Shown here: in pieces, positions 1 through 48,256 of the stretch | How the letters are laid out: each line of letters begins with the position of its first letter | Position numbering within the stretch: the stretch's first letter is position 1 | Source: a virus | IMG/VR virus record: IMGVR_UViG_3300027833_000012 | Span: 1-48,256 of that record | Reading direction: 5' to 3' (one strand) | DNA: 48,256 nt | Notes under the pieces: generated by a model | The model's input: the letters and a program-made list of their open reading frames with translations, nothing else | Told to the model about the DNA's origin: nothing | Database searches by the model: none | Position numbers and translations under genes: made by a program

Positions 1-215
1 ATATTATGTGCTAAATTAGGTTTAACACCTACTAGCTCAGAATTTCTTTTATTATAAAACTCTAACAAATTAGTTCTATTCTTATGCCAAGCATCAATTG
101 TTGCCACTTCTTCAACCTTAACATTATTCCAAGTAGAATTTGCCCCACCTCTGAAAGTTTCTATACCAGATTCTGCTGAAATACCAGCTCCAGTAAAAAT
201 TACTATTTTTTTCAT
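1..215 (-). CDS. Sir2-family NAD-dependent deacylase or NADase, C-terminal part outside window
   Basis: The gene starts at 215 and runs off the left edge, so only about the first 71 residues are seen. They contain the Sir2 NAD-binding signature (IVIFTGAGISAESGIETFRG) and the start of the helix after it. Sirtuins cleave NAD+ to remove acyl groups from lysines and release nicotinamide; some phage and bacterial Sir2 domains are plain NADases. The start codon overlaps the stop of the upstream gene by 4 bp (ATGA), suggesting coupled translation. NAMPT and NMNAT, which recycle nicotinamide, lie just upstream in the same gene run. The family call is firm; whether it is deacylase or NADase cannot be judged from this fragment. 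Confidence 0.85.
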   Translation of the reverse strand, partial: MKKIVIFTGAGISAESGIETFRGGANSTWNNVKVEEVATIDAWHKNRTNLLEFYNKRNSELVGVKPNLAHN

Positions 216-766
216 AATTTATCGTATTTTAAAATACCCTTTAATGTGTCAGCAAATCTTTCATCATGTATTGACTCAGCCATTGATTTCATTTCACCAC
301 CATACCTATACATTGAGATTGTATTTTCTAAACGCTTAACTAACCTTCTATGCTTGAAAATTGGTTTAACTAAGGTCCAATCAGTATCACCATCAAACCC
401 AGCTTTATCATCAAACAATACATTCATATAAGGTTTAGTGTCGTAACAACCATAACCATTAGCTTGTGTCTTAACCTCTGGGTTAACATTAACATATTCA
501 AAGTTAATACCATAACTTTTAAATAATTTAACATATTCTTCGATTTCATGTGGGTGTGAACATGTATACATGATTAAACATATATCATCCATATCACTAA
601 TCATCTTTAATACTTCCCTTGCGTCTGGGTAAAATTCTTTAGGTATATTACCCGCTTGGTAATTAGGTTTAATTACTGTTGAATGTAAGTCTACAAGGTA
701 GAATATTTTATCCCAAACTCTATCTTCCATCGCAGTAAAACCGTTATGTATTGCTCTTGCTATCAT
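212..766 (-). CDS. HAD-like hydrolase
   Basis: 184 aa. The layout suggests a HAD-fold phosphatase: a hydrophobic strand ending in VDLHSTV (motif I position, D-x-H rather than the usual D-x-D), a strand ending in YTCSHP (motif II Thr/Ser position), a Lys in DTKPYMN (motif III) and an acidic pair in VLFDDKAGFD (motif IV). HAD enzymes remove phosphate from nucleotides, sugars or nucleic-acid ends. The second motif I Asp, normally the acid/base, is His here, so activity may differ or be lost. It sits between the Sir2 gene (4-bp overlap) and a small unknown gene. Fold call moderate, substrate unknown. Confidence 0.6.
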   Translation of the reverse strand: MIARAIHNGFTAMEDRVWDKIFYLVDLHSTVIKPNYQAGNIPKEFYPDAREVLKMISDMDDICLIMYTCSHPHEIEEYVKLFKSYGINFEYVNVNPEVKTQANGYGCYDTKPYMNVLFDDKAGFDGDTDWTLVKPIFKHRRLVKRLENTISMYRYGGEMKSMAESIHDERFADTLKGILKYDKL

Positions 767-768
767 AT

Positions 769-951
769 TTATTTTTTTATATAATTTTTATAATCAATTC
801 TTTTCATGGAGTAAAATGTACCTTCGTGTTCAAAAAACATAACATCACCAATATAGGAAATTTTATCCATTTTCCAAGTTAATATTTCCTTAACTTCAAT
901 ATTTATTTCCCCAGAGTTAGCAATCCCTAACCTTAATGTTTTTTTATTCAT
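769..951 (-). CDS. Small hypothetical protein
   Basis: 60 aa, not recognised. It is rich in beta-forming residues with alternating polar and hydrophobic positions, like a small beta-barrel. Two bases separate it from the HAD-like gene and 12 bases from the dCMP deaminase, so it is part of the same run. The start is preceded by an A/T leader like its neighbours. Confidence 0.6.
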   Translation of the reverse strand: MNKKTLRLGIANSGEINIEVKEILTWKMDKISYIGDVMFFEHEGTFYSMKRIDYKNYIKK

Positions 952-963
952 TATATTAATTTA

Positions 964-1416
964 CTATGTCCAAATTATTTCAACACCACATTCTTTCAAC
1001 ATTATTATAGATTCAACCCAAGATTCACCCCACTTTTTATGGTTGAAATCAGGCTTAGGTGCGTATATTTTTTTAACACCAACTTGTATTAACCCTCTAG
1101 TACAATCTATACAAGGAAAGTATGTGACAAAAGCATTACTACCCTTTAAACTAATACCATTTCTAGCGGCATTGTATATTGCATTCCTTTCCGAATGCTC
1201 CGTCCACATATATTTGCTCGGTTTTTCATACCTTCTCTGGTCAGTATCATCGTCGGCACCTCTAGGGAACCCATTATATCCCCTAGATAATACATCATTT
1301 TCATCATTAGTTATAACACAACCAACTTTAGTACCCTTATCTTTTGACCACTCAGCAATATACTTAGCGTCGTCAACGAACCTTTGTTCCCATTTATTTA
1401 ATTTCTTTTTCTCCAT
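964..1416 (-). CDS. Deoxycytidylate (dCMP) deaminase
   Basis: 150 aa. Zinc-dependent deaminase fold. The catalytic H-x-E is in TEHSERNAIY and the zinc cysteines are in FPCIDC, spaced as in dCMP deaminases (ComEB and T4 Cd families); GYNGFPRGADDD matches the conserved substrate loop. It converts dCMP to dUMP, feeding dTTP synthesis in infected cells. Length is normal for the family. The first 23 bases overlap the end of the small gene upstream (1394-1579). Confidence 0.93.
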   Translation of the reverse strand: MEKKKLNKWEQRFVDDAKYIAEWSKDKGTKVGCVITNDENDVLSRGYNGFPRGADDDTDQRRYEKPSKYMWTEHSERNAIYNAARNGISLKGSNAFVTYFPCIDCTRGLIQVGVKKIYAPKPDFNHKKWGESWVESIIMLKECGVEIIWT

Positions 1417-1579
1417 TAACTTTTTGTATTTTTATTGGTATTACCGTCCAAGTTTCATCTGGATATTTAACTTGGAACGAAAACTTTATCTTATCTAGGT
1501 CATGCTGTGTTAAATAAATTATTAACCACAATAATTTACTATATAATTTAGCTTGCCATTTATTTTTAAAACTAACCAT
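1394..1579 (-). CDS. Small hypothetical protein
   Basis: 61 aa, not recognised. The N-terminal half has a hydrophobic stretch (LYSKLLWLIIYLT) and the C-terminal half is beta-like. It overlaps the dCMP deaminase start by 23 bp, longer than usual here, and ends 4 bases after the membrane gene upstream. Judged real because it fills an otherwise empty slot in a compact run. Confidence 0.5.
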   Translation of the reverse strand: MVSFKNKWQAKLYSKLLWLIIYLTQHDLDKIKFSFQVKYPDETWTVIPIKIQKVNGEKEIK

Positions 1580-1583
1580 ATAA

Positions 1584-1811
1584 TTAACTTGTCGTTAATG
1601 ATTTACCAAAAGTAATTAGAAAAATACCCACAACAATTGCAATAATATCCTTAAAAACCATAAACATAATATCAATTACTAACTCTTTAGGTGTAATGGT
1701 TTCAAAGTTAACAATAACGTCATATATTTGAAACCCTAATATAAAGATACCCCCTAATACTGCTATCAAAATACCAAGTATCATTAGTACAAATCCTAAT
1801 ACATTTTTCAT
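1584..1811 (-). CDS. Small two-helix membrane protein
   Basis: 75 aa with two long hydrophobic segments (about residues 4-28 and 48-70), hence an inner-membrane hairpin. No family recognised. It lies 12 bases downstream of NAMPT and 4 bases upstream of the next gene, in the same transcription unit. Confidence 0.65.
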   Translation of the reverse strand: MKNVLGFVLMILGILIAVLGGIFILGFQIYDVIVNFETITPKELVIDIMFMVFKDIIAIVVGIFLITFGKSLTTS

Positions 1812-1823
1812 AATTTATTTATT

Positions 1824-3476
1824 TTAATAGTTATTTTTATCTTTATTTGGGGCATATTTCTCTAATAACTCCAATCTTTTATTAAGAACCTTCTCACTAG
1901 CTGGGTAAAAATTATCACCTCTATTTAAACTCTTAGGCATAAGACTCATTTGCTTATTCTTTCTATCCCTTATTGTTAAGAAGTCATCGTCTTGACCTTC
2001 ACCGAATGGTTTATAAATGTTAGTACCATCAAAGAATGAAACCATAGCATCTTCACCATCTTCATAATCAAAAACAATTGTTGTTTTATTCTTAATAGCT
2101 TCTTCAGAACGTAACAATTTAAATGGTCCTGGTAATGTTGTTTTACCTAAAGTTTCTGAAAATTTAACAACACCAACATCTTCTGAACCCATAGCACATA
2201 AGGCATACTTACCTGATAAGTTATCTCTCTTAAGGTTGTTTCTTCCTCCACCACCTTGTCCGAATAATCCCCAAGCATATGGTGCGTAACCCTTTTCAAT
2301 CATGGCCATCATAATGTCCCACATGTTTTGGTGTGTCATACCATCACCCTCTATAAATCTAAGGGTTGTACCAAAATACCATGTCTTACCATTAATTACT
2401 TCACTAGTACAAAGCCCATTCTTTATAGCTAATTCTATTGTCCAAATAACCTGTTCCAATGCATCCCCAGAATCTGGTCTTGCCACTACAATTTTACCGT
2501 TATTTAACTCAACACTTTTTTGTGCTAAAGGAAGTAACATATTTTCTACAGCATAAAAGTAATCGTTACAGTCGGCTACCATAGAAATAAAAGAATTATC
2601 AGTACAAGAATTGTATATAGCTTGGTAACAGTCATTTTCAAATTCAAAACCTTGTACGTTTCTATGTGCTAAAGCATTTACTGAATTACCAACTGGGGTT
2701 TCACCAGAATTTTTCCAAGCTTGGTATGCACCAGAGCATGTGTCAGTTCCAGGGAATGTGTATAATTGTGCCTTACCCATTATTTCAGATTCTCTAGCAC
2801 AAATACCAGCTCTATCACCAAAGTCAGTTAACATAATTGAGGCTAGGAAAGTTGTTTCCTCATCACTTAAATTTGGATTAACCATGTTAACCATACTTTT
2901 TAATTTAAGTAACCAGTGCTCATTTTGAGTTATCTTTTCTGATACCGCCCAAGTTTGTAATAATTTAGATTCAAACCAAGCTGCTAATATACCCATTCCA
3001 TCAACATCACAAACTATTTGCATGTAAGGTTCATTTGGATACACAACAGAACCTTCTGGTAATGCTTTAATCTTAATTGGTGGACGACCATTAAATTCAT
3101 CTACCACTCTTCTCCATATATTTTCTGGGAATTCATACTCAGATAAGCCATTTGGACCTACTTTAAAGGTGGATAAGAATCTTTTGGTATCATCAATCTC
3201 TTGGTGAGTAATCGGCTCATAGAACAGTTCTTCTAGGATATCACCTAGACCACCAAAAATGATTCTATTATCACCCTCAGTGTAAATTGCAGAATCGATT
3301 GTGATTAATTGTTTTCTAAATACACAGTAATATGTTGACTTATTTTTAACTAATTCACTCTCAAATTTATTTGAACCAACTGTATATGCATCAGCAGTTA
3401 ACAATCTAGGTGTCTTATAAATTTTCTTATTAGGTAAAATAACTTCTCTTTTGATTTCCTTTACTTCTATACTCAT
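1824..3476 (-). CDS. nadV: Nicotinamide phosphoribosyltransferase (NAMPT/NadV)
   Basis: 550 aa, slightly longer than cellular NAMPT. It joins nicotinamide to PRPP to give NMN, the entry step of the two-step NAD+ salvage route. Recognisable stretches are FGDRAGICARESE and TFPGTDTCSGAYQAW in the middle, the PRTase phosphate site VARPDSGDALEQV and GLFGQGGGGRNNLKRD near the C-terminus. It has its own promoter (3499-3530) and starts the run that includes dCMP deaminase and Sir2. The NMNAT-Nudix and kinase genes lie directly upstream on the same strand. NAMPT+NMNAT pairs in phages are known to rebuild NAD+ lost to host NAD-depleting defences. Confidence 0.95.
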   Translation of the reverse strand: MSIEVKEIKREVILPNKKIYKTPRLLTADAYTVGSNKFESELVKNKSTYYCVFRKQLITIDSAIYTEGDNRIIFGGLGDILEELFYEPITHQEIDDTKRFLSTFKVGPNGLSEYEFPENIWRRVVDEFNGRPPIKIKALPEGSVVYPNEPYMQIVCDVDGMGILAAWFESKLLQTWAVSEKITQNEHWLLKLKSMVNMVNPNLSDEETTFLASIMLTDFGDRAGICARESEIMGKAQLYTFPGTDTCSGAYQAWKNSGETPVGNSVNALAHRNVQGFEFENDCYQAIYNSCTDNSFISMVADCNDYFYAVENMLLPLAQKSVELNNGKIVVARPDSGDALEQVIWTIELAIKNGLCTSEVINGKTWYFGTTLRFIEGDGMTHQNMWDIMMAMIEKGYAPYAWGLFGQGGGGRNNLKRDNLSGKYALCAMGSEDVGVVKFSETLGKTTLPGPFKLLRSEEAIKNKTTIVFDYEDGEDAMVSFFDGTNIYKPFGEGQDDDFLTIRDRKNKQMSLMPKSLNRGDNFYPASEKVLNKRLELLEKYAPNKDKNNY

Positions 3477-3498
3477 TTAATATCTTTTTTTGTTAATA

Positions 3499-3530
3499 CA
3501 AATATACATCTTTTATTTCAATTTTACAAA
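3499..3530 (-). promoter_or_regulatory. Bacteroidetes-type promoter for NAMPT
   Basis: Minus strand: TTTG, 20-bp spacer, TATATTTG, about 20 bases before the NAMPT start. Matches the Bacteroidetes primary-sigma form TTTG / TA-N2-TTTG. Confidence 0.75.
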
Positions 3531-4070
3531 TTAAATAGGGTAGTATTTAACTATTTCCTTTAATATATTTTCTTCAACCATTGTATCACCTATAATTTCT
3601 TTATAATCTATTTTAAAGTCAGACAATAAACCTCTAACATTATCATCTACAATTTTTGCTTCATCATTTGTTTGAGTTCTACCCTTTGGGTTGTAAGGTT
3701 TATCTCTTATTATGAAAAAATTTAAAGTATTAACATCATCTCTGTGATGTTCAGCACACGCTAATTGCTTTAGTATTGGTGATGTCTTAGTCCAATCACA
3801 ATACACCATACCCATTACTGGTGGTGAGTCAGTTATTATAATATCAACCTTACCCTTAAGTCTAAATATCCTATTATGCTGTTCACCATATATGTGAATT
3901 TGATTATCTAAAGTTTTAAGATTCTCACCCCAAACTAAATCTTTAGCATATTCTTGAACATATTCACAATTTACACCCCTCTTTTTTAGTTTATTAAATA
4001 AACCAGATGCTGTTGTTGATTTACCACTCCCTGGTCCACCAAACAAATTAATTACAATTGTTTTATCCAT
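3531..4070 (-). CDS. P-loop nucleotide kinase-like ATPase (NadR kinase/AAA_28-like)
   Basis: 179 aa. The Walker A motif GGPGSGKSTT is at about residues 11-20 and a Walker B-like strand ends IIITDSPP. Size and layout fit small nucleoside or nucleotide kinases; closest in feel to the kinase domain of NadR and AAA_28 proteins. One base separates it from the NMNAT-Nudix gene upstream, and NAMPT follows. From context it may be a nicotinamide riboside kinase that feeds NMN to the NMNAT, but no specificity residue proves this; a dNMP kinase is the main alternative. Confidence 0.6.
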   Translation of the reverse strand: MDKTIVINLFGGPGSGKSTTASGLFNKLKKRGVNCEYVQEYAKDLVWGENLKTLDNQIHIYGEQHNRIFRLKGKVDIIITDSPPVMGMVYCDWTKTSPILKQLACAEHHRDDVNTLNFFIIRDKPYNPKGRTQTNDEAKIVDDNVRGLLSDFKIDYKEIIGDTMVEENILKEIVKYYPI

Positions 4071-4071
4071 A

Positions 4072-5037
4072 TTACTTTTTATTAAAAAAAGGTTCTTTAA
4101 AGTATATATTATTTTTAATTATCTTTAATAGTGGTATGTGTTCTTCCATAATGGTATCTTCACTTAACATATCGAAATCGAATAGTTTACATTCAACTAT
4201 ATCATCTGAAGCCTCAAGTTTTTTAATATCCCATATTTCACCACAAAATAATGATGTCATGATAGTATCACGTTCTCCACGATATCTCCAATCATCAATT
4301 TTTGTTGACCCTAAGAAAGTTAAAGATTTTAAATCACACTTAGTCTCTTCTTTGAATTCCCTAAGAGCAGCATCTTCTAATGAATCATCTGTTGTGTCAA
4401 CATAACCACCTATAAATCTAAACTTAGGTTCGTTTTGTTTTCTACCCATTAGTATTTTACCTTCCCTAGTCCAACCTATAACATCAACAGTTGGATTAGG
4501 TTTAGCATATCTACCAAAATTAGCCTTAATTACACCTTCACGACCACTTAATGAAGTGATTCTAGTCTTAGAAGTTTCTAATCTAATTTCAGTTGCAGAG
4601 ATGGCTTTGGTACGGGTACCAGATAATTCTATGGTTTCATACTTACCCTCATAGTATGGTATGAATGAATCTCTACCACCATATAAAACAGCTGATGAAT
4701 TACCAAAAGCGTTAGATATTTGAGTATCTAATTTATTAGACCAAATATCATCGTATCGTTCATCAAGTTGTGGTAATATTACGATATTATCGTTACAGTA
4801 ATGCTGTTCTATCATAATTTTCCTAGTTAAAAAATCCAATGGATTTTTTTCTGTTTGAGTAACTCTAGAGACCCCTAAGAAAATTATAACACTATTATGT
4901 TTAGAAATAACATATTCTATTAGTTCTCTGTGTTTTTCGTGTAGGTAAGGTGTTTGAAAACGTCCTACAATGACACCTACATCTATGTTTGAAGTATCAA
5001 TTGAACCGTCAATTGGTTTTAGTTTATATATCTCCAT
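4072..5037 (-). CDS. Bifunctional NMN adenylyltransferase / Nudix hydrolase
   Basis: 321 aa, two domains. Residues about 18-175 are a nucleotidyltransferase of the NMNAT family: VGVIVGRFQTPYLHEKH carries a variant of the ATP-binding HxGH motif and AISATEIR is the ISSTxxR-type motif. Residues about 185-310 are a Nudix domain with a full box (GGYVDTT...LREFKEETK). This matches NadM-Nudix fusions of bacteria and phages: the first domain makes NAD+ from NMN and ATP, the second typically hydrolyses ADP-ribose. With NAMPT downstream it completes nicotinamide-to-NAD+ salvage. It is the first gene after the promoter at 5062-5093. Confidence 0.92.
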   Translation of the reverse strand: MEIYKLKPIDGSIDTSNIDVGVIVGRFQTPYLHEKHRELIEYVISKHNSVIIFLGVSRVTQTEKNPLDFLTRKIMIEQHYCNDNIVILPQLDERYDDIWSNKLDTQISNAFGNSSAVLYGGRDSFIPYYEGKYETIELSGTRTKAISATEIRLETSKTRITSLSGREGVIKANFGRYAKPNPTVDVIGWTREGKILMGRKQNEPKFRFIGGYVDTTDDSLEDAALREFKEETKCDLKSLTFLGSTKIDDWRYRGERDTIMTSLFCGEIWDIKKLEASDDIVECKLFDFDMLSEDTIMEEHIPLLKIIKNNIYFKEPFFNKK

Positions 5038-5061
5038 ATTTATATCTTATTAAAGTTTACA

Positions 5062-5093
5062 CAAAGATACTAAAAAAAAATGACTAAAGCAAA
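5062..5093 (-). promoter_or_regulatory. Promoter for the NMNAT/kinase run
   Basis: Minus strand: TTTTG, 20-bp spacer, TATCTTTG. Overlaps the terminator of the upstream unit, so termination and re-initiation are packed into about 45 bp. Confidence 0.7.
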
Positions 5094-5104
5094 AACTTTA
5101 GTCA
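5072..5104 (-). terminator. Rho-independent terminator
   Basis: Minus strand: TGACTAAAG, 6-base loop, CTTTAGTCA (9-bp stem), followed by nine T. Ends the unit of genes upstream; the stem includes the stop codon of the 46-aa gene. Confidence 0.8.
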
Positions 5105-5238
5105 CTAAATAATAATGAAATTAATAAAAATATTATACCTAACCATTTTAGTTTAAGGTAAAAACATATCATAGATATGGTAAATATTGGGGCTATAAAA
5201 ACCCCAAATATCGCTAGTATTATAAATAACCCCAACAT
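5098..5238 (-). CDS. Small two-helix membrane protein (46 aa)
   Basis: ATG at 5238, TAA at 5098; begins MLGLFIILAIFGV and ends LLISLLFSD. Two hydrophobic segments joined by a short basic turn (YLKLKW). It starts two bases after the stop of the upstream gene and its stop codon is built into the terminator stem. No family recognised. Confidence 0.6.
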   Translation of the reverse strand: MLGLFIILAIFGVFIAPIFTISMICFYLKLKWLGIIFLLISLLFSD

Positions 5239-5239
5239 A

Positions 5240-5824
5240 TTAATTGTCGAACTTTTCTCTAAGTGCTTTTAATTGTGGTAAATCACCCAATGCGTAAGTT
5301 GCACTAGCATCACTCTTCTTTAGGTGTTTATTGATAACATTTTGAACTTCAACATTTTGTATATTTTCACCCCTCTTATAAAATTCTTTTTTGTTAATGT
5401 TTTTCAATAACCAAGAAACATGTTTGTCACCAAGCAATACTTTAGTGATAATCCATTCATGTAGTGCTCTATAAGTATTTATAGATAAAAACGTATCAGT
5501 CTTACTTCCTTGAACTGCTAAACTTCTATCACCAACTAGTTTAGCCATAGGTGACTCAACATTTGAATTTTCATCAAACATAGTGTGTAAGTGTTTAAAG
5601 AAGTTTTCTTTAAATTCTTCACTTTGTATTCCATCAAGTATATCCCCAACTGAAATTAAAGATTCATTAGTTATGGCACACTTGAATTTACCCTTTGGTT
5701 TCATGAAAACCTTATCCATTTTTTTCTCAGGAAAATAAGACCTGATTAAGTGGTTTAAGAACCCCTTACTCTTTTCATTAGATAATAATTCATCTAATTT
5801 TTTAAAGATGTTTTCTTTAATCAT
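5240..5824 (-). CDS. Hypothetical protein
   Basis: 194 aa, not recognised. Mostly alpha-helical, mixed charge, with a short beta-like patch containing a single Cys (KGKFKCAITNESLISVG, about residues 45-60). No signal peptide or membrane segment. It lies 15 bases after the YqeY gene and 1 base before a small membrane gene. Confidence 0.7.
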   Translation of the reverse strand: MIKENIFKKLDELLSNEKSKGFLNHLIRSYFPEKKMDKVFMKPKGKFKCAITNESLISVGDILDGIQSEEFKENFFKHLHTMFDENSNVESPMAKLVGDRSLAVQGSKTDTFLSINTYRALHEWIITKVLLGDKHVSWLLKNINKKEFYKRGENIQNVEVQNVINKHLKKSDASATYALGDLPQLKALREKFDN

Positions 5825-5839
5825 ATTTAATTTATATAT

Positions 5840-6247
5840 TTAGTTTTGTAATAATTTTCTAACTAATGTTGATGCAAGTTTACCATCATATTGACCAGGA
5901 AATTCTTCCTTCAAAAATGTCATCAACACACCCATACTTTTCATACCTTCAATATTATTATCTCTAATGTAGTTTGATAAGTAAGATGTTAAGTCTTCTT
6001 CTGACATTTGACTTGGTACGTACCTATTTAATATTTCCATTTCAGTTTCTGTTAGACAAGAAACTCCATCCTTATCTAATGATTTCTTAACCATAGACTT
6101 TAATTTAGCTACAACATCAGCATCATCTGGTGTTTTATTATCCCTAGTAACTTCTGATTTTAAAAAGCCTAAATAATCTTTTTCTTCCATTCTCTTAGCT
6201 TTATAAGCTAACATGAAATCTTTACTAATTTTGTCAATAATTTTCAT
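5840..6247 (-). CDS. GatB/YqeY domain protein
   Basis: 135 aa, a full-length stand-alone YqeY domain. The family pattern is clear: helical start with SEVTRDNK, then EMEILNRYVPSQMSEEDL in the middle and MKSMGVLMTFLKEE toward the end, all typical of YqeY. The fold is related to the tRNA-binding tail domain of GatB, the Asn/Gln-tRNA amidotransferase subunit. Many large phages carry it; the role is unproven, but tRNA binding fits a genome with so many tRNA genes. It begins one base after the H1-like gene stop. Confidence 0.88.
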   Translation of the reverse strand: MKIIDKISKDFMLAYKAKRMEEKDYLGFLKSEVTRDNKTPDDADVVAKLKSMVKKSLDKDGVSCLTETEMEILNRYVPSQMSEEDLTSYLSNYIRDNNIEGMKSMGVLMTFLKEEFPGQYDGKLASTLVRKLLQN

Positions 6248-6655
6248 TTATTTAATTTTAAGATAAAAATGATAACCAATATCATTTTCTGTTGAATAAT
6301 ATACCCATTTAACTTCACCTCTTTGAACTTTATCACCCATATCTTTAAACTTACTAGGTTTAGACCTTTCACTAACTTTAACATAATCAGCTGGATTATG
6401 ACTCCTTTTAGAATACTTGTTCATGGTTTTAACTTCCGATTTAACCAATGAAGCATCTTTAGGTGGTGCTGACTTATTTAAGTTTCTCTTACGAGTTGTA
6501 GGTTTTTTAATAACCTTTTTACTTACAACTTCTTTAGGTTTCTTATTAGTAGTTTTTTTAGTTACGGTGCTAGTTTTTTTCTTAGTAGGTGCTTTCTTAG
6601 TAGTGGGTTTAACTACTTTTTTACTTGCCGTTTTCTTTACAACTTTTTTTGCCAT
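6248..6655 (-). CDS. Lys/Thr-rich histone H1-like basic protein
   Basis: 135 aa. The first 75 residues are low-complexity, built from KK, TKK and PTTKK repeats like histone H1 tails and bacterial AlgP/HctB-type proteins. The remaining 60 residues look folded (YVKVSERSKP... ending YYSTENDIGYHFYLKIK). Such tails bind DNA or RNA non-specifically, so a nucleoid or packaging role is likely. It sits one base upstream of the YqeY gene. Confidence 0.7.
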   Translation of the reverse strand: MAKKVVKKTASKKVVKPTTKKAPTKKKTSTVTKKTTNKKPKEVVSKKVIKKPTTRKRNLNKSAPPKDASLVKSEVKTMNKYSKRSHNPADYVKVSERSKPSKFKDMGDKVQRGEVKWVYYSTENDIGYHFYLKIK

Positions 6656-6744
6656 ATATTATAACTATTTGTAATATCTTATAGTCAAATATACGCATTA
6701 ATTTAAATAAAATAAAGTATTTAACTTATTTTATTCTTGATAAT

Positions 6745-6879
6745 TTAATACCTTCTAATCATTACTTTGTCTATTTTAAAAAAATCCTTAATCTTTGTAA
6801 ATAAAAGAAAAATCTTAACTTTTATTTTACTCTTTAATGGAATCTCTTTAAGTGTCTTCTCTAGTGTTTTATTTCTCAT
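6745..6879 (-). CDS. Small basic hypothetical protein (44 aa)
   Basis: ATG at 6879, TAA at 6745; MRNKTLEKTLKEIPLKSK start, rich in Lys/Ile/Phe, net positive. The start overlaps the upstream stop by 11 bp (ATG-N6-TAA layout), the same geometry as three other gene pairs here, which supports it being real. No family recognised. Confidence 0.55.
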   Translation of the reverse strand: MRNKTLEKTLKEIPLKSKIKVKIFLLFTKIKDFFKIDKVMIRRY

Positions 6880-7111
6880 CTTTTAATATGTAATCTTTAT
6901 TAAACATCCCAAAAATAAACCCTCGAACCCATTCGTGACTTTGTTTTTTAATAAATACATCATTTATTTTGTTTACTAAATCTAAATATTTTTCGGAACC
7001 TACTAAATACTCAATGGTGTAATTTCCATCTCTCTTTTCTGTGTATATTAACACATCTTTATAGTTGTAACATACTACAATATCTGATGCTTTGTTTTTC
7101 TTATTTAACAT
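6869..7111 (-). CDS. Hypothetical protein
   Basis: 80 aa, not recognised; compact, with beta-like strands (DIVVCYNYKDVLIYT) and a helical tail with WVRGFIFGMF. Overlaps the upstream gene by 7 bp and the downstream 44-aa gene by 11 bp. Confidence 0.65.
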   Translation of the reverse strand: MLNKKNKASDIVVCYNYKDVLIYTEKRDGNYTIEYLVGSEKYLDLVNKINDVFIKKQSHEWVRGFIFGMFNKDYILKDEK

Positions 7112-7308
7112 ATAAATTTATCACATAATTCATCTAAAGTGTTCTCTATTTCACTAATTTTACCTTTTAAATAACCCATATCGAAACCCCCATGATATGT
7201 GTATTTAGTTTCATTACCGTTATGTTTTGATTCTAGTAATTTTTTTTGCACAATTAATCTATTCAATCGCCTTTTAAGCTTCTCTGTGTTAATGGTTTTA
7301 TCCTTCAT
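7105..7308 (-). CDS. Small coiled-coil hypothetical protein
   Basis: 67 aa, Lys/Glu/Leu-rich, probably two helices forming a coiled hairpin with a Gly-rich turn (YHGGFDMGYLKG). Overlaps the upstream 54-aa gene by 11 bp and the next by 7 bp. No family recognised. Confidence 0.6.
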   Translation of the reverse strand: MKDKTINTEKLKRRLNRLIVQKKLLESKHNGNETKYTYHGGFDMGYLKGKISEIENTLDELCDKFIC

Positions 7309-7462
7309 AAGTTGTATTTTTATCAGTTAATTTTTTGTATTCGTATTCCATTGATTCTAAACTACCAGTATCTATGGTGATATTATATTTAAAAATCCAC
7401 CAAGTAACTTCTTTTGTTAGATAAAATAAACCATTATCATACATTTTTATATTATAAACCAT
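7298..7462 (-). CDS. Small hypothetical protein (54 aa)
   Basis: ATG at 7462, TAA at 7298; starts MVYNIKMYDNGLFYLTKEV, aromatic-rich (VTWWIFKYN) in the middle, polar tail. It fills an otherwise empty gap between two genes, begins 6 bases after the upstream stop and overlaps the next start by 11 bp. No family recognised. Confidence 0.55.
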   Translation of the reverse strand: MVYNIKMYDNGLFYLTKEVTWWIFKYNITIDTGSLESMEYEYKKLTDKNTTYEG

Positions 7463-7468
7463 ATAATA

Positions 7469-7771
7469 TTATTTAAATTGTTCTAAGACTTCCTTACCAA
7501 TTTCACTAATGAAATAAGTAGGGTGCCAGGCATCCATATAATCAGTAACTAAATTGTATTTAGCTAATTCATAAATTAACTCTAATGTTCCACGATGATT
7601 TCTACTTAAAAACCATTCTTCAGTTCTACCATGTTCTAAATGTATGTCAGACTTTAAAAACTCTTCTAAAGTTTCATATCGATTATCCCTATACTCAGCA
7701 TAAGTTATTGTGTTTAACTCTTTCAACAAGTCTAATGCCGCTTCTGATAATTTAATTGTAATACTAACCAT
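7469..7771 (-). CDS. Hypothetical protein, possible winged-helix
   Basis: 100 aa, not recognised with confidence. Helical start (KLSEAALDLLKELN) and a C-terminal half (GTLELIYELAKYNLVTDYM then YFISEIGKEVLEQ) that resembles the recognition helix and last helix of small winged-helix proteins. 3 bases after the small membrane gene upstream. Confidence 0.6.
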   Translation of the reverse strand: MVSITIKLSEAALDLLKELNTITYAEYRDNRYETLEEFLKSDIHLEHGRTEEWFLSRNHRGTLELIYELAKYNLVTDYMDAWHPTYFISEIGKEVLEQFK

Positions 7772-7774
7772 AAT

Positions 7775-7963
7775 TTAATCTTTTGTTTTATCGTAAATAA
7801 AGATTATACTAATTACTGTTAAAATAAAACCACTCCAAAATGTTCCAACAGCTTCAACCTTCACCATGATTAATTCATTAAGACACCACCATCTCCAATA
7901 TGCTATATTAGCAAATAAAATTATAAAACAAATTGTGTAATTTAAATATTCTTTAGTATCCAT
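7775..7963 (-). CDS. Small membrane protein
   Basis: 62 aa with two hydrophobic segments (about residues 8-26 and 40-56), the first ending in an unusual WRWWC cluster. Transcribed from the promoter at 7981-8012. Function unknown. Confidence 0.6.
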   Translation of the reverse strand: MDTKEYLNYTICFIILFANIAYWRWWCLNELIMVKVEAVGTFWSGFILTVISIIFIYDKTKD

Positions 7964-7980
7964 AATCTTTATATTTTTAA

Positions 7981-8012
7981 CAAATATATGAATAATTATG
8001 GATACTCACAAG
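7981..8012 (-). promoter_or_regulatory. Bacteroidetes-type promoter
   Basis: Minus strand: CTTG, 20-bp spacer, TATATTTG, upstream of the small membrane gene at 7963. Confidence 0.7.
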
Positions 8013-8019
8013 TTTAATA

Positions 8020-8775
8020 CTACTTTTTTTTGATATTTTTAAAACAAATTGATAAACCTATAACACAAGAGAATAAAAATATGTAAAGGCCAGTAATATA
8101 ACCACCACTAGGTTGGTTCAAAGTAATATGTAAATCATATATACCATGTAATACTGATGCGACTATAAGTCCAGTTGTGTATAGTAAAACTTTTCTAATT
8201 TTTTTAAATTTATTTAAGAATGCACCAGATATGGAATTATTAACCAATTTAGTTATATCACTCTTAGCTATAAAGTAACCCATATAAAGACCAAATATTA
8301 AGTGTGCAACATTCGCAGTAAATGAACGCCAAAATATCATTTGAAATGGTGTAGTTGTACTTAACGCATAAAAAACATTCTCAACACCAGCAAATCCTAG
8401 TGCGACAATACCACAATAAACCATTGTTGCCGTTGGTGAATTTACTATAGGGTTTTTAAGTGATTTTAGGTAGTAGGTTATTGAAGTGAATGTGACTAAC
8501 TTACAAAATTCTTCGCCAACACCCACTTCTATGAAATACTTAACATGTTGGTATGAGAAATTATCGATGAATCTATTTGTTAATGTGTTAGCTAGATTAC
8601 CCCAAAATGGTAATAAATCATCTAAGGTTAATAATAGACCAACCGATAAGGTTCCAAATATAAAATATATTAATAATTTCTTTATTGTAACCACATTATA
8701 AGGTAAATTAAAATAAAAATATAAGCAATAGATTATTGCTGGTAAAAACGAACATAAAAAAATAACTACTTCCAT
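8020..8775 (-). CDS. PrsW-family intramembrane metalloprotease
   Basis: 251 aa, about seven or eight membrane segments. PrsW signature pieces sit in helices: GVGEEFCKL (the EExxK motif), GFAGVENVFY, NVAHLIFGLYMGYF and ASVLHGIYD, whose Glu and His residues are the predicted metal ligands. PrsW proteins cut membrane proteins such as anti-sigma factors. In a phage it could act on host envelope-stress or superinfection-exclusion proteins, but the target cannot be read from sequence. First gene upstream of the promoter at 7981. Confidence 0.8.
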   Translation of the reverse strand: MEVVIFLCSFLPAIIYCLYFYFNLPYNVVTIKKLLIYFIFGTLSVGLLLTLDDLLPFWGNLANTLTNRFIDNFSYQHVKYFIEVGVGEEFCKLVTFTSITYYLKSLKNPIVNSPTATMVYCGIVALGFAGVENVFYALSTTTPFQMIFWRSFTANVAHLIFGLYMGYFIAKSDITKLVNNSISGAFLNKFKKIRKVLLYTTGLIVASVLHGIYDLHITLNQPSGGYITGLYIFLFSCVIGLSICFKNIKKK

Positions 8776-8807
8776 ACTTATAAATACGTTTTTAAACCAA
8801 AAAAATA

Positions 8808-9374
8808 TTAATTTTTAAATTTATATTTTTTCTTAGTACCATCAGCCTTACTATAAGTAATACTGATAGGTTTTAATTCAATAACCTCATCATCAGTTAA
8901 GTCTCTAACGTAAGATTCACCCTTACCAGCCTTAACATATGCTATCGTTGCGTGTGCATGATACTCGTCGTAATCACTAGTATAAGGTAATGTCTTTAAC
9001 AAATCATTCATCTTAGTTAAAGATTCATCAACAATGTTAAATTTAACAACATCAAAACCTTTATCTTTATTGTCAAATATATCTATCTTATTTAACTTAA
9101 TTGTAGGTTGTGTTATCTTATCAATTATTTTTTCAACATCTGAATCTGGTACATCTGAATGTATACCATATAATAATGTTATATGTGGTTCATCTTCCCT
9201 TCCATAACCTGGGTCTTCTTTAGTACCCTTATATAATTCATCCTCACTTATTTCACCTTGAATGTTATCATAATCCGTCTTAGATAGTTTTAAATCAAGC
9301 ATAACACACCCATAGCTATAAGTGTTCCCCTTAACTTCATTTAAAATACCATTAAAAATATCACCTATCTTCAT
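8808..9374 (-). CDS. 2H phosphoesterase (2'-5' RNA ligase/cyclic phosphodiesterase superfamily)
   Basis: 188 aa with both H-x-[ST] motifs of the 2H family: PHITLLYG at about residues 63-70 and HAHATIAYV about 80 residues later. 2H enzymes open 2',3'-cyclic phosphates, ADP-ribose 1'',2''-cyclic phosphate or cyclic-oligonucleotide signals; the phage anti-CBASS enzyme Acb1 is a 2H protein. Which substrate applies cannot be decided here. A KptA gene at 30848-31504 makes an ADP-ribose cyclic phosphate that a 2H enzyme could remove. Overlaps the upstream gene by 4 bp. Confidence 0.8.
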   Translation of the reverse strand: MKIGDIFNGILNEVKGNTYSYGCVMLDLKLSKTDYDNIQGEISEDELYKGTKEDPGYGREDEPHITLLYGIHSDVPDSDVEKIIDKITQPTIKLNKIDIFDNKDKGFDVVKFNIVDESLTKMNDLLKTLPYTSDYDEYHAHATIAYVKAGKGESYVRDLTDDEVIELKPISITYSKADGTKKKYKFKN

Positions 9375-9640
9375 ACAAACCCTAAGTTTATTAATAAATC
9401 TTTTATTTCACTTGGCTCATCAACATTACCTATTGTATTCTTAGCTAACTTTATCAAACTACTTATTGAGTCTTCTAAGTTTTTATCCGTTATATCCACA
9501 TTAGATAAATAGAACAAACCATTATCAGGTGTTATACTAACCTTATGAAACCTTTTACCGTTAATTCTTTTTTCTACTCTGAAGTTCAAATCAACTTTAA
9601 CAGTTAAAGTAACCCCACCGTATTTTATTTCCTTAATCAT
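9371..9640 (-). CDS. Hypothetical protein
   Basis: 89 aa, not recognised. Beta-rich N-terminal half (IKYGGVTLTVKVDLNFRVEK) and helical C-terminal half. Coupled by a 4-bp overlap to the 2H phosphoesterase. Confidence 0.65.
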   Translation of the reverse strand: MIKEIKYGGVTLTVKVDLNFRVEKRINGKRFHKVSITPDNGLFYLSNVDITDKNLEDSISSLIKLAKNTIGNVDEPSEIKDLLINLGFV

Positions 9641-9647
9641 TCCTATA

Positions 9648-9896
9648 TTATTTTATAAAATTATCTTGTAAATACTTAATACACATCTCTGCGGACTTTT
9701 TAGAGTCGAAATAACCCTTTTCTTCACCATATTGTATCAAAGTGCCAATTGCATTGCAAACAGTCGTCATATCGTCTAATATTACTTTTTTTTCTGAACT
9801 CTCATTGTTTATTTCATCAACCATGTCTTCTGGTTTTGTAATGAATAGTGGGGTGTCCCTTTCAGTATCTAAATCTATTATAATTATATTCTTCAT
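9648..9896 (-). CDS. Hypothetical protein
   Basis: 82 aa, acidic, not recognised. A short hydrophobic strand (MKNIIIIDLDT) is followed by helices. First gene after the promoter at 9901-9932; 7 bases before the next gene. Confidence 0.65.
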   Translation of the reverse strand: MKNIIIIDLDTERDTPLFITKPEDMVDEINNESSEKKVILDDMTTVCNAIGTLIQYGEEKGYFDSKKSAEMCIKYLQDNFIK

Positions 9897-9900
9897 AAAA

Positions 9901-9932
9901 CAAATATACTACTTTTTTATTGTAAAATCAAT
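9901..9932 (-). promoter_or_regulatory. Bacteroidetes-type promoter
   Basis: Minus strand: ATTG, 20-bp spacer, TATATTTG, ending a few bases before the ATG at 9896. Confidence 0.7.
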
Positions 9933-9938
9933 TTAATA

Positions 9939-9968
9939 TAAAAAAAAATAGCACTTAAGTGCTATTTT
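9939..9968 (-). terminator. Rho-independent terminator
   Basis: Minus strand: near-perfect palindrome AAATAGCACTTAAGTGCTATTT followed by a T tract; it overlaps the stop of the secreted protein at 9962. Confidence 0.75.
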
Positions 9969-10327
9969 AATGTGTTAAATGTTTTAGTATAACTTTCTAA
10001 CTTACCATTCTCTTTAAATGATACTATTAATATGTGCTTACCAGGTTTTACTGTTGTTATTACCCTTAAACCAGAACTATACTTACAAGAACCTTCTTGT
10101 TTGAAATTATGTTTATATTTTTTATCCTTTGTTTTTTTAAAAGTTTTATATATTTTTTCTTCCCATAATTCAACCTTAACATATTCCTTCAACTTAGGAC
10201 CATTTAATTTGATATAATTAACATCTAAAACTTCTAATACAAAACCCTTTAAATTGATTTTATCTTGTGATTGTACACTAGTTAATGTTATTAGTAATAG
10301 CAATAAAATATTTGGGGATACTTTCAT
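9962..10327 (-). CDS. Secreted/periplasmic hypothetical protein
   Basis: 121 aa. Residues 1-20 form a signal peptide (ILLLLLITLTSVQSQ, cleavage near SQ-D). The mature part is beta-rich and basic, with a repeated KK/KY pattern in the middle and a C-terminal strand set (VKPGKHILIVSF) like small Ig- or carboxypeptidase-regulatory-like domains. Exported by the host during infection; role unknown. Ends in its own terminator. Confidence 0.7.
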   Translation of the reverse strand: MKVSPNILLLLLITLTSVQSQDKINLKGFVLEVLDVNYIKLNGPKLKEYVKVELWEEKIYKTFKKTKDKKYKHNFKQEGSCKYSSGLRVITTVKPGKHILIVSFKENGKLESYTKTFNTLK

Positions 10328-10353
10328 GATTTTTAGTTTAGATTAATAATACT

Positions 10354-10385
10354 CAAATATACAATTTTTTTATTAATTATGAAAG
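10354..10385 (-). promoter_or_regulatory. Weak promoter for the secreted protein
   Basis: Minus strand: good -7 box TATATTTG, but the -33 position reads TTTC rather than TTTG. Confidence 0.4.
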
Positions 10386-10412
10386 TTTTTTTAACAATTT
10401 ATTTACATTAAT

Positions 10413-11678
10413 TTAATCACAAGCTCCATCAAGACTAAATCCTGTTCTACCAACTGGTGAGTAAACAGATAAATTAGCATCTTGACCCTTAGTGTCAATT
10501 TTTAAATCAGTATCACCTATATTATAGAAAACAAAAGATTTCTGACCAGAATCCCATAAACTTTTTAATTTCTTAATACCAGATTTAACTTCACCTCTTC
10601 TATCTTTTAATGCATCGTGACTTTTATCCTTAAGCATTGCACTAACTAACTCTTCAAATGAATTAAATGTATGTGTTTGTTTTTCAACAGCCTTACCTTG
10701 CATAGCTGGTAAATCTGGATAATTAACCAAATTTTGAGTTAATTCAGCAATATATTGTGGTACATATGTCCATTCACCATATTTGTGGTTTGCAGATGCA
10801 AAATACCCAGTATCCATTAATGTTTGACCATCTGAACTAACTACTTGAAATCTATCAGGAATTGAACCTGGATTAGCATTTAGTGAACCAGTACCATTAA
10901 CTGGTTGTTGGTGACTTATGAAACCTTTTGAAGCTTCCGCTTGTTCACCATCTTTATCAACATCAATATCACAAAATGATTCACCTTGTGCAAATACTTC
11001 AATCTTAACGAATTGGTCCTTTGAATATTTTTCAGCATCCTTATCTTCACCATCCCAAGGTTCATCACCTATCTTAACGTCCATATCAACCTCTATCTCA
11101 TCACCTAATACACTCTTAATTATTGATTGTAATGTCTCACCTCTTTTTAATGCTAAAGAACCTCTTTTTTTAAATGGTGCTTGGTTAGGAACTTGAGATT
11201 CTGATGCAGTAACCTTAACTTTATAATTAGAAGTACCATTATTATCCATAAAGGTTTTTAGTTCTTTTAGAACTGATTCATAATTACCTTGTAATTCATA
11301 ACTACCACTACTAAAATTATCAGATAAATTTCTAGTGAATTTAGAATCTGGATTAGCTTTAATCTTACCACCACCACCACCAGAAGTGTCTTTCATAATT
11401 TGAGTTAATTCTTGCTTAACATCATTAGGTGCACTTTGAATAGCACTACTAAAGGCAGTGTTAGCCATTAAACTAGTTAACACTGCTGCCGTTAAGAGAC
11501 CCTTTTTACTAGACTTAAGTAATTTACTAAATCTATCTAGTATACCACTACCATCAGCTTCGTTTAATTCATCACCAATTACAAAGTCAATAACTTTTTT
11601 ATCAGTATTTGTTAAATTATTTGAATTGTGGTTCTCTATAAGACCTTCCCTAAGTAACTTTTTTATTGTTGATTTCAT
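10413..11678 (-). CDS. OmpA-like domain protein with LLRE-type N-terminus
   Basis: 421 aa. It opens with an amphipathic basic helix (MKSTIKKLLREGL), then a hydrophobic stretch (GLLTAAVLTSLMANTAFSSA, about 60-80), then a Gly-rich linker. Residues about 115-225 resemble an OmpA C-terminal domain: SSGSYELQGNYESVLKELKTF, then KVKVTASESQVPNQ and KRGSLALKRGETLQSII follow the beta-alpha-beta order of peptidoglycan-binding OmpA domains. The C-terminal half is unknown. The opening helix recurs in other proteins here (22772, 37349, inside 38358) and may be a targeting signal. Possibly a virion protein with a cell-wall role. Confidence 0.6.
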   Translation of the reverse strand: MKSTIKKLLREGLIENHNSNNLTNTDKKVIDFVIGDELNEADGSGILDRFSKLLKSSKKGLLTAAVLTSLMANTAFSSAIQSAPNDVKQELTQIMKDTSGGGGGKIKANPDSKFTRNLSDNFSSGSYELQGNYESVLKELKTFMDNNGTSNYKVKVTASESQVPNQAPFKKRGSLALKRGETLQSIIKSVLGDEIEVDMDVKIGDEPWDGEDKDAEKYSKDQFVKIEVFAQGESFCDIDVDKDGEQAEASKGFISHQQPVNGTGSLNANPGSIPDRFQVVSSDGQTLMDTGYFASANHKYGEWTYVPQYIAELTQNLVNYPDLPAMQGKAVEKQTHTFNSFEELVSAMLKDKSHDALKDRRGEVKSGIKKLKSLWDSGQKSFVFYNIGDTDLKIDTKGQDANLSVYSPVGRTGFSLDGACD

Positions 11679-11730
11679 TTACTATCTTTTTATAATAAAT
11701 ATCTAAGTTTTTAATAAACTTAAATAATTT

Positions 11731-12066
11731 TTATTTTAACTTTTTATAAAGGGTTTCATATATTGGTTCGTCACAATCAATCCAAATATCCCTACCTTCT
11801 GGGTAATATCCACCAACCCATTCACCTCTATCATTTTTAGTTTCAGGTATCATTTGAATAGTTTCATCAGTCCCTAAGTATTTCCAAGTTTTACCATTAT
11901 CTTTACTAACCCAATTAGTTCCTAAACCAAACCAAACTATTTTACCATCAGTCTGAACCACTCTCTCAATCCAATAACATTCTTCTCGATAATTCTCCGC
12001 TTTCTTAGGTTCACCTATTGGTTTATCTAATTCAAACCACTCATTTTTACTTTTACTAATCATCAT
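11731..12066 (-). CDS. Hypothetical protein with one BNR/Asp-box motif
   Basis: 111 aa. NWVSKDNGKTWKYLG contains a single Asp-box (S-x-D-x-G-x-T-W) as found in sialidase-like beta propellers, here in a protein too short for a propeller. Trp-rich and acidic. Overlaps the stop of the ATPase upstream by 4 bp. Function unknown. Confidence 0.6.
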   Translation of the reverse strand: MMISKSKNEWFELDKPIGEPKKAENYREECYWIERVVQTDGKIVWFGLGTNWVSKDNGKTWKYLGTDETIQMIPETKNDRGEWVGGYYPEGRDIWIDCDEPIYETLYKKLK

Positions 12067-12758
12067 TTTATGTTTAATGTTTTTAAATTAAAAGTGATAG
12101 TTTCTTCAATTACTTCATCATTAAATAAAATGTCATAAGTTTTAATTTCATCTTCCTGTGATAAACCATGTAAGGTAAATATATTAAAATAATCAAACCT
12201 AATATTTCTAGTTTCAAAATTTGTCACAAATCTTGTATTTATTTCATCTCTTAATACATTCTTTGTTAATATAATTGGGATATCAATACTTCTATTGAAG
12301 TCAATTAAATACTCAACATACTTCCTTGGATTATAAAATGTATCATCCTTGTCTAATGTAGGTAAAAAATCTATTAATACAACATCAATTTTTTTTAACT
12401 CAACATACCTATTAATTGAATCTCTGATTTCATTTAAGTTATCACTAAATGATACATTTTTAACGGTTATGTCACCAATATTTTCATTATCTTCAATATA
12501 ATTTTTAACCTTATCTCTATCAATATCCCAAGACCCACTAATTACTCTAGCAATTTGTTTTTGCAATGCAAATGCAGTCATTTCTTGGGATAAAAATAAT
12601 ACATTCTTACCTTCAACACTTAAGTTTAATGTAATATTTAATAATGACATAGTTTTTCCACCCGCAGTAGGACCTTGAATTATAGTTATTTTTTCTTTAG
12701 TTAAACCATTAACTAAACTATTATCGATAGCCTTTATTCCAGTTTCTATTATTCCCAT
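12063..12758 (-). CDS. RecA/DnaB-fold ATPase
   Basis: 231 aa. Walker A GPTAGGKT at about residues 29-36 and Walker B strand VVLIDFLPTLD; FLSQEMTAFALQKQIARVISG matches the helix after the first core strand in DnaB helicase C-terminal domains. The DnaB N-terminal domain is absent, so it is either a stand-alone helicase-core or RadA-like ATPase. Compared with a replicative helicase core (about 270 residues) it is short, with no clear arginine finger seen. Coupled to MscL (1 base) and the Asp-box protein (4-bp overlap). Confidence 0.75.
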   Translation of the reverse strand: MGIIETGIKAIDNSLVNGLTKEKITIIQGPTAGGKTMSLLNITLNLSVEGKNVLFLSQEMTAFALQKQIARVISGSWDIDRDKVKNYIEDNENIGDITVKNVSFSDNLNEIRDSINRYVELKKIDVVLIDFLPTLDKDDTFYNPRKYVEYLIDFNRSIDIPIILTKNVLRDEINTRFVTNFETRNIRFDYFNIFTLHGLSQEDEIKTYDILFNDEVIEETITFNLKTLNIK

Positions 12759-12759
12759 T

Positions 12760-13191
12760 TTATTTATTATTTAATTCTTCAAGTAGTTTAACAATTTTAC
12801 CATTTAATTCAACATTCTTAGATAGAAGTTCAATATCCTTTGGTGTTTCAACTTCGGTGTTATCAATGTCTTCAGCCTTTTTCTTTAATTTATTCATAAA
12901 TTTAACAACAATAAATAAAATAAAACCAATAACTAAAAATGTAGCAGATGACTCAATCAATTCACCGTAACCAATAGATATTTCCTTTATATCCCCATCA
13001 GCTTTTTTTAATATATAAACCTTATCCTTTAAGTTTATACCATTAGTTAAATAATCTAATGGTGGCATTATAATTCGTTTAACTAATACGTTCACAACAG
13101 TTTTAAATGATGCACCTATGATAATACCAATTGCCATATCAATCATATTACCCTTAACCGCAAAGTCCTTAAACTCTTTAATTATTTTCAT
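12760..13191 (-). CDS. mscL: Large-conductance mechanosensitive channel MscL
   Basis: 143 aa. KEFKDFAVKGNMIDMAIGIIIG is the classic MscL first helix, with the pore-lining Gly pattern, and the second helix is ATFLVIGFILFIVVKFMNKL. MscL opens under membrane tension and vents solutes. In a phage it could affect lysis or osmotic balance, or replace a degraded host copy. A membrane stress theme (PspA, a receptor-like channel, OmpA proteins) recurs in the window. Overlaps the upstream gene by 4 bp. Confidence 0.93.
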   Translation of the reverse strand: MKIIKEFKDFAVKGNMIDMAIGIIIGASFKTVVNVLVKRIIMPPLDYLTNGINLKDKVYILKKADGDIKEISIGYGELIESSATFLVIGFILFIVVKFMNKLKKKAEDIDNTEVETPKDIELLSKNVELNGKIVKLLEELNNK

Positions 13192-13577
13192 AACCTTTCT
13201 TTAATATTAGTTAAAAGTCCAATCTCATTTGTGAATAATTGTTTTTTAAGTTCTTGCCTATCTTTATCAATAGCCTTCTTTATTCGTTTTTTTAATGAAT
13301 CAGTAAATGTGCTGGTTAGATTCTTCTTATAAAGGAACTTATGATTTGAAATGGTGATTGAATCGTTACTAACACATATGTATAATTCATCTTCCTCATC
13401 TATTAATAGGTATTCATCTGAAATAGGTGCGATTAACCTCTTAATGTCCTTATCTAAAGATTTATTTACAATATCTTTAATTAATACCTCATCTTCAGTT
13501 AAGTTATTTTTATAAGAATTTTTAAACTTAATTAACCAAAGTTTAAAACCCCTAAAAATATTTATTTTATCATCCAT
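13188..13577 (-). CDS. Hypothetical protein
   Basis: 129 aa, not recognised; basic ends and an acidic beta-like core (EYLLIDEEDELYICVSNDSITI). Overlaps MscL by 4 bp and follows the first leucine-rich-repeat gene by 12 bases. Confidence 0.65.
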   Translation of the reverse strand: MDDKINIFRGFKLWLIKFKNSYKNNLTEDEVLIKDIVNKSLDKDIKRLIAPISDEYLLIDEEDELYICVSNDSITISNHKFLYKKNLTSTFTDSLKKRIKKAIDKDRQELKKQLFTNEIGLLTNIKERL

Positions 13578-13589
13578 AATAACTTTATT

Positions 13590-14537
13590 TTAATTATTTA
13601 TGTAAAATATCTTGAAATACTTCTTAATTTCCAAGTATAGTTCAGAATCATTCTTTAATTGTATCTCTTCTCCATTATCAAAGAATGTATCCCATTCTTC
13701 AATAGATTTATTTTCACAACCTATGTTTAAACTACCATTTTCCATTTTATTAAATTGCCAAATACCTAAACCTAAAAAACCATTTTGCACAAAGCCATTT
13801 AACGATGTAATTTGATTACCCCTTAAAGTTAAAGTACCATTCTGCACGAAACCATCTAAGGATGTGATTTGATTGTCACTTAAAGATAAAATACCATTCT
13901 GTACAAAGCCTTTTAAAGATGTAATTTGATTGTTATCTAAAAATAAATCACCATTTTGAGTGAAGCCATCTAATGATGTAATTTGATTGTTATCTAAACC
14001 TAAAAAACCATTCTGCACGAAACCATCTAAGGATGTAATTTGATTGTTATCTAAATTTAAAGTATCATTTTGAGTGAAGCCATCTAAGGATGTAATCAAA
14101 TTGTTATCTAATTTTAAATATCCATTCTGTACGAAACCTTTTAAGGATGTAATTTGATTGTTTCTTAAATATAAATCACCATTTTGAACGAAACCTTTTA
14201 AAGATGTAATTTGATTACCACTTAACCATAAACCACCATTCTGTACAAAGCCATCTAAGGATGTAATCAAATTACCACTTAAATCTAAATCACCATTCTG
14301 TACGAATCCATCTAAGGATGTGATTTGGTTTTTACTTAAATCTAAAATACCATTTTGTACGAATCCATCTAAGGTTGTAATATGATTGTTATCTAACCAT
14401 AAAGTATCATTTTGTACGAAACCATCTAAGGATGTGATTTGGTTTTTACTTAAATATAATTCTTCAACTTGATGCATCTTACCACCAACCATTTTAAATG
14501 GTAAATCATTTTCTCTAATGTAATCACAAATATTCAT
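13590..14537 (-). CDS. Leucine-rich-repeat protein, 12 repeats
   Basis: 315 aa: a fixed N-terminal cap (MNICDYIRENDLPFKMV), 12 copies of a 19-residue repeat of the form NxITSLxGFVQNGxLxLxx, and a fixed C-terminal cap (NIGCENKSIEEWD to the end). The repeat resembles internalin-type LRRs with an unusual Phe-Val-Gln face. No signal peptide, so cytoplasmic or virion protein binding is likely. It is the longest of three paralogues here (12, 9 and 6 repeats). Variable positions fall mainly in the x-L-x-L strand, the usual ligand face. Partner unknown. Confidence 0.88.
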   Translation of the reverse strand: MNICDYIRENDLPFKMVGGKMHQVEELYLSKNQITSLDGFVQNDTLWLDNNHITTLDGFVQNGILDLSKNQITSLDGFVQNGDLDLSGNLITSLDGFVQNGGLWLSGNQITSLKGFVQNGDLYLRNNQITSLKGFVQNGYLKLDNNLITSLDGFTQNDTLNLDNNQITSLDGFVQNGFLGLDNNQITSLDGFTQNGDLFLDNNQITSLKGFVQNGILSLSDNQITSLDGFVQNGTLTLRGNQITSLNGFVQNGFLGLGIWQFNKMENGSLNIGCENKSIEEWDTFFDNGEEIQLKNDSELYLEIKKYFKIFYINN

Positions 14538-14549
14538 AATACTATCTTT

Positions 14550-15326
14550 TTAATTATTTATGTAAAATATCTTGAAATACTTCTTAATTTCCAAGTATAG
14601 TTCAGAATCATTCTTTAATTGTATCTCATCACCATTATCGAAAAATTTATCCCATTCCTCAATAGATTTATTTTCACAACCTATGTTTAAACTACCATTT
14701 TCCATTTTTTCAAAGTGCCAAATACCTAAACCTAAAATACCATTCTGCACGAAACCATCTAAGGATGTGATTTGATTACCCCTTAAAGTTAAAGTACCAT
14801 TCTGCACGAAACCATCTAAGGATGTGATTTGATTGTTTCCTAAATTTAGGAAACCATTCTGCACGAAACCATCTAAGGATGTAATCAAATTGTCACTTAA
14901 AGATAAAATACCATTCTGTGCAAAGCCATCTAAGGATGTAATTTGATTACCACTTAAACATAAACCACCATTCTGTACAAAGCCATCTAAGGATGTAATC
15001 AAATTACCACTTAAATCTAAATCACCATTCTGTACGAATCCATCTAATGATGTAATTTGATTGTTACCTAAAGATAAAGGCCCATTTTGTACGAAACCAT
15101 CTAAGGATGTAATCAAATTACCACTTAAAGATAAAGTATCCATTTGTACGAATCCATCTAAGGATGTGATTTGGTTTTTACTTAAAGATAAAGGCCCATT
15201 TTGTACGAATCCATCTAAAGATGTGATATTTTTATTATCTAAATATAAAAATCCATTTTGATGCATCTTTCCATCAACCATCTTAAATGGTAAATCATTC
15301 TCCCTAATATAATCGCAAATATTCAT
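14550..15326 (-). CDS. Leucine-rich-repeat protein, 9 repeats
   Basis: 258 aa, the same caps and 19-residue repeat as the neighbour at 13590 but with nine repeats, exactly 57 residues shorter. The two genes lie 12 bases apart, so they arose by tandem duplication with loss or gain of repeat blocks. First gene after the promoter at 15359-15390. Confidence 0.88.
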   Translation of the reverse strand: MNICDYIRENDLPFKMVDGKMHQNGFLYLDNKNITSLDGFVQNGPLSLSKNQITSLDGFVQMDTLSLSGNLITSLDGFVQNGPLSLGNNQITSLDGFVQNGDLDLSGNLITSLDGFVQNGGLCLSGNQITSLDGFAQNGILSLSDNLITSLDGFVQNGFLNLGNNQITSLDGFVQNGTLTLRGNQITSLDGFVQNGILGLGIWHFEKMENGSLNIGCENKSIEEWDKFFDNGDEIQLKNDSELYLEIKKYFKIFYINN

Positions 15327-15358
15327 ACTATCTTTATTTTAATTATTGTTGTTGATTA

Positions 15359-15390
15359 CAAATATACGAATAATATTTCAATCTACCAAA
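15359..15390 (-). promoter_or_regulatory. Promoter for the LRR gene pair
   Basis: Minus strand: TTTG, 20-bp spacer, TATATTTG. Nearly identical in sequence (TTTGGTAG... ATTATTCGTATATTTG) to the promoter of the third LRR gene at 34245-34276, so promoter and gene duplicated together. Confidence 0.75.
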
Positions 15391-15401
15391 CTTTTACACA
15401 A

Positions 15402-15644
15402 CTATATACTAGTAAAATGCTCATCACAAGATTTACAATGGTGATGTTTAACTATTTCAGTAGACATACCAGAACCACATATTGGACAATCATAAACTTT
15501 GTTAAAGTAATTAACAACATAATCAATGGCTAACCCTAATTCTTTAGGGTTAGCCATTGGTATACTATTAGGAATCTCATCATTTCTTCTCCATTTATTA
15601 TGTTCCTCTAATATTAAAATAGATTCTTTTAATTTATCTTCCAT
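15402..15644 (-). CDS. Small zinc-ribbon protein
   Basis: About 80 aa starting at ATG 15644 (MEDKLKESILILEE). The C-terminus has CPICGSGMS and HCKSCDEHF, a four-Cys zinc ribbon. An earlier TTG start at 15656 is possible, but the ATG gives the 11-bp overlap with the upstream gene seen elsewhere in the window. Nucleic-acid or protein binding likely, partner unknown. Confidence 0.7.
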   Translation of the reverse strand: MEDKLKESILILEEHNKWRRNDEIPNSIPMANPKELGLAIDYVVNYFNKVYDCPICGSGMSTEIVKHHHCKSCDEHFTSI

Positions 15645-15813
15645 GTAATTCTTCAACTTTTACAACCGTTTCATATATAGGTGGGTCCACCAGAAACATG
15701 ACTTTACCCTCCCCAACTTTTGGTTTTAAAAAGGATTCAATTATTAAAGTTTCTTCACTTAATAATTCACCCCTTTGGGTTCTATGGATTGTTAATTTAT
15801 ATTTACCCAACAT
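15634..15813 (-). CDS. Small hypothetical protein (59 aa)
   Basis: ATG at 15813, TAA at 15634; begins MLGKYKLTIHRTQRGE, beta-rich with a DPPIYETVVKV end. It overlaps the M42 peptidase stop by 11 bp and the zinc-ribbon start by 11 bp, filling what would otherwise be a gap. No family recognised. Confidence 0.6.
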   Translation of the reverse strand: MLGKYKLTIHRTQRGELLSEETLIIESFLKPKVGEGKVMFLVDPPIYETVVKVEELHGR

Positions 15814-16846
15814 GACTTAAAAGTAAGTTATATAGTAATTTAATACAAGCATTTACATCATCCTTATGTACTGTTTCAACAGTTGTATGCATATACCTCA
15901 TACCTAACTTTAAAAGTCCTGTAGCGGCTCCATTTGGGAAAGCATAAGAATCTGCATTGGTACCAGAATGACCACCACTAGCAGTTAATTGATACTTTAT
16001 ATCATTACTAATAGCAGTTTCAACTAACAATTCATACATATCATTATGTATTGACGGAGCACTCATAATTACAGCACCATCACCAGCAGTTATACTACCT
16101 TGTAAATTTGGATTGTATGCTGGACTCGTTGTATCATGACATACATCAATAGCAATTGCTATATCTGGCTTTATATCACTAGAAGCCATTTGAGCCCCAT
16201 GTAGTCCAACTTCCTCTTGTACTGAATTTACTATAATTAAATTAACATTTAACTTTATATTATTCTTTTCTAATTTCCTTAAGACTTGTGATGTTATATA
16301 ACCACCTATCTTGTCATCTAAAGCTCTACCACAATAATAAGGTCCTAATTTCATAAACCCATCAACCATAGTAATTGGCTTACCTACCGTTATACCCATC
16401 GCTAAAACCTCTTCTTTAGTTGAAGCTCCAACATCAATAAAACAATCTTCTTTTTTTGATTCAAACTTTCTCTTATGTACGTGTATCGCTGGATGACCGA
16501 ATACACCAACAACTGGTTCATCCTTATCTACCCATATATTCACCCTTGAACTAGGGGTTATTGTAATATCTGAACCACCTAATGTTCCAACTTTAATAAA
16601 CCCTGAAGGTGTTATGTCAAAAACAAAGAATCCGATTTCATCACAATGTGCATCTAATACTATTGTTGGTAATTTTTCATCATATTCTTGGTAATGTGCA
16701 TAAGCATTACCATATGTACTTATTTCTACATCATATGCAAATTTACTTACGTAATCAACCCATACTTGTTGACCACCTAACTTCATTTCATACCCACTAG
16801 GTGATGGTGTATTTATGTACTCTTTAAGGAATTCTTCTTTTTTCAT
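15803..16846 (-). CDS. M42-family metallopeptidase (glutamyl aminopeptidase/FrvX type)
   Basis: 347 aa, full length for the family. Metal-site regions are all present: DAHCDEIGF (His ligand), GRALDDKIGG (bridging Asp), SVQEEVGLHGA (general-base Glu and ligand Glu), IDVCHD (Asp ligand) and MHTTVETVH (His ligand). M42 enzymes are cytosolic dodecameric aminopeptidases that trim peptides. In a phage the likely use is peptide recycling or attack on a small host protein. It has its own promoter at 16863-16894. Confidence 0.92.
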   Translation of the reverse strand: MKKEEFLKEYINTPSPSGYEMKLGGQQVWVDYVSKFAYDVEISTYGNAYAHYQEYDEKLPTIVLDAHCDEIGFFVFDITPSGFIKVGTLGGSDITITPSSRVNIWVDKDEPVVGVFGHPAIHVHKRKFESKKEDCFIDVGASTKEEVLAMGITVGKPITMVDGFMKLGPYYCGRALDDKIGGYITSQVLRKLEKNNIKLNVNLIIVNSVQEEVGLHGAQMASSDIKPDIAIAIDVCHDTTSPAYNPNLQGSITAGDGAVIMSAPSIHNDMYELLVETAISNDIKYQLTASGGHSGTNADSYAFPNGAATGLLKLGMRYMHTTVETVHKDDVNACIKLLYNLLLSHVG

Positions 16847-16862
16847 ATATTATTATTTTTAA

Positions 16863-16894
16863 CAAATATACTATTTTTTTTATAAAAAAACAAT
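16863..16894 (-). promoter_or_regulatory. Promoter for the M42 peptidase
   Basis: Minus strand: TTG, 20-bp A/T-only spacer, TATATTTG. Confidence 0.7.
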
Positions 16895-16897
16895 CTT

Positions 16898-18049
16898 TTA
16901 GAAAGGTAATTCTTCAACTTCCTTTGACCTATTATTATAAGCATCCGTTATAAACTCCGTATATTCAGCGTTGAATGATTCAATATTATTTCTAACATCA
17001 TTATATATGTTTTCTGGTACACTAGAATTATTAAACCCTTTAAATTGTCTTAAGACTAATTTTACCCCTTTATAACTATTAATACCAACTTCTAATGTAT
17101 AATCACCAATACTAAGTATTCCACTATTCCCACTATTAATATTTTCAATATATGAAGCAACACAATGAGCTTTTTGCATACCTTCTAATGCTAATCGTTT
17201 TGTGGTTTTAATAATTTCATAATTAAATACCTCAGCAAATTTTAAATAAATCTCAAGATTTTTAAGTTCTCGGTTATCATATGAAAAAACTATATTGGTG
17301 ATTTCTTTAGCATAATTATCATGCTCATTACGTAATCTTTTTATAGACCAAGAACAATTTACAACCTTACCTAAAGTCTTGGCCATCTTTAACGTATCAT
17401 AAAATAAATTATACTCCCCATCACTTATATAATGAAAATTTTCAATATTCTTATAATATGATGAATAATGATGAATATAAGTATAACTATAGTTATGTTT
17501 AGTCGATAACTTTTTTATAACGTTATTCGGTAATTTATAAATAAATTTTTTCATCTTAGTTCCAGAATATAATTTATTTTTAATTATAGTATTAAAAGAA
17601 AGTTTACGTAAATCACCCATATTACCATCATTACATATTTCCCATAGTGTTCTAACCCAACTAAACTTTTCTGTTAAGCATTTTAAAATGTCATCTCTAT
17701 AGTCATAACGTACTGTTGTATTTAAAGCATCAATAGTTAATAATCTAACCGTTTTACCATGAGCAAAATAAAATTTACCACCCTTATAAATTACATTACA
17801 TACACGTTTTTCAGATGAATACATTTTATTAACCTTACTAATACCGTATTTCTTAACTAGAAGTATAATATTAAAATCACCATTATCTTTCTCAAATAAT
17901 TTAATGTAGTATTTATGATAATCTTCTGGAACATTATTCATAAAGACCACCCTGGTAAAATATTTATTCTTCTTATATAACTCAACAAGGTTGGTTATAT
18001 TTTTATTCTCGTAATCCTTTACCATTGTAAACTTATCTCCAACTGCCAT
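16898..18049 (-). CDS. PcfJ-like protein
   Basis: 383 aa. The C-terminal third has the PcfJ pattern: ALEGMQKAHCVASYIENINSG, then a strand IGDYTLEVGI and LRQFKGFNN. PcfJ-like proteins occur on plasmids, phages and other mobile elements; biochemical function is unknown. The conserved His-Cys pair is intact. The N-terminal part is Tyr/Asn/Lys-rich and unrecognised. Transcribed from 18079-18110. Confidence 0.75.
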   Translation of the reverse strand: MAVGDKFTMVKDYENKNITNLVELYKKNKYFTRVVFMNNVPEDYHKYYIKLFEKDNGDFNIILLVKKYGISKVNKMYSSEKRVCNVIYKGGKFYFAHGKTVRLLTIDALNTTVRYDYRDDILKCLTEKFSWVRTLWEICNDGNMGDLRKLSFNTIIKNKLYSGTKMKKFIYKLPNNVIKKLSTKHNYSYTYIHHYSSYYKNIENFHYISDGEYNLFYDTLKMAKTLGKVVNCSWSIKRLRNEHDNYAKEITNIVFSYDNRELKNLEIYLKFAEVFNYEIIKTTKRLALEGMQKAHCVASYIENINSGNSGILSIGDYTLEVGINSYKGVKLVLRQFKGFNNSSVPENIYNDVRNNIESFNAEYTEFITDAYNNRSKEVEELPF

Positions 18050-18078
18050 ATCTTATTATTAATTTTTATTGTTCTACA

Positions 18079-18110
18079 CAAAGATATTAAAAATATTTCA
18101 TATAAACAAA
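18079..18110 (-). promoter_or_regulatory. Promoter for the PcfJ-like gene
   Basis: Minus strand: TTTG, 20-bp spacer, TATCTTTG; begins just where the terminator of the upstream tRNA array ends. Confidence 0.7.
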
Positions 18111-18133
18111 AAAAACCATAACTTTCGTTATGG
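18106..18133 (-). terminator. Terminator of the first tRNA array
   Basis: Minus strand: CCATAAC-GAAA-GTTATGG hairpin with a GNRA loop, followed by eight T. Lies just after the last tRNA-like gene (18140-18250). Confidence 0.85.
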
Positions 18134-18139
18134 CTTGTG

Positions 18140-18250
18140 TGGGGTGTGAGGGAATCGAACCACTCGTTTGTCAATTTTACAGATTGTTTTTTTTATGTTT
18201 GCTGCAATTATTCTTTACAGAATAAGTTTTTCCAACATTTTAAACACCCC
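18140..18250 (-). tRNA. tRNA-like gene with long insertion, anticodon uncertain (GUA?)
   Basis: About 110 nt. Perfect acceptor stem GGGGTGT/ACACCCC and a T loop TTCGATT, but the middle is much too long. It contains two separate hairpins whose loops both read CTGTAAA (TTATTC-TGTAAA-GAATAA and CAAT-CTGTAAA-ATTG). Either the first is a 6-nt anticodon loop followed by a long variable arm, or the second is the anticodon arm and the rest is inserted in the D region. Both readings give GUA (Tyr). Could be an unspliced, degenerate or specialised tRNA. Confidence 0.55.
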
Positions 18251-18259
18251 TTGTTATAG

Positions 18260-18330
18260 AGCACAATGTGAGAATCAAACTCCGTCTTCTACTTGGAAGG
18301 TAGACGCTTTATCATTAAGCTACATCATGC
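18260..18330 (-). tRNA. tRNA-G;ly(UCC)
   Basis: Call is tRNA-Gly(UCC). Acceptor GCATGAT/ATTGTGC, anticodon stem TCTAC/GTAGA with loop CTTCCAA (UCC), T loop TTTGATT instead of TTCGATT. CCA not encoded. Confidence 0.75.
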
Positions 18331-18409
18331 ATTGGTCTTTATGTAGGTGGTACCACCTTGTAGAGCCATAAAGAAACTTAACCTACTTTATCATATTGAA
18401 TTAATAAAA

Positions 18410-18661
18410 TTATTTATTTCTAAATTCTAACTCTTTTTTAATTTTTTCATATACTTCACAAGATTTTCTGTATTCCTGGATAAAAAAACCTCTTTCACAC
18501 CCTTTTAAAGGTAAATGTAACATACTACTATCAGAGAAGTTAATATCCTTTAACTTCTCTGATTTTATTTTTTTTAATTGTGTTTTATTAAATGTTGAAA
18601 TATCATTTAACTCAAAAGCTTCTAATAAATCATCTAAACTCATTTTACTGTAATTATTCAT
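18410..18661 (-). CDS. Hypothetical protein inside the tRNA array
   Basis: 83 aa, helical, charged, not recognised (MNNYSKMSLDDLLEAFELND start). It interrupts the tRNA array and has its own promoter at 18680-18711, so it is probably expressed separately. Confidence 0.6.
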   Translation of the reverse strand: MNNYSKMSLDDLLEAFELNDISTFNKTQLKKIKSEKLKDINFSDSSMLHLPLKGCERGFFIQEYRKSCEVYEKIKKELEFRNK

Positions 18662-18679
18662 ATCTTTATGTTTTAATTA

Positions 18680-18711
18680 CAAATATACAAATTAATTATC
18701 ATAATTACAAA
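18680..18711 (-). promoter_or_regulatory. Promoter inside the tRNA array
   Basis: Minus strand: TTTG, 20-bp spacer, TATATTTG; drives the 83-aa gene and the last two tRNA-like genes. Confidence 0.7.
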
Positions 18712-18717
18712 TTATTG

Positions 18718-18786
18718 AGCGAGAAATGGGACTCGAACCCACAACCTTCTGATTGGCCAGACGCTCTACCATTGAGCTATTCTCGC
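18718..18786 (-). tRNA. tRNA-like gene with shortened anticodon loop
   Basis: Good acceptor (GCGAGAA/TTCTCGC), D stem GCTC/GAGC and T loop TTCGAGT, but the anticodon arm is TCTG-GCCAAT-CAGA: a 6-nt loop with no U33. Compared with the near-twin at 18973-19044 (TCTGG-TTACCAA-TCAGA) three bases, TTA, are missing. Unlikely to read codons normally. Confidence 0.65.
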
Positions 18787-18835
18787 AATTTATAGTCTTT
18801 CCTATTGTCACCATTTGAAGGAGTGGGTTTCTCCT

Positions 18836-18912
18836 TGGAGCACACAGACGGGTTCGAACCGACAACCTCCGCATTACAAGTGCGGGACTACTTCCACATG
18901 AGCTTTGTGTGC
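18836..18912 (-). tRNA. tRNA-Thr(UGU)
   Basis: Acceptor GCACACA/TGTGTGC, anticodon stem CCGCA/TGCGG with loop CTTGTAA (UGU), T loop TTCGAAC. The gene encodes its CCA end (TCCA follows the acceptor), one of few here that does. Confidence 0.85.
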
Positions 18913-18972
18913 ATTTGTATGTCTTTACCTCAGTAACATACGTGAAAGATTTAATACTTCTTAACTACTCTG

Positions 18973-19044
18973 AGCGAGAAAGGAATTTCGAAATCCCGAC
19001 CTTCTGATTGGTAACCAGACGCTCTGCCTCTGAGCTATTCTCGC
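18973..19044 (-). tRNA. tRNA with ACC anticodon loop (Gly by position)
   Basis: Acceptor GCGAGAA/TTCTCGC, D stem GCTC/GAGC, anticodon stem TCTGG/TCAGA with loop TTACCAA. By position the anticodon is ACC, rare in bacteria for Gly. The T arm is palindromic (TTTCGAAA) with one mismatch. Near-identical body to 18718-18786. Confidence 0.65.
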
Positions 19045-19094
19045 ATTTCTAATTCTACGCTCGTCCAAAGGAGTCTATGAATTAGTAACAGTCT

Positions 19095-19730
19095 TCACTC
19101 CTTTTTCATTTTTCGACCCAATCTCCAGCCTTCTGGAATTAAATCGCCTTTATTTATTTTCTTACTTTCAACTTCATTGGTAATCCAACACTTACCGAAT
19201 TGAGAATTATTTGACCCAACATTTTTAGACTTCCTCATCTTCTTTTTAGTTTCCTCACTATGTAATTTACCTTTAAATGTTGCTAATCTACCTTTTAAAG
19301 CTTTTTTAACTTTTTCTTTATATTTTGGGTCTTTATGCAAATTTTTAGTTATTTCACTTTTAATTTTCCTACCTTCATCACTTTTCCAAAATATATTACC
19401 AGCTTCAGAACATTTTTTCTGATGTTCTTCATCCCTAAAACCACCTTGACCACCTACTCTTAGATTCATACAGTCAACCTTTGCAATCTCGTTAAGATTA
19501 ACTATTTCTTCTTCTCTAGATTTTAAAATTTCTCTAGTTTCACAATACTCAAGTATTTCACTAATGAAATTATCTTTTCCATGTTTTCTAATAGCTAATT
19601 TAATTCTATTTCCACTACCTAAATAACCATCATCTAAGTTATCTGTACTATGCATCCCTATATAATATTTACCACTTAATACGTTTGTGGTTTTATATAT
19701 GAAGTGATACTTTTTTTCTTTTCTTGCCAT
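19095..19730 (-). CDS. GIY-YIG homing endonuclease with NUMOD3 motifs (Seg type)
   Basis: 211 aa. FIYKTTNVLSGKYYIGMH is the GIY-YIG core in its I-Y-K/Y-I-G form, followed by GYLGSG, a conserved Arg region and IVNLNEI. The C-terminal half has NUMOD3-type DNA-binding repeats (HSEETKKKMRKSK and similar) and a tail GDLIPEGWRLGR typical of Seg endonucleases. It sits inside the tRNA array between tRNA genes, as Seg genes often do, and probably spreads itself among related phages. It does not interrupt a gene. Confidence 0.92.
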   Translation of the reverse strand: MARKEKKYHFIYKTTNVLSGKYYIGMHSTDNLDDGYLGSGNRIKLAIRKHGKDNFISEILEYCETREILKSREEEIVNLNEIAKVDCMNLRVGGQGGFRDEEHQKKCSEAGNIFWKSDEGRKIKSEITKNLHKDPKYKEKVKKALKGRLATFKGKLHSEETKKKMRKSKNVGSNNSQFGKCWITNEVESKKINKGDLIPEGWRLGRKMKKE

Positions 19731-19789
19731 ATCTATCTTTTACAATAAATATGCAGAAAAACGTTAAAAGTACAAAAACGTGTCTAAAG

Positions 19790-19871
19790 TGGGCCCAGAG
19801 GGATTCGAACCCCCAATGTCTTTCGACCACAGATTTACAATCTGCTGAGCGACCAGTTGCTCAATGAACCC
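19790..19871 (-). tRNA. tRNA-Tyr(GUA)
   Basis: Class II. Acceptor GGGTTCA/TGGGCCC, anticodon stem GCAGA/TCTGT with loop TTGTAAA (GUA), variable arm stem GTC-GAAA-GAC, T loop TTCGAAT, A73. Confidence 0.88.
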
Positions 19872-19882
19872 ATTTAATATTG

Positions 19883-19954
19883 AGCTGATATCCAAAATCG
19901 AATTGGAATTTCTACCATACCAAGGTAGCGTAATAGCCGTTATACTATACCAGC
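19883..19954 (-). tRNA. tRNA-Thr(GGU)
   Basis: Acceptor GCTGGTA/TATCAGC, anticodon stem CTACC/GGTAG with loop TTGGTAT (GGU). T loop TTCGATT. Confidence 0.82.
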
Positions 19955-19959
19955 ATTTG

Positions 19960-20030
19960 TACCCCCTAACGGTATTGAACCGATTTCCCCTATTTAAAAG
20001 ATAGGTGCTTCACCTTAAAGCTTAGAAGGC
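19960..20030 (-). tRNA. tRNA-Lys(UUU)
   Basis: Acceptor GCCTTCT/AGGGGGT (two wobbles), D stem GCTT/AAGC, anticodon stem CCTAT/ATAGG with loop CTTTTAA (UUU), T loop TTCAATA, A73. Confidence 0.82.
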
Positions 20031-20036
20031 GTATTG

Positions 20037-20124
20037 TCCGAGAGGTGGGACTCGAACCCACGGTGGAGTCATTAACTCGTCTGGTTAAAAGCCAGGACCG
20101 TTCGCCAACTACGGATACTCTCGG
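20037..20124 (-). tRNA. Class II tRNA with UUU anticodon loop
   Basis: 87 nt, acceptor CCGAGAG/CTCTCGG, A73, and a variable arm with stem GAGT/GACTC, the body plan of Leu/Ser/Tyr tRNAs. Yet the anticodon loop is CTTTTAA (stem CTGG/CCAG), which by position reads Lys codons. Body and anticodon disagree; identity cannot be assigned. Confidence 0.75.
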
Positions 20125-20130
20125 ATATTG

Positions 20131-20212
20131 TGGGTCCAGAGGGATTCGAACCCCCAACGCCTTTCGGCCACAAATTTACAGTCTGCTGAGCGACCAGTTG
20201 CTCAATGAACCC
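20131..20212 (-). tRNA. tRNA-Tyr(GUA), second copy
   Basis: Class II. Same acceptor and D arm as 19790-19871, loop CTGTAAA (GUA), variable arm GGCC-GAAA-GGC; several changes elsewhere, so an old duplicate. Confidence 0.87.
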
Positions 20213-20233
20213 ATTTATTTCACAAATTATTTG

Positions 20234-20304
20234 TCGATAGACCAGGAGTTAAACCTGGACCTACACCCCCAATGGATGTCGCACTGTCATTATACTATCT
20301 ATCG
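20234..20304 (-). tRNA. tRNA, anticodon unclear (UUG or UGG)
   Basis: Acceptor CGATAGA/TCTATCG, T arm CCAGG-TTTAACT-CCTGG, A73. Anticodon stem ACATC/GGTGT with loop CATTGGG: UUG by position but without U33, or UGG if the loop slips by one. The D loop lacks the usual GG. Confidence 0.6.
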
Positions 20305-20309
20305 AATTG

Positions 20310-20380
20310 TTACCCTCACGAGATTCGAACTCATACAACAAAAGTCAAAGTTTTGTATGCTACCATTACATCAGAGGGCA
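20310..20380 (-). tRNA. tRNA-Gln(UUG)
   Basis: Acceptor TGCCCTC/GAGGGTA, D stem ATGT/GCAT, anticodon stem CAAAA/TTTTG with loop CTTTGAC (UUG), T loop TTCGAAT; U1 as in bacterial tRNA-Gln. Confidence 0.87.
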
Positions 20381-20387
20381 AAATAGA

Positions 20388-20486
20388 GTAGAAAGGGGGA
20401 TTCGAACCCGTAGTTATATTGAGTACTCTTTAACTACACCCACTTGGAACCTCGATGTTCCCGTGCTATCATTACACTATTTCTAC
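20388..20486 (-). tRNA. Class II tRNA, CGA by position (Ser?)
   Basis: 99 nt. Acceptor GTAGAAA/TTTCTAC, D stem GTGT/GCAC, long variable arm (stem GTAGTTA/TAACTAC around GAGTACTC). The anticodon stem GGAAC/GTTCC closes a 6-nt loop ATCGAG; U33-CGA reads Ser UCG, with position 38 missing. Confidence 0.65.
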
Positions 20487-20491
20487 ATTTG

Positions 20492-20561
20492 TCTAATGGG
20501 ACAGATTCGAACTGTCGTACTTCAGATACCAAATCTGACATGACCCTGGCTTCGCCACTAG
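20492..20561 (-). tRNA. tRNA-Pro(UGG)-like
   Basis: Acceptor CTAGTGG/CCATTAG, anticodon stem TCAGA/TCTGA with loop TTTGGTA (UGG, but U37 where Pro tRNAs have G37), T arm GACAG-TTCGAAT-CTGTC. The D arm is poorly formed. Confidence 0.7.
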
Positions 20562-20620
20562 ATAATTTTAATTCTACGCTTAAACTTCAAGATTCCTATG
20601 AATTAATAACAGTCTACTAG

Positions 20621-20695
20621 TCGAATAGAGAGGACTCGAACCTCCATGATGTCCTAGTCCCAAACTAGGCGACTTACCAATTAGTCCACTACTCG
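20621..20695 (-). tRNA. tRNA-Pro(UGG)
   Basis: Acceptor CGAGTAG/CTATTCG, D stem GACT/AGTC, anticodon stem CCTAG/CTAGG with loop TTTGGGA (UGG with G37), T arm GGAGG/CCTCT. Confidence 0.87.
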
Positions 20696-20704
20696 AATTA
20701 TTTG

Positions 20705-20800
20705 TCGGGGGTATGGGATTCGAACCCATGGCAAATACGAACAGCGTACCCGCACTGGTTTCCAAGACCAGCCACTTCAACCTTACTCGTGCAACCCCCG
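20705..20800 (-). tRNA. Class II tRNA with UGG anticodon loop
   Basis: 95 nt. Acceptor CGGGGGT/ACCCCCG, A73, long variable region. Anticodon stem CTGGT/ACCAG with loop CTTGGAA: UGG (Pro) by position, though the body is Leu/Ser-like; GGA (Ser) would need a one-base slip. Confidence 0.72.
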
Positions 20801-20888
20801 ATAATTACACTTCCACGTCATTGGTATAGTGCGAACCCAATTGTTATTTTATTATTCCAATATGTCAATGAACTACTTATTATTAAAC

Positions 20889-20926
20889 GCAAAAAACCCA
20901 GTTAAAATTTTTATCTTAACTGGGCT
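20889..20926 (-). terminator. Rho-independent terminator
   Basis: Minus strand: CCCAGTTAA...TTAACTGGG stem with an A/T-rich loop, followed by six T. Ends the mini-transcript carrying the 35-aa gene. Confidence 0.85.
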
Positions 20927-20958
20927 TCTTTATCGTATTTTTTTTTGGTTTAAATGAA

Positions 20959-21066
20959 TTAACCAATTAATTCATCACTTCCTTTTTTATACAACTCACC
21001 CAGTCTGCTCGGCTTTTGGCCTTGCGGATACTGTTTCCCTTGATATGTCGTTGTATAATTTTTCAT
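20959..21066 (-). CDS. Small protein (35 aa) in its own transcript
   Basis: ATG at 21066, TAA at 20959; MKNYTTTYQGKQYPQGQKPS start, ending KKGSDELIG. It has a strong promoter (21112-21143) about 50 bases upstream and a strong terminator downstream. Its middle third is much richer in G+C than other genes here (CCGCAAGGCCAAAAGCCGAG), so the RNA itself may also be structured. No family recognised. Confidence 0.55.
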   Translation of the reverse strand: MKNYTTTYQGKQYPQGQKPSRLGELYKKGSDELIG

Positions 21067-21111
21067 CTTAATTTTTCTTTATGGGTTTATACCCTTTGTT
21101 AATATATATGA

Positions 21112-21143
21112 CAAAGATACTAAAAGTTATCTAATTTGTCAAG
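21112..21143 (-). promoter_or_regulatory. Strong promoter of the 35-aa mini-transcript
   Basis: Minus strand: TTGAC, 20 bases from TTG to the box, TATCTTTG. About 45 bp around it are nearly identical to the promoter at 35699-35730. Confidence 0.78.
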
Positions 21144-21206
21144 TTTTTTTTAATTTATTTTTTAATTTATTTATAATTCACTGACTATCAGTTTATTATA
21201 TCTTTG

Positions 21207-21280
21207 TAGCGAGAGTCGGATTCGAACCGACGACCTCCAGATTATGAGCCTGGCGAGCTGACCTACTGCTCTATCTCGCA
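21207..21280 (-). tRNA. tRNA-Met(CAU), U1-U72 mismatch
   Basis: TGCGAGA/TCTCGCT acceptor with six pairs and an unpaired U1-U72, D stem GAGC/GCTC, anticodon stem CCAGG/TCTGG with loop CTCATAA (CAU), T loop TTCGAAT, A73. The anticodon stem lacks the three G-C pairs of initiator tRNA. Could also be Ile2 read with lysidine. Confidence 0.85.
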
Positions 21281-21286
21281 ATTTAG

Positions 21287-21359
21287 TAGCGGGGGTAGGA
21301 TTCGAACCTACGACCTCCAGATTATGAGCCTGGCGAGCTAACCACTGCTCTACCCCGCA
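21287..21359 (-). tRNA. tRNA-Met(CAU), second copy
   Basis: TGCGGGG/CCCCGCT acceptor, again with unpaired U1-U72; same anticodon arm (CTCATAA) as the neighbour 7 bases away. Tandem duplicates that differ in the acceptor stem. Confidence 0.85.
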
Positions 21360-21365
21360 ATTTTG

Positions 21366-21539
21366 TTGCCACGATGGGAATCGAACCCACTGCCTCTTCC
21401 TCCAACGGAAGCGAGCTTTGTATTTTTAAAGTTAGCTAAATTCAATTTAGTGATTTGCAACTCACCTCGTTTAAAAACTAACAGTTACTGAATACTTTGC
21501 AATTATATTCAGAGAAATACCCCAATGCTCCACATGACG
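21366..21539 (-). tRNA. tRNA-like gene with about 110-nt insertion in the D loop
   Basis: The 3' part has a T arm GTGGG-TTCGATT-CCCAT and 3' acceptor strand CGTGGCA. The only upstream partner is CGTCATG about 170 nt away, giving six pairs and a C1-A72 mismatch. Next to it GAGC pairs with GCTC as the D stem, so the extra sequence sits in the D loop. The insert folds into hairpins, two with loops containing TTGCAAA. The anticodon arm is CTTCC-GTTGGA-GGAAG, a 6-nt loop reading UGG after U33. Could be intron-bearing, or part of the large RNA upstream. Confidence 0.55.
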
Positions 21540-21551
21540 AATTTATTTAGC

Positions 21552-21626
21552 AGTAATAATCAGACTCGAACTGATACCTTGACAACCCATGTCGCCCTAT
21601 GCTATGACACACAACACCCTATTACT
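21552..21626 (-). tRNA. tRNA-like cloverleaf, anticodon undetermined
   Basis: 74 nt with perfect acceptor AGTAATA/TATTACT, T arm ATCAG-TTCGAGT-CTGAT and G73. The central part (GACA-TGGGT-TGTC hairpin) does not make a normal anticodon arm, so it is a degenerate tRNA or a tRNA-like domain of the large RNA. Confidence 0.55.
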
Positions 21627-21740
21627 AGTTTAGACAGCGGAGGAACATTTTAATTAAAGACTCCGATAGTTCTTTGTTTGTCTCTTATCTTTAATGTAGG
21701 GTCCGAGGACCATCGACTAACATTTAAGACGTATTCTTAG

Positions 21741-21810
21741 TAGAGTATACGGATTTGATACCATATTTCCAACTTTAATAGGTTGGCGACTTACTTAGTC
21801 GAGTACTCTA
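21741..21810 (-). tRNA. tRNA-like cloverleaf with 8-nt anticodon loop
   Basis: 70 nt that fold as a full cloverleaf: acceptor TAGAGTA/TACTCTA (7 of 7), D stem GACT/AGTC with a 5-nt loop, anticodon stem CCAAC/GTTGG with 8-nt loop CTATTAAA, T stem TATGG/CCGTA with loop TATCAAAT. It lacks the TTCRA T-loop motif and the D-loop GG, so it is unlikely to be a working tRNA; more likely a tRNA-shaped domain. Confidence 0.5.
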
Positions 21811-22638
21811 TTTCTTAGCTTGAGTGTTAAGCTTTGATGTTACCATTTTTAACTGTTTCCAGTCTATCACACACCTTCAATTTCTATCTGGTAGATAACA
21901 TTAAGTTGACCTCAGAGTGGTCATTACTCTTTTACATATCCTTATATAAACACTTTCGACACCCAGTCTCCTTGCGAGAGTTAAAAGGGGCTAACCTTCT
22001 ACTTATGACATCTAATTGTTGTTTTAACTTCAACCTTGAGAGTATCCATTATCTATATATTACAACAGAATAACTTAATTTTCAAGATATGTCTATCAGA
22101 ACTTTTTCTTACCAATGTTAATTTTTTAAACAAAATTTTATCTTAATAAGTTCCCTCACAGTTCAGAGTGTGTCTGATAGTTGACATTCGTGCTACCTTT
22201 TGAGTAGTTTAGAATACGACACTCCGATGTAATGTTTTACCATCACGTCAATTAAATTACTTCAAACATACGTGAGCCCTACCGAAGTAGGTAACCCACA
22301 GTTATCCCATAACCTTTCATGATGATTTCAGCTTAATATTTTTTAAATCTTCAGCCGAAATCTAACTACTTATTTATTGATTATTTCTAATCTCAAACCT
22401 CTGAGTTAAAGGTTAAGTGACTCCTAACAGTGTTATCTCGTCACCCATCGTAGCTTGCTTACCTGGATTATAAGCTCCCTCCGAAGAGTTAGCCTTATAA
22501 CGCAATAACACATCCACACTAAGCTTCACGTATTATCACTTTATCCCATCACTGGTTTATCCTTTTGTTACCCGAAGGTAACTGGAGCATAAGCACCCCA
22601 ATATTTTCAATATTTTAATGAACTTTTTATTTCTCTTA

Positions 22639-22670
22639 CAAAGATACTAATTTTTTTATTAGTATGCAAG
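22639..22670 (-). promoter_or_regulatory. Promoter 1 of the large RNA/tRNA transcript
   Basis: Minus strand: TTG, 20-bp spacer, TATCTTTG, a few bases before the first structured part of the RNA. Confidence 0.75.
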
Positions 22671-22723
22671 TTTTTTTTAAACTTTTTTTTTGTAATTTAA
22701 ATAACCTTTTTTTATTTCTTTTA

Positions 22724-22755
22724 CAAAGATACTAAACTTTATCCGTTTTGTCAAG
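22724..22755 (-). promoter_or_regulatory. Promoter 2 of the large RNA/tRNA transcript
   Basis: Minus strand: TTGAC, 20 bases from TTG to the box, TATCTTTG. A second strong promoter 85 bp upstream of the first suggests high expression. Confidence 0.75.
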
Positions 22756-22771
22756 TTTTTTTTAAACTTTT

Positions 22772-31529: not shown

Positions 31530-31561
31530 CAAATATACATAAAAAAAATAAGACTAACAAA
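31530..31561 (-). promoter_or_regulatory. Promoter of KptA
   Basis: Minus strand: TTTG, 20-bp spacer, TATATTTG. Confidence 0.75.
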
Positions 31562-31583
31562 TAAATGTTAATCTTATTTCTAG

Positions 31584-31655
31584 CCGTCCATCTCAGAATC
31601 GAACTGAGAGCAACCGAGAGACAGTCGGTCATGTTAGCCATTACACCAATGGACG
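31584..31655 (-). tRNA. tRNA-Asp(GUC)
   Basis: Acceptor CGTCCAT/ATGGACG, anticodon stem ACCGA/TCGGT with loop CTGTCTC (GUC), T loop TTCGATT, G73 as expected for Asp. Confidence 0.88.
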
Positions 31656-31661
31656 GAATAG

Positions 31662-31731
31662 GAATATTGTAGGATTCGAACCTACGACTGCGGCTCTTTG
31701 GCCACCGTGCTAACCTCTACACTAAATATTC
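31662..31731 (-). tRNA. tRNA-like gene with 6-nt anticodon loop
   Basis: Acceptor GAATATT/AATATTC, D stem GTGT/GCAC and T arm GTAGG-TTCGAAT-CCTAC are perfect. The anticodon arm is GTGGC-CAAAGA-GCCGC: a 6-nt loop with no U33 and no readable anticodon. Confidence 0.65.
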
Positions 31732-31829
31732 TAACTATCTACAAATGACTGCCATCATCCTTCAATAGAACAGCCTTGATACTTCATTTCAGTTGGCAGA
31801 CTTACTCAAATTTATCTCACTGTTTTTGT
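31732..31829. other. tRNA spacer, no gene seen
   Basis: About 98 bases between tRNA genes with no ORF or clear hairpin. Confidence 0.5.
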
Positions 31830-31901
31830 GGAGCTACTCGGAATCGAACCGAGGACTGGGATTTGCAAAACCCCTATTTTAGCCAATTAAACTATAACCC
31901 C
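31829..31901 (-). tRNA. tRNA-Ala(UGC)
   Basis: Acceptor GGGGTTA/TAGCTCC with the Ala identity pair G3-U70, anticodon stem GGGGT/ATCCC with loop TTTGCAA (UGC), T loop TTCGATT, A73. Confidence 0.9.
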
Positions 31902-32043
31902 ATTTTTGTTAGATTTCGTACCGTTATCACACTTCAGTACAAGTCGCTATCAATTTATCTAACACACTTCCAATGCTACCTATCTAGGTTATTTAAACAC
32001 CTTTGCGTCCCTAGCGGTATTGTGTGACACCGTTTCTTTATTG

Positions 32044-32116
32044 TATTCCAGAAGGGAATCGAACCCTCATTTTGCGATAGAAAGTCGCACGTCCTAAGCC
32101 ATTAGACGACTGGAAC
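32044..32116 (-). tRNA. tRNA-Glu(UUC)
   Basis: Acceptor GTTCCAG/CTGGAAT, anticodon stem TGCGA/TCGCA with loop CTTTCTA (UUC), T loop TTCGATT. Confidence 0.88.
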
Positions 32117-32209
32117 ATTTGTAATTCTTCCTTTACTTATATTAACACTCCGATTGAACTTAATCTATCCCAGGCGTTACTTCCTGGCTCGTCTGGTATT
32201 AATATCTAG

Positions 32210-32283
32210 CGGATGTCACGGGGGTCGAACCCGCAATCTTCTGAGTGACAGTCAGATATGTTACCAATCAACACCTCACATCC
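32210..32283 (-). tRNA. tRNA-Asp(GUC), second copy
   Basis: Acceptor GGATGTG/GACATCC (one mismatch at 7-66), anticodon stem TCTGA/TCAGA with loop CTGTCAC (GUC), T loop TTCGACC, G73. Confidence 0.83.
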
Positions 32284-32354
32284 GTTTTATAGTCTTTCCT
32301 AACAGTCATACTCAATACATTGGCTGGTTGTAAATCAGCTATACAATGCGTTTG

Positions 32355-32428
32355 TAACCCTAGTGGGAGTCGAACCCACGACCTTATCCTTGAAAGGGAT
32401 ACGACTTTTCCTATTCGTCCATAGGGTC
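32355..32428 (-). tRNA. tRNA-Glu(UUC), second copy
   Basis: Acceptor GACCCTA/TAGGGTT, anticodon stem TATCC/GGATA with loop CTTTCAA (UUC), T loop TTCGACT. Confidence 0.86.
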
Positions 32429-32553
32429 ATATAATAATAGGTGGAAAGAGTTTTATTTTGCTCTTATTACATGCACGACTTTGTGCAAAACTCACAAATA
32501 CCGATGAATTTAATCATTATCACTTAAAGCGTTTCGATATCTATTATTTATTG

Positions 32554-32629
32554 CCGTCCTAGAGGGGTTCGAACCCTCGTTTTTGAGCAGAGACAGTGCA
32601 AATCCCCTTCCAATGGGGCTCATAAGACG
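32554..32629 (-). tRNA. tRNA-Asp(GUC)-like, weak anticodon arm
   Basis: Acceptor CGTCTTA/TAGGACG, T arm GAGGG-TTCGAAC-CCCTC, G73. The D arm has an unusual CCCC/GGGG stem and the anticodon stem only three pairs (GCA/TGC) around CTGTCTC. Confidence 0.6.
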
Positions 32630-32633
32630 TTAG

Positions 32634-32706
32634 TGAGGGCAACTGGTATCGAACCAGTATCTTTCGGGCTTCAACCGAACGCATAGACCATCTTTGCTAT
32701 ACCCCC
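32634..32706 (-). tRNA. tRNA-Phe(GAA)
   Basis: Acceptor GGGGGTA/TGCCCTC, anticodon stem TTCGG/CCGAA with loop TTGAAGC (GAA), T arm ACTGG-TTCGATA-CCAGT, A73. First tRNA after the array promoter. Confidence 0.88.
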
Positions 32707-32719
32707 TTGTTTGTTATGT

Positions 32720-32751
32720 CAAAGATACAAAAAATAAATTTAACTACCAAA
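32720..32751 (-). promoter_or_regulatory. Promoter of the second tRNA array
   Basis: Minus strand: TTTG, 20-bp spacer, TATCTTTG, 14 bases before the first tRNA. Confidence 0.78.
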
Positions 32752-32763
32752 CTTTTTTTTTAA

Positions 32764-33081
32764 TTAATAACCATTTTCTTTTTTCCATTGGTCATGCATA
32801 AAAACCACTTTACCATATGCTGAACCTTTACCTTCAGTAATGTTTATGAAACCATTTTCTTCAGTTATTACTGATTCTTCTGGTCTAACTGAACCTCTAT
32901 ACTTCTTCCCATAACTACCAGTTAGTTCTTTTGTGGCTGGGTCAATATCACCCCAAGTACTATGACCATTACCTATCCATTCTATATAGTATTTCTTTCC
33001 AGTTTCTGGGAAATACATTATTTCTCTTCCAGTTTCATCTCTATTAACTAAGAAATCTTTAATCACATTTTTCATAACCAT
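32764..33081 (-). CDS. Hypothetical protein
   Basis: 105 aa (MVMKNVIKDFL start; the second Met at 33075 is an equal candidate). Beta-rich with many Gly and aromatic residues (YYIEWIGNGHSTWGDID). Not recognised. Follows the terminator at 33091. Confidence 0.6.
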   Translation of the reverse strand: MVMKNVIKDFLVNRDETGREIMYFPETGKKYYIEWIGNGHSTWGDIDPATKELTGSYGKKYRGSVRPEESVITEENGFINITEGKGSAYGKVVFMHDQWKKENGY

Positions 33082-33090
33082 TTAAATTTA

Positions 33091-33125
33091 AAGCAAAAAA
33101 AAACTCGAATCTTTCGAATCGAGCT
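33091..33125 (-). terminator. Rho-independent terminator
   Basis: Minus strand: CTCGATTC-GAAA-GATTCGAG (one mismatch) followed by nine T. Confidence 0.8.
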
Positions 33126-33149
33126 TGTTATTTAGTTTAGTTGTTACAC

Positions 33150-33242
33150 TTAACTTTTGACACTACTCGACCTCCCCAGGCTAAAATCAGCCTCGGCATT
33201 TGCTTCAAACGCAAAATCAAATATGTAGTTAAATGTATTCAT
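33150..33242 (-). CDS. Possible 30-aa protein in its own transcript
   Basis: ATG at 33242, TAA at 33150; MNTFNYIFDFAFEANAEADF start. Set between a promoter (33303-33334) and a terminator. The middle contains a hairpin AGGCT-GATTTT-AGCCT and is G-rich, so the unit may act as an RNA instead of, or besides, coding. Confidence 0.45.
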   Translation of the reverse strand: MNTFNYIFDFAFEANAEADFSLGRSSSVKS

Positions 33243-33302
33243 CTTTTTTATTTTTATAATTTTAATCAGAAGTATCTTTTACCTCTTTATTTTAAATATA
33301 CA

Positions 33303-33334
33303 CAAATATACTAAAAGTTTATTTATTGTGCAAG
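33303..33334 (-). promoter_or_regulatory. Promoter of the 30-aa mini-transcript
   Basis: Minus strand: CTTG, 20-bp spacer, TATATTTG. Confidence 0.75.
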
Positions 33335-33339
33335 TTTTT

Positions 33340-33546
33340 TTATTTATTTATTTCTGCAACGTCAGAAATTTTAACTTTAAATCTAATTCTTTCACCAGAA
33401 TCAGTCTTTTCCATAATTAATATTGTTGGTGATAAATCAACTGTGTCAAAAGTTTTGAACGTATTTAAAATAGTAAAATCACTATCTTTTAATGTCTCAC
33501 TTAATTTCTCAAATATTTCACTATAAATTTTATTATTATCCATCAT
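33340..33546 (-). CDS. Hypothetical protein
   Basis: 68 aa, helix then beta strands (FTILNTFKTFDTVDLSPTILI), not recognised. Own promoter at 33562-33593. Confidence 0.62.
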   Translation of the reverse strand: MMDNNKIYSEIFEKLSETLKDSDFTILNTFKTFDTVDLSPTILIMEKTDSGERIRFKVKISDVAEINK

Positions 33547-33561
33547 TATTTCATTACACTA

Positions 33562-33593
33562 CAAATATACTAACAATTATTCTTAATGTCAAG
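33562..33593 (-). promoter_or_regulatory. Promoter of the 68-aa gene
   Basis: Minus strand: CTTGAC, 20 bases from TTG to the box, TATATTTG. Confidence 0.75.
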
Positions 33594-33609
33594 TATATTT
33601 GTATTTATT

Positions 33610-34215
33610 TTAATTATTTATATAAAATATCTTGAAATACTTCTTAATATCCAAGTATAGTTCAGAATCATTCTTTAATTCTATCTCATCTCCATTATCG
33701 AAGAATGTATCCCATTCTTCAATAGATTTATTTTTACAACCTATATTTAAAGTTCCATTTTCTTTTTTTTCAAATGACCAGTAGGCTATTTTTAAATCTC
33801 CATTTTGAACGAAACCTTTTAGAGATGTAATCAAATTGTTTCTTAAAGCTAAAGTTCCATTTTGCACGAAACCTTTTAAAGATGTGATTCGATTGTTTGC
33901 TAAATTTAGGGTACCATTCTGCACGAAACCATCTAAGGATGTGATTTGGTTTTTACTTAAAGATAAAAAACCATTTTGCACAAAGCCATTTAAGGATGTG
34001 ATTTGATTACCACTTAAAAATAAATATCCATTTTGTACGAATCCATCTAAGGATGTGATTTGGTTGTTTCTTAAATCTAAAATACCATTTTGTACGAACC
34101 CATCTAAGGATGTGATATTTTTATTATCTAAATCTAAAATACCATTTTGATGCATCTTTCCATCAACCATCTTAAATGGTAAATCATTCTCTCTAATATA
34201 GTCACAAATATTCAT
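33610..34215 (-). CDS. Leucine-rich-repeat protein, 6 repeats
   Basis: 201 aa, third paralogue of the family at 13590 and 14550: same N-cap, same C-cap and six 19-residue repeats. It is exactly 57 residues shorter than the nine-repeat copy. About 18 kb from its relatives, with a copied promoter (34245-34276), so it moved as a unit. Confidence 0.88.
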   Translation of the reverse strand: MNICDYIRENDLPFKMVDGKMHQNGILDLDNKNITSLDGFVQNGILDLRNNQITSLDGFVQNGYLFLSGNQITSLNGFVQNGFLSLSKNQITSLDGFVQNGTLNLANNRITSLKGFVQNGTLALRNNLITSLKGFVQNGDLKIAYWSFEKKENGTLNIGCKNKSIEEWDTFFDNGDEIELKNDSELYLDIKKYFKIFYINN

Positions 34216-34244
34216 AATATATTTATTTTAATTATTGTTGATTA

Positions 34245-34276
34245 CAAATATACGAATAATATTTCAAACTACCAAA
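34245..34276 (-). promoter_or_regulatory. Promoter of the third LRR gene
   Basis: Minus strand: TTTG, 20-bp spacer, TATATTTG; sequence matches the promoter at 15359-15390. Confidence 0.75.
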
Positions 34277-34444
34277 CTATTCTGAAATTAATTCTAATAA
34301 CATAGATAATGGAAATAATATTACATTAATTAAAAATATTATAATTAACTTAAATTTATTTATATTATTTTTATAATATAATTTAATTATTGTATCACCC
34401 CATAATATACCTATTATTACATATATTACTATATATTCTAACAT
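34277..34444 (-). CDS. Small two-helix membrane protein (55 aa)
   Basis: ATG at 34444, TAG at 34277; starts MLEYIVIYVIIGILWGD, a hydrophobic helix, a basic-Asn turn (YYKNNINKFK) and a second helix. Very A/T-rich. Own promoter at 34476-34507. Confidence 0.55.
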   Translation of the reverse strand: MLEYIVIYVIIGILWGDTIIKLYYKNNINKFKLIIIFLINVILFPLSMLLELISE

Positions 34445-34475
34445 TATTATATATTATTTTTATATTTCGTTAAGA

Positions 34476-34507
34476 CAAAATTACTGATATTATTTTTAAT
34501 ATGCAAC
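34476..34507 (-). promoter_or_regulatory. Promoter of the 55-aa membrane gene
   Basis: Minus strand: TTG, 20-bp spacer, TAATTTTG (fits TA-N2-TTTG). Confidence 0.6.
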
Positions 34508-34540
34508 ATTTTTTATAATTTATCATAAATATACATATAT

Positions 34541-34572
34541 AAAAAAAGATACCCGTAATGAATATCTTTTAA
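34541..34572 (-). terminator. Terminator of the third tRNA array
   Basis: Minus strand: AAAGATA...TATCTTT stem with a loop containing TTCATTACGGG, then a T tract; just after tRNA-Leu(UAG). Confidence 0.78.
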
Positions 34573-34579
34573 ACTTAGT

Positions 34580-34658
34580 TGGTACCCCTGGTGGGAATCG
34601 AACCCACGAAACAATGGTTTCTAAGACCATTCTGCATTCCAACGTGCAGCACAAGGGC
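34580..34658 (-). tRNA. tRNA-Leu(UAG) with short variable loop
   Basis: Acceptor GCCCTTG/CAGGGGT, D stem CTGC/GCAG, anticodon stem ATGGT/ACCAT with loop CTTAGAA (UAG), T arm GTGGG/CCCAC, A73 and an encoded CCA. Only six bases (TGTTTC) form the variable region, whereas bacterial tRNA-Leu is class II. Confidence 0.88.
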
Positions 34659-34805
34659 TTATTTTATTCTTATTGTAATATAATAAACTTTATCAACAAA
34701 ATCATGTTCCCATCTAACTATGTTAACCCTTTTTTCCCATTCCTTGGTCCTAAATTTAGATTCTGACCAATTCTCTTCTTTTACAGTAAATACATGTGTT
34801 TTCAT
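34659..34805 (-). CDS. Small basic protein (48 aa) inside a tRNA array
   Basis: ATG at 34805, TAA at 34659, ending exactly where the next tRNA begins. Starts MKTHVFTVKEENWSESKF; charged, Trp-containing, ends YYITIRIK. Not recognised. Confidence 0.55.
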   Translation of the reverse strand: MKTHVFTVKEENWSESKFRTKEWEKRVNIVRWEHDFVDKVYYITIRIK

Positions 34806-34825
34806 TTCAAATTATTATATATTAG

Positions 34826-34901
34826 TACCCGAAGTGGGAATCGAACCCACGAAACGACAGAGTTTAAGTCTGTTGTGCATTCCAACGTGCACCATTCGGG
34901 C
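34826..34901 (-). tRNA. tRNA-Leu(UAA), copy 1
   Basis: Acceptor GCCCGAA/TTCGGGT, D stem GTGC/GCAC, anticodon stem ACAGA/TCTGT with loop CTTAAAC (UAA), short variable region CGTTTC, A73. Identical to 35067-35142. Confidence 0.88.
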
Positions 34902-34906
34902 AATTG

Positions 34907-34977
34907 TAGCTTCAGATGGAATCGAACCATCGCCCCTTGCATGTAAAACAAGTACGCTCCCATTACGCCATGAAGCC
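34907..34977 (-). tRNA. tRNA-Val(UAC)
   Basis: Acceptor GGCTTCA/TGAAGCT, anticodon stem CTTGT/GCAAG with loop TTTACAT (UAC), T arm GATGG/CCATC. Confidence 0.86.
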
Positions 34978-34983
34978 AATTAG

Positions 34984-35057
34984 TACCCCTACCTGGAATC
35001 GAACCAGGGACTTATTGCTTGTAAAACAATCGCTCTGAACCACTGAGCTATAGAGGT
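34984..35057 (-). tRNA. tRNA-Val(UAC), second copy
   Basis: Acceptor ACCTCTA/TAGGGGT, D stem GCTC/GAGC, anticodon stem ATTGT/GCAAT with loop TTTACAA (UAC), T arm CCTGG/CCAGG. Confidence 0.87.
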
Positions 35058-35066
35058 TTATATTAG

Positions 35067-35142
35067 TACCCGAAGTGGGAATCGAACCCACGAAACGACA
35101 GAGTTTAAGTCTGTTGTGCATTCCAACGTGCACCATTCGGGC
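35067..35142 (-). tRNA. tRNA-Leu(UAA), copy 2
   Basis: Exact copy of 34826-34901, including the few flanking bases, which marks a recent duplication of about 80 bp. Confidence 0.88.
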
Positions 35143-35148
35143 AATTAA

Positions 35149-35409
35149 TTAAATGGTTTCCCACCTAATCATATCATCTGAGTTATCACCATCAAGAGCT
35201 TTTATCGCCTTTCTAATGTATCTCATAAAGATAGATGCTTTATCTTCTAATTCAAAGGTAGCATTACCTACTTCATTGTTATCTGTAACGTCAATAGGGA
35301 AGGTGTAAAGCGTCTTATCTACTAATACGGTATAATATAACCTACCATTCTTACAATAAGCTAATTTAGCTTTATTTCCCTTTACAATTTCAATCATTTT
35401 ATGTTTCAT
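35149..35409 (-). CDS. Hypothetical protein
   Basis: 86 aa, beta-rich N-terminal half (AKLAYCKNGRLYYTVLVD), helical C-terminal half. Not recognised. Lies inside the third tRNA array. Confidence 0.62.
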   Translation of the reverse strand: MKHKMIEIVKGNKAKLAYCKNGRLYYTVLVDKTLYTFPIDVTDNNEVGNATFELEDKASIFMRYIRKAIKALDGDNSDDMIRWETI

Positions 35410-35428
35410 AACTTATAATTTATATTAG

Positions 35429-35501
35429 AGTCCCTAATCAGATTCGAACTGATACCTTACGGGTTGCAACCGCACGCCTTTGCCATTTTGACTATAGGGA
35501 C
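35429..35501 (-). tRNA. tRNA-Cys(GCA)
   Basis: Acceptor GTCCCTA/TAGGGAC, anticodon stem TGCGG/CCGTA with loop TTGCAAC (GCA), T arm ATCAG/CTGAT and U73, the Cys identity base. Confidence 0.88.
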
Positions 35502-35503
35502 AA

Positions 35504-35533
35504 AAAAAAGTCCGATACTTTTATGTATCGGAC
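35504..35533 (-). terminator. Rho-independent terminator
   Basis: Minus strand: GTCCGATAC-ATAAAA-GTATCGGAC (9 bp) followed by seven T. Confidence 0.88.
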
Positions 35534-35564
35534 TTACTATATTATTTAAATGAAATCAACTCAC

Positions 35565-35648
35565 TCAATTAACAGCATAACCCGATAGGTCTACTAAGAC
35601 TAGTAAACATAAACAAAGGACTGATAATATGTTGTTAATTATATTCAT
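35565..35648 (-). CDS. Tiny membrane peptide (27 aa) in its own transcript
   Basis: ATG at 35648, TGA at 35565; starts MNIINNILSVLCLCLLVLVD and ends LSGYAVN. One hydrophobic helix with two Cys, like phage membrane micro-proteins or toxin peptides. It has an A/T leader, a strong promoter (35699-35730) and a terminator of its own. Confidence 0.6.
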   Translation of the reverse strand: MNIINNILSVLCLCLLVLVDLSGYAVN

Positions 35649-35698
35649 TTTTAATTTAAATTTTGTGGCACTTTTTGTACCGTTATTAATATATATGA

Positions 35699-35730
35699 CA
35701 AAGATACTAAAAGTTATTCAATTTGTCAAG
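35699..35730 (-). promoter_or_regulatory. Strong promoter of the 27-aa mini-transcript
   Basis: Minus strand: TTGAC, 20 bases from TTG to the box, TATCTTTG; near copy of 21112-21143. Confidence 0.78.
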
Positions 35731-35747
35731 TTTTTTTTTAATTTATT

Positions 35748-37340
35748 TTATAAATCTTCAGTATACCCGTTATAATCTTGTCTTTTAAAATCTGATTCTG
35801 GAAATACCATGTTTTTAATTTTAGTTAAAATGTTAGCAGTCTTCTTATCCATATTTAAATTTAATCTAACTTCTTCACTTTCATTATGGAGACCTCTAGT
35901 CAATAATTTAATCACTTGGTAAAGCTCATCATCTTTAAAATTAGATGAGTTATTAGCGTTACCTTTAGATATGTGTAGTTTATTAAAAATCTTAGCGTTA
36001 TTAGGGTTTTCCAATGCATCTTTAAGACTTTGTTTATCAATACTGTAATCGTTAGTTTTAATACCCATTTTCCTATAAGTGTCAACATATAAAGAATGAC
36101 TAAACTTTAAATTACCTTCAAAATCATTTTTAACCTTTTTTAATAATTGTTCTGAAATTACATTTGTGTCAAATATGATATTTAATTCGTTATTATAATA
36201 TTTAAAATTACTTATTGTCATATCCATACCGCTTAATGTTAAAGTTTTACCTTTAAACATACGTAAAGCGTCATCCATTAGGTTCACACCTCTACTTTCC
36301 CTATCTTTTTGCATTTTATCAGCAGCTCTTCTATATCTCTGAATTAATTCAGTGGCTATTTTTTTAACTTCTTGAGGTGTTGGTTCTGGAGGTAATTCCT
36401 CTATTATCTCTTGTTCAATCTGTTCTGGTTCAATCTGTTCTTGTTCTGGAGAATCTTTTAATTTATCCGCTATCTTCTGTGCGAATTTACCGATTAAATC
36501 CTTAATACCTTCATTAAGTACTACCTTATTTTCGCTAGTAAGAGTATTCTCATATACTCTTTCTCTCTCACCTTCTGGTTTTTTTGAATTTTTAATAGCC
36601 CATTGTAACCTATCTCTAAAACCTTTATCAATTATTACACTATCATCATTAATCTCTGGGTCAATAGTATTAAATAATTTATCTAAAAATTTCTTATCTT
36701 TTAACCTACCAACAGTTACATATTCATGTTTTTTACCATTATGATGTTGATAGACTTTATGAGTTATTATGTCAACAAATATACTTTCTGTTTTATCATT
36801 ATTTGCATTCTCTCCATCTCTTATTAAAAAATTTAATGTAAATCCAGGATTATTATGTGAGTTACCATAATAGGCGTGCACAAATTTATATGGTATATGT
36901 ATATCCTTTAATACATCCTTTACTGTTGGTAAGAAATAAATTTCAGTTCCTTTAAATTTCCTTAAACCATGATTTATTAATTCATTAGCTTTATCTTCAC
37001 CATAATCACTAATGTCACTAGGTGTATTAAGTGCTATCATTGCAGCTCTGCTATATTTTTGGAAATAATTATTTGCTATTTTTTTAACTTCTTGAGGAGT
37101 TGGTTCTGGAGGTAATTCCTCTATTATCTCTTGTTCAATTTGTTCTGGTTCAATCTGTTCTGCTTCTGGAGAATCTTTTAATTTATCCGCTATCTTCTGT
37201 GCGAATTTACCAATTAAATCCTTAATTCCCTCATTAAGTACCACCTTATTTTCATTAGTAAGACTACCCTTATTTAAGTGTCTTTGTTCAGCTAATAAAT
37301 TAGCCTTAAGCATGTTTAATTTTTTATCTTTTCTTCTCAT
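35748..37340 (-). CDS. Repeat-containing protein with duplicated linker module
   Basis: 530 aa. A module of about 63 residues occurs twice, near residue 26 and near residue 265: NEGIKDLIGKFAQKIADKLK followed by a Glu/Pro-rich linker (IEQEIIEELPPEPTPQEV) and KKIA. Each module leads into a different domain of about 170-200 residues, both unrecognised. The module looks like a targeting helix plus flexible linker. The DNA copies are 188 bp each. Possibly a virion or injected protein; function unknown. Confidence 0.65.
   Translation of the reverse strand: MRRKDKKLNMLKANLLAEQRHLNKGSLTNENKVVLNEGIKDLIGKFAQKIADKLKDSPEAEQIEPEQIEQEIIEELPPEPTPQEVKKIANNYFQKYSRAAMIALNTPSDISDYGEDKANELINHGLRKFKGTEIYFLPTVKDVLKDIHIPYKFVHAYYGNSHNNPGFTLNFLIRDGENANNDKTESIFVDIITHKVYQHHNGKKHEYVTVGRLKDKKFLDKLFNTIDPEINDDSVIIDKGFRDRLQWAIKNSKKPEGERERVYENTLTSENKVVLNEGIKDLIGKFAQKIADKLKDSPEQEQIEPEQIEQEIIEELPPEPTPQEVKKIATELIQRYRRAADKMQKDRESRGVNLMDDALRMFKGKTLTLSGMDMTISNFKYYNNELNIIFDTNVISEQLLKKVKNDFEGNLKFSHSLYVDTYRKMGIKTNDYSIDKQSLKDALENPNNAKIFNKLHISKGNANNSSNFKDDELYQVIKLLTRGLHNESEEVRLNLNMDKKTANILTKIKNMVFPESDFKRQDYNGYTEDL
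36355..36542. repeat. Direct repeat, copy A (188 bp)
   Basis: Encodes the second linker module of the 530-aa protein; about 95% identical to copy B and the same length. Confidence 0.85.
37075..37262. repeat. Direct repeat, copy B (188 bp)
   Basis: Encodes the first linker module of the 530-aa protein; starts with the same GCTATTTTTTTAACTTCTTG as copy A. Confidence 0.85.
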
Positions 37341-37348
37341 ATTTATTT

Positions 37349-38356
37349 TTATTTATATGGGTATTTACCCATCCATTTATTAACTACCTCTGGATTAAAT
37401 TTTTTAATGTTATGTACATATTTAAAGTCAAAATCATAATACCTAATATCTTCTTTATTTAAGTCTGACATAACCTTAACTTCGGGACCGTTGAAATCTA
37501 TCCTTAAATCACCATTTAAGTTGTCTAACTCGATTAAGTTGTACTTATTTTTTAAGTAATCACTAACACCAGACATCATAAGGTTAACATAGTTAAATAA
37601 ACCTTTAAGTCTATGTTGTAAGTTACCTAAAGCATTAAATATAAAATCAACGTCGTTGAAGTCAATTTCTTCTTCATCATAATATTCTAATAATTCATTC
37701 TTATCTAATTTCATAACATTATCCTTAACCAACTTGATTAATTCATTAGATAAGGTTTCAAAGTAAAATTCAGATATATAATATGACGTTTCATTAGGGT
37801 CTACATTTAACTTCCCATCAATCATTTCATCATATAAGTAAAAGTCAATTATACTACTAATATCTTCATCGAATAAATTTGTTAGTTCACTATAACCCTT
37901 ATTAGTTTTAATGTTGAATGTTTTATTTAAACCATCACTTTCATCTTCAGAATCAGACTTACTTATTATTAATACTGGTGATTTTTCAGCACCTAACTTA
38001 TTAGCTGCAAACATTCTGTGTCTACCTTCTTGAGTTTTATCTATATAATTTAAATAGCCCATATTATAAGTAACACCATTTTGCATGTTATTCATAATCT
38101 TTTTTACGTTTGGTGGATAAAGGATGTTTAGTTGTTCATCATATGAAGTTCCTTGCATTTTTGCTACTTCATTTAAGTATTCCTTAGATGTCATATATTT
38201 AACCTCAGCTTTATAATCACTATACTTTCCTGGTAATTTATCATAATTACCTAACATTAATTCTTTATAATCGGGAATATCAATATCAGCCTTTATAAAT
38301 TTATTACTTTGTTCTAATAAATTTTCCCTTAATTTTATTTTAATGAATCCTTTCAT
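37349..38356 (-). CDS. Protein with ParB-like nuclease-domain motif
   Basis: 335 aa. It opens with a basic helix (MKGFIKIKLRENLLEQ). Residues about 108-136 contain the ParB/sulfiredoxin-fold signature: TQEGRHRMFAANKLG followed by a strand PVLIIS, as in ParB N-domains that bind CTP or act as nucleases. The rest is acidic and unrecognised. Two bases separate it from the ART-like gene and 8 from the 530-aa gene, so the three are co-expressed. Confidence 0.7.
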   Translation of the reverse strand: MKGFIKIKLRENLLEQSNKFIKADIDIPDYKELMLGNYDKLPGKYSDYKAEVKYMTSKEYLNEVAKMQGTSYDEQLNILYPPNVKKIMNNMQNGVTYNMGYLNYIDKTQEGRHRMFAANKLGAEKSPVLIISKSDSEDESDGLNKTFNIKTNKGYSELTNLFDEDISSIIDFYLYDEMIDGKLNVDPNETSYYISEFYFETLSNELIKLVKDNVMKLDKNELLEYYDEEEIDFNDVDFIFNALGNLQHRLKGLFNYVNLMMSGVSDYLKNKYNLIELDNLNGDLRIDFNGPEVKVMSDLNKEDIRYYDFDFKYVHNIKKFNPEVVNKWMGKYPYK

Positions 38357-38357
38357 A

Positions 38358-39401
38358 TTAAAATAATTCTAATTGTCCGTTACGAAATACTGGGGATTTA
38401 ACATAGAAGAACCATTTACCATCTTCAGTAGCCACAAAGTAAACTTCACTAGCTGATATTATTTCCCTCTTATCATTATCACCAATTAAATAAAACCATG
38501 GTGCTTCATCAAATGGGTTATATTGTACTTGTGACATACCACTTGTATTACCACTATCTGTTGCGACTACTGTACCTGAAACACCAGCAATTAATTGTCT
38601 AGTACCAGCGTTACCATCGTCTTCTTTAGATTTTTTAATTCTATTAGCACCACTTTCAGAAGTTTGGAATACTATGTTACCTTTTAATCTAACTTCATTT
38701 GTATACATGTTAGCTAAATTACCCTTCTTACCACTACTATTAGTTGTATAAATACCAACCATACCATTCTTACCTTGATTTCGATGTGTCCTATTGGTGT
38801 GGAACCATAAGTTTTGACCAATTAAATCTTCAGTGTCCACATATTTATCAAGTGGTTTTAACTTTTCGTAATACATTTCTCTTAGTAGGGTTTTAACAAT
38901 GTTTTTAGTACTTTCTTTCATAGTATCATTTCCACATTTATGACATATATATTTATCGTGTGGTTCTGTTTCAGATTCTTTCCAAGACCAACCACAATCA
39001 TAACAGTTTATCTTTTTATCTTTCTTACCAACACTCTCATTTTGAGGTTGATATAATACAAAATTAGCATTAGGAAAAAGAACTATCTCACCTGTACCAT
39101 ATTTTTTTGTTCTAGTGACTATTGAATCATAACCCTTAGACATTAATTTCTTAGTTAAGGATTTACCCTTTGCTTTATATTTTTTTGCTAAGTCTCTCTT
39201 ATAATCTATAACATCTTCATACCCATCTAAATCTATAATTAAGGGTTTATTAAGGTTAGCTTTACCACTAACCCATCCAGGAAGTTCTATAGTACCTGGT
39301 GTTTTTTCTAAAACATAAGTTCCATGGGGTTCAACATCTTGACCATAAGTTGAACCGTGGTAAGAAGCTGATTCCATATTTTTTATTATGTCTAATTCCA
39401 T
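38358..39401 (-). CDS. ART-like domain, zinc ribbon and C-terminal unknown domain
   Basis: 347 aa. Residues 1-120 resemble phage ADP-ribosyltransferase-fold domains: SASYHGST near the start and SKGYDSIVTRTKKYGTGEIV followed by FPNANFVLY at the end. Residues about 132-158 hold a four-Cys zinc ribbon (CYDCGWSW, ICHKCGND). At about 165 an internal NIVKTLLREMYYE copies the opening helix of other proteins here, and a beta-rich domain follows (WFHTNRTHRNQGKNGMVG). It looks like two proteins joined. The ART assignment is tentative, and no clear catalytic Glu pair was found. Confidence 0.55.
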   Translation of the reverse strand: MELDIIKNMESASYHGSTYGQDVEPHGTYVLEKTPGTIELPGWVSGKANLNKPLIIDLDGYEDVIDYKRDLAKKYKAKGKSLTKKLMSKGYDSIVTRTKKYGTGEIVLFPNANFVLYQPQNESVGKKDKKINCYDCGWSWKESETEPHDKYICHKCGNDTMKESTKNIVKTLLREMYYEKLKPLDKYVDTEDLIGQNLWFHTNRTHRNQGKNGMVGIYTTNSSGKKGNLANMYTNEVRLKGNIVFQTSESGANRIKKSKEDDGNAGTRQLIAGVSGTVVATDSGNTSGMSQVQYNPFDEAPWFYLIGDNDKREIISASEVYFVATEDGKWFFYVKSPVFRNGQLELF

Positions 39402-39481
39402 AGTATTATAACTTTAATAATAAATATAAGTTATTGGTTAAAAAGTAAGGTTTAACTTAATTCTTTTAACCTTTCTAACTA

Positions 39482-39513
39482 CAAATATATGGTTTTTTTA
39501 TTTTATAATCAAA
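39482..39513 (-). promoter_or_regulatory. Promoter of the ART/ParB-like/530-aa unit
   Basis: Minus strand: TTTG, 20-bp spacer, TATATTTG. Confidence 0.7.
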
Positions 39514-39519
39514 TAATAA

Positions 39520-39550
39520 TTGACTTATTTATTTATTTAAAGTATATTTA
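39520..39550 (+). promoter_or_regulatory. Plus-strand promoter of the GIY-YIG gene
   Basis: TTGAC, 20 bases from TTG to the box, TATATTTA, ending 3 bases before the ATG at 39554. With a box centred at -7 the mRNA would begin at or next to the ATG, so it may be leaderless. Confidence 0.6.
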
Positions 39551-39553
39551 GAT

Positions 39554-39874
39554 ATGGGTATAGTTTATTTATTAAGGGTGGATAATGGTGATGAATTTTT
39601 ATATAAGATTGGTATTACTAAGTATACAGCTGAAAAAAGAATTAAGGGTGGTTTACAAACGGGTAATGGTAATGAAATTACGGTTATTAATACATTTGAG
39701 ACAAAGTATAATAATAAGATTGAAAACTCATTACATAGAATGTTCGGAACCAATAGAAAGAAGGGTGAGTGGTTTAATTTGGATATTGAAACCGTTAAAG
39801 GTTTTATAGATAAATGTCAGACACTACACGATAATTTTATTTATTTAGAGAAAATGAAGAATCCCTTTATTTAA
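39554..39874 (+). CDS. T5orf172-type GIY-YIG nuclease domain protein
   Basis: 106 aa. YLLRVDNGDEFLYKIGITKY is the T5orf172/MUG113 form of the GIY-YIG core, followed by a conserved Arg (AEKRIKGG) and a Glu (NKIENSLHRMFG) and the WFNL element. A stand-alone nuclease domain. It is the only plus-strand gene in the window and overlaps the end of the nucleotidyltransferase gene by 8 bp. Own promoter, orientation and position suggest a separate arrival. Confidence 0.85.
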   Translation: MGIVYLLRVDNGDEFLYKIGITKYTAEKRIKGGLQTGNGNEITVINTFETKYNNKIENSLHRMFGTNRKKGEWFNLDIETVKGFIDKCQTLHDNFIYLEKMKNPFI

Positions 39875-40868
39875 GGGATTCTTCATTCAATAGTTTAAAT
39901 GTTTTAAATAATAAGCGTCTAGGTCTTGATATAATGTATTCATCATATTCATACCCTAAGAATTCAATATGTTCTTTAAATTTCTTAATACATTCACCTA
40001 ACAACTTACCACTAATACCAAATTCTTTAATAATCATCTTACCGTTAAACTTAGTACTTACAAATTGTTTTTTAGTCATTTTATAATTTATTTCAGAAGT
40101 ATGTAAATCAATATCACACTCTGGAAATTTATCTTTAATAACTGAAATATTATTACTCTTTAAATTACTAACATATGATTTATCATAATCTTCATGTGGT
40201 ACTCCACTAATATAAGTAAGGAAGCCCATATAAGATTGTCTTCTAACGTCACGACCTCTATTAACCTTAGTTAAATTCTCAATCTGAAATATCCAAGGTG
40301 TGTAATACTTTGAAGTCATTACATAATCATATATATCTTCTATAGTTTGAAATCCCTTAGTAAATCTATCATAATCATACCCTAAGAATTCAAATATCTT
40401 TCTGAAATCCTTAGACACCATAATTTTAAATTTATTATTGGAATCATAAATATGATTTATCCATAAACCTTCCATACCATACTTAAAACCAATAGATTGA
40501 GCTATCTTACCGAAGTAATTACCAAATCCATAATCATAGTAATGACAGTAACTTTCAAAATCTTCTTCTTTACATGTAATTAAATCTATCTGAGTTGAAT
40601 CATAATCAAATGAATGACAATTACCATTATGAAATATCTCACCTGGTTTAAATACTCTATTTATGTATTCATCAATATTAAAATTTGTATCTGTAACTAC
40701 ACAAATTATGTCAATATCACCATGACTCTCTTTATTCTTGTAATTTTTAACTACCCTTAAGTTTGTGAAATCAGAAAACATTATTGTAACTAATTCCTTA
40801 CATAGTTTTAGGTACTTTTCATTACTACACCTCTCTGTATGTACTATTTTTAACGCTTTCCCTCCCAT
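39867..40868 (-). CDS. Polymerase-beta-type nucleotidyltransferase
   Basis: 333 aa. The N-terminal 120 residues show the nucleotidyltransferase core: a KNKESHGDIDIICVV strand with D-x-D metal ligands, then STQIDLITC with the third Asp. The remainder is helical (GFLTYISGVPHEDY, CIKKFKEHIEFLG), as in CCA-adding and poly(A) polymerases. Because most tRNA genes here lack an encoded CCA, a CCA-adding role is attractive but unproven; toxin-type nucleotidyltransferases are the alternative. Confidence 0.7.
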   Translation of the reverse strand: MGGKALKIVHTERCSNEKYLKLCKELVTIMFSDFTNLRVVKNYKNKESHGDIDIICVVTDTNFNIDEYINRVFKPGEIFHNGNCHSFDYDSTQIDLITCKEEDFESYCHYYDYGFGNYFGKIAQSIGFKYGMEGLWINHIYDSNNKFKIMVSKDFRKIFEFLGYDYDRFTKGFQTIEDIYDYVMTSKYYTPWIFQIENLTKVNRGRDVRRQSYMGFLTYISGVPHEDYDKSYVSNLKSNNISVIKDKFPECDIDLHTSEINYKMTKKQFVSTKFNGKMIIKEFGISGKLLGECIKKFKEHIEFLGYEYDEYIISRPRRLLFKTFKLLNEESLK

Positions 40869-40869
40869 T

Positions 40870-41160
40870 TTATTTATCTTTATTTATAAAAACTTTATAT
40901 ACTATAACATCTTGATTACGAATACTTAATAAATATTCTCTAGTTATTGGACATCTATTAATCATTAACTCATTTTTAAATTCTTCTGAATTAGGGTCTA
41001 TTTTTGTTAATTCAAACATATCATGTAATTGTTCTAAGTTTGAATTTCTAATCATATTTATAAGCATTTCTTTATATATGTATTCATCACCTAGAGCCAT
41101 ACTATCCTTAATAAGTTTTAAATACTCATTAGTAATTTTATGTTCACTTCTATGTTCCAT
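40870..41160 (-). CDS. Hypothetical protein
   Basis: 96 aa, helical with a short C-terminal strand (DVIVYKVFINKDK). Not recognised. One base from both the PARP gene and the nucleotidyltransferase gene, so a tight three-gene unit. Confidence 0.65.
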   Translation of the reverse strand: MEHRSEHKITNEYLKLIKDSMALGDEYIYKEMLINMIRNSNLEQLHDMFELTKIDPNSEEFKNELMINRCPITREYLLSIRNQDVIVYKVFINKDK

Positions 41161-41161
41161 T

Positions 41162-42451
41162 TTAATTCTGTATTTCGATTAAGTATGCAATTGTACACTG
41201 CTTACCGTTATATATTATAAATTCATCATTTCTTAAATCAACACCACCATGTGCATATACACTATCATAACCTTCATTATCCATAACCTTTTTAGATAAC
41301 TTATAACAAGAACTATCATGAGTCTTAATGTGTTTTTGGTTACCAACATGTACATCAAATAAAGCTAAATAACCCTTATTCGAACCACCATTAGTCCAAT
41401 AAGAACCCCTAAGTGAACTATAACCTATCGATTTTTGAGCCTTATTAGCAAAATAAATACCATCACCAAACATACTACCAGTATGTATAGCACCAGAAGG
41501 TCTAATCATAAGTCCAGTTTGTATGATATTAAACCAATTTTCATTCCTGGAACCATGCCAGTAAAGTCTATTCTTTTTAACTCTAGCTTTATTAAAGTTT
41601 TCATCAAAATCAGCTTGAGTTCTTTCATTGATACACTTAAATATTTTCTTAGCTTGTTTTTTATTCTTACCTAATAACTTATATATTAATTTAAGTCTTT
41701 CTTCATCTTCCTCCACAGAAACTTTAAGACCCATTTGTTCAAGTAGTGTTATTTCATCACCCTTATCTTCACCAATCTTGGTGTTAACACTATCTCTTTG
41801 TTGTTTAAGTAATCTTACTTGACCAGCCATAGTATCAAGAGTATCTTGTTCATTAGATAAAAAATCATTTACCTTATCAAGATTATTTTTAACATCAGAA
41901 GTGTTAATTAAATAATCTCTAACATCTTTCATTTCTCTTGGTATTATACTGTATAAGCTAATTAATAATTCATTAAGTTTATTAACATCCATACCTATCT
42001 TAACTGATTTAACAGCATCATTAAGTATGTCTTGAGCCGAATCAATTTGTTTTTGTGTTACGGTATCTTGTGTAACCTTATAATTCTTCTGTATTGCTTT
42101 ATTTGCAAAACTCATTAATTCATCAAAAAGGTTTCTAACCTTAACACAACTAATATCAGCAGTTTTACTTTTATTAGTACCTGTATTATCAGTAATCTTT
42201 TCAGATACCATGTCGGTAACATCTTTATAACCCTTACTATTACTAGTCTTATTCTTATAAATTTTATTCCACTCGTATGATTGTTTATAAACAGTAGTTA
42301 ATCTCTTACCAACTCTACCATATTCACACTTTATCTTACCATCACTTTGTTCTTCCATGATGTAAACCTTATTAGATTGACCCGTCTTACCGTTATCAAC
42401 CGAAACGTGAATAAGCTTTGCAAATTTTAAACCGTTTTCTTTAACTATCAT
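41162..42451 (-). CDS. Poly(ADP-ribose) polymerase (PARP) with WGR domain
   Basis: 429 aa in the order WGR (residues about 10-90, with CEYGRVGKR in the place of the W-G-R core), helical regulatory domain (about 120-280) and PARP catalytic domain (about 285-429). The catalytic H-Y-E triad is intact: H299 in LYWHGSRNENW, Y333 in GDGIYFANK, E410 in NDEFIIYN. The intact Glu fits chain-forming PARPs rather than mono-ADP-ribosylators. It uses NAD+ and releases nicotinamide, the NAMPT substrate made by this phage. WGR domains sense DNA or RNA ends. Own promoter at 42475-42506. Confidence 0.93.
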   Translation of the reverse strand: MIVKENGLKFAKLIHVSVDNGKTGQSNKVYIMEEQSDGKIKCEYGRVGKRLTTVYKQSYEWNKIYKNKTSNSKGYKDVTDMVSEKITDNTGTNKSKTADISCVKVRNLFDELMSFANKAIQKNYKVTQDTVTQKQIDSAQDILNDAVKSVKIGMDVNKLNELLISLYSIIPREMKDVRDYLINTSDVKNNLDKVNDFLSNEQDTLDTMAGQVRLLKQQRDSVNTKIGEDKGDEITLLEQMGLKVSVEEDEERLKLIYKLLGKNKKQAKKIFKCINERTQADFDENFNKARVKKNRLYWHGSRNENWFNIIQTGLMIRPSGAIHTGSMFGDGIYFANKAQKSIGYSSLRGSYWTNGGSNKGYLALFDVHVGNQKHIKTHDSSCYKLSKKVMDNEGYDSVYAHGGVDLRNDEFIIYNGKQCTIAYLIEIQN

Positions 42452-42474
42452 AATATTGTTTTTATTATTTAATA

Positions 42475-42506
42475 CAAATATAAGGATAATAATTTAATAA
42501 AACAAA
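42475..42506 (-). promoter_or_regulatory. Promoter of the PARP unit
   Basis: Minus strand: TTTG, 20-bp spacer, TATATTTG; lies within a long hairpin. Confidence 0.65.
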
Positions 42507-42516
42507 TTATTATCCT
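42482..42516 (-). terminator. Long A/T-rich hairpin at gene end
   Basis: AAGGATAATAATTT pairs with AAATTATTATCCTT (14 bp, 7-base loop) right after the 2H phosphoesterase stop. No T tract follows on the minus strand, so it may be a weak terminator or RNA end stabiliser, and it encloses the PARP promoter. Confidence 0.5.
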
Positions 42517-43019
42517 TATATAAACCCCTTAACTATTAAATCATGTAAATAAATTGAATGTGGGGCCCACTTTTCATTTGCATATCCAAGACTCATATGT
42601 AACCCCCAGTGTGGTCTATCAAGACCTAATTCGGTTCTTATCCCATGTAATTCAAGTCTATGTTCTTGTGGTATCGTAAACCACCAATGTAATGTACTAC
42701 CAGGTTTAGATGAATCGGTCTTTGGTTGTAAGTCTAATATCACATCAATTTTAGTGTTATGATATTTCTCTTTAATTTCTAACCATTTACCATTTGATTC
42801 AGATTTTCTATCATTTATAAATGTGATATGTGGACCTCTTAATGGTCTATTAAGTTTTAGGTTATACCTCTTCTTTAAAAACCAATTGTAATAGTCAATC
42901 ATATCGTCATTAAATACAACCATAGCAATACATTTCCATGAACCTTGTTTATCATGTTTTTTAGTCATATTCTTAGGGTCAAATTTAATAACCCCACTAA
43001 CTTTAACAGTTGTCTTCAT
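42516..43019 (-). CDS. 2H phosphoesterase, second type
   Basis: 167 aa with two H-x-[ST] motifs: GPHITFIND (about residues 63-71) and GLHMSLGYAN (about 140-149). Not closely similar to the copy at 8808. Candidates are cyclic phosphodiesterase, RNA end-processing or Acb1-like anti-CBASS activity. It stands immediately upstream of the PARP gene, where a role in ADP-ribose cyclic phosphate breakdown is conceivable. Confidence 0.75.
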   Translation of the reverse strand: MKTTVKVSGVIKFDPKNMTKKHDKQGSWKCIAMVVFNDDMIDYYNWFLKKRYNLKLNRPLRGPHITFINDRKSESNGKWLEIKEKYHNTKIDVILDLQPKTDSSKPGSTLHWWFTIPQEHRLELHGIRTELGLDRPHWGLHMSLGYANEKWAPHSIYLHDLIVKGFI

Positions 43020-43025
43020 TTACAG

Positions 43026-44027
43026 TTATTTTAAATTATACTTATTCAAAACATCTTCCCATTCTTCATTAGATATAAAATCTAGTATTTTAATGTTTAA
43101 TTCCCTTAATGAACCCTTACCTATAATTCCAAATGTTTGACTTTCGAAATTATCCTCAGATAAATTAATCCCACTAAACATATCTTTACCTATTAAGTAT
43201 TGTAATACTGGTGTATCATAGACAAAGGCATCTAAATCACCTTCATTCATAGCTATAAACGCTTCTTCAGGGTTATTATATGAAATATACTTAATATCGT
43301 TTGATTCTAAAAACTTAGAAACATGACTACCACTTATGGTAGCAACTTTACACTTATTTAAATCACCAAGCGTTATTGGTTCTTTTTCAGTTGCATTATC
43401 AATTTGTAGTATCATATAACCAGTTAATATCATTGATACCCACATAAGTGTTAAAGACATAAATTTACCAATCCTAGTCTTAGCAACAACATATCCTTCA
43501 CCAACTGTTGTCATTGTTGCTGAAACCCATATTAATGAATTCATATAACCCTTAACGTTTTTCTCAATCGCATCATTCTTCGTCGCTTCAATAAAGAAAA
43601 ATAGTCCACCAAGTAAAATTACAGTAATCGCTAACTTACCAATTGGTACTAATAAAGACATAAACCTAAAGTTAGATTTAGCATCATCTGTATAAGCTAT
43701 ACTAGTACTTGTAGCATAAAATGGTTGTGAAAAATTAACCTTAGATAATCTATCTTTAGTTATTGTTGTAGGTGCGAAAAAATAGTCAAAATCAACGCTA
43801 TCCTTAGCTATTCTATCAATGATATTATCATAACTTCCAGTAACCTCTACTAATTTATATGGTACATCAATACCCTTAACTAAATCAACACACAAACCAC
43901 TGTAATGACCATTATCATACTTCATGGTAAATGGTGGGTCCAATTTTACACCAACCTTAATCGTATCTTTTTCAATGTTTTGTGAAAAAGAAATCATACT
44001 AATTAAAAAAAATACTATACTTCTCAT
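43026..44027 (-). CDS. Ionotropic glutamate receptor-like ion channel (GluR0 type)
   Basis: 333 aa. Signal peptide (MRSIVFFLISMISFSQ), first half of a type-3 solute-binding domain (about 22-118: VGVKLDPPFT, FAPTTITKDRL), membrane helix (126-146), a pore loop with TMTTVGEGY (TVGEG at 174-178, the place of the K+ filter TVGYG), second membrane helix (187-208), then the rest of the binding domain (about 215-333, ATISGSHVSKFLE). This S1-TM-P-TM-S2 order is that of prokaryotic glutamate-receptor channels. It should open on binding an amino acid outside the inner membrane. The E in the filter would change selectivity. Confidence 0.9.
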   Translation of the reverse strand: MRSIVFFLISMISFSQNIEKDTIKVGVKLDPPFTMKYDNGHYSGLCVDLVKGIDVPYKLVEVTGSYDNIIDRIAKDSVDFDYFFAPTTITKDRLSKVNFSQPFYATSTSIAYTDDAKSNFRFMSLLVPIGKLAITVILLGGLFFFIEATKNDAIEKNVKGYMNSLIWVSATMTTVGEGYVVAKTRIGKFMSLTLMWVSMILTGYMILQIDNATEKEPITLGDLNKCKVATISGSHVSKFLESNDIKYISYNNPEEAFIAMNEGDLDAFVYDTPVLQYLIGKDMFSGINLSEDNFESQTFGIIGKGSLRELNIKILDFISNEEWEDVLNKYNLK

Positions 44028-44049
44028 TGTTTATTATTTTAAGTTAATA

Positions 44050-44080
44050 CAAATATACATAAAAAAAAGGTGATTACAAA
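44050..44080 (-). promoter_or_regulatory. Promoter of the receptor-like channel
   Basis: Minus strand: TTTTG, 19-bp spacer, TATATTTG; shares its left part with the terminator of the upstream unit. Confidence 0.65.
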
Positions 44081-44101
44081 ATATAATCACCTTTTTTTTT
44101 T
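44061..44101. terminator. Bidirectional-looking terminator
   Basis: Stem GGTGATTA/TAATCACC with T tracts of eight or more on both strands. Confidence 0.8.
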
Positions 44102-44105
44102 AATA

Positions 44106-44642
44106 TTAATCATAACTACCACCAGAATCGTATGAACTAGAATCTGAGCTAGATGAGCTAGATGATGAACCGTAATCTGAACTAGATGAGCTAGATGATG
44201 AACCGTAATCCGAACTAGATGAACTGTAACTAGATGAACTGTAACTAGGTGATTCATAACTAGGTGATTCGTAACTAGGTGTACTATAATCTAAGTTAGT
44301 TGTTTCACTGACATTTTCATCAACATCTTCACTGAGATTTTCATCAACATCTTCATCTATAAAAAAATCATCAAATAAAAAATCAATAAGAATCAAATCA
44401 AGTATTAACTCACCAGTTTCATCATAATAATCCCAGTCATTCTTAGAAGTACCATCAGTACCTAATTTACACTTACCTGTGTAAGTTTTACCATTGTGAC
44501 TTCTAACCACCCTAAGATTAGGAGTCACTTGTTTTTTATAGGTTTTTTTAGTAACCTCTTCATTAGTCTTTTTATTTGTCATCTTATAGATACCAAACAT
44601 TAATAATACTACAACTAAACTTAATAATCCAATAATTTCCAT
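44106..44642 (-). CDS. Membrane-anchored Ser-rich protein
   Basis: 178 aa. One membrane helix at the N-terminus (about 4-21), a middle segment with GKTYTGKCKLGTDG, an acidic stretch, and a tail of Ser/Tyr repeats (SSSSSDYGSS) of about 55 residues. Not recognised. Such tails are flexible and may be phosphorylated or coat-like. It belongs to the run that includes PspA. Confidence 0.65.
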   Translation of the reverse strand: MEIIGLLSLVVVLLMFGIYKMTNKKTNEEVTKKTYKKQVTPNLRVVRSHNGKTYTGKCKLGTDGTSKNDWDYYDETGELILDLILIDFLFDDFFIDEDVDENLSEDVDENVSETTNLDYSTPSYESPSYESPSYSSSSYSSSSSDYGSSSSSSSSDYGSSSSSSSSDSSSYDSGGSYD

Positions 44643-44661
44643 TTCTTTTTTTTTTTAATAA

Positions 44662-45498
44662 TTAATAATAATGCACTTCCCATATAGGTGAGCAAAAATA
44701 AGGGTCATAATAAGAATCATAATATTCTATTTCAAATATCGGTTCTTCTACATATTCAACCTCGTATGTTATATATTCTTCATCATACTCTTCTTCATCC
44801 TCGTCATCTTCAAGATTTAATTCTAATTCATCTTGTTCTTCTTGAATTTTTAATAAATTATTCATGACTTTACTACCAGCCTCAACAATTAATTTCATGA
44901 CTTCTTCACCAGTATGGTTATCTTCAGCTAAATCATCTAAATAAATATTATTATTTACAATATCCATTATTTCAAACCAAATTGAACCTGTGGCTAAATC
45001 AGCTTCCCAAGTATCATCTTCCTCACAATTAAACTTGTTACCGTCAACAAATTCTAAAAATACTATTTCTACTGGGTTTATACCCTTTAATTCGCAAAGT
45101 GCTATTCTTAAATCTACAAAAGACTCATCATTTAATATCTCATCAAAATCCTCATCAGTATCTACGTTGAAGTATTCTTCATAAGCGAATGTCCCAGAAC
45201 CAGTATCAACTGCACTATATATTCGATAAACACGCCTAAATTCTTCTAATTTGGTTAGGTAATTAGTTAATAACTCACGACCTTTATTAGTTGGAACATA
45301 TTTATTACTTGTAATTGTAACATAACCCTTAGAATGCATATGAATAAGAAATGGTTCCAGGAATGTCTTATTACCCTCTAAAATTATTGGGTAAATATGG
45401 TTAAAATTAATTAGGTTTTCAAGAAGAAGTACCGAACAAAAGTACTTCTTCATGTCATCCGTTAATTTATACTTAGCTTCTTTAATTGTATCAGCCAT
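44662..45498 (-). CDS. Acidic hypothetical protein of the PspA unit
   Basis: 278 aa. The N-terminal third resembles a winged helix (HMHSKGYVTITSNKYVPTNKGREL); the C-terminal third is extremely acidic and Tyr-rich (DDEDEEEYDEEYITYEVEYV). It shares one base with the PspA stop, so translation is coupled. Possibly a PspA regulator by position only. Confidence 0.62.
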   Translation of the reverse strand: MADTIKEAKYKLTDDMKKYFCSVLLLENLINFNHIYPIILEGNKTFLEPFLIHMHSKGYVTITSNKYVPTNKGRELLTNYLTKLEEFRRVYRIYSAVDTGSGTFAYEEYFNVDTDEDFDEILNDESFVDLRIALCELKGINPVEIVFLEFVDGNKFNCEEDDTWEADLATGSIWFEIMDIVNNNIYLDDLAEDNHTGEEVMKLIVEAGSKVMNNLLKIQEEQDELELNLEDDEDEEEYDEEYITYEVEYVEEPIFEIEYYDSYYDPYFCSPIWEVHYY

Positions 45499-46196
45499 TA
45501 TTTACCTTCGTTTATAAAGTCAGAGAATAGTTTATCATCGTCAGTTGTTGATGATTCAGATAATAATTTATTAATCCTATCCTCATCTGACATTGTTGAA
45601 TCTTCTAGAGATTGCCAAGCACTAGCTTCAGCGTTATTACTATTAATTTTCTTACTAAGTTCTTCTAATTCTGAATTAACTCCATCCAAATTTAAGGATG
45701 ATAATTCTTTAGTGATTTCTTTATTAGCTTTAGATGCTATCATTTCACCCTTACTAGTTTGAACTTTCTCTTCAGTACTTTTTATAGTATCCTTTAACTT
45801 AATTATCTTACTTTGTAAGTCTTGTACGATTAAAGATTGTTTTTTAGCAGCCTCATCTTTCTTATTAGCCTCATTTAATAGGTTTTCATGTTTATTTAAC
45901 ATGGTAGTGATATCAATCTTAGCTGTACTCTTACCAATAACCCCAGTATCCATCATTTTCTTTAACTTTACAGCTTTATCTCTAAATGATTGTGCTTGTG
46001 ATTTTAATTTAGCAGCTTCAGACTCTAACCCAATCTGAACAGCCTTTATTCTAGCCAAACCTTCCATTGATTTTGAAAGCATTTCTTTTAAATCAACAAC
46101 CTTTTGATTTAACAATTCAATAGGGTCTTCAATTTTATCAAGCATTGCATTAGCCTTACTTTTCCCTATTCCAAAAATTCTCTTTAATAATCCCAT
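45498..46196 (-). CDS. PspA/IM30-family membrane-stress protein
   Basis: 232 aa. Starts MGLLKRIFGIGKSKANAMLD, an amphipathic membrane-binding helix, then the long coiled-coil hairpin of PspA/Vipp1 (DPIELLNQKVVDLKEML, QSFRDKAVKLKKMM). These ESCRT-III-like proteins form rods that shield and reshape damaged membranes. In a phage it could preserve membrane potential during infection. Neighbours are a membrane-anchored protein, the receptor-like channel and a lipoprotein. Confidence 0.87.
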   Translation of the reverse strand: MGLLKRIFGIGKSKANAMLDKIEDPIELLNQKVVDLKEMLSKSMEGLARIKAVQIGLESEAAKLKSQAQSFRDKAVKLKKMMDTGVIGKSTAKIDITTMLNKHENLLNEANKKDEAAKKQSLIVQDLQSKIIKLKDTIKSTEEKVQTSKGEMIASKANKEITKELSSLNLDGVNSELEELSKKINSNNAEASAWQSLEDSTMSDEDRINKLLSESSTTDDDKLFSDFINEGK

Positions 46197-46207
46197 ATAT
46201 TTACTTT

Positions 46208-48256: not shown

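What the first reader, a model, noticed from the sequence alone, without database searches (positions are those of the whole stretch)
21366..21539. tRNA-like gene with a large structured insertion in the D loop
Acceptor (6 of 7 with C1-A72) and D stem (GAGC/GCTC) are reunited only if about 110 nt between them are skipped. The insert has two hairpins with TTGCAAA loops. Known bacterial tRNA introns are group I and sit in the anticodon loop, so this would be a different kind.
Basis: partly seen in the sequence, partly recalled or inferred. Interest (0 to 1): 0.72.

Follow-up and report, generated by a model that had tools for sequence, protein, structure and literature searches.

The report
D-loop-expanded tRNA-like RNA beside GOLLD
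A huge phage carries an RNA gene built like a transfer RNA with a large extra folded domain in one loop; the extra piece looks like a permanent part rather than an intron, and similar but smaller RNAs turn up in other phages, often beside a giant RNA of unknown function.

Summary
On the minus strand, 21539-21366 reads as a tRNA with a 101-nt insert (21517-21417) in the D loop; the 5' half is not chance (23 of 20,000 shuffles). ARAGORN and the Rfam tRNA model miss it. It carries initiator-tRNA marks (C1xA72, A11-U24), but its anticodon arm has a 6-nt loop without CAT.

The intron reading is not supported: removing the insert still leaves no normal anticodon loop. Smaller hairpin inserts at the same site occur in 31 distinct viral tRNA-Glu-like RNAs and in three other huge phage genomes; 24 of 33 distinct inserts fold better than their own shuffles. 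The insert looks like a retained structural domain.

Ten phage records hold both such an RNA and GOLLD; in all ten the two lie within 0.85 kb on one strand. In the window a tentative, divergent GOLLD lies 278 nt upstream. A near-identical relative has the GOLLD-like RNA followed by another odd initiator-like tRNA, not this one.

I read it as the largest member found of a GOLLD-flanking class of tRNA-like RNAs. The function is inferred, not shown.

The parts
21533..21539 (-). 5' acceptor strand CGTCATG (positions 1-7), then U8 G9 at 21531-21532
21527..21530 (-). D-stem 5' strand GAGC
   Evidence: pairs 4/4 with 21413-21416
21518..21526 (-). complete D loop ATTGGGGTA (A14, GG, A21)
21417..21517 (-). 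101-nt insert in the D loop: predicted closing helix GUAUUU/AAAUAC (its GUA is taken from the D loop) plus two hairpin arms with TTGCAAA loops; junction ambiguous by one A
   Evidence: -18.9 kcal/mol, z -1.63; folds better than its own shuffles, p 0.017; no other copy in the 187-kb record or in L010/L001
21413..21416 (-). D-stem 3' strand GCTC, then G26 at 21412
21396..21411 (-). anticodon-like arm CTTCC-GTTGGA-GGAAG: perfect stem, 6-nt loop, no CAT
21374..21390 (-). T arm GTGGG-TTCGATT-CCCAT
21366..21373 (-). 3' acceptor strand CGTGGCA and A73
21551..21626 (-). second tRNA-like RNA just upstream: acceptor 7/7, T stem 5/5, odd anticodon arm; not called by ARAGORN or the Rfam tRNA model
21738..22615 (-). 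structured noncoding RNA of about 0.88 kb; 21817-22227 matches GOLLD (RF02032) over the full model at 57.7 bits, below Rfam's 150-bit gathering score
   Evidence: relative L010 56.6 bits; control stretch none
22639..22669 (-). promoter-like sequence TTG...TATCTTTG (Bacteroidota type, motif recalled) ahead of the GOLLD-like RNA and the tRNA-like genes
   Evidence: sequence; no expression data
21286..21359 (-). tRNA-Met (CAT) of initiator type (T1xT72, GAGC/GCTC)
21206..21280 (-). second tRNA-Met (CAT) of initiator type

Best explanation
The locus encodes a stable tRNA-like RNA, derived from an initiator tRNA, whose D loop has been expanded by a retained 101-nt folded domain. It is the largest found here of a class of D-loop-expanded tRNA-like RNAs that flank GOLLD or GOLLD-like RNA in phages. 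Most likely the tRNA body (acceptor, T arm, elbow) lets RNase P and tRNase Z cut the long GOLLD/tRNA transcript and gives a stable product. The odd anticodon arm means it does not decode normally. The D-loop domain is an added binding module, for the giant RNA or a protein. Shown: anatomy, recurrence in other phages, selection for structure in the inserts, and proximity to GOLLD. Inferred: processing, stability, loss of decoding, binding role.
For: Anatomy and chance test. Initiator marks C1xA72 and A11-U24; all six other initiator-type tRNAs read here have a 1-72 mismatch (G000 two and LR745206 two; L010 one; L057 one). Same-site inserts in LR745206, LR756502 and LR756504 and in 31 distinct viral Glu-like RNAs; acceptor 7/7 in 30 of those 31 (entry cut 6/7). 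24 of 33 distinct inserts fold better than shuffles at p<=0.05, focal p 0.017. GOLLD in 8 of 34 such records against 1 of 50 control records, Fisher p 0.0026. In all 10 records with both, the two lie within 0.85 kb on one strand. The window's own RNA matches GOLLD at E 3.7e-14. Inserted and uninserted copies with compensated anticodon stems in LR756502.
Against: No transcript data. The focal RNA is known from one contig only; the near-identical relative L010 has the GOLLD-like RNA but not this tRNA-like. The focal is initiator-type while every other member found is Glu-type, so common descent of the inserts is not shown. The GOLLD call in the window is below Rfam's gathering score, and neither a sequence profile nor my own small covariance model finds it. 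26 of 34 records with D-loop-expanded Glu-like RNAs show no GOLLD (many are fragments). By my parse 9 of the 31 have a 7-nt anticodon loop and a tenth (L267/L270) reads equally well as 7-nt, so the class is not uniformly non-decoding. The pattern that found the 31 fixes the insert site by design.
Confidence: 0.5

Rival explanations
1. Decaying tRNA gene (pseudogene) in a redundant, fast-shuffling tRNA array: an initiator tRNA hit by a D-loop insertion and an anticodon deletion.
For: Cassettes turn over fast: L010 replaces 21737-21227 with one different tRNA-Met. Several other tRNAs of the record have odd anticodon loops (4-nt at 18717, 6-nt at 31661). Two good initiator tRNAs sit next to it.
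Against: Acceptor, D stem, anticodon stem and T stem all still pair. The insert folds better than its shuffles (p 0.017). Recurrent hairpin inserts at the same site in other phages.
Confidence: 0.27
2. A spliced tRNA intron in the D loop, cut by an unknown endonuclease and sealed by the phage's own RNA ligases, with KptA removing a 2'-phosphate.
For: The record encodes RNA_lig_T4_1 and RNA_ligase domain proteins, an AAA_33 kinase-like protein, a CCA-adding enzyme and KptA. Archaeal tRNA introns are known at 20/21 and 22/23 (PMC4090602, passages). Archaeal hits to my pattern mostly keep normal anticodon loops.
Against: The insert-free form still has a 6-nt anticodon loop and no CAT. At 101 nt it is too short for group I or II (recalled) and Rfam gave no intron family. 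No splicing endonuclease family was among those Pfam listed (only ORFs of 200 aa or more were scanned, and one list was cut at 25 of 31 families). The repair enzymes have a known alternative role in mending tRNA cut by host nucleases (PMC7824862, PMC9503650, passages).
Confidence: 0.1
3. A decoy or partner RNA for a protein, for example a tRNA mimic that titrates an anticodon nuclease or binds the phage's TROVE/Ro-like protein, as Y RNA does.
For: The phage protein with DUF2828/DUF7788 folds like TROVE/Ro (Foldseek 9kop E 9.6e-9, 2nvo E 2.3e-7; model pLDDT 80). The YrlA tRNA-like domain has been suggested to inhibit an anticodon nuclease competitively (PMC7790460, passages).
Against: No YrlA match at the focal site. 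LR745206, which has such RNAs, has no tblastn match to the TROVE-like protein.
Confidence: 0.1
4. A chance or assembly-made juxtaposition of two tRNA halves.
For: Tandem tRNA copies do mimic long D loops in my scans.
Against: 23 of 20,000 shuffles; the insert holds no T arm; the two halves match as one initiator-type tRNA.
Confidence: 0.03

Closest known systems
Bacterial initiator tRNA (tRNA-fMet)
   Same: C1xA72 mismatch, A11-U24 in the D stem, A73, class I shape (marks recalled)
   Different: 101-nt D-loop domain; 6-nt anticodon loop without CAT; no three G-C pairs in the anticodon stem
GOLLD RNA with its tRNA neighbours (RF02032; PMC12286853, passages read)
   Same: Large phage RNA near tRNA islands; tRNAs sometimes lie in the GOLLD linker; env-38 GOLLD was found downstream of a Met-tRNA
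   Different: In the passages read nothing is said of D-loop-expanded tRNA-like RNAs; the window's GOLLD-like RNA is too divergent for Rfam's cut-off
Archaeal non-canonical tRNA introns (20/21, 22/23; PMC4090602, passages read)
   Same: Insert in the D loop of a tRNA gene
   Different: There excision restores a tRNA with a normal anticodon loop; here it would not
Bacterial Y RNA (YrlA)
   Same: tRNA-like module plus an added stem; a TROVE/Ro-type protein is encoded by the phage
   Different: The focal RNA has a closed acceptor and tRNA 3' end and does not match YrlA
Pseudo-tRNA (tRNAOther) of Bacillus cereus (PMC3399842, search listing and abstract start only)
   Same: tRNA-shaped RNA not used in translation yet with a phenotype
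   Different: Not phage-borne in what I saw; no D-loop domain mentioned there

Membership tests
tRNA (class I) | acceptor, D, T arms with U8, A14, GG, TTCRANY | tested here: met
   6/7, 4/4, 5/5 pairs
tRNA (class I) | 7-nt anticodon loop with U33 and an anticodon | tested here: not met
   5-bp stem leaves a 6-nt loop
tRNA (class I) | found by standard tRNA models | tested here: not met
   ARAGORN, Rfam
bacterial initiator tRNA | 1-72 mismatch and A11-U24 | tested here: met
   sequence; rule recalled
bacterial initiator tRNA | CAT anticodon and three G-C pairs in the anticodon stem | tested here: not met
   CTTCC-GTTGGA-GGAAG
group I or II intron | match to intron covariance models | tested here: not met
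   (no intron family listed); 101 nt
protein-spliced (BHB) tRNA intron | bulge-helix-bulge at the junctions | tested here: inconclusive
   focal 8/10, p 0.56, but the 20 archaeal-type controls score no better
protein-spliced (BHB) tRNA intron | spliced product in the cell | not testable with these tools
   no RNA data
GOLLD (the upstream RNA) | score over Rfam gathering cut-off | tested here: not met
   57.7 bits against 150
GOLLD (the upstream RNA) | full-length covariance match above noise | tested here: met
   E 3.7e-14 and 7.2e-14; control stretch none; negative
Y RNA (YrlA) | match to RF02553 at the locus | tested here: not met
   only 20.2 bits, at 21251-21319, not at the focal RNA
tmRNA | match to RF00023 | tested here: not met
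   not at the focal locus; a tmRNA lies elsewhere in the record
D-loop-expanded, GOLLD-flanking tRNA-like RNA (class proposed here) | structured insert between GG and A21; GOLLD within 0.85 kb on the same strand | tested here: met
   depends on the tentative GOLLD call

The most novel reading that the evidence does not exclude
Phages keep dedicated tRNA-like RNAs with an extra D-loop domain as working partners of the GOLLD nanocage RNA, as processing punctuation and possibly as its cargo or docking piece. The window's 174-nt RNA would be the most elaborate of them and a handle on GOLLD's unknown function.
Probability: 0.3. Interest if true: 0.82.

Novelty: new variant of a known kind. Interest (0 to 1): 0.62.

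Why it matters
GOLLD forms RNA cages and has no known function (PMC12286853, passages). If tRNA-like RNAs with an added domain consistently bracket it, they are specific partner candidates that can be tested directly. These RNAs are also missed or misnamed by ARAGORN, so phage tRNA counts overlook them. I found no description of the class in nine full-text searches; the library lacks most subscription papers, and the Mycobacterium GOLLD paper was not held.

Tried and rejected
Mobile element: no other copy of the insert in the 187-kb record, L010 or L001. Self-splicing intron: no Rfam match. BHB splice motif: the test failed on archaeal-type controls as well, so I draw nothing from it. Initiator-type D-loop inserts elsewhere: 71 viral stretches matched the pattern; on pairing (top 40 hits printed) I saw no convincing case, and L047 looks like a partial tandem copy. 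Insert-free form elsewhere: no record of 50,697 with a place covering 80% of the 73-mer. Close relative of the whole: no match for 21360-22700 in phages, one viral contig. GOLLD by sequence profile: first run void because strands were mixed, repeat negative; small own model negative. The first structural alignment A4 also had mixed strands and was not used. tRNA-like ends on a 214-nt stretch near 85 kb turned out to belong to a tmRNA.

Rows dropped: 77 matches parsed, 11 with acceptor below 6/7 set aside; of the genome hits I read several bacterial ones (L299, L301, L303, L307, L309) as partial tandem duplications by eye. One search printed tandem copies at 21359-21207 and in L027 and L060, which I judged artefacts by eye; one search printed L027 again. 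The product of chance probabilities is rough and not used.

Full report
What is there. On the minus strand 21539-21366 reads, 5' to 3': acceptor CGTCATG, UG, D stem GAGC, D loop ATTGGGGTA, a 101-nt insert, D stem GCTC, G, anticodon-like arm CTTCC-GTTGGA-GGAAG, AGGCA, T arm GTGGG-TTCGATT-CCCAT, acceptor CGTGGCA, A73. ARAGORN lists 28 tRNAs in the window but not this one, and the Rfam tRNA model does not list it. With the 3' half fixed, an equally good 5' half with U8, A14 and GG arises in 23 of 20,000 shuffles of the upstream 203 nt. The cloverleaf is as stable as the free minimum (-41.8 against -42.0), no more.

What kind of tRNA. C1xA72, A11-U24 and A73 are initiator features (rule recalled). 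The two good tRNA-Met next door share the GAGC/GCTC D stem and carry T1xT72. The anticodon arm has a perfect 5-bp stem but a 6-nt loop without CAT, so even with the insert removed this is not an ordinary decoding tRNA.

Surroundings. A promoter-like TTG...TATCTTTG at 22669-22639 precedes a noncoding RNA of about 0.88 kb (22615-21738). It folds at -218.5 kcal/mol (z -3.7 on mononucleotide shuffles). Against the relative L010 it has 33 differing columns; in a fold made from the same two sequences 3 pairs change on both sides, 6 on one side, none breaks. On a short stretch Rfam's GOLLD model matches it over its full length at 57.7 bits, E 3.7e-14, and at 56.6 bits in L010; a control stretch of the same length gave no GOLLD. 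This is far below the 150-bit gathering score, searches over longer stretches missed it, and a sequence profile and my own small model of the GOLLD 3' part do not see it. I call it GOLLD-like, tentatively. Between it and the focal RNA lies a second undetected tRNA-like, 21626-21551.

A close relative. L010 is 95.5% identical over the GOLLD-like RNA and the gene upstream but has no focal RNA. Its GOLLD-like RNA is followed at once by one tRNA-Met that is odd in another way: by my reading T1xT72, an 8-nt anticodon loop and a long variable arm. So the cassette after the giant RNA changes, yet in both phages it holds odd initiator-like tRNAs.

The class. A strict scan for cloverleaves with D loops of 14-135 nt returned the focal RNA, one in LR745206 (421470-421558), one in L057, and tandem artefacts, with no hit in 2.1 Mb of shuffled sequence. 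A second scan, looser in most cuts (117 records, 3.10 Mb), added LR756502 434039-434154 and LR756504 308513-308601; its acceptor cut was raised to 5.5, which the focal RNA with its mismatch and two G-U pairs does not reach, so it is not in that list; one shuffled hit reached 17.35 in 4.2 Mb. LR745206 also has two further copies, identical over 92 nt, on either side of its GOLLD. LR756502 has both an inserted copy (L182 from 3785) and an uninserted one (4847-4919) of the same tRNA; they share the first 20 bases, their anticodon stems differ by compensation (GTGTC/GACAC, ATATC/GATAT), and the GOLLD lies between them. A pattern for Glu-type D arms with 12-42 extra bases gave 37 viral and 35 genome stretches. 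After requiring acceptor pairing of at least 6/7, 66 of 77 parsed matches remain, among them 31 distinct viral RNAs. Many genome hits are archaeal tRNAs with normal 7-nt anticodon loops, which fits the known archaeal D-loop introns (PMC4090602, passages).

Intron or domain. In the phage RNAs the inserts vary from 13 to 101 nt. 24 of 33 distinct ones fold better than shuffles of themselves at p<=0.05 (combined p 1e-23; related inserts are not independent), the focal at p 0.017. Many are short hairpins with UUCG-, CUCG-, GAAA- or GUAA-type loops. By my parse of the 31, 9 have a 7-nt anticodon loop, 7 have no clear arm, and the rest have 3-6 nt loops on stems of 4-6 bp; one of the rest (L267/L270) can equally be read as a 7-nt loop. 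These facts fit a retained structural domain in the naturally variable stretch of the D loop better than an intron. I could not test splicing, and my splice-motif test failed on its own controls.

Link to GOLLD. GOLLD is found in 8 of 34 records with such viral RNAs and in 1 of 50 viral control records (Fisher p 0.0026). Counting LR745206 and LR756502, 10 records hold both, and in all 10 an expanded tRNA-like lies on the GOLLD strand within 0.85 kb: downstream at 145-849 nt in six, upstream at 531-793 nt in four (the LR756502 copy is, since the exact pattern misses it). In the window the focal RNA is 278 nt downstream of the tentative GOLLD match. The 2025 cryo-EM paper says GOLLD often lies near tRNA islands, that tRNAs sometimes lie in its linker, and that one was found downstream of a Met-tRNA (PMC12286853, passages).

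How it most likely works. The long transcript from the promoter would carry the GOLLD-like RNA, two tRNA-likes and two tRNA-Met. The tRNA bodies would be cut out by RNase P and tRNase Z, setting the ends of the giant RNA and leaving stable tRNA-likes. The D-loop domain would stand out from the elbow and could bind the giant RNA or a protein. Only the anatomy, recurrence and proximity are shown; transcription, processing and binding are inferred. The phage also encodes a T4-type RNA ligase, a second RNA ligase domain protein, an AAA_33 kinase-like protein and a CCA enzyme, KptA, and a TROVE/Ro-fold protein. Jumbo phages are thought to use such a kit to mend cut tRNAs (PMC7824862, PMC9503650, passages), so it is not evidence for splicing.

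Noticed in passing
L014:1970-3400 (-), about 90.2-91.7 kb of the record: DUF2828/DUF7788 protein whose predicted structure matches TROVE/Ro proteins (9kop, 2nvo); 18 viral relatives found. A possible Ro60-like protein in phages.
   Followed up: partly
L013:16500-16868 (-), about 84.8-85.1 kb of the record; also L159:13799-14169: Phage-encoded tmRNA (RF00023, 64.5 and 56.5 bits) in this phage and a distant relative; its 5' part seems to overlap the 3' end of a protein-coding gene.
   Followed up: partly
18717-18786, 31661-31731 (-); LR745206 407364-407437: tRNAs with 4-nt or 6-nt anticodon loops but sound acceptor and T arms.
   Followed up: partly
L148:1470-1558, L182:4847-4919, L183:3964-4052: Glu-like phage tRNAs share an anticodon arm that reads as an 8-nt loop CTTTTCAG/CTTTTCGG; possible frameshift-type tRNAs or non-decoding ones.
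   Followed up: no
20036-20124 and 20704-20800 (-): tRNAs with a long variable arm but Lys (TTT) and Pro (TGG) anticodons.
   Followed up: no
record 70961-71037 (-): tRNA with a CTA anticodon (amber-reading, labelled Pyl by ARAGORN).
   Followed up: no
30848-31540, 41162-42451, 1824-3476 (-): KptA/Tpt1, a PARP-domain protein and a nicotinamide phosphoribosyltransferase: an NAD/ADP-ribose set.
   Followed up: partly
L010:4275-4367: Odd tRNA-Met directly after the GOLLD-like RNA in the relative, with a long variable arm.
   Followed up: partly
record, T loops at 61139, 62711, 68315 (-): Further tRNA-like RNAs of roughly 108-165 nt with long extra arms; the ones near 62.7 and 68.3 kb are matched by the Rfam tRNA model, the one near 61.1 kb is not.
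   Followed up: partly

Follow-up and report, generated by a model that had tools for sequence, protein, structure and literature searches.

A predicted GluR0-type channel subunit with an altered selectivity filter in a contractile-tailed phage

Introduction

Can a tailed phage encode a ligand-gated ion channel of the glutamate receptor family and, if so, which ions would it pass and to what end? These questions are raised by a gene at positions 43026–44027 (minus strand) of a 48,256-nt stretch of viral DNA, hereafter the window, which forms part of a 187,484-base IMG/VR record (IMGVR_UViG_3300027833_000012). An initial annotation, made from the sequence alone, described the product as a glutamate-receptor-like channel in a phage that might sense periplasmic amino acids and control membrane potential or lysis timing.

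The closest known systems are channels of the GluR0 type (Slr1257 of Synechocystis and Nostoc GluR0; Group 1 of Ger et al., PMC2950845), which share with the window protein a binding domain of the substrate-binding-protein (SBP) type split around M1-P-M2. The topology of GluR0 is inverted; the channel passes K+ and depends on its soluble domains (PMC13099474). Viruses are also known to carry pore-loop channels, among them Kcv and the channels of a vibriophage and other phage (PMC6163359); unlike the window protein, these lack a binding domain, cross the membrane with two or few helices and carry a G(Y/F)GD filter. For phages, that survey lists bare K+ channels only. The same source describes a putative glutamate receptor in the chloroviruses PBCV-1 and OSy-NE5 that is iGluR-like, the PBCV-1 protein having three predicted transmembrane segments and weak similarity, but these are viruses of eukaryotes. 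Our search of the open-access literature, with subscription journals mostly outside its reach, returned no report of a phage-encoded glutamate-receptor channel.

Results

Domain architecture and structure models

The open reading frame starts with ATG, lacks an internal stop and encodes 333 amino acids. Three Pfam families match its product, each above the curated cut-off, so the similarity is not due to chance: SBP_bac_3 (residues 23–330, 1.4e-12), Lig_chan-Glu_bd (residues 22–113, 9.4e-08) and Ion_trans_2 (residues 134–211, 3.5e-07). The SBP_bac_3 match runs around Ion_trans_2, splitting the SBP-type binding domain into halves S1 and S2. Pfam, structure matches and the model described below place S1 at residues 20–113 (43689–43970; all features here lie on the minus strand) and S2 at residues 214–333 (43029–43388). 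Between them are an M1 helix seen in the model and by hydropathy (residues 114–148; 43584–43688), a modeled pore helix (residues 158–174; 43506–43556), and an M2 helix seen in the model and the alignment (residues 185–213; 43389–43475). The selectivity filter, evident in both sequence and alignment, reads T-V-G-E-G (residues 174–178; 43494–43508) within the stretch T-T-V-G-E-G-Y, with Tyr replacing the usual Asp at its end. Both the GluR0-type domain order and the TVGEG filter proposed initially are thereby confirmed. The signal peptide proposed with them is plausible from the sequence of a hydrophobic N-terminus (residues 1–18; 43974–44027) and a modeled helix at residues 2–13, although this stretch falls below the 19-residue hydropathy threshold.

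When the single sequence was searched against solved structures, amino-acid-binding proteins, both ancestral and modern, were recovered together with the core of Nostoc GluR0 (8.2e-09). A profile built from 15 relatives matched the GluR0 cores far more strongly (2pyy at 2.4e-52, Slr1257 at 1.1e-46) and aligned whole eukaryotic iGluRs as one stretch. In PHROGs, the two halves of the protein match only families of unknown function, besides a weak match to a Kef-type pore.

A full-length AlphaFold2 model based on 15 aligned sequences (mean pLDDT 86.2, pTM 0.70) contains M1, the pore helix and M2 between two confident binding-domain halves, with no M4. A fold consisting of a binding protein without a pore, the outcome that the initial annotation had named as refuting, was therefore not obtained. 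The best Foldseek matches in the PDB are AMPA and NMDA receptor chains, including their membrane part (E about 1e-18, TM 0.5–0.6), at an rmsd of 8–12 because the domains are oriented differently. VIA-align ranked the glutamate-bound Nostoc GluR0 core first (2pyy; Z 26.0 over 206 residues, rmsd 2.0) and scored Synechocystis GluR0 (1ii5) at Z 24.7, where rows within about 1 Z count as tied and plain binding proteins make up many rows. In BFVD, the sole full-length match was E3T502 of Cafeteria roenbergensis virus (E 3.9e-21), which is iGluR-like but comes from a virus of a eukaryote. When the pore was modeled by itself, quality was low (pLDDT 72, pTM 0.49): NaK entries ranked first to fourth in Foldseek, none significantly (best E 0.42), and every VIA-align Z was below 8.

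Like the GluR0 types, the window protein lacks an N-terminal domain and M4, retains conserved Arg and Asp ligand anchors, and finds its best binding-core match among them; it differs in its filter (TVGEGY for TVGYGD), changed M2 end, shorter linkers and phage carrier. We conclude that the gene almost certainly encodes a GluR0-type subunit.

A phage gene with its own promoter

Elsewhere, the record carries genes for a tail sheath (2.8e-59), a tape measure (1.2e-19) and a baseplate hub (2.5e-12), and RNA and DNA ligase genes adjoin the window. The record is a contractile-tailed phage, and the initial description of the gene as residing in a phage was right. An assembly chimera or host contamination might be suspected, in that homologues of the channel are bacterial and models for Gp23 and Terminase_6N had no match anywhere in the record. 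We consider this exceedingly improbable: the best match to the protein anywhere lies in another phage record, and bacterial contamination is ruled out by the tail genes, by a GC content (29.1%, against 29.7% for the whole window) like that of neighboring genes, and by a strand-biased promoter of the same kind as its neighbors use.

The window has 22 copies of this promoter element, TATATTTG, on the coding strand and 4 on the other, against a Markov expectation of 4.2, and 17 of the 22 coding-strand copies have a TTG 19–20 nt upstream. Together these TTG-N19/20-TATATTTG sites form a set of 22 on the minus strand (e.g., at 3499, 25782, 42475 and 47528). The promoter form described for Bacteroidota is TTTG/TANNTTTG (PMC6847099, PMC9723704); in its general form, TANNTTTG shows no enrichment in the window (83 found, 81.3 expected). 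Given the Bacteroidota-type form of the window's promoters, the host of the phage is probably a Bacteroidota bacterium.

Upstream of the channel gene, a TATATTTG copy resembling the Bacteroidota −7 element (44050–44057, minus strand) lies 22 nt before the ATG, with TTG 19 nt further upstream. It is preceded by a terminator-like hairpin with a T run (44061–44099, minus strand, also readable on the plus strand), which sets the channel promoter apart from the upstream gene. Three hairpins of this kind were found, against 0.3 expected in shuffled sequence. A promoter of its own behind a strong terminator-like hairpin indicates that the channel gene starts its own transcript.

Relatives in phages and bacteria

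No full-length homologue was found among 50,697 GenBank phage records (E 0.01), and single-protein patterns identified no close relatives in viral or genome contig sets. Channel-like genes are nevertheless present in five other IMG/VR records, two of which are clearly phages. One is a 159-kb contig (G002) with Gp23, terminase and sheath genes, in which the channel (L013:7950-8996) sits among tRNA genes. Its product is 33% identical to the window protein over the full length and shares the C-terminal KYNL-, but has the filter TVGFGD and retains the gate region. Against GenBank phages, this protein likewise matched nothing but partial sequences, with either the SBP part or the pore, and none reached 80% coverage. 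The pattern TTVG(Y/F)GDK occurs in seven stretches of the viral contigs. In three loci (L074, L077 and L078) the channel family was matched over both binding halves, and in the incomplete L075 over the available part; Pfam confirmed the channels of L074 and L077. The second clear phage is the 264-kb record of L077, which has sheath and terminase genes; neither was found in the records of L074, L075 and L078.

Outside viruses, channel matches were found in 24 plasmid records and, at 1e-10, in 31 of 395 Bacteroidota genomes and 61 of 397 Flavobacteriaceae genomes. In phylogenetic trees, from which L019, with a frameshift or misreading, and L064, with an internal stop, were left out, as they were from all counts, the window protein and its G002 homologue form one group (99/92 in the first tree; 98/92 in the second, from which nine rows were dropped in all). 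This group stands beside a Flavobacteriaceae group in the second tree (94/86), and L074, L077 and L078 form a separate group (100/98). Two separate viral groups indicate at least two captures of the channel gene, a count that is provisional because of long branches and unusual composition. The branch of the window protein is very long (2.6–3.0 changes per column), and both phage rows were flagged for long branches and unlike composition, so that their joint clade may be partly an artifact.

The presence of host homologues allows a different reading, in which the phage protein is a poison or modifier subunit that joins host GluR0-type subunits and alters or blocks their channels. Consistent with such a role, possible hosts do carry homologues, and the phage protein keeps the fold while its filter, gate and linkers depart from those of its relatives. 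However, its identity to bacterial subunits is 25–35%, which makes co-assembly doubtful, 336 of the 397 Flavobacteriaceae genomes have no match at 1e-10, and the host itself is deduced from promoter form. We regard this reading as improbable.

A selectivity filter found in a single sequence

Among 86 aligned proteins, the filter TVGEGY occurs in the window protein alone. TVGYGD is found in 63, TVGFGD in the G002 homologue and non-K+ filters in the remaining 21. Ten of the 86, rhizobial GluR0-like proteins (among L002 and L021-L030), have the filter QASTGH or QASTGY. The window filter thus lacks both the TVGYG/TVGFG signature of Group 1 prokaryotic iGluRs and the G(Y/F)GD signature of Kcv and phage channels, reading GEGY in place of the latter. 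Its Glu codon, GAA, is two base changes away from both Tyr codons, so a single sequencing error does not explain the substitution. The motif MTTVGEG occurs in 11 viral stretches; in 10 of these it falls within an open reading frame of at least 40 residues, none of them channel-like, and in the other (L089) no such frame was found. TVGEG is therefore known in a channel from one sequence, and selection on the motif cannot be measured.

NaK-type channels characteristically have an acidic residue where TVGYG has Tyr, as does the window protein. NaK of Bacillus cereus has TVGDGN at this position of the pore; it has no ligand-binding domain, and its membrane orientation is opposite to that of GluR0-type channels. 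The window protein, unlike such bare two-helix channels, has a binding domain. Among its sequence matches is 2q6a, which we take to be the NaK D66E mutant. The TVGDGN filter of NaK is non-selective and becomes K+-selective once changed to TVGYGD (PMC9822992). Relative to the K+ form, the window filter is changed at two positions, with Glu in place of Tyr and Tyr in place of Asp, and it is at exactly these two that NaK and NaK2K differ. The initial suggestion that the filter Glu may favor other cations is thus a reasonable prediction by analogy with the nearest known filter, and by the same analogy we expect that the channel would probably be weakly cation-selective.

Alternatively, the Glu might be tolerated in an ordinary K+-selective channel of the GluR0 type. 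GluR0 itself conducts K+ (PMC13099474), the TTVG-G frame is intact, and all other K+-type relatives keep TVGYGD or TVGFGD. Against this stands the concerted change at exactly the two positions that distinguish NaK from NaK2K, and we consider retained K+ selectivity unlikely.

Ligand pocket, gate and linkers

Both residues assigned as anchors of an amino acid ligand (PMC2950845) are present. Arg93 (43749–43751, minus strand), which contacts the alpha-carboxylate, is conserved in all 86 relatives, and Asp271 (43215–43217, minus strand), which contacts the alpha-amino group, in 84; the position of Ser234 is Ser or Thr in 85. His235, at the side-chain pocket, is not among the six commonest residues there in the alignment, and the ligand may therefore be one other than glutamate.

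The end of M2, which in relatives forms the gate and reads, for example, TASIASSLT, is LQIDNATEKE in the window protein. The S1-M1 linker is about 10 residues shorter and the M2-S2 linker about 5 residues shorter than in relatives. With its M2 end replaced and linkers shortened, the protein may have altered gating or have lost it. In a chimera of GluA1 and a viral K+ channel, the receptor gate motif SYTANLAAF was not essential (PMC6385376), so a changed gate motif need not abolish gating.

These departures also bear on whether the gene is decaying or its product no longer conducts, in which case a receptor captured from a host would now serve as a mere amino-acid-binding membrane protein or have no function. 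The length of its branch, the loss of the gate motif, the shorter linkers, the unusual filter and the poor model of the isolated pore would all fit such a fate. On the other side, the reading frame is full length, both ligand anchors are kept, the gene has its own promoter and the binding domain is modeled with confidence. Decay therefore appears quite unlikely to us.

Neighboring genes and PspA

The channel gene is followed, 6 nt downstream, by a gene for a 2H phosphoesterase-like protein (42516–43019, minus strand; phrog_12204, 1.5e-16; Pfam 2H-SAK, 0.0066, below cut-off). A related 2H protein (2.7e-08) is encoded at L077:6519-6899, about 3.7 kb from the channel of that locus. The second gene after the channel (41162–42451, minus strand) encodes a 429-aa PARP-domain protein (PF00644, 3.7e-25; phrog_23333, 5e-56) and has its own TATATTTG site at 42475–42482. 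No holin or endolysin adjoins the channel among the neighbors scanned, so the proposed control of lysis timing finds no support in its surroundings. PADLOC gave no match for the channel and none that was convincing for eight neighbors, and we rejected an anti-phage or counter-defence role.

Upstream, 1.5 kb from the channel in the window, lies a gene for a membrane-stress protein of the PspA/IM30 family (45498–46196, minus strand; PF04012, 1.7e-21). It belongs to a group whose first gene (46208–47500, minus strand), preceded by a TATATTTG site of its own at 47528, encodes a lipoprotein-like, Ser/Arg/Lys-rich protein with a C-terminal S74 chaperone domain (PF13884, 1.1e-13); this endosialidase-type domain occurs here in a protein that is not a long tail fiber. 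Between PspA and the channel are genes for a 278-aa protein (44662–45498, minus strand), with a winged-helix match below cut-off (HTH_45, 0.00076), and, directly upstream of the terminator, for a 178-aa protein with one N-terminal hydrophobic helix, a Ser-rich acidic tail and no Pfam match (44106–44642, minus strand).

PspA genes are found beside the channel in four of the six viral records (the window's, G400, G401 and G403) and were not found in G002 or G402. The loci L074:2167-5178, L075 and L078:3002-5954 each contain a cassette of a CesT/Tir-like gene, a PspA-like gene and a GluR0-type channel with a TVGYGD filter. In L074 and L078, the CesT/Tir matches are strong (Pfam, 3.9e-15 and 1.8e-13), and the PspA matches fall below the Pfam cut-off (5.3e-06 and 1.3e-07). 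The PspA proteins of these two loci are 48% identical, and G400, G401 and G403 share one homologous cassette; these three records are therefore not independent. Among 20 Bacteroidota loci drawn from 31 positive genomes and searched with phmmer and three seeds, none had PspA within about 8 kb of the channel. We thus reject PspA as a general channel partner in bacteria; its link to the channel is viral and in part reflects one inherited cassette.

These arrangements suggest a membrane-protection module, in which the channel would sense a periplasmic amino acid or envelope damage while PspA seals or stabilizes the membrane during adjustment of its potential. The proximity of PspA in the window and in the shared cassette favors such a module, as do CesT/Tir-PspA operons of bacteria in which a potassium channel is also encoded (PMC11237479). 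In that account, however, the channel senses an intracellular ligand, and no CesT/Tir domain was found by Pfam among the window neighbors. The cassette counts once, PspA is missing from the 20 bacterial loci, and in the window the terminator hairpin stands between the promoter of the channel and the PspA group. A dedicated module is possible, if doubtful.

Other features of the window

A nicotinamide phosphoribosyltransferase-like gene (phrog_448, 3e-43) stands beside a cytidylyltransferase/NUDIX gene (1824–3476 and 4072–5037); by sequence, the two are likely a phage NAD-salvage pair. NAD salvage by phages has been linked to NAD-based defence. The window also contains 28 clustered tRNA calls (18259–21359 and 31583–35501), with many near-duplicate pairs (Lys, Gln, Pro, Met, Val) and some unusual anticodon loops, and a gene for a protein with an ABC-transporter ATPase domain (24164–24997; 2.9e-27) beside one for a phrog_6743 protein.

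Discussion

The window protein is of an established kind; what is new is its filter and the phage that carries it. By analogy with GluR0, the subunit would be exported and form a tetramer in the inner membrane of the host. The binding clefts would lie in the periplasm, and inversion of the pore would turn the Glu-ring end of the filter toward the cytoplasm. An alpha-amino acid bound through Arg93 and Asp271 would close the cleft and pull the pore open. With TVGEGY in place of TVGYGD, little selectivity is expected, and the pore, like that of NaK, would pass K+, Na+ and perhaps divalent cations. Opening of so unselective a pore would depolarize the host membrane. Taken as a whole, we lean toward this account of a ligand-gated, weakly selective, membrane-depolarizing channel that might serve in handling potential or stress.

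What the phage would gain is a matter for greater caution. The most likely use, which we infer from the nearby PspA gene, would be to keep membrane potential and envelope stress under control while infection proceeds; as a specific role, depolarization and stress handling during infection is a tentative proposal that could well prove wrong. Bolder still, and rather doubtful at present, is the combined view that tailed phages of Bacteroidota have ligand-gated glutamate-receptor channels of their own, through which amino acids in the periplasm would act on the membrane potential of the host during infection, and that in the phage described here the filter has turned from K+-selective to non-selective, so that ligand binding would depolarize the cell with phage PspA protecting the membrane. 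If this were true, the filter shift would be a natural reverse counterpart of the NaK-to-NaK2K change.

The iGluR family is known from animals, plants and bacteria, with iGluR-like genes in viruses of algae and of a marine flagellate. If the window protein conducts, phages would gain electrical sensing of extracellular amino acids, and studies of selectivity in the glutamate-receptor lineage could draw on a naturally occurring GluR0 whose filter resembles that of NaK. The role of membrane potential in phage infection would then become testable with one small protein.
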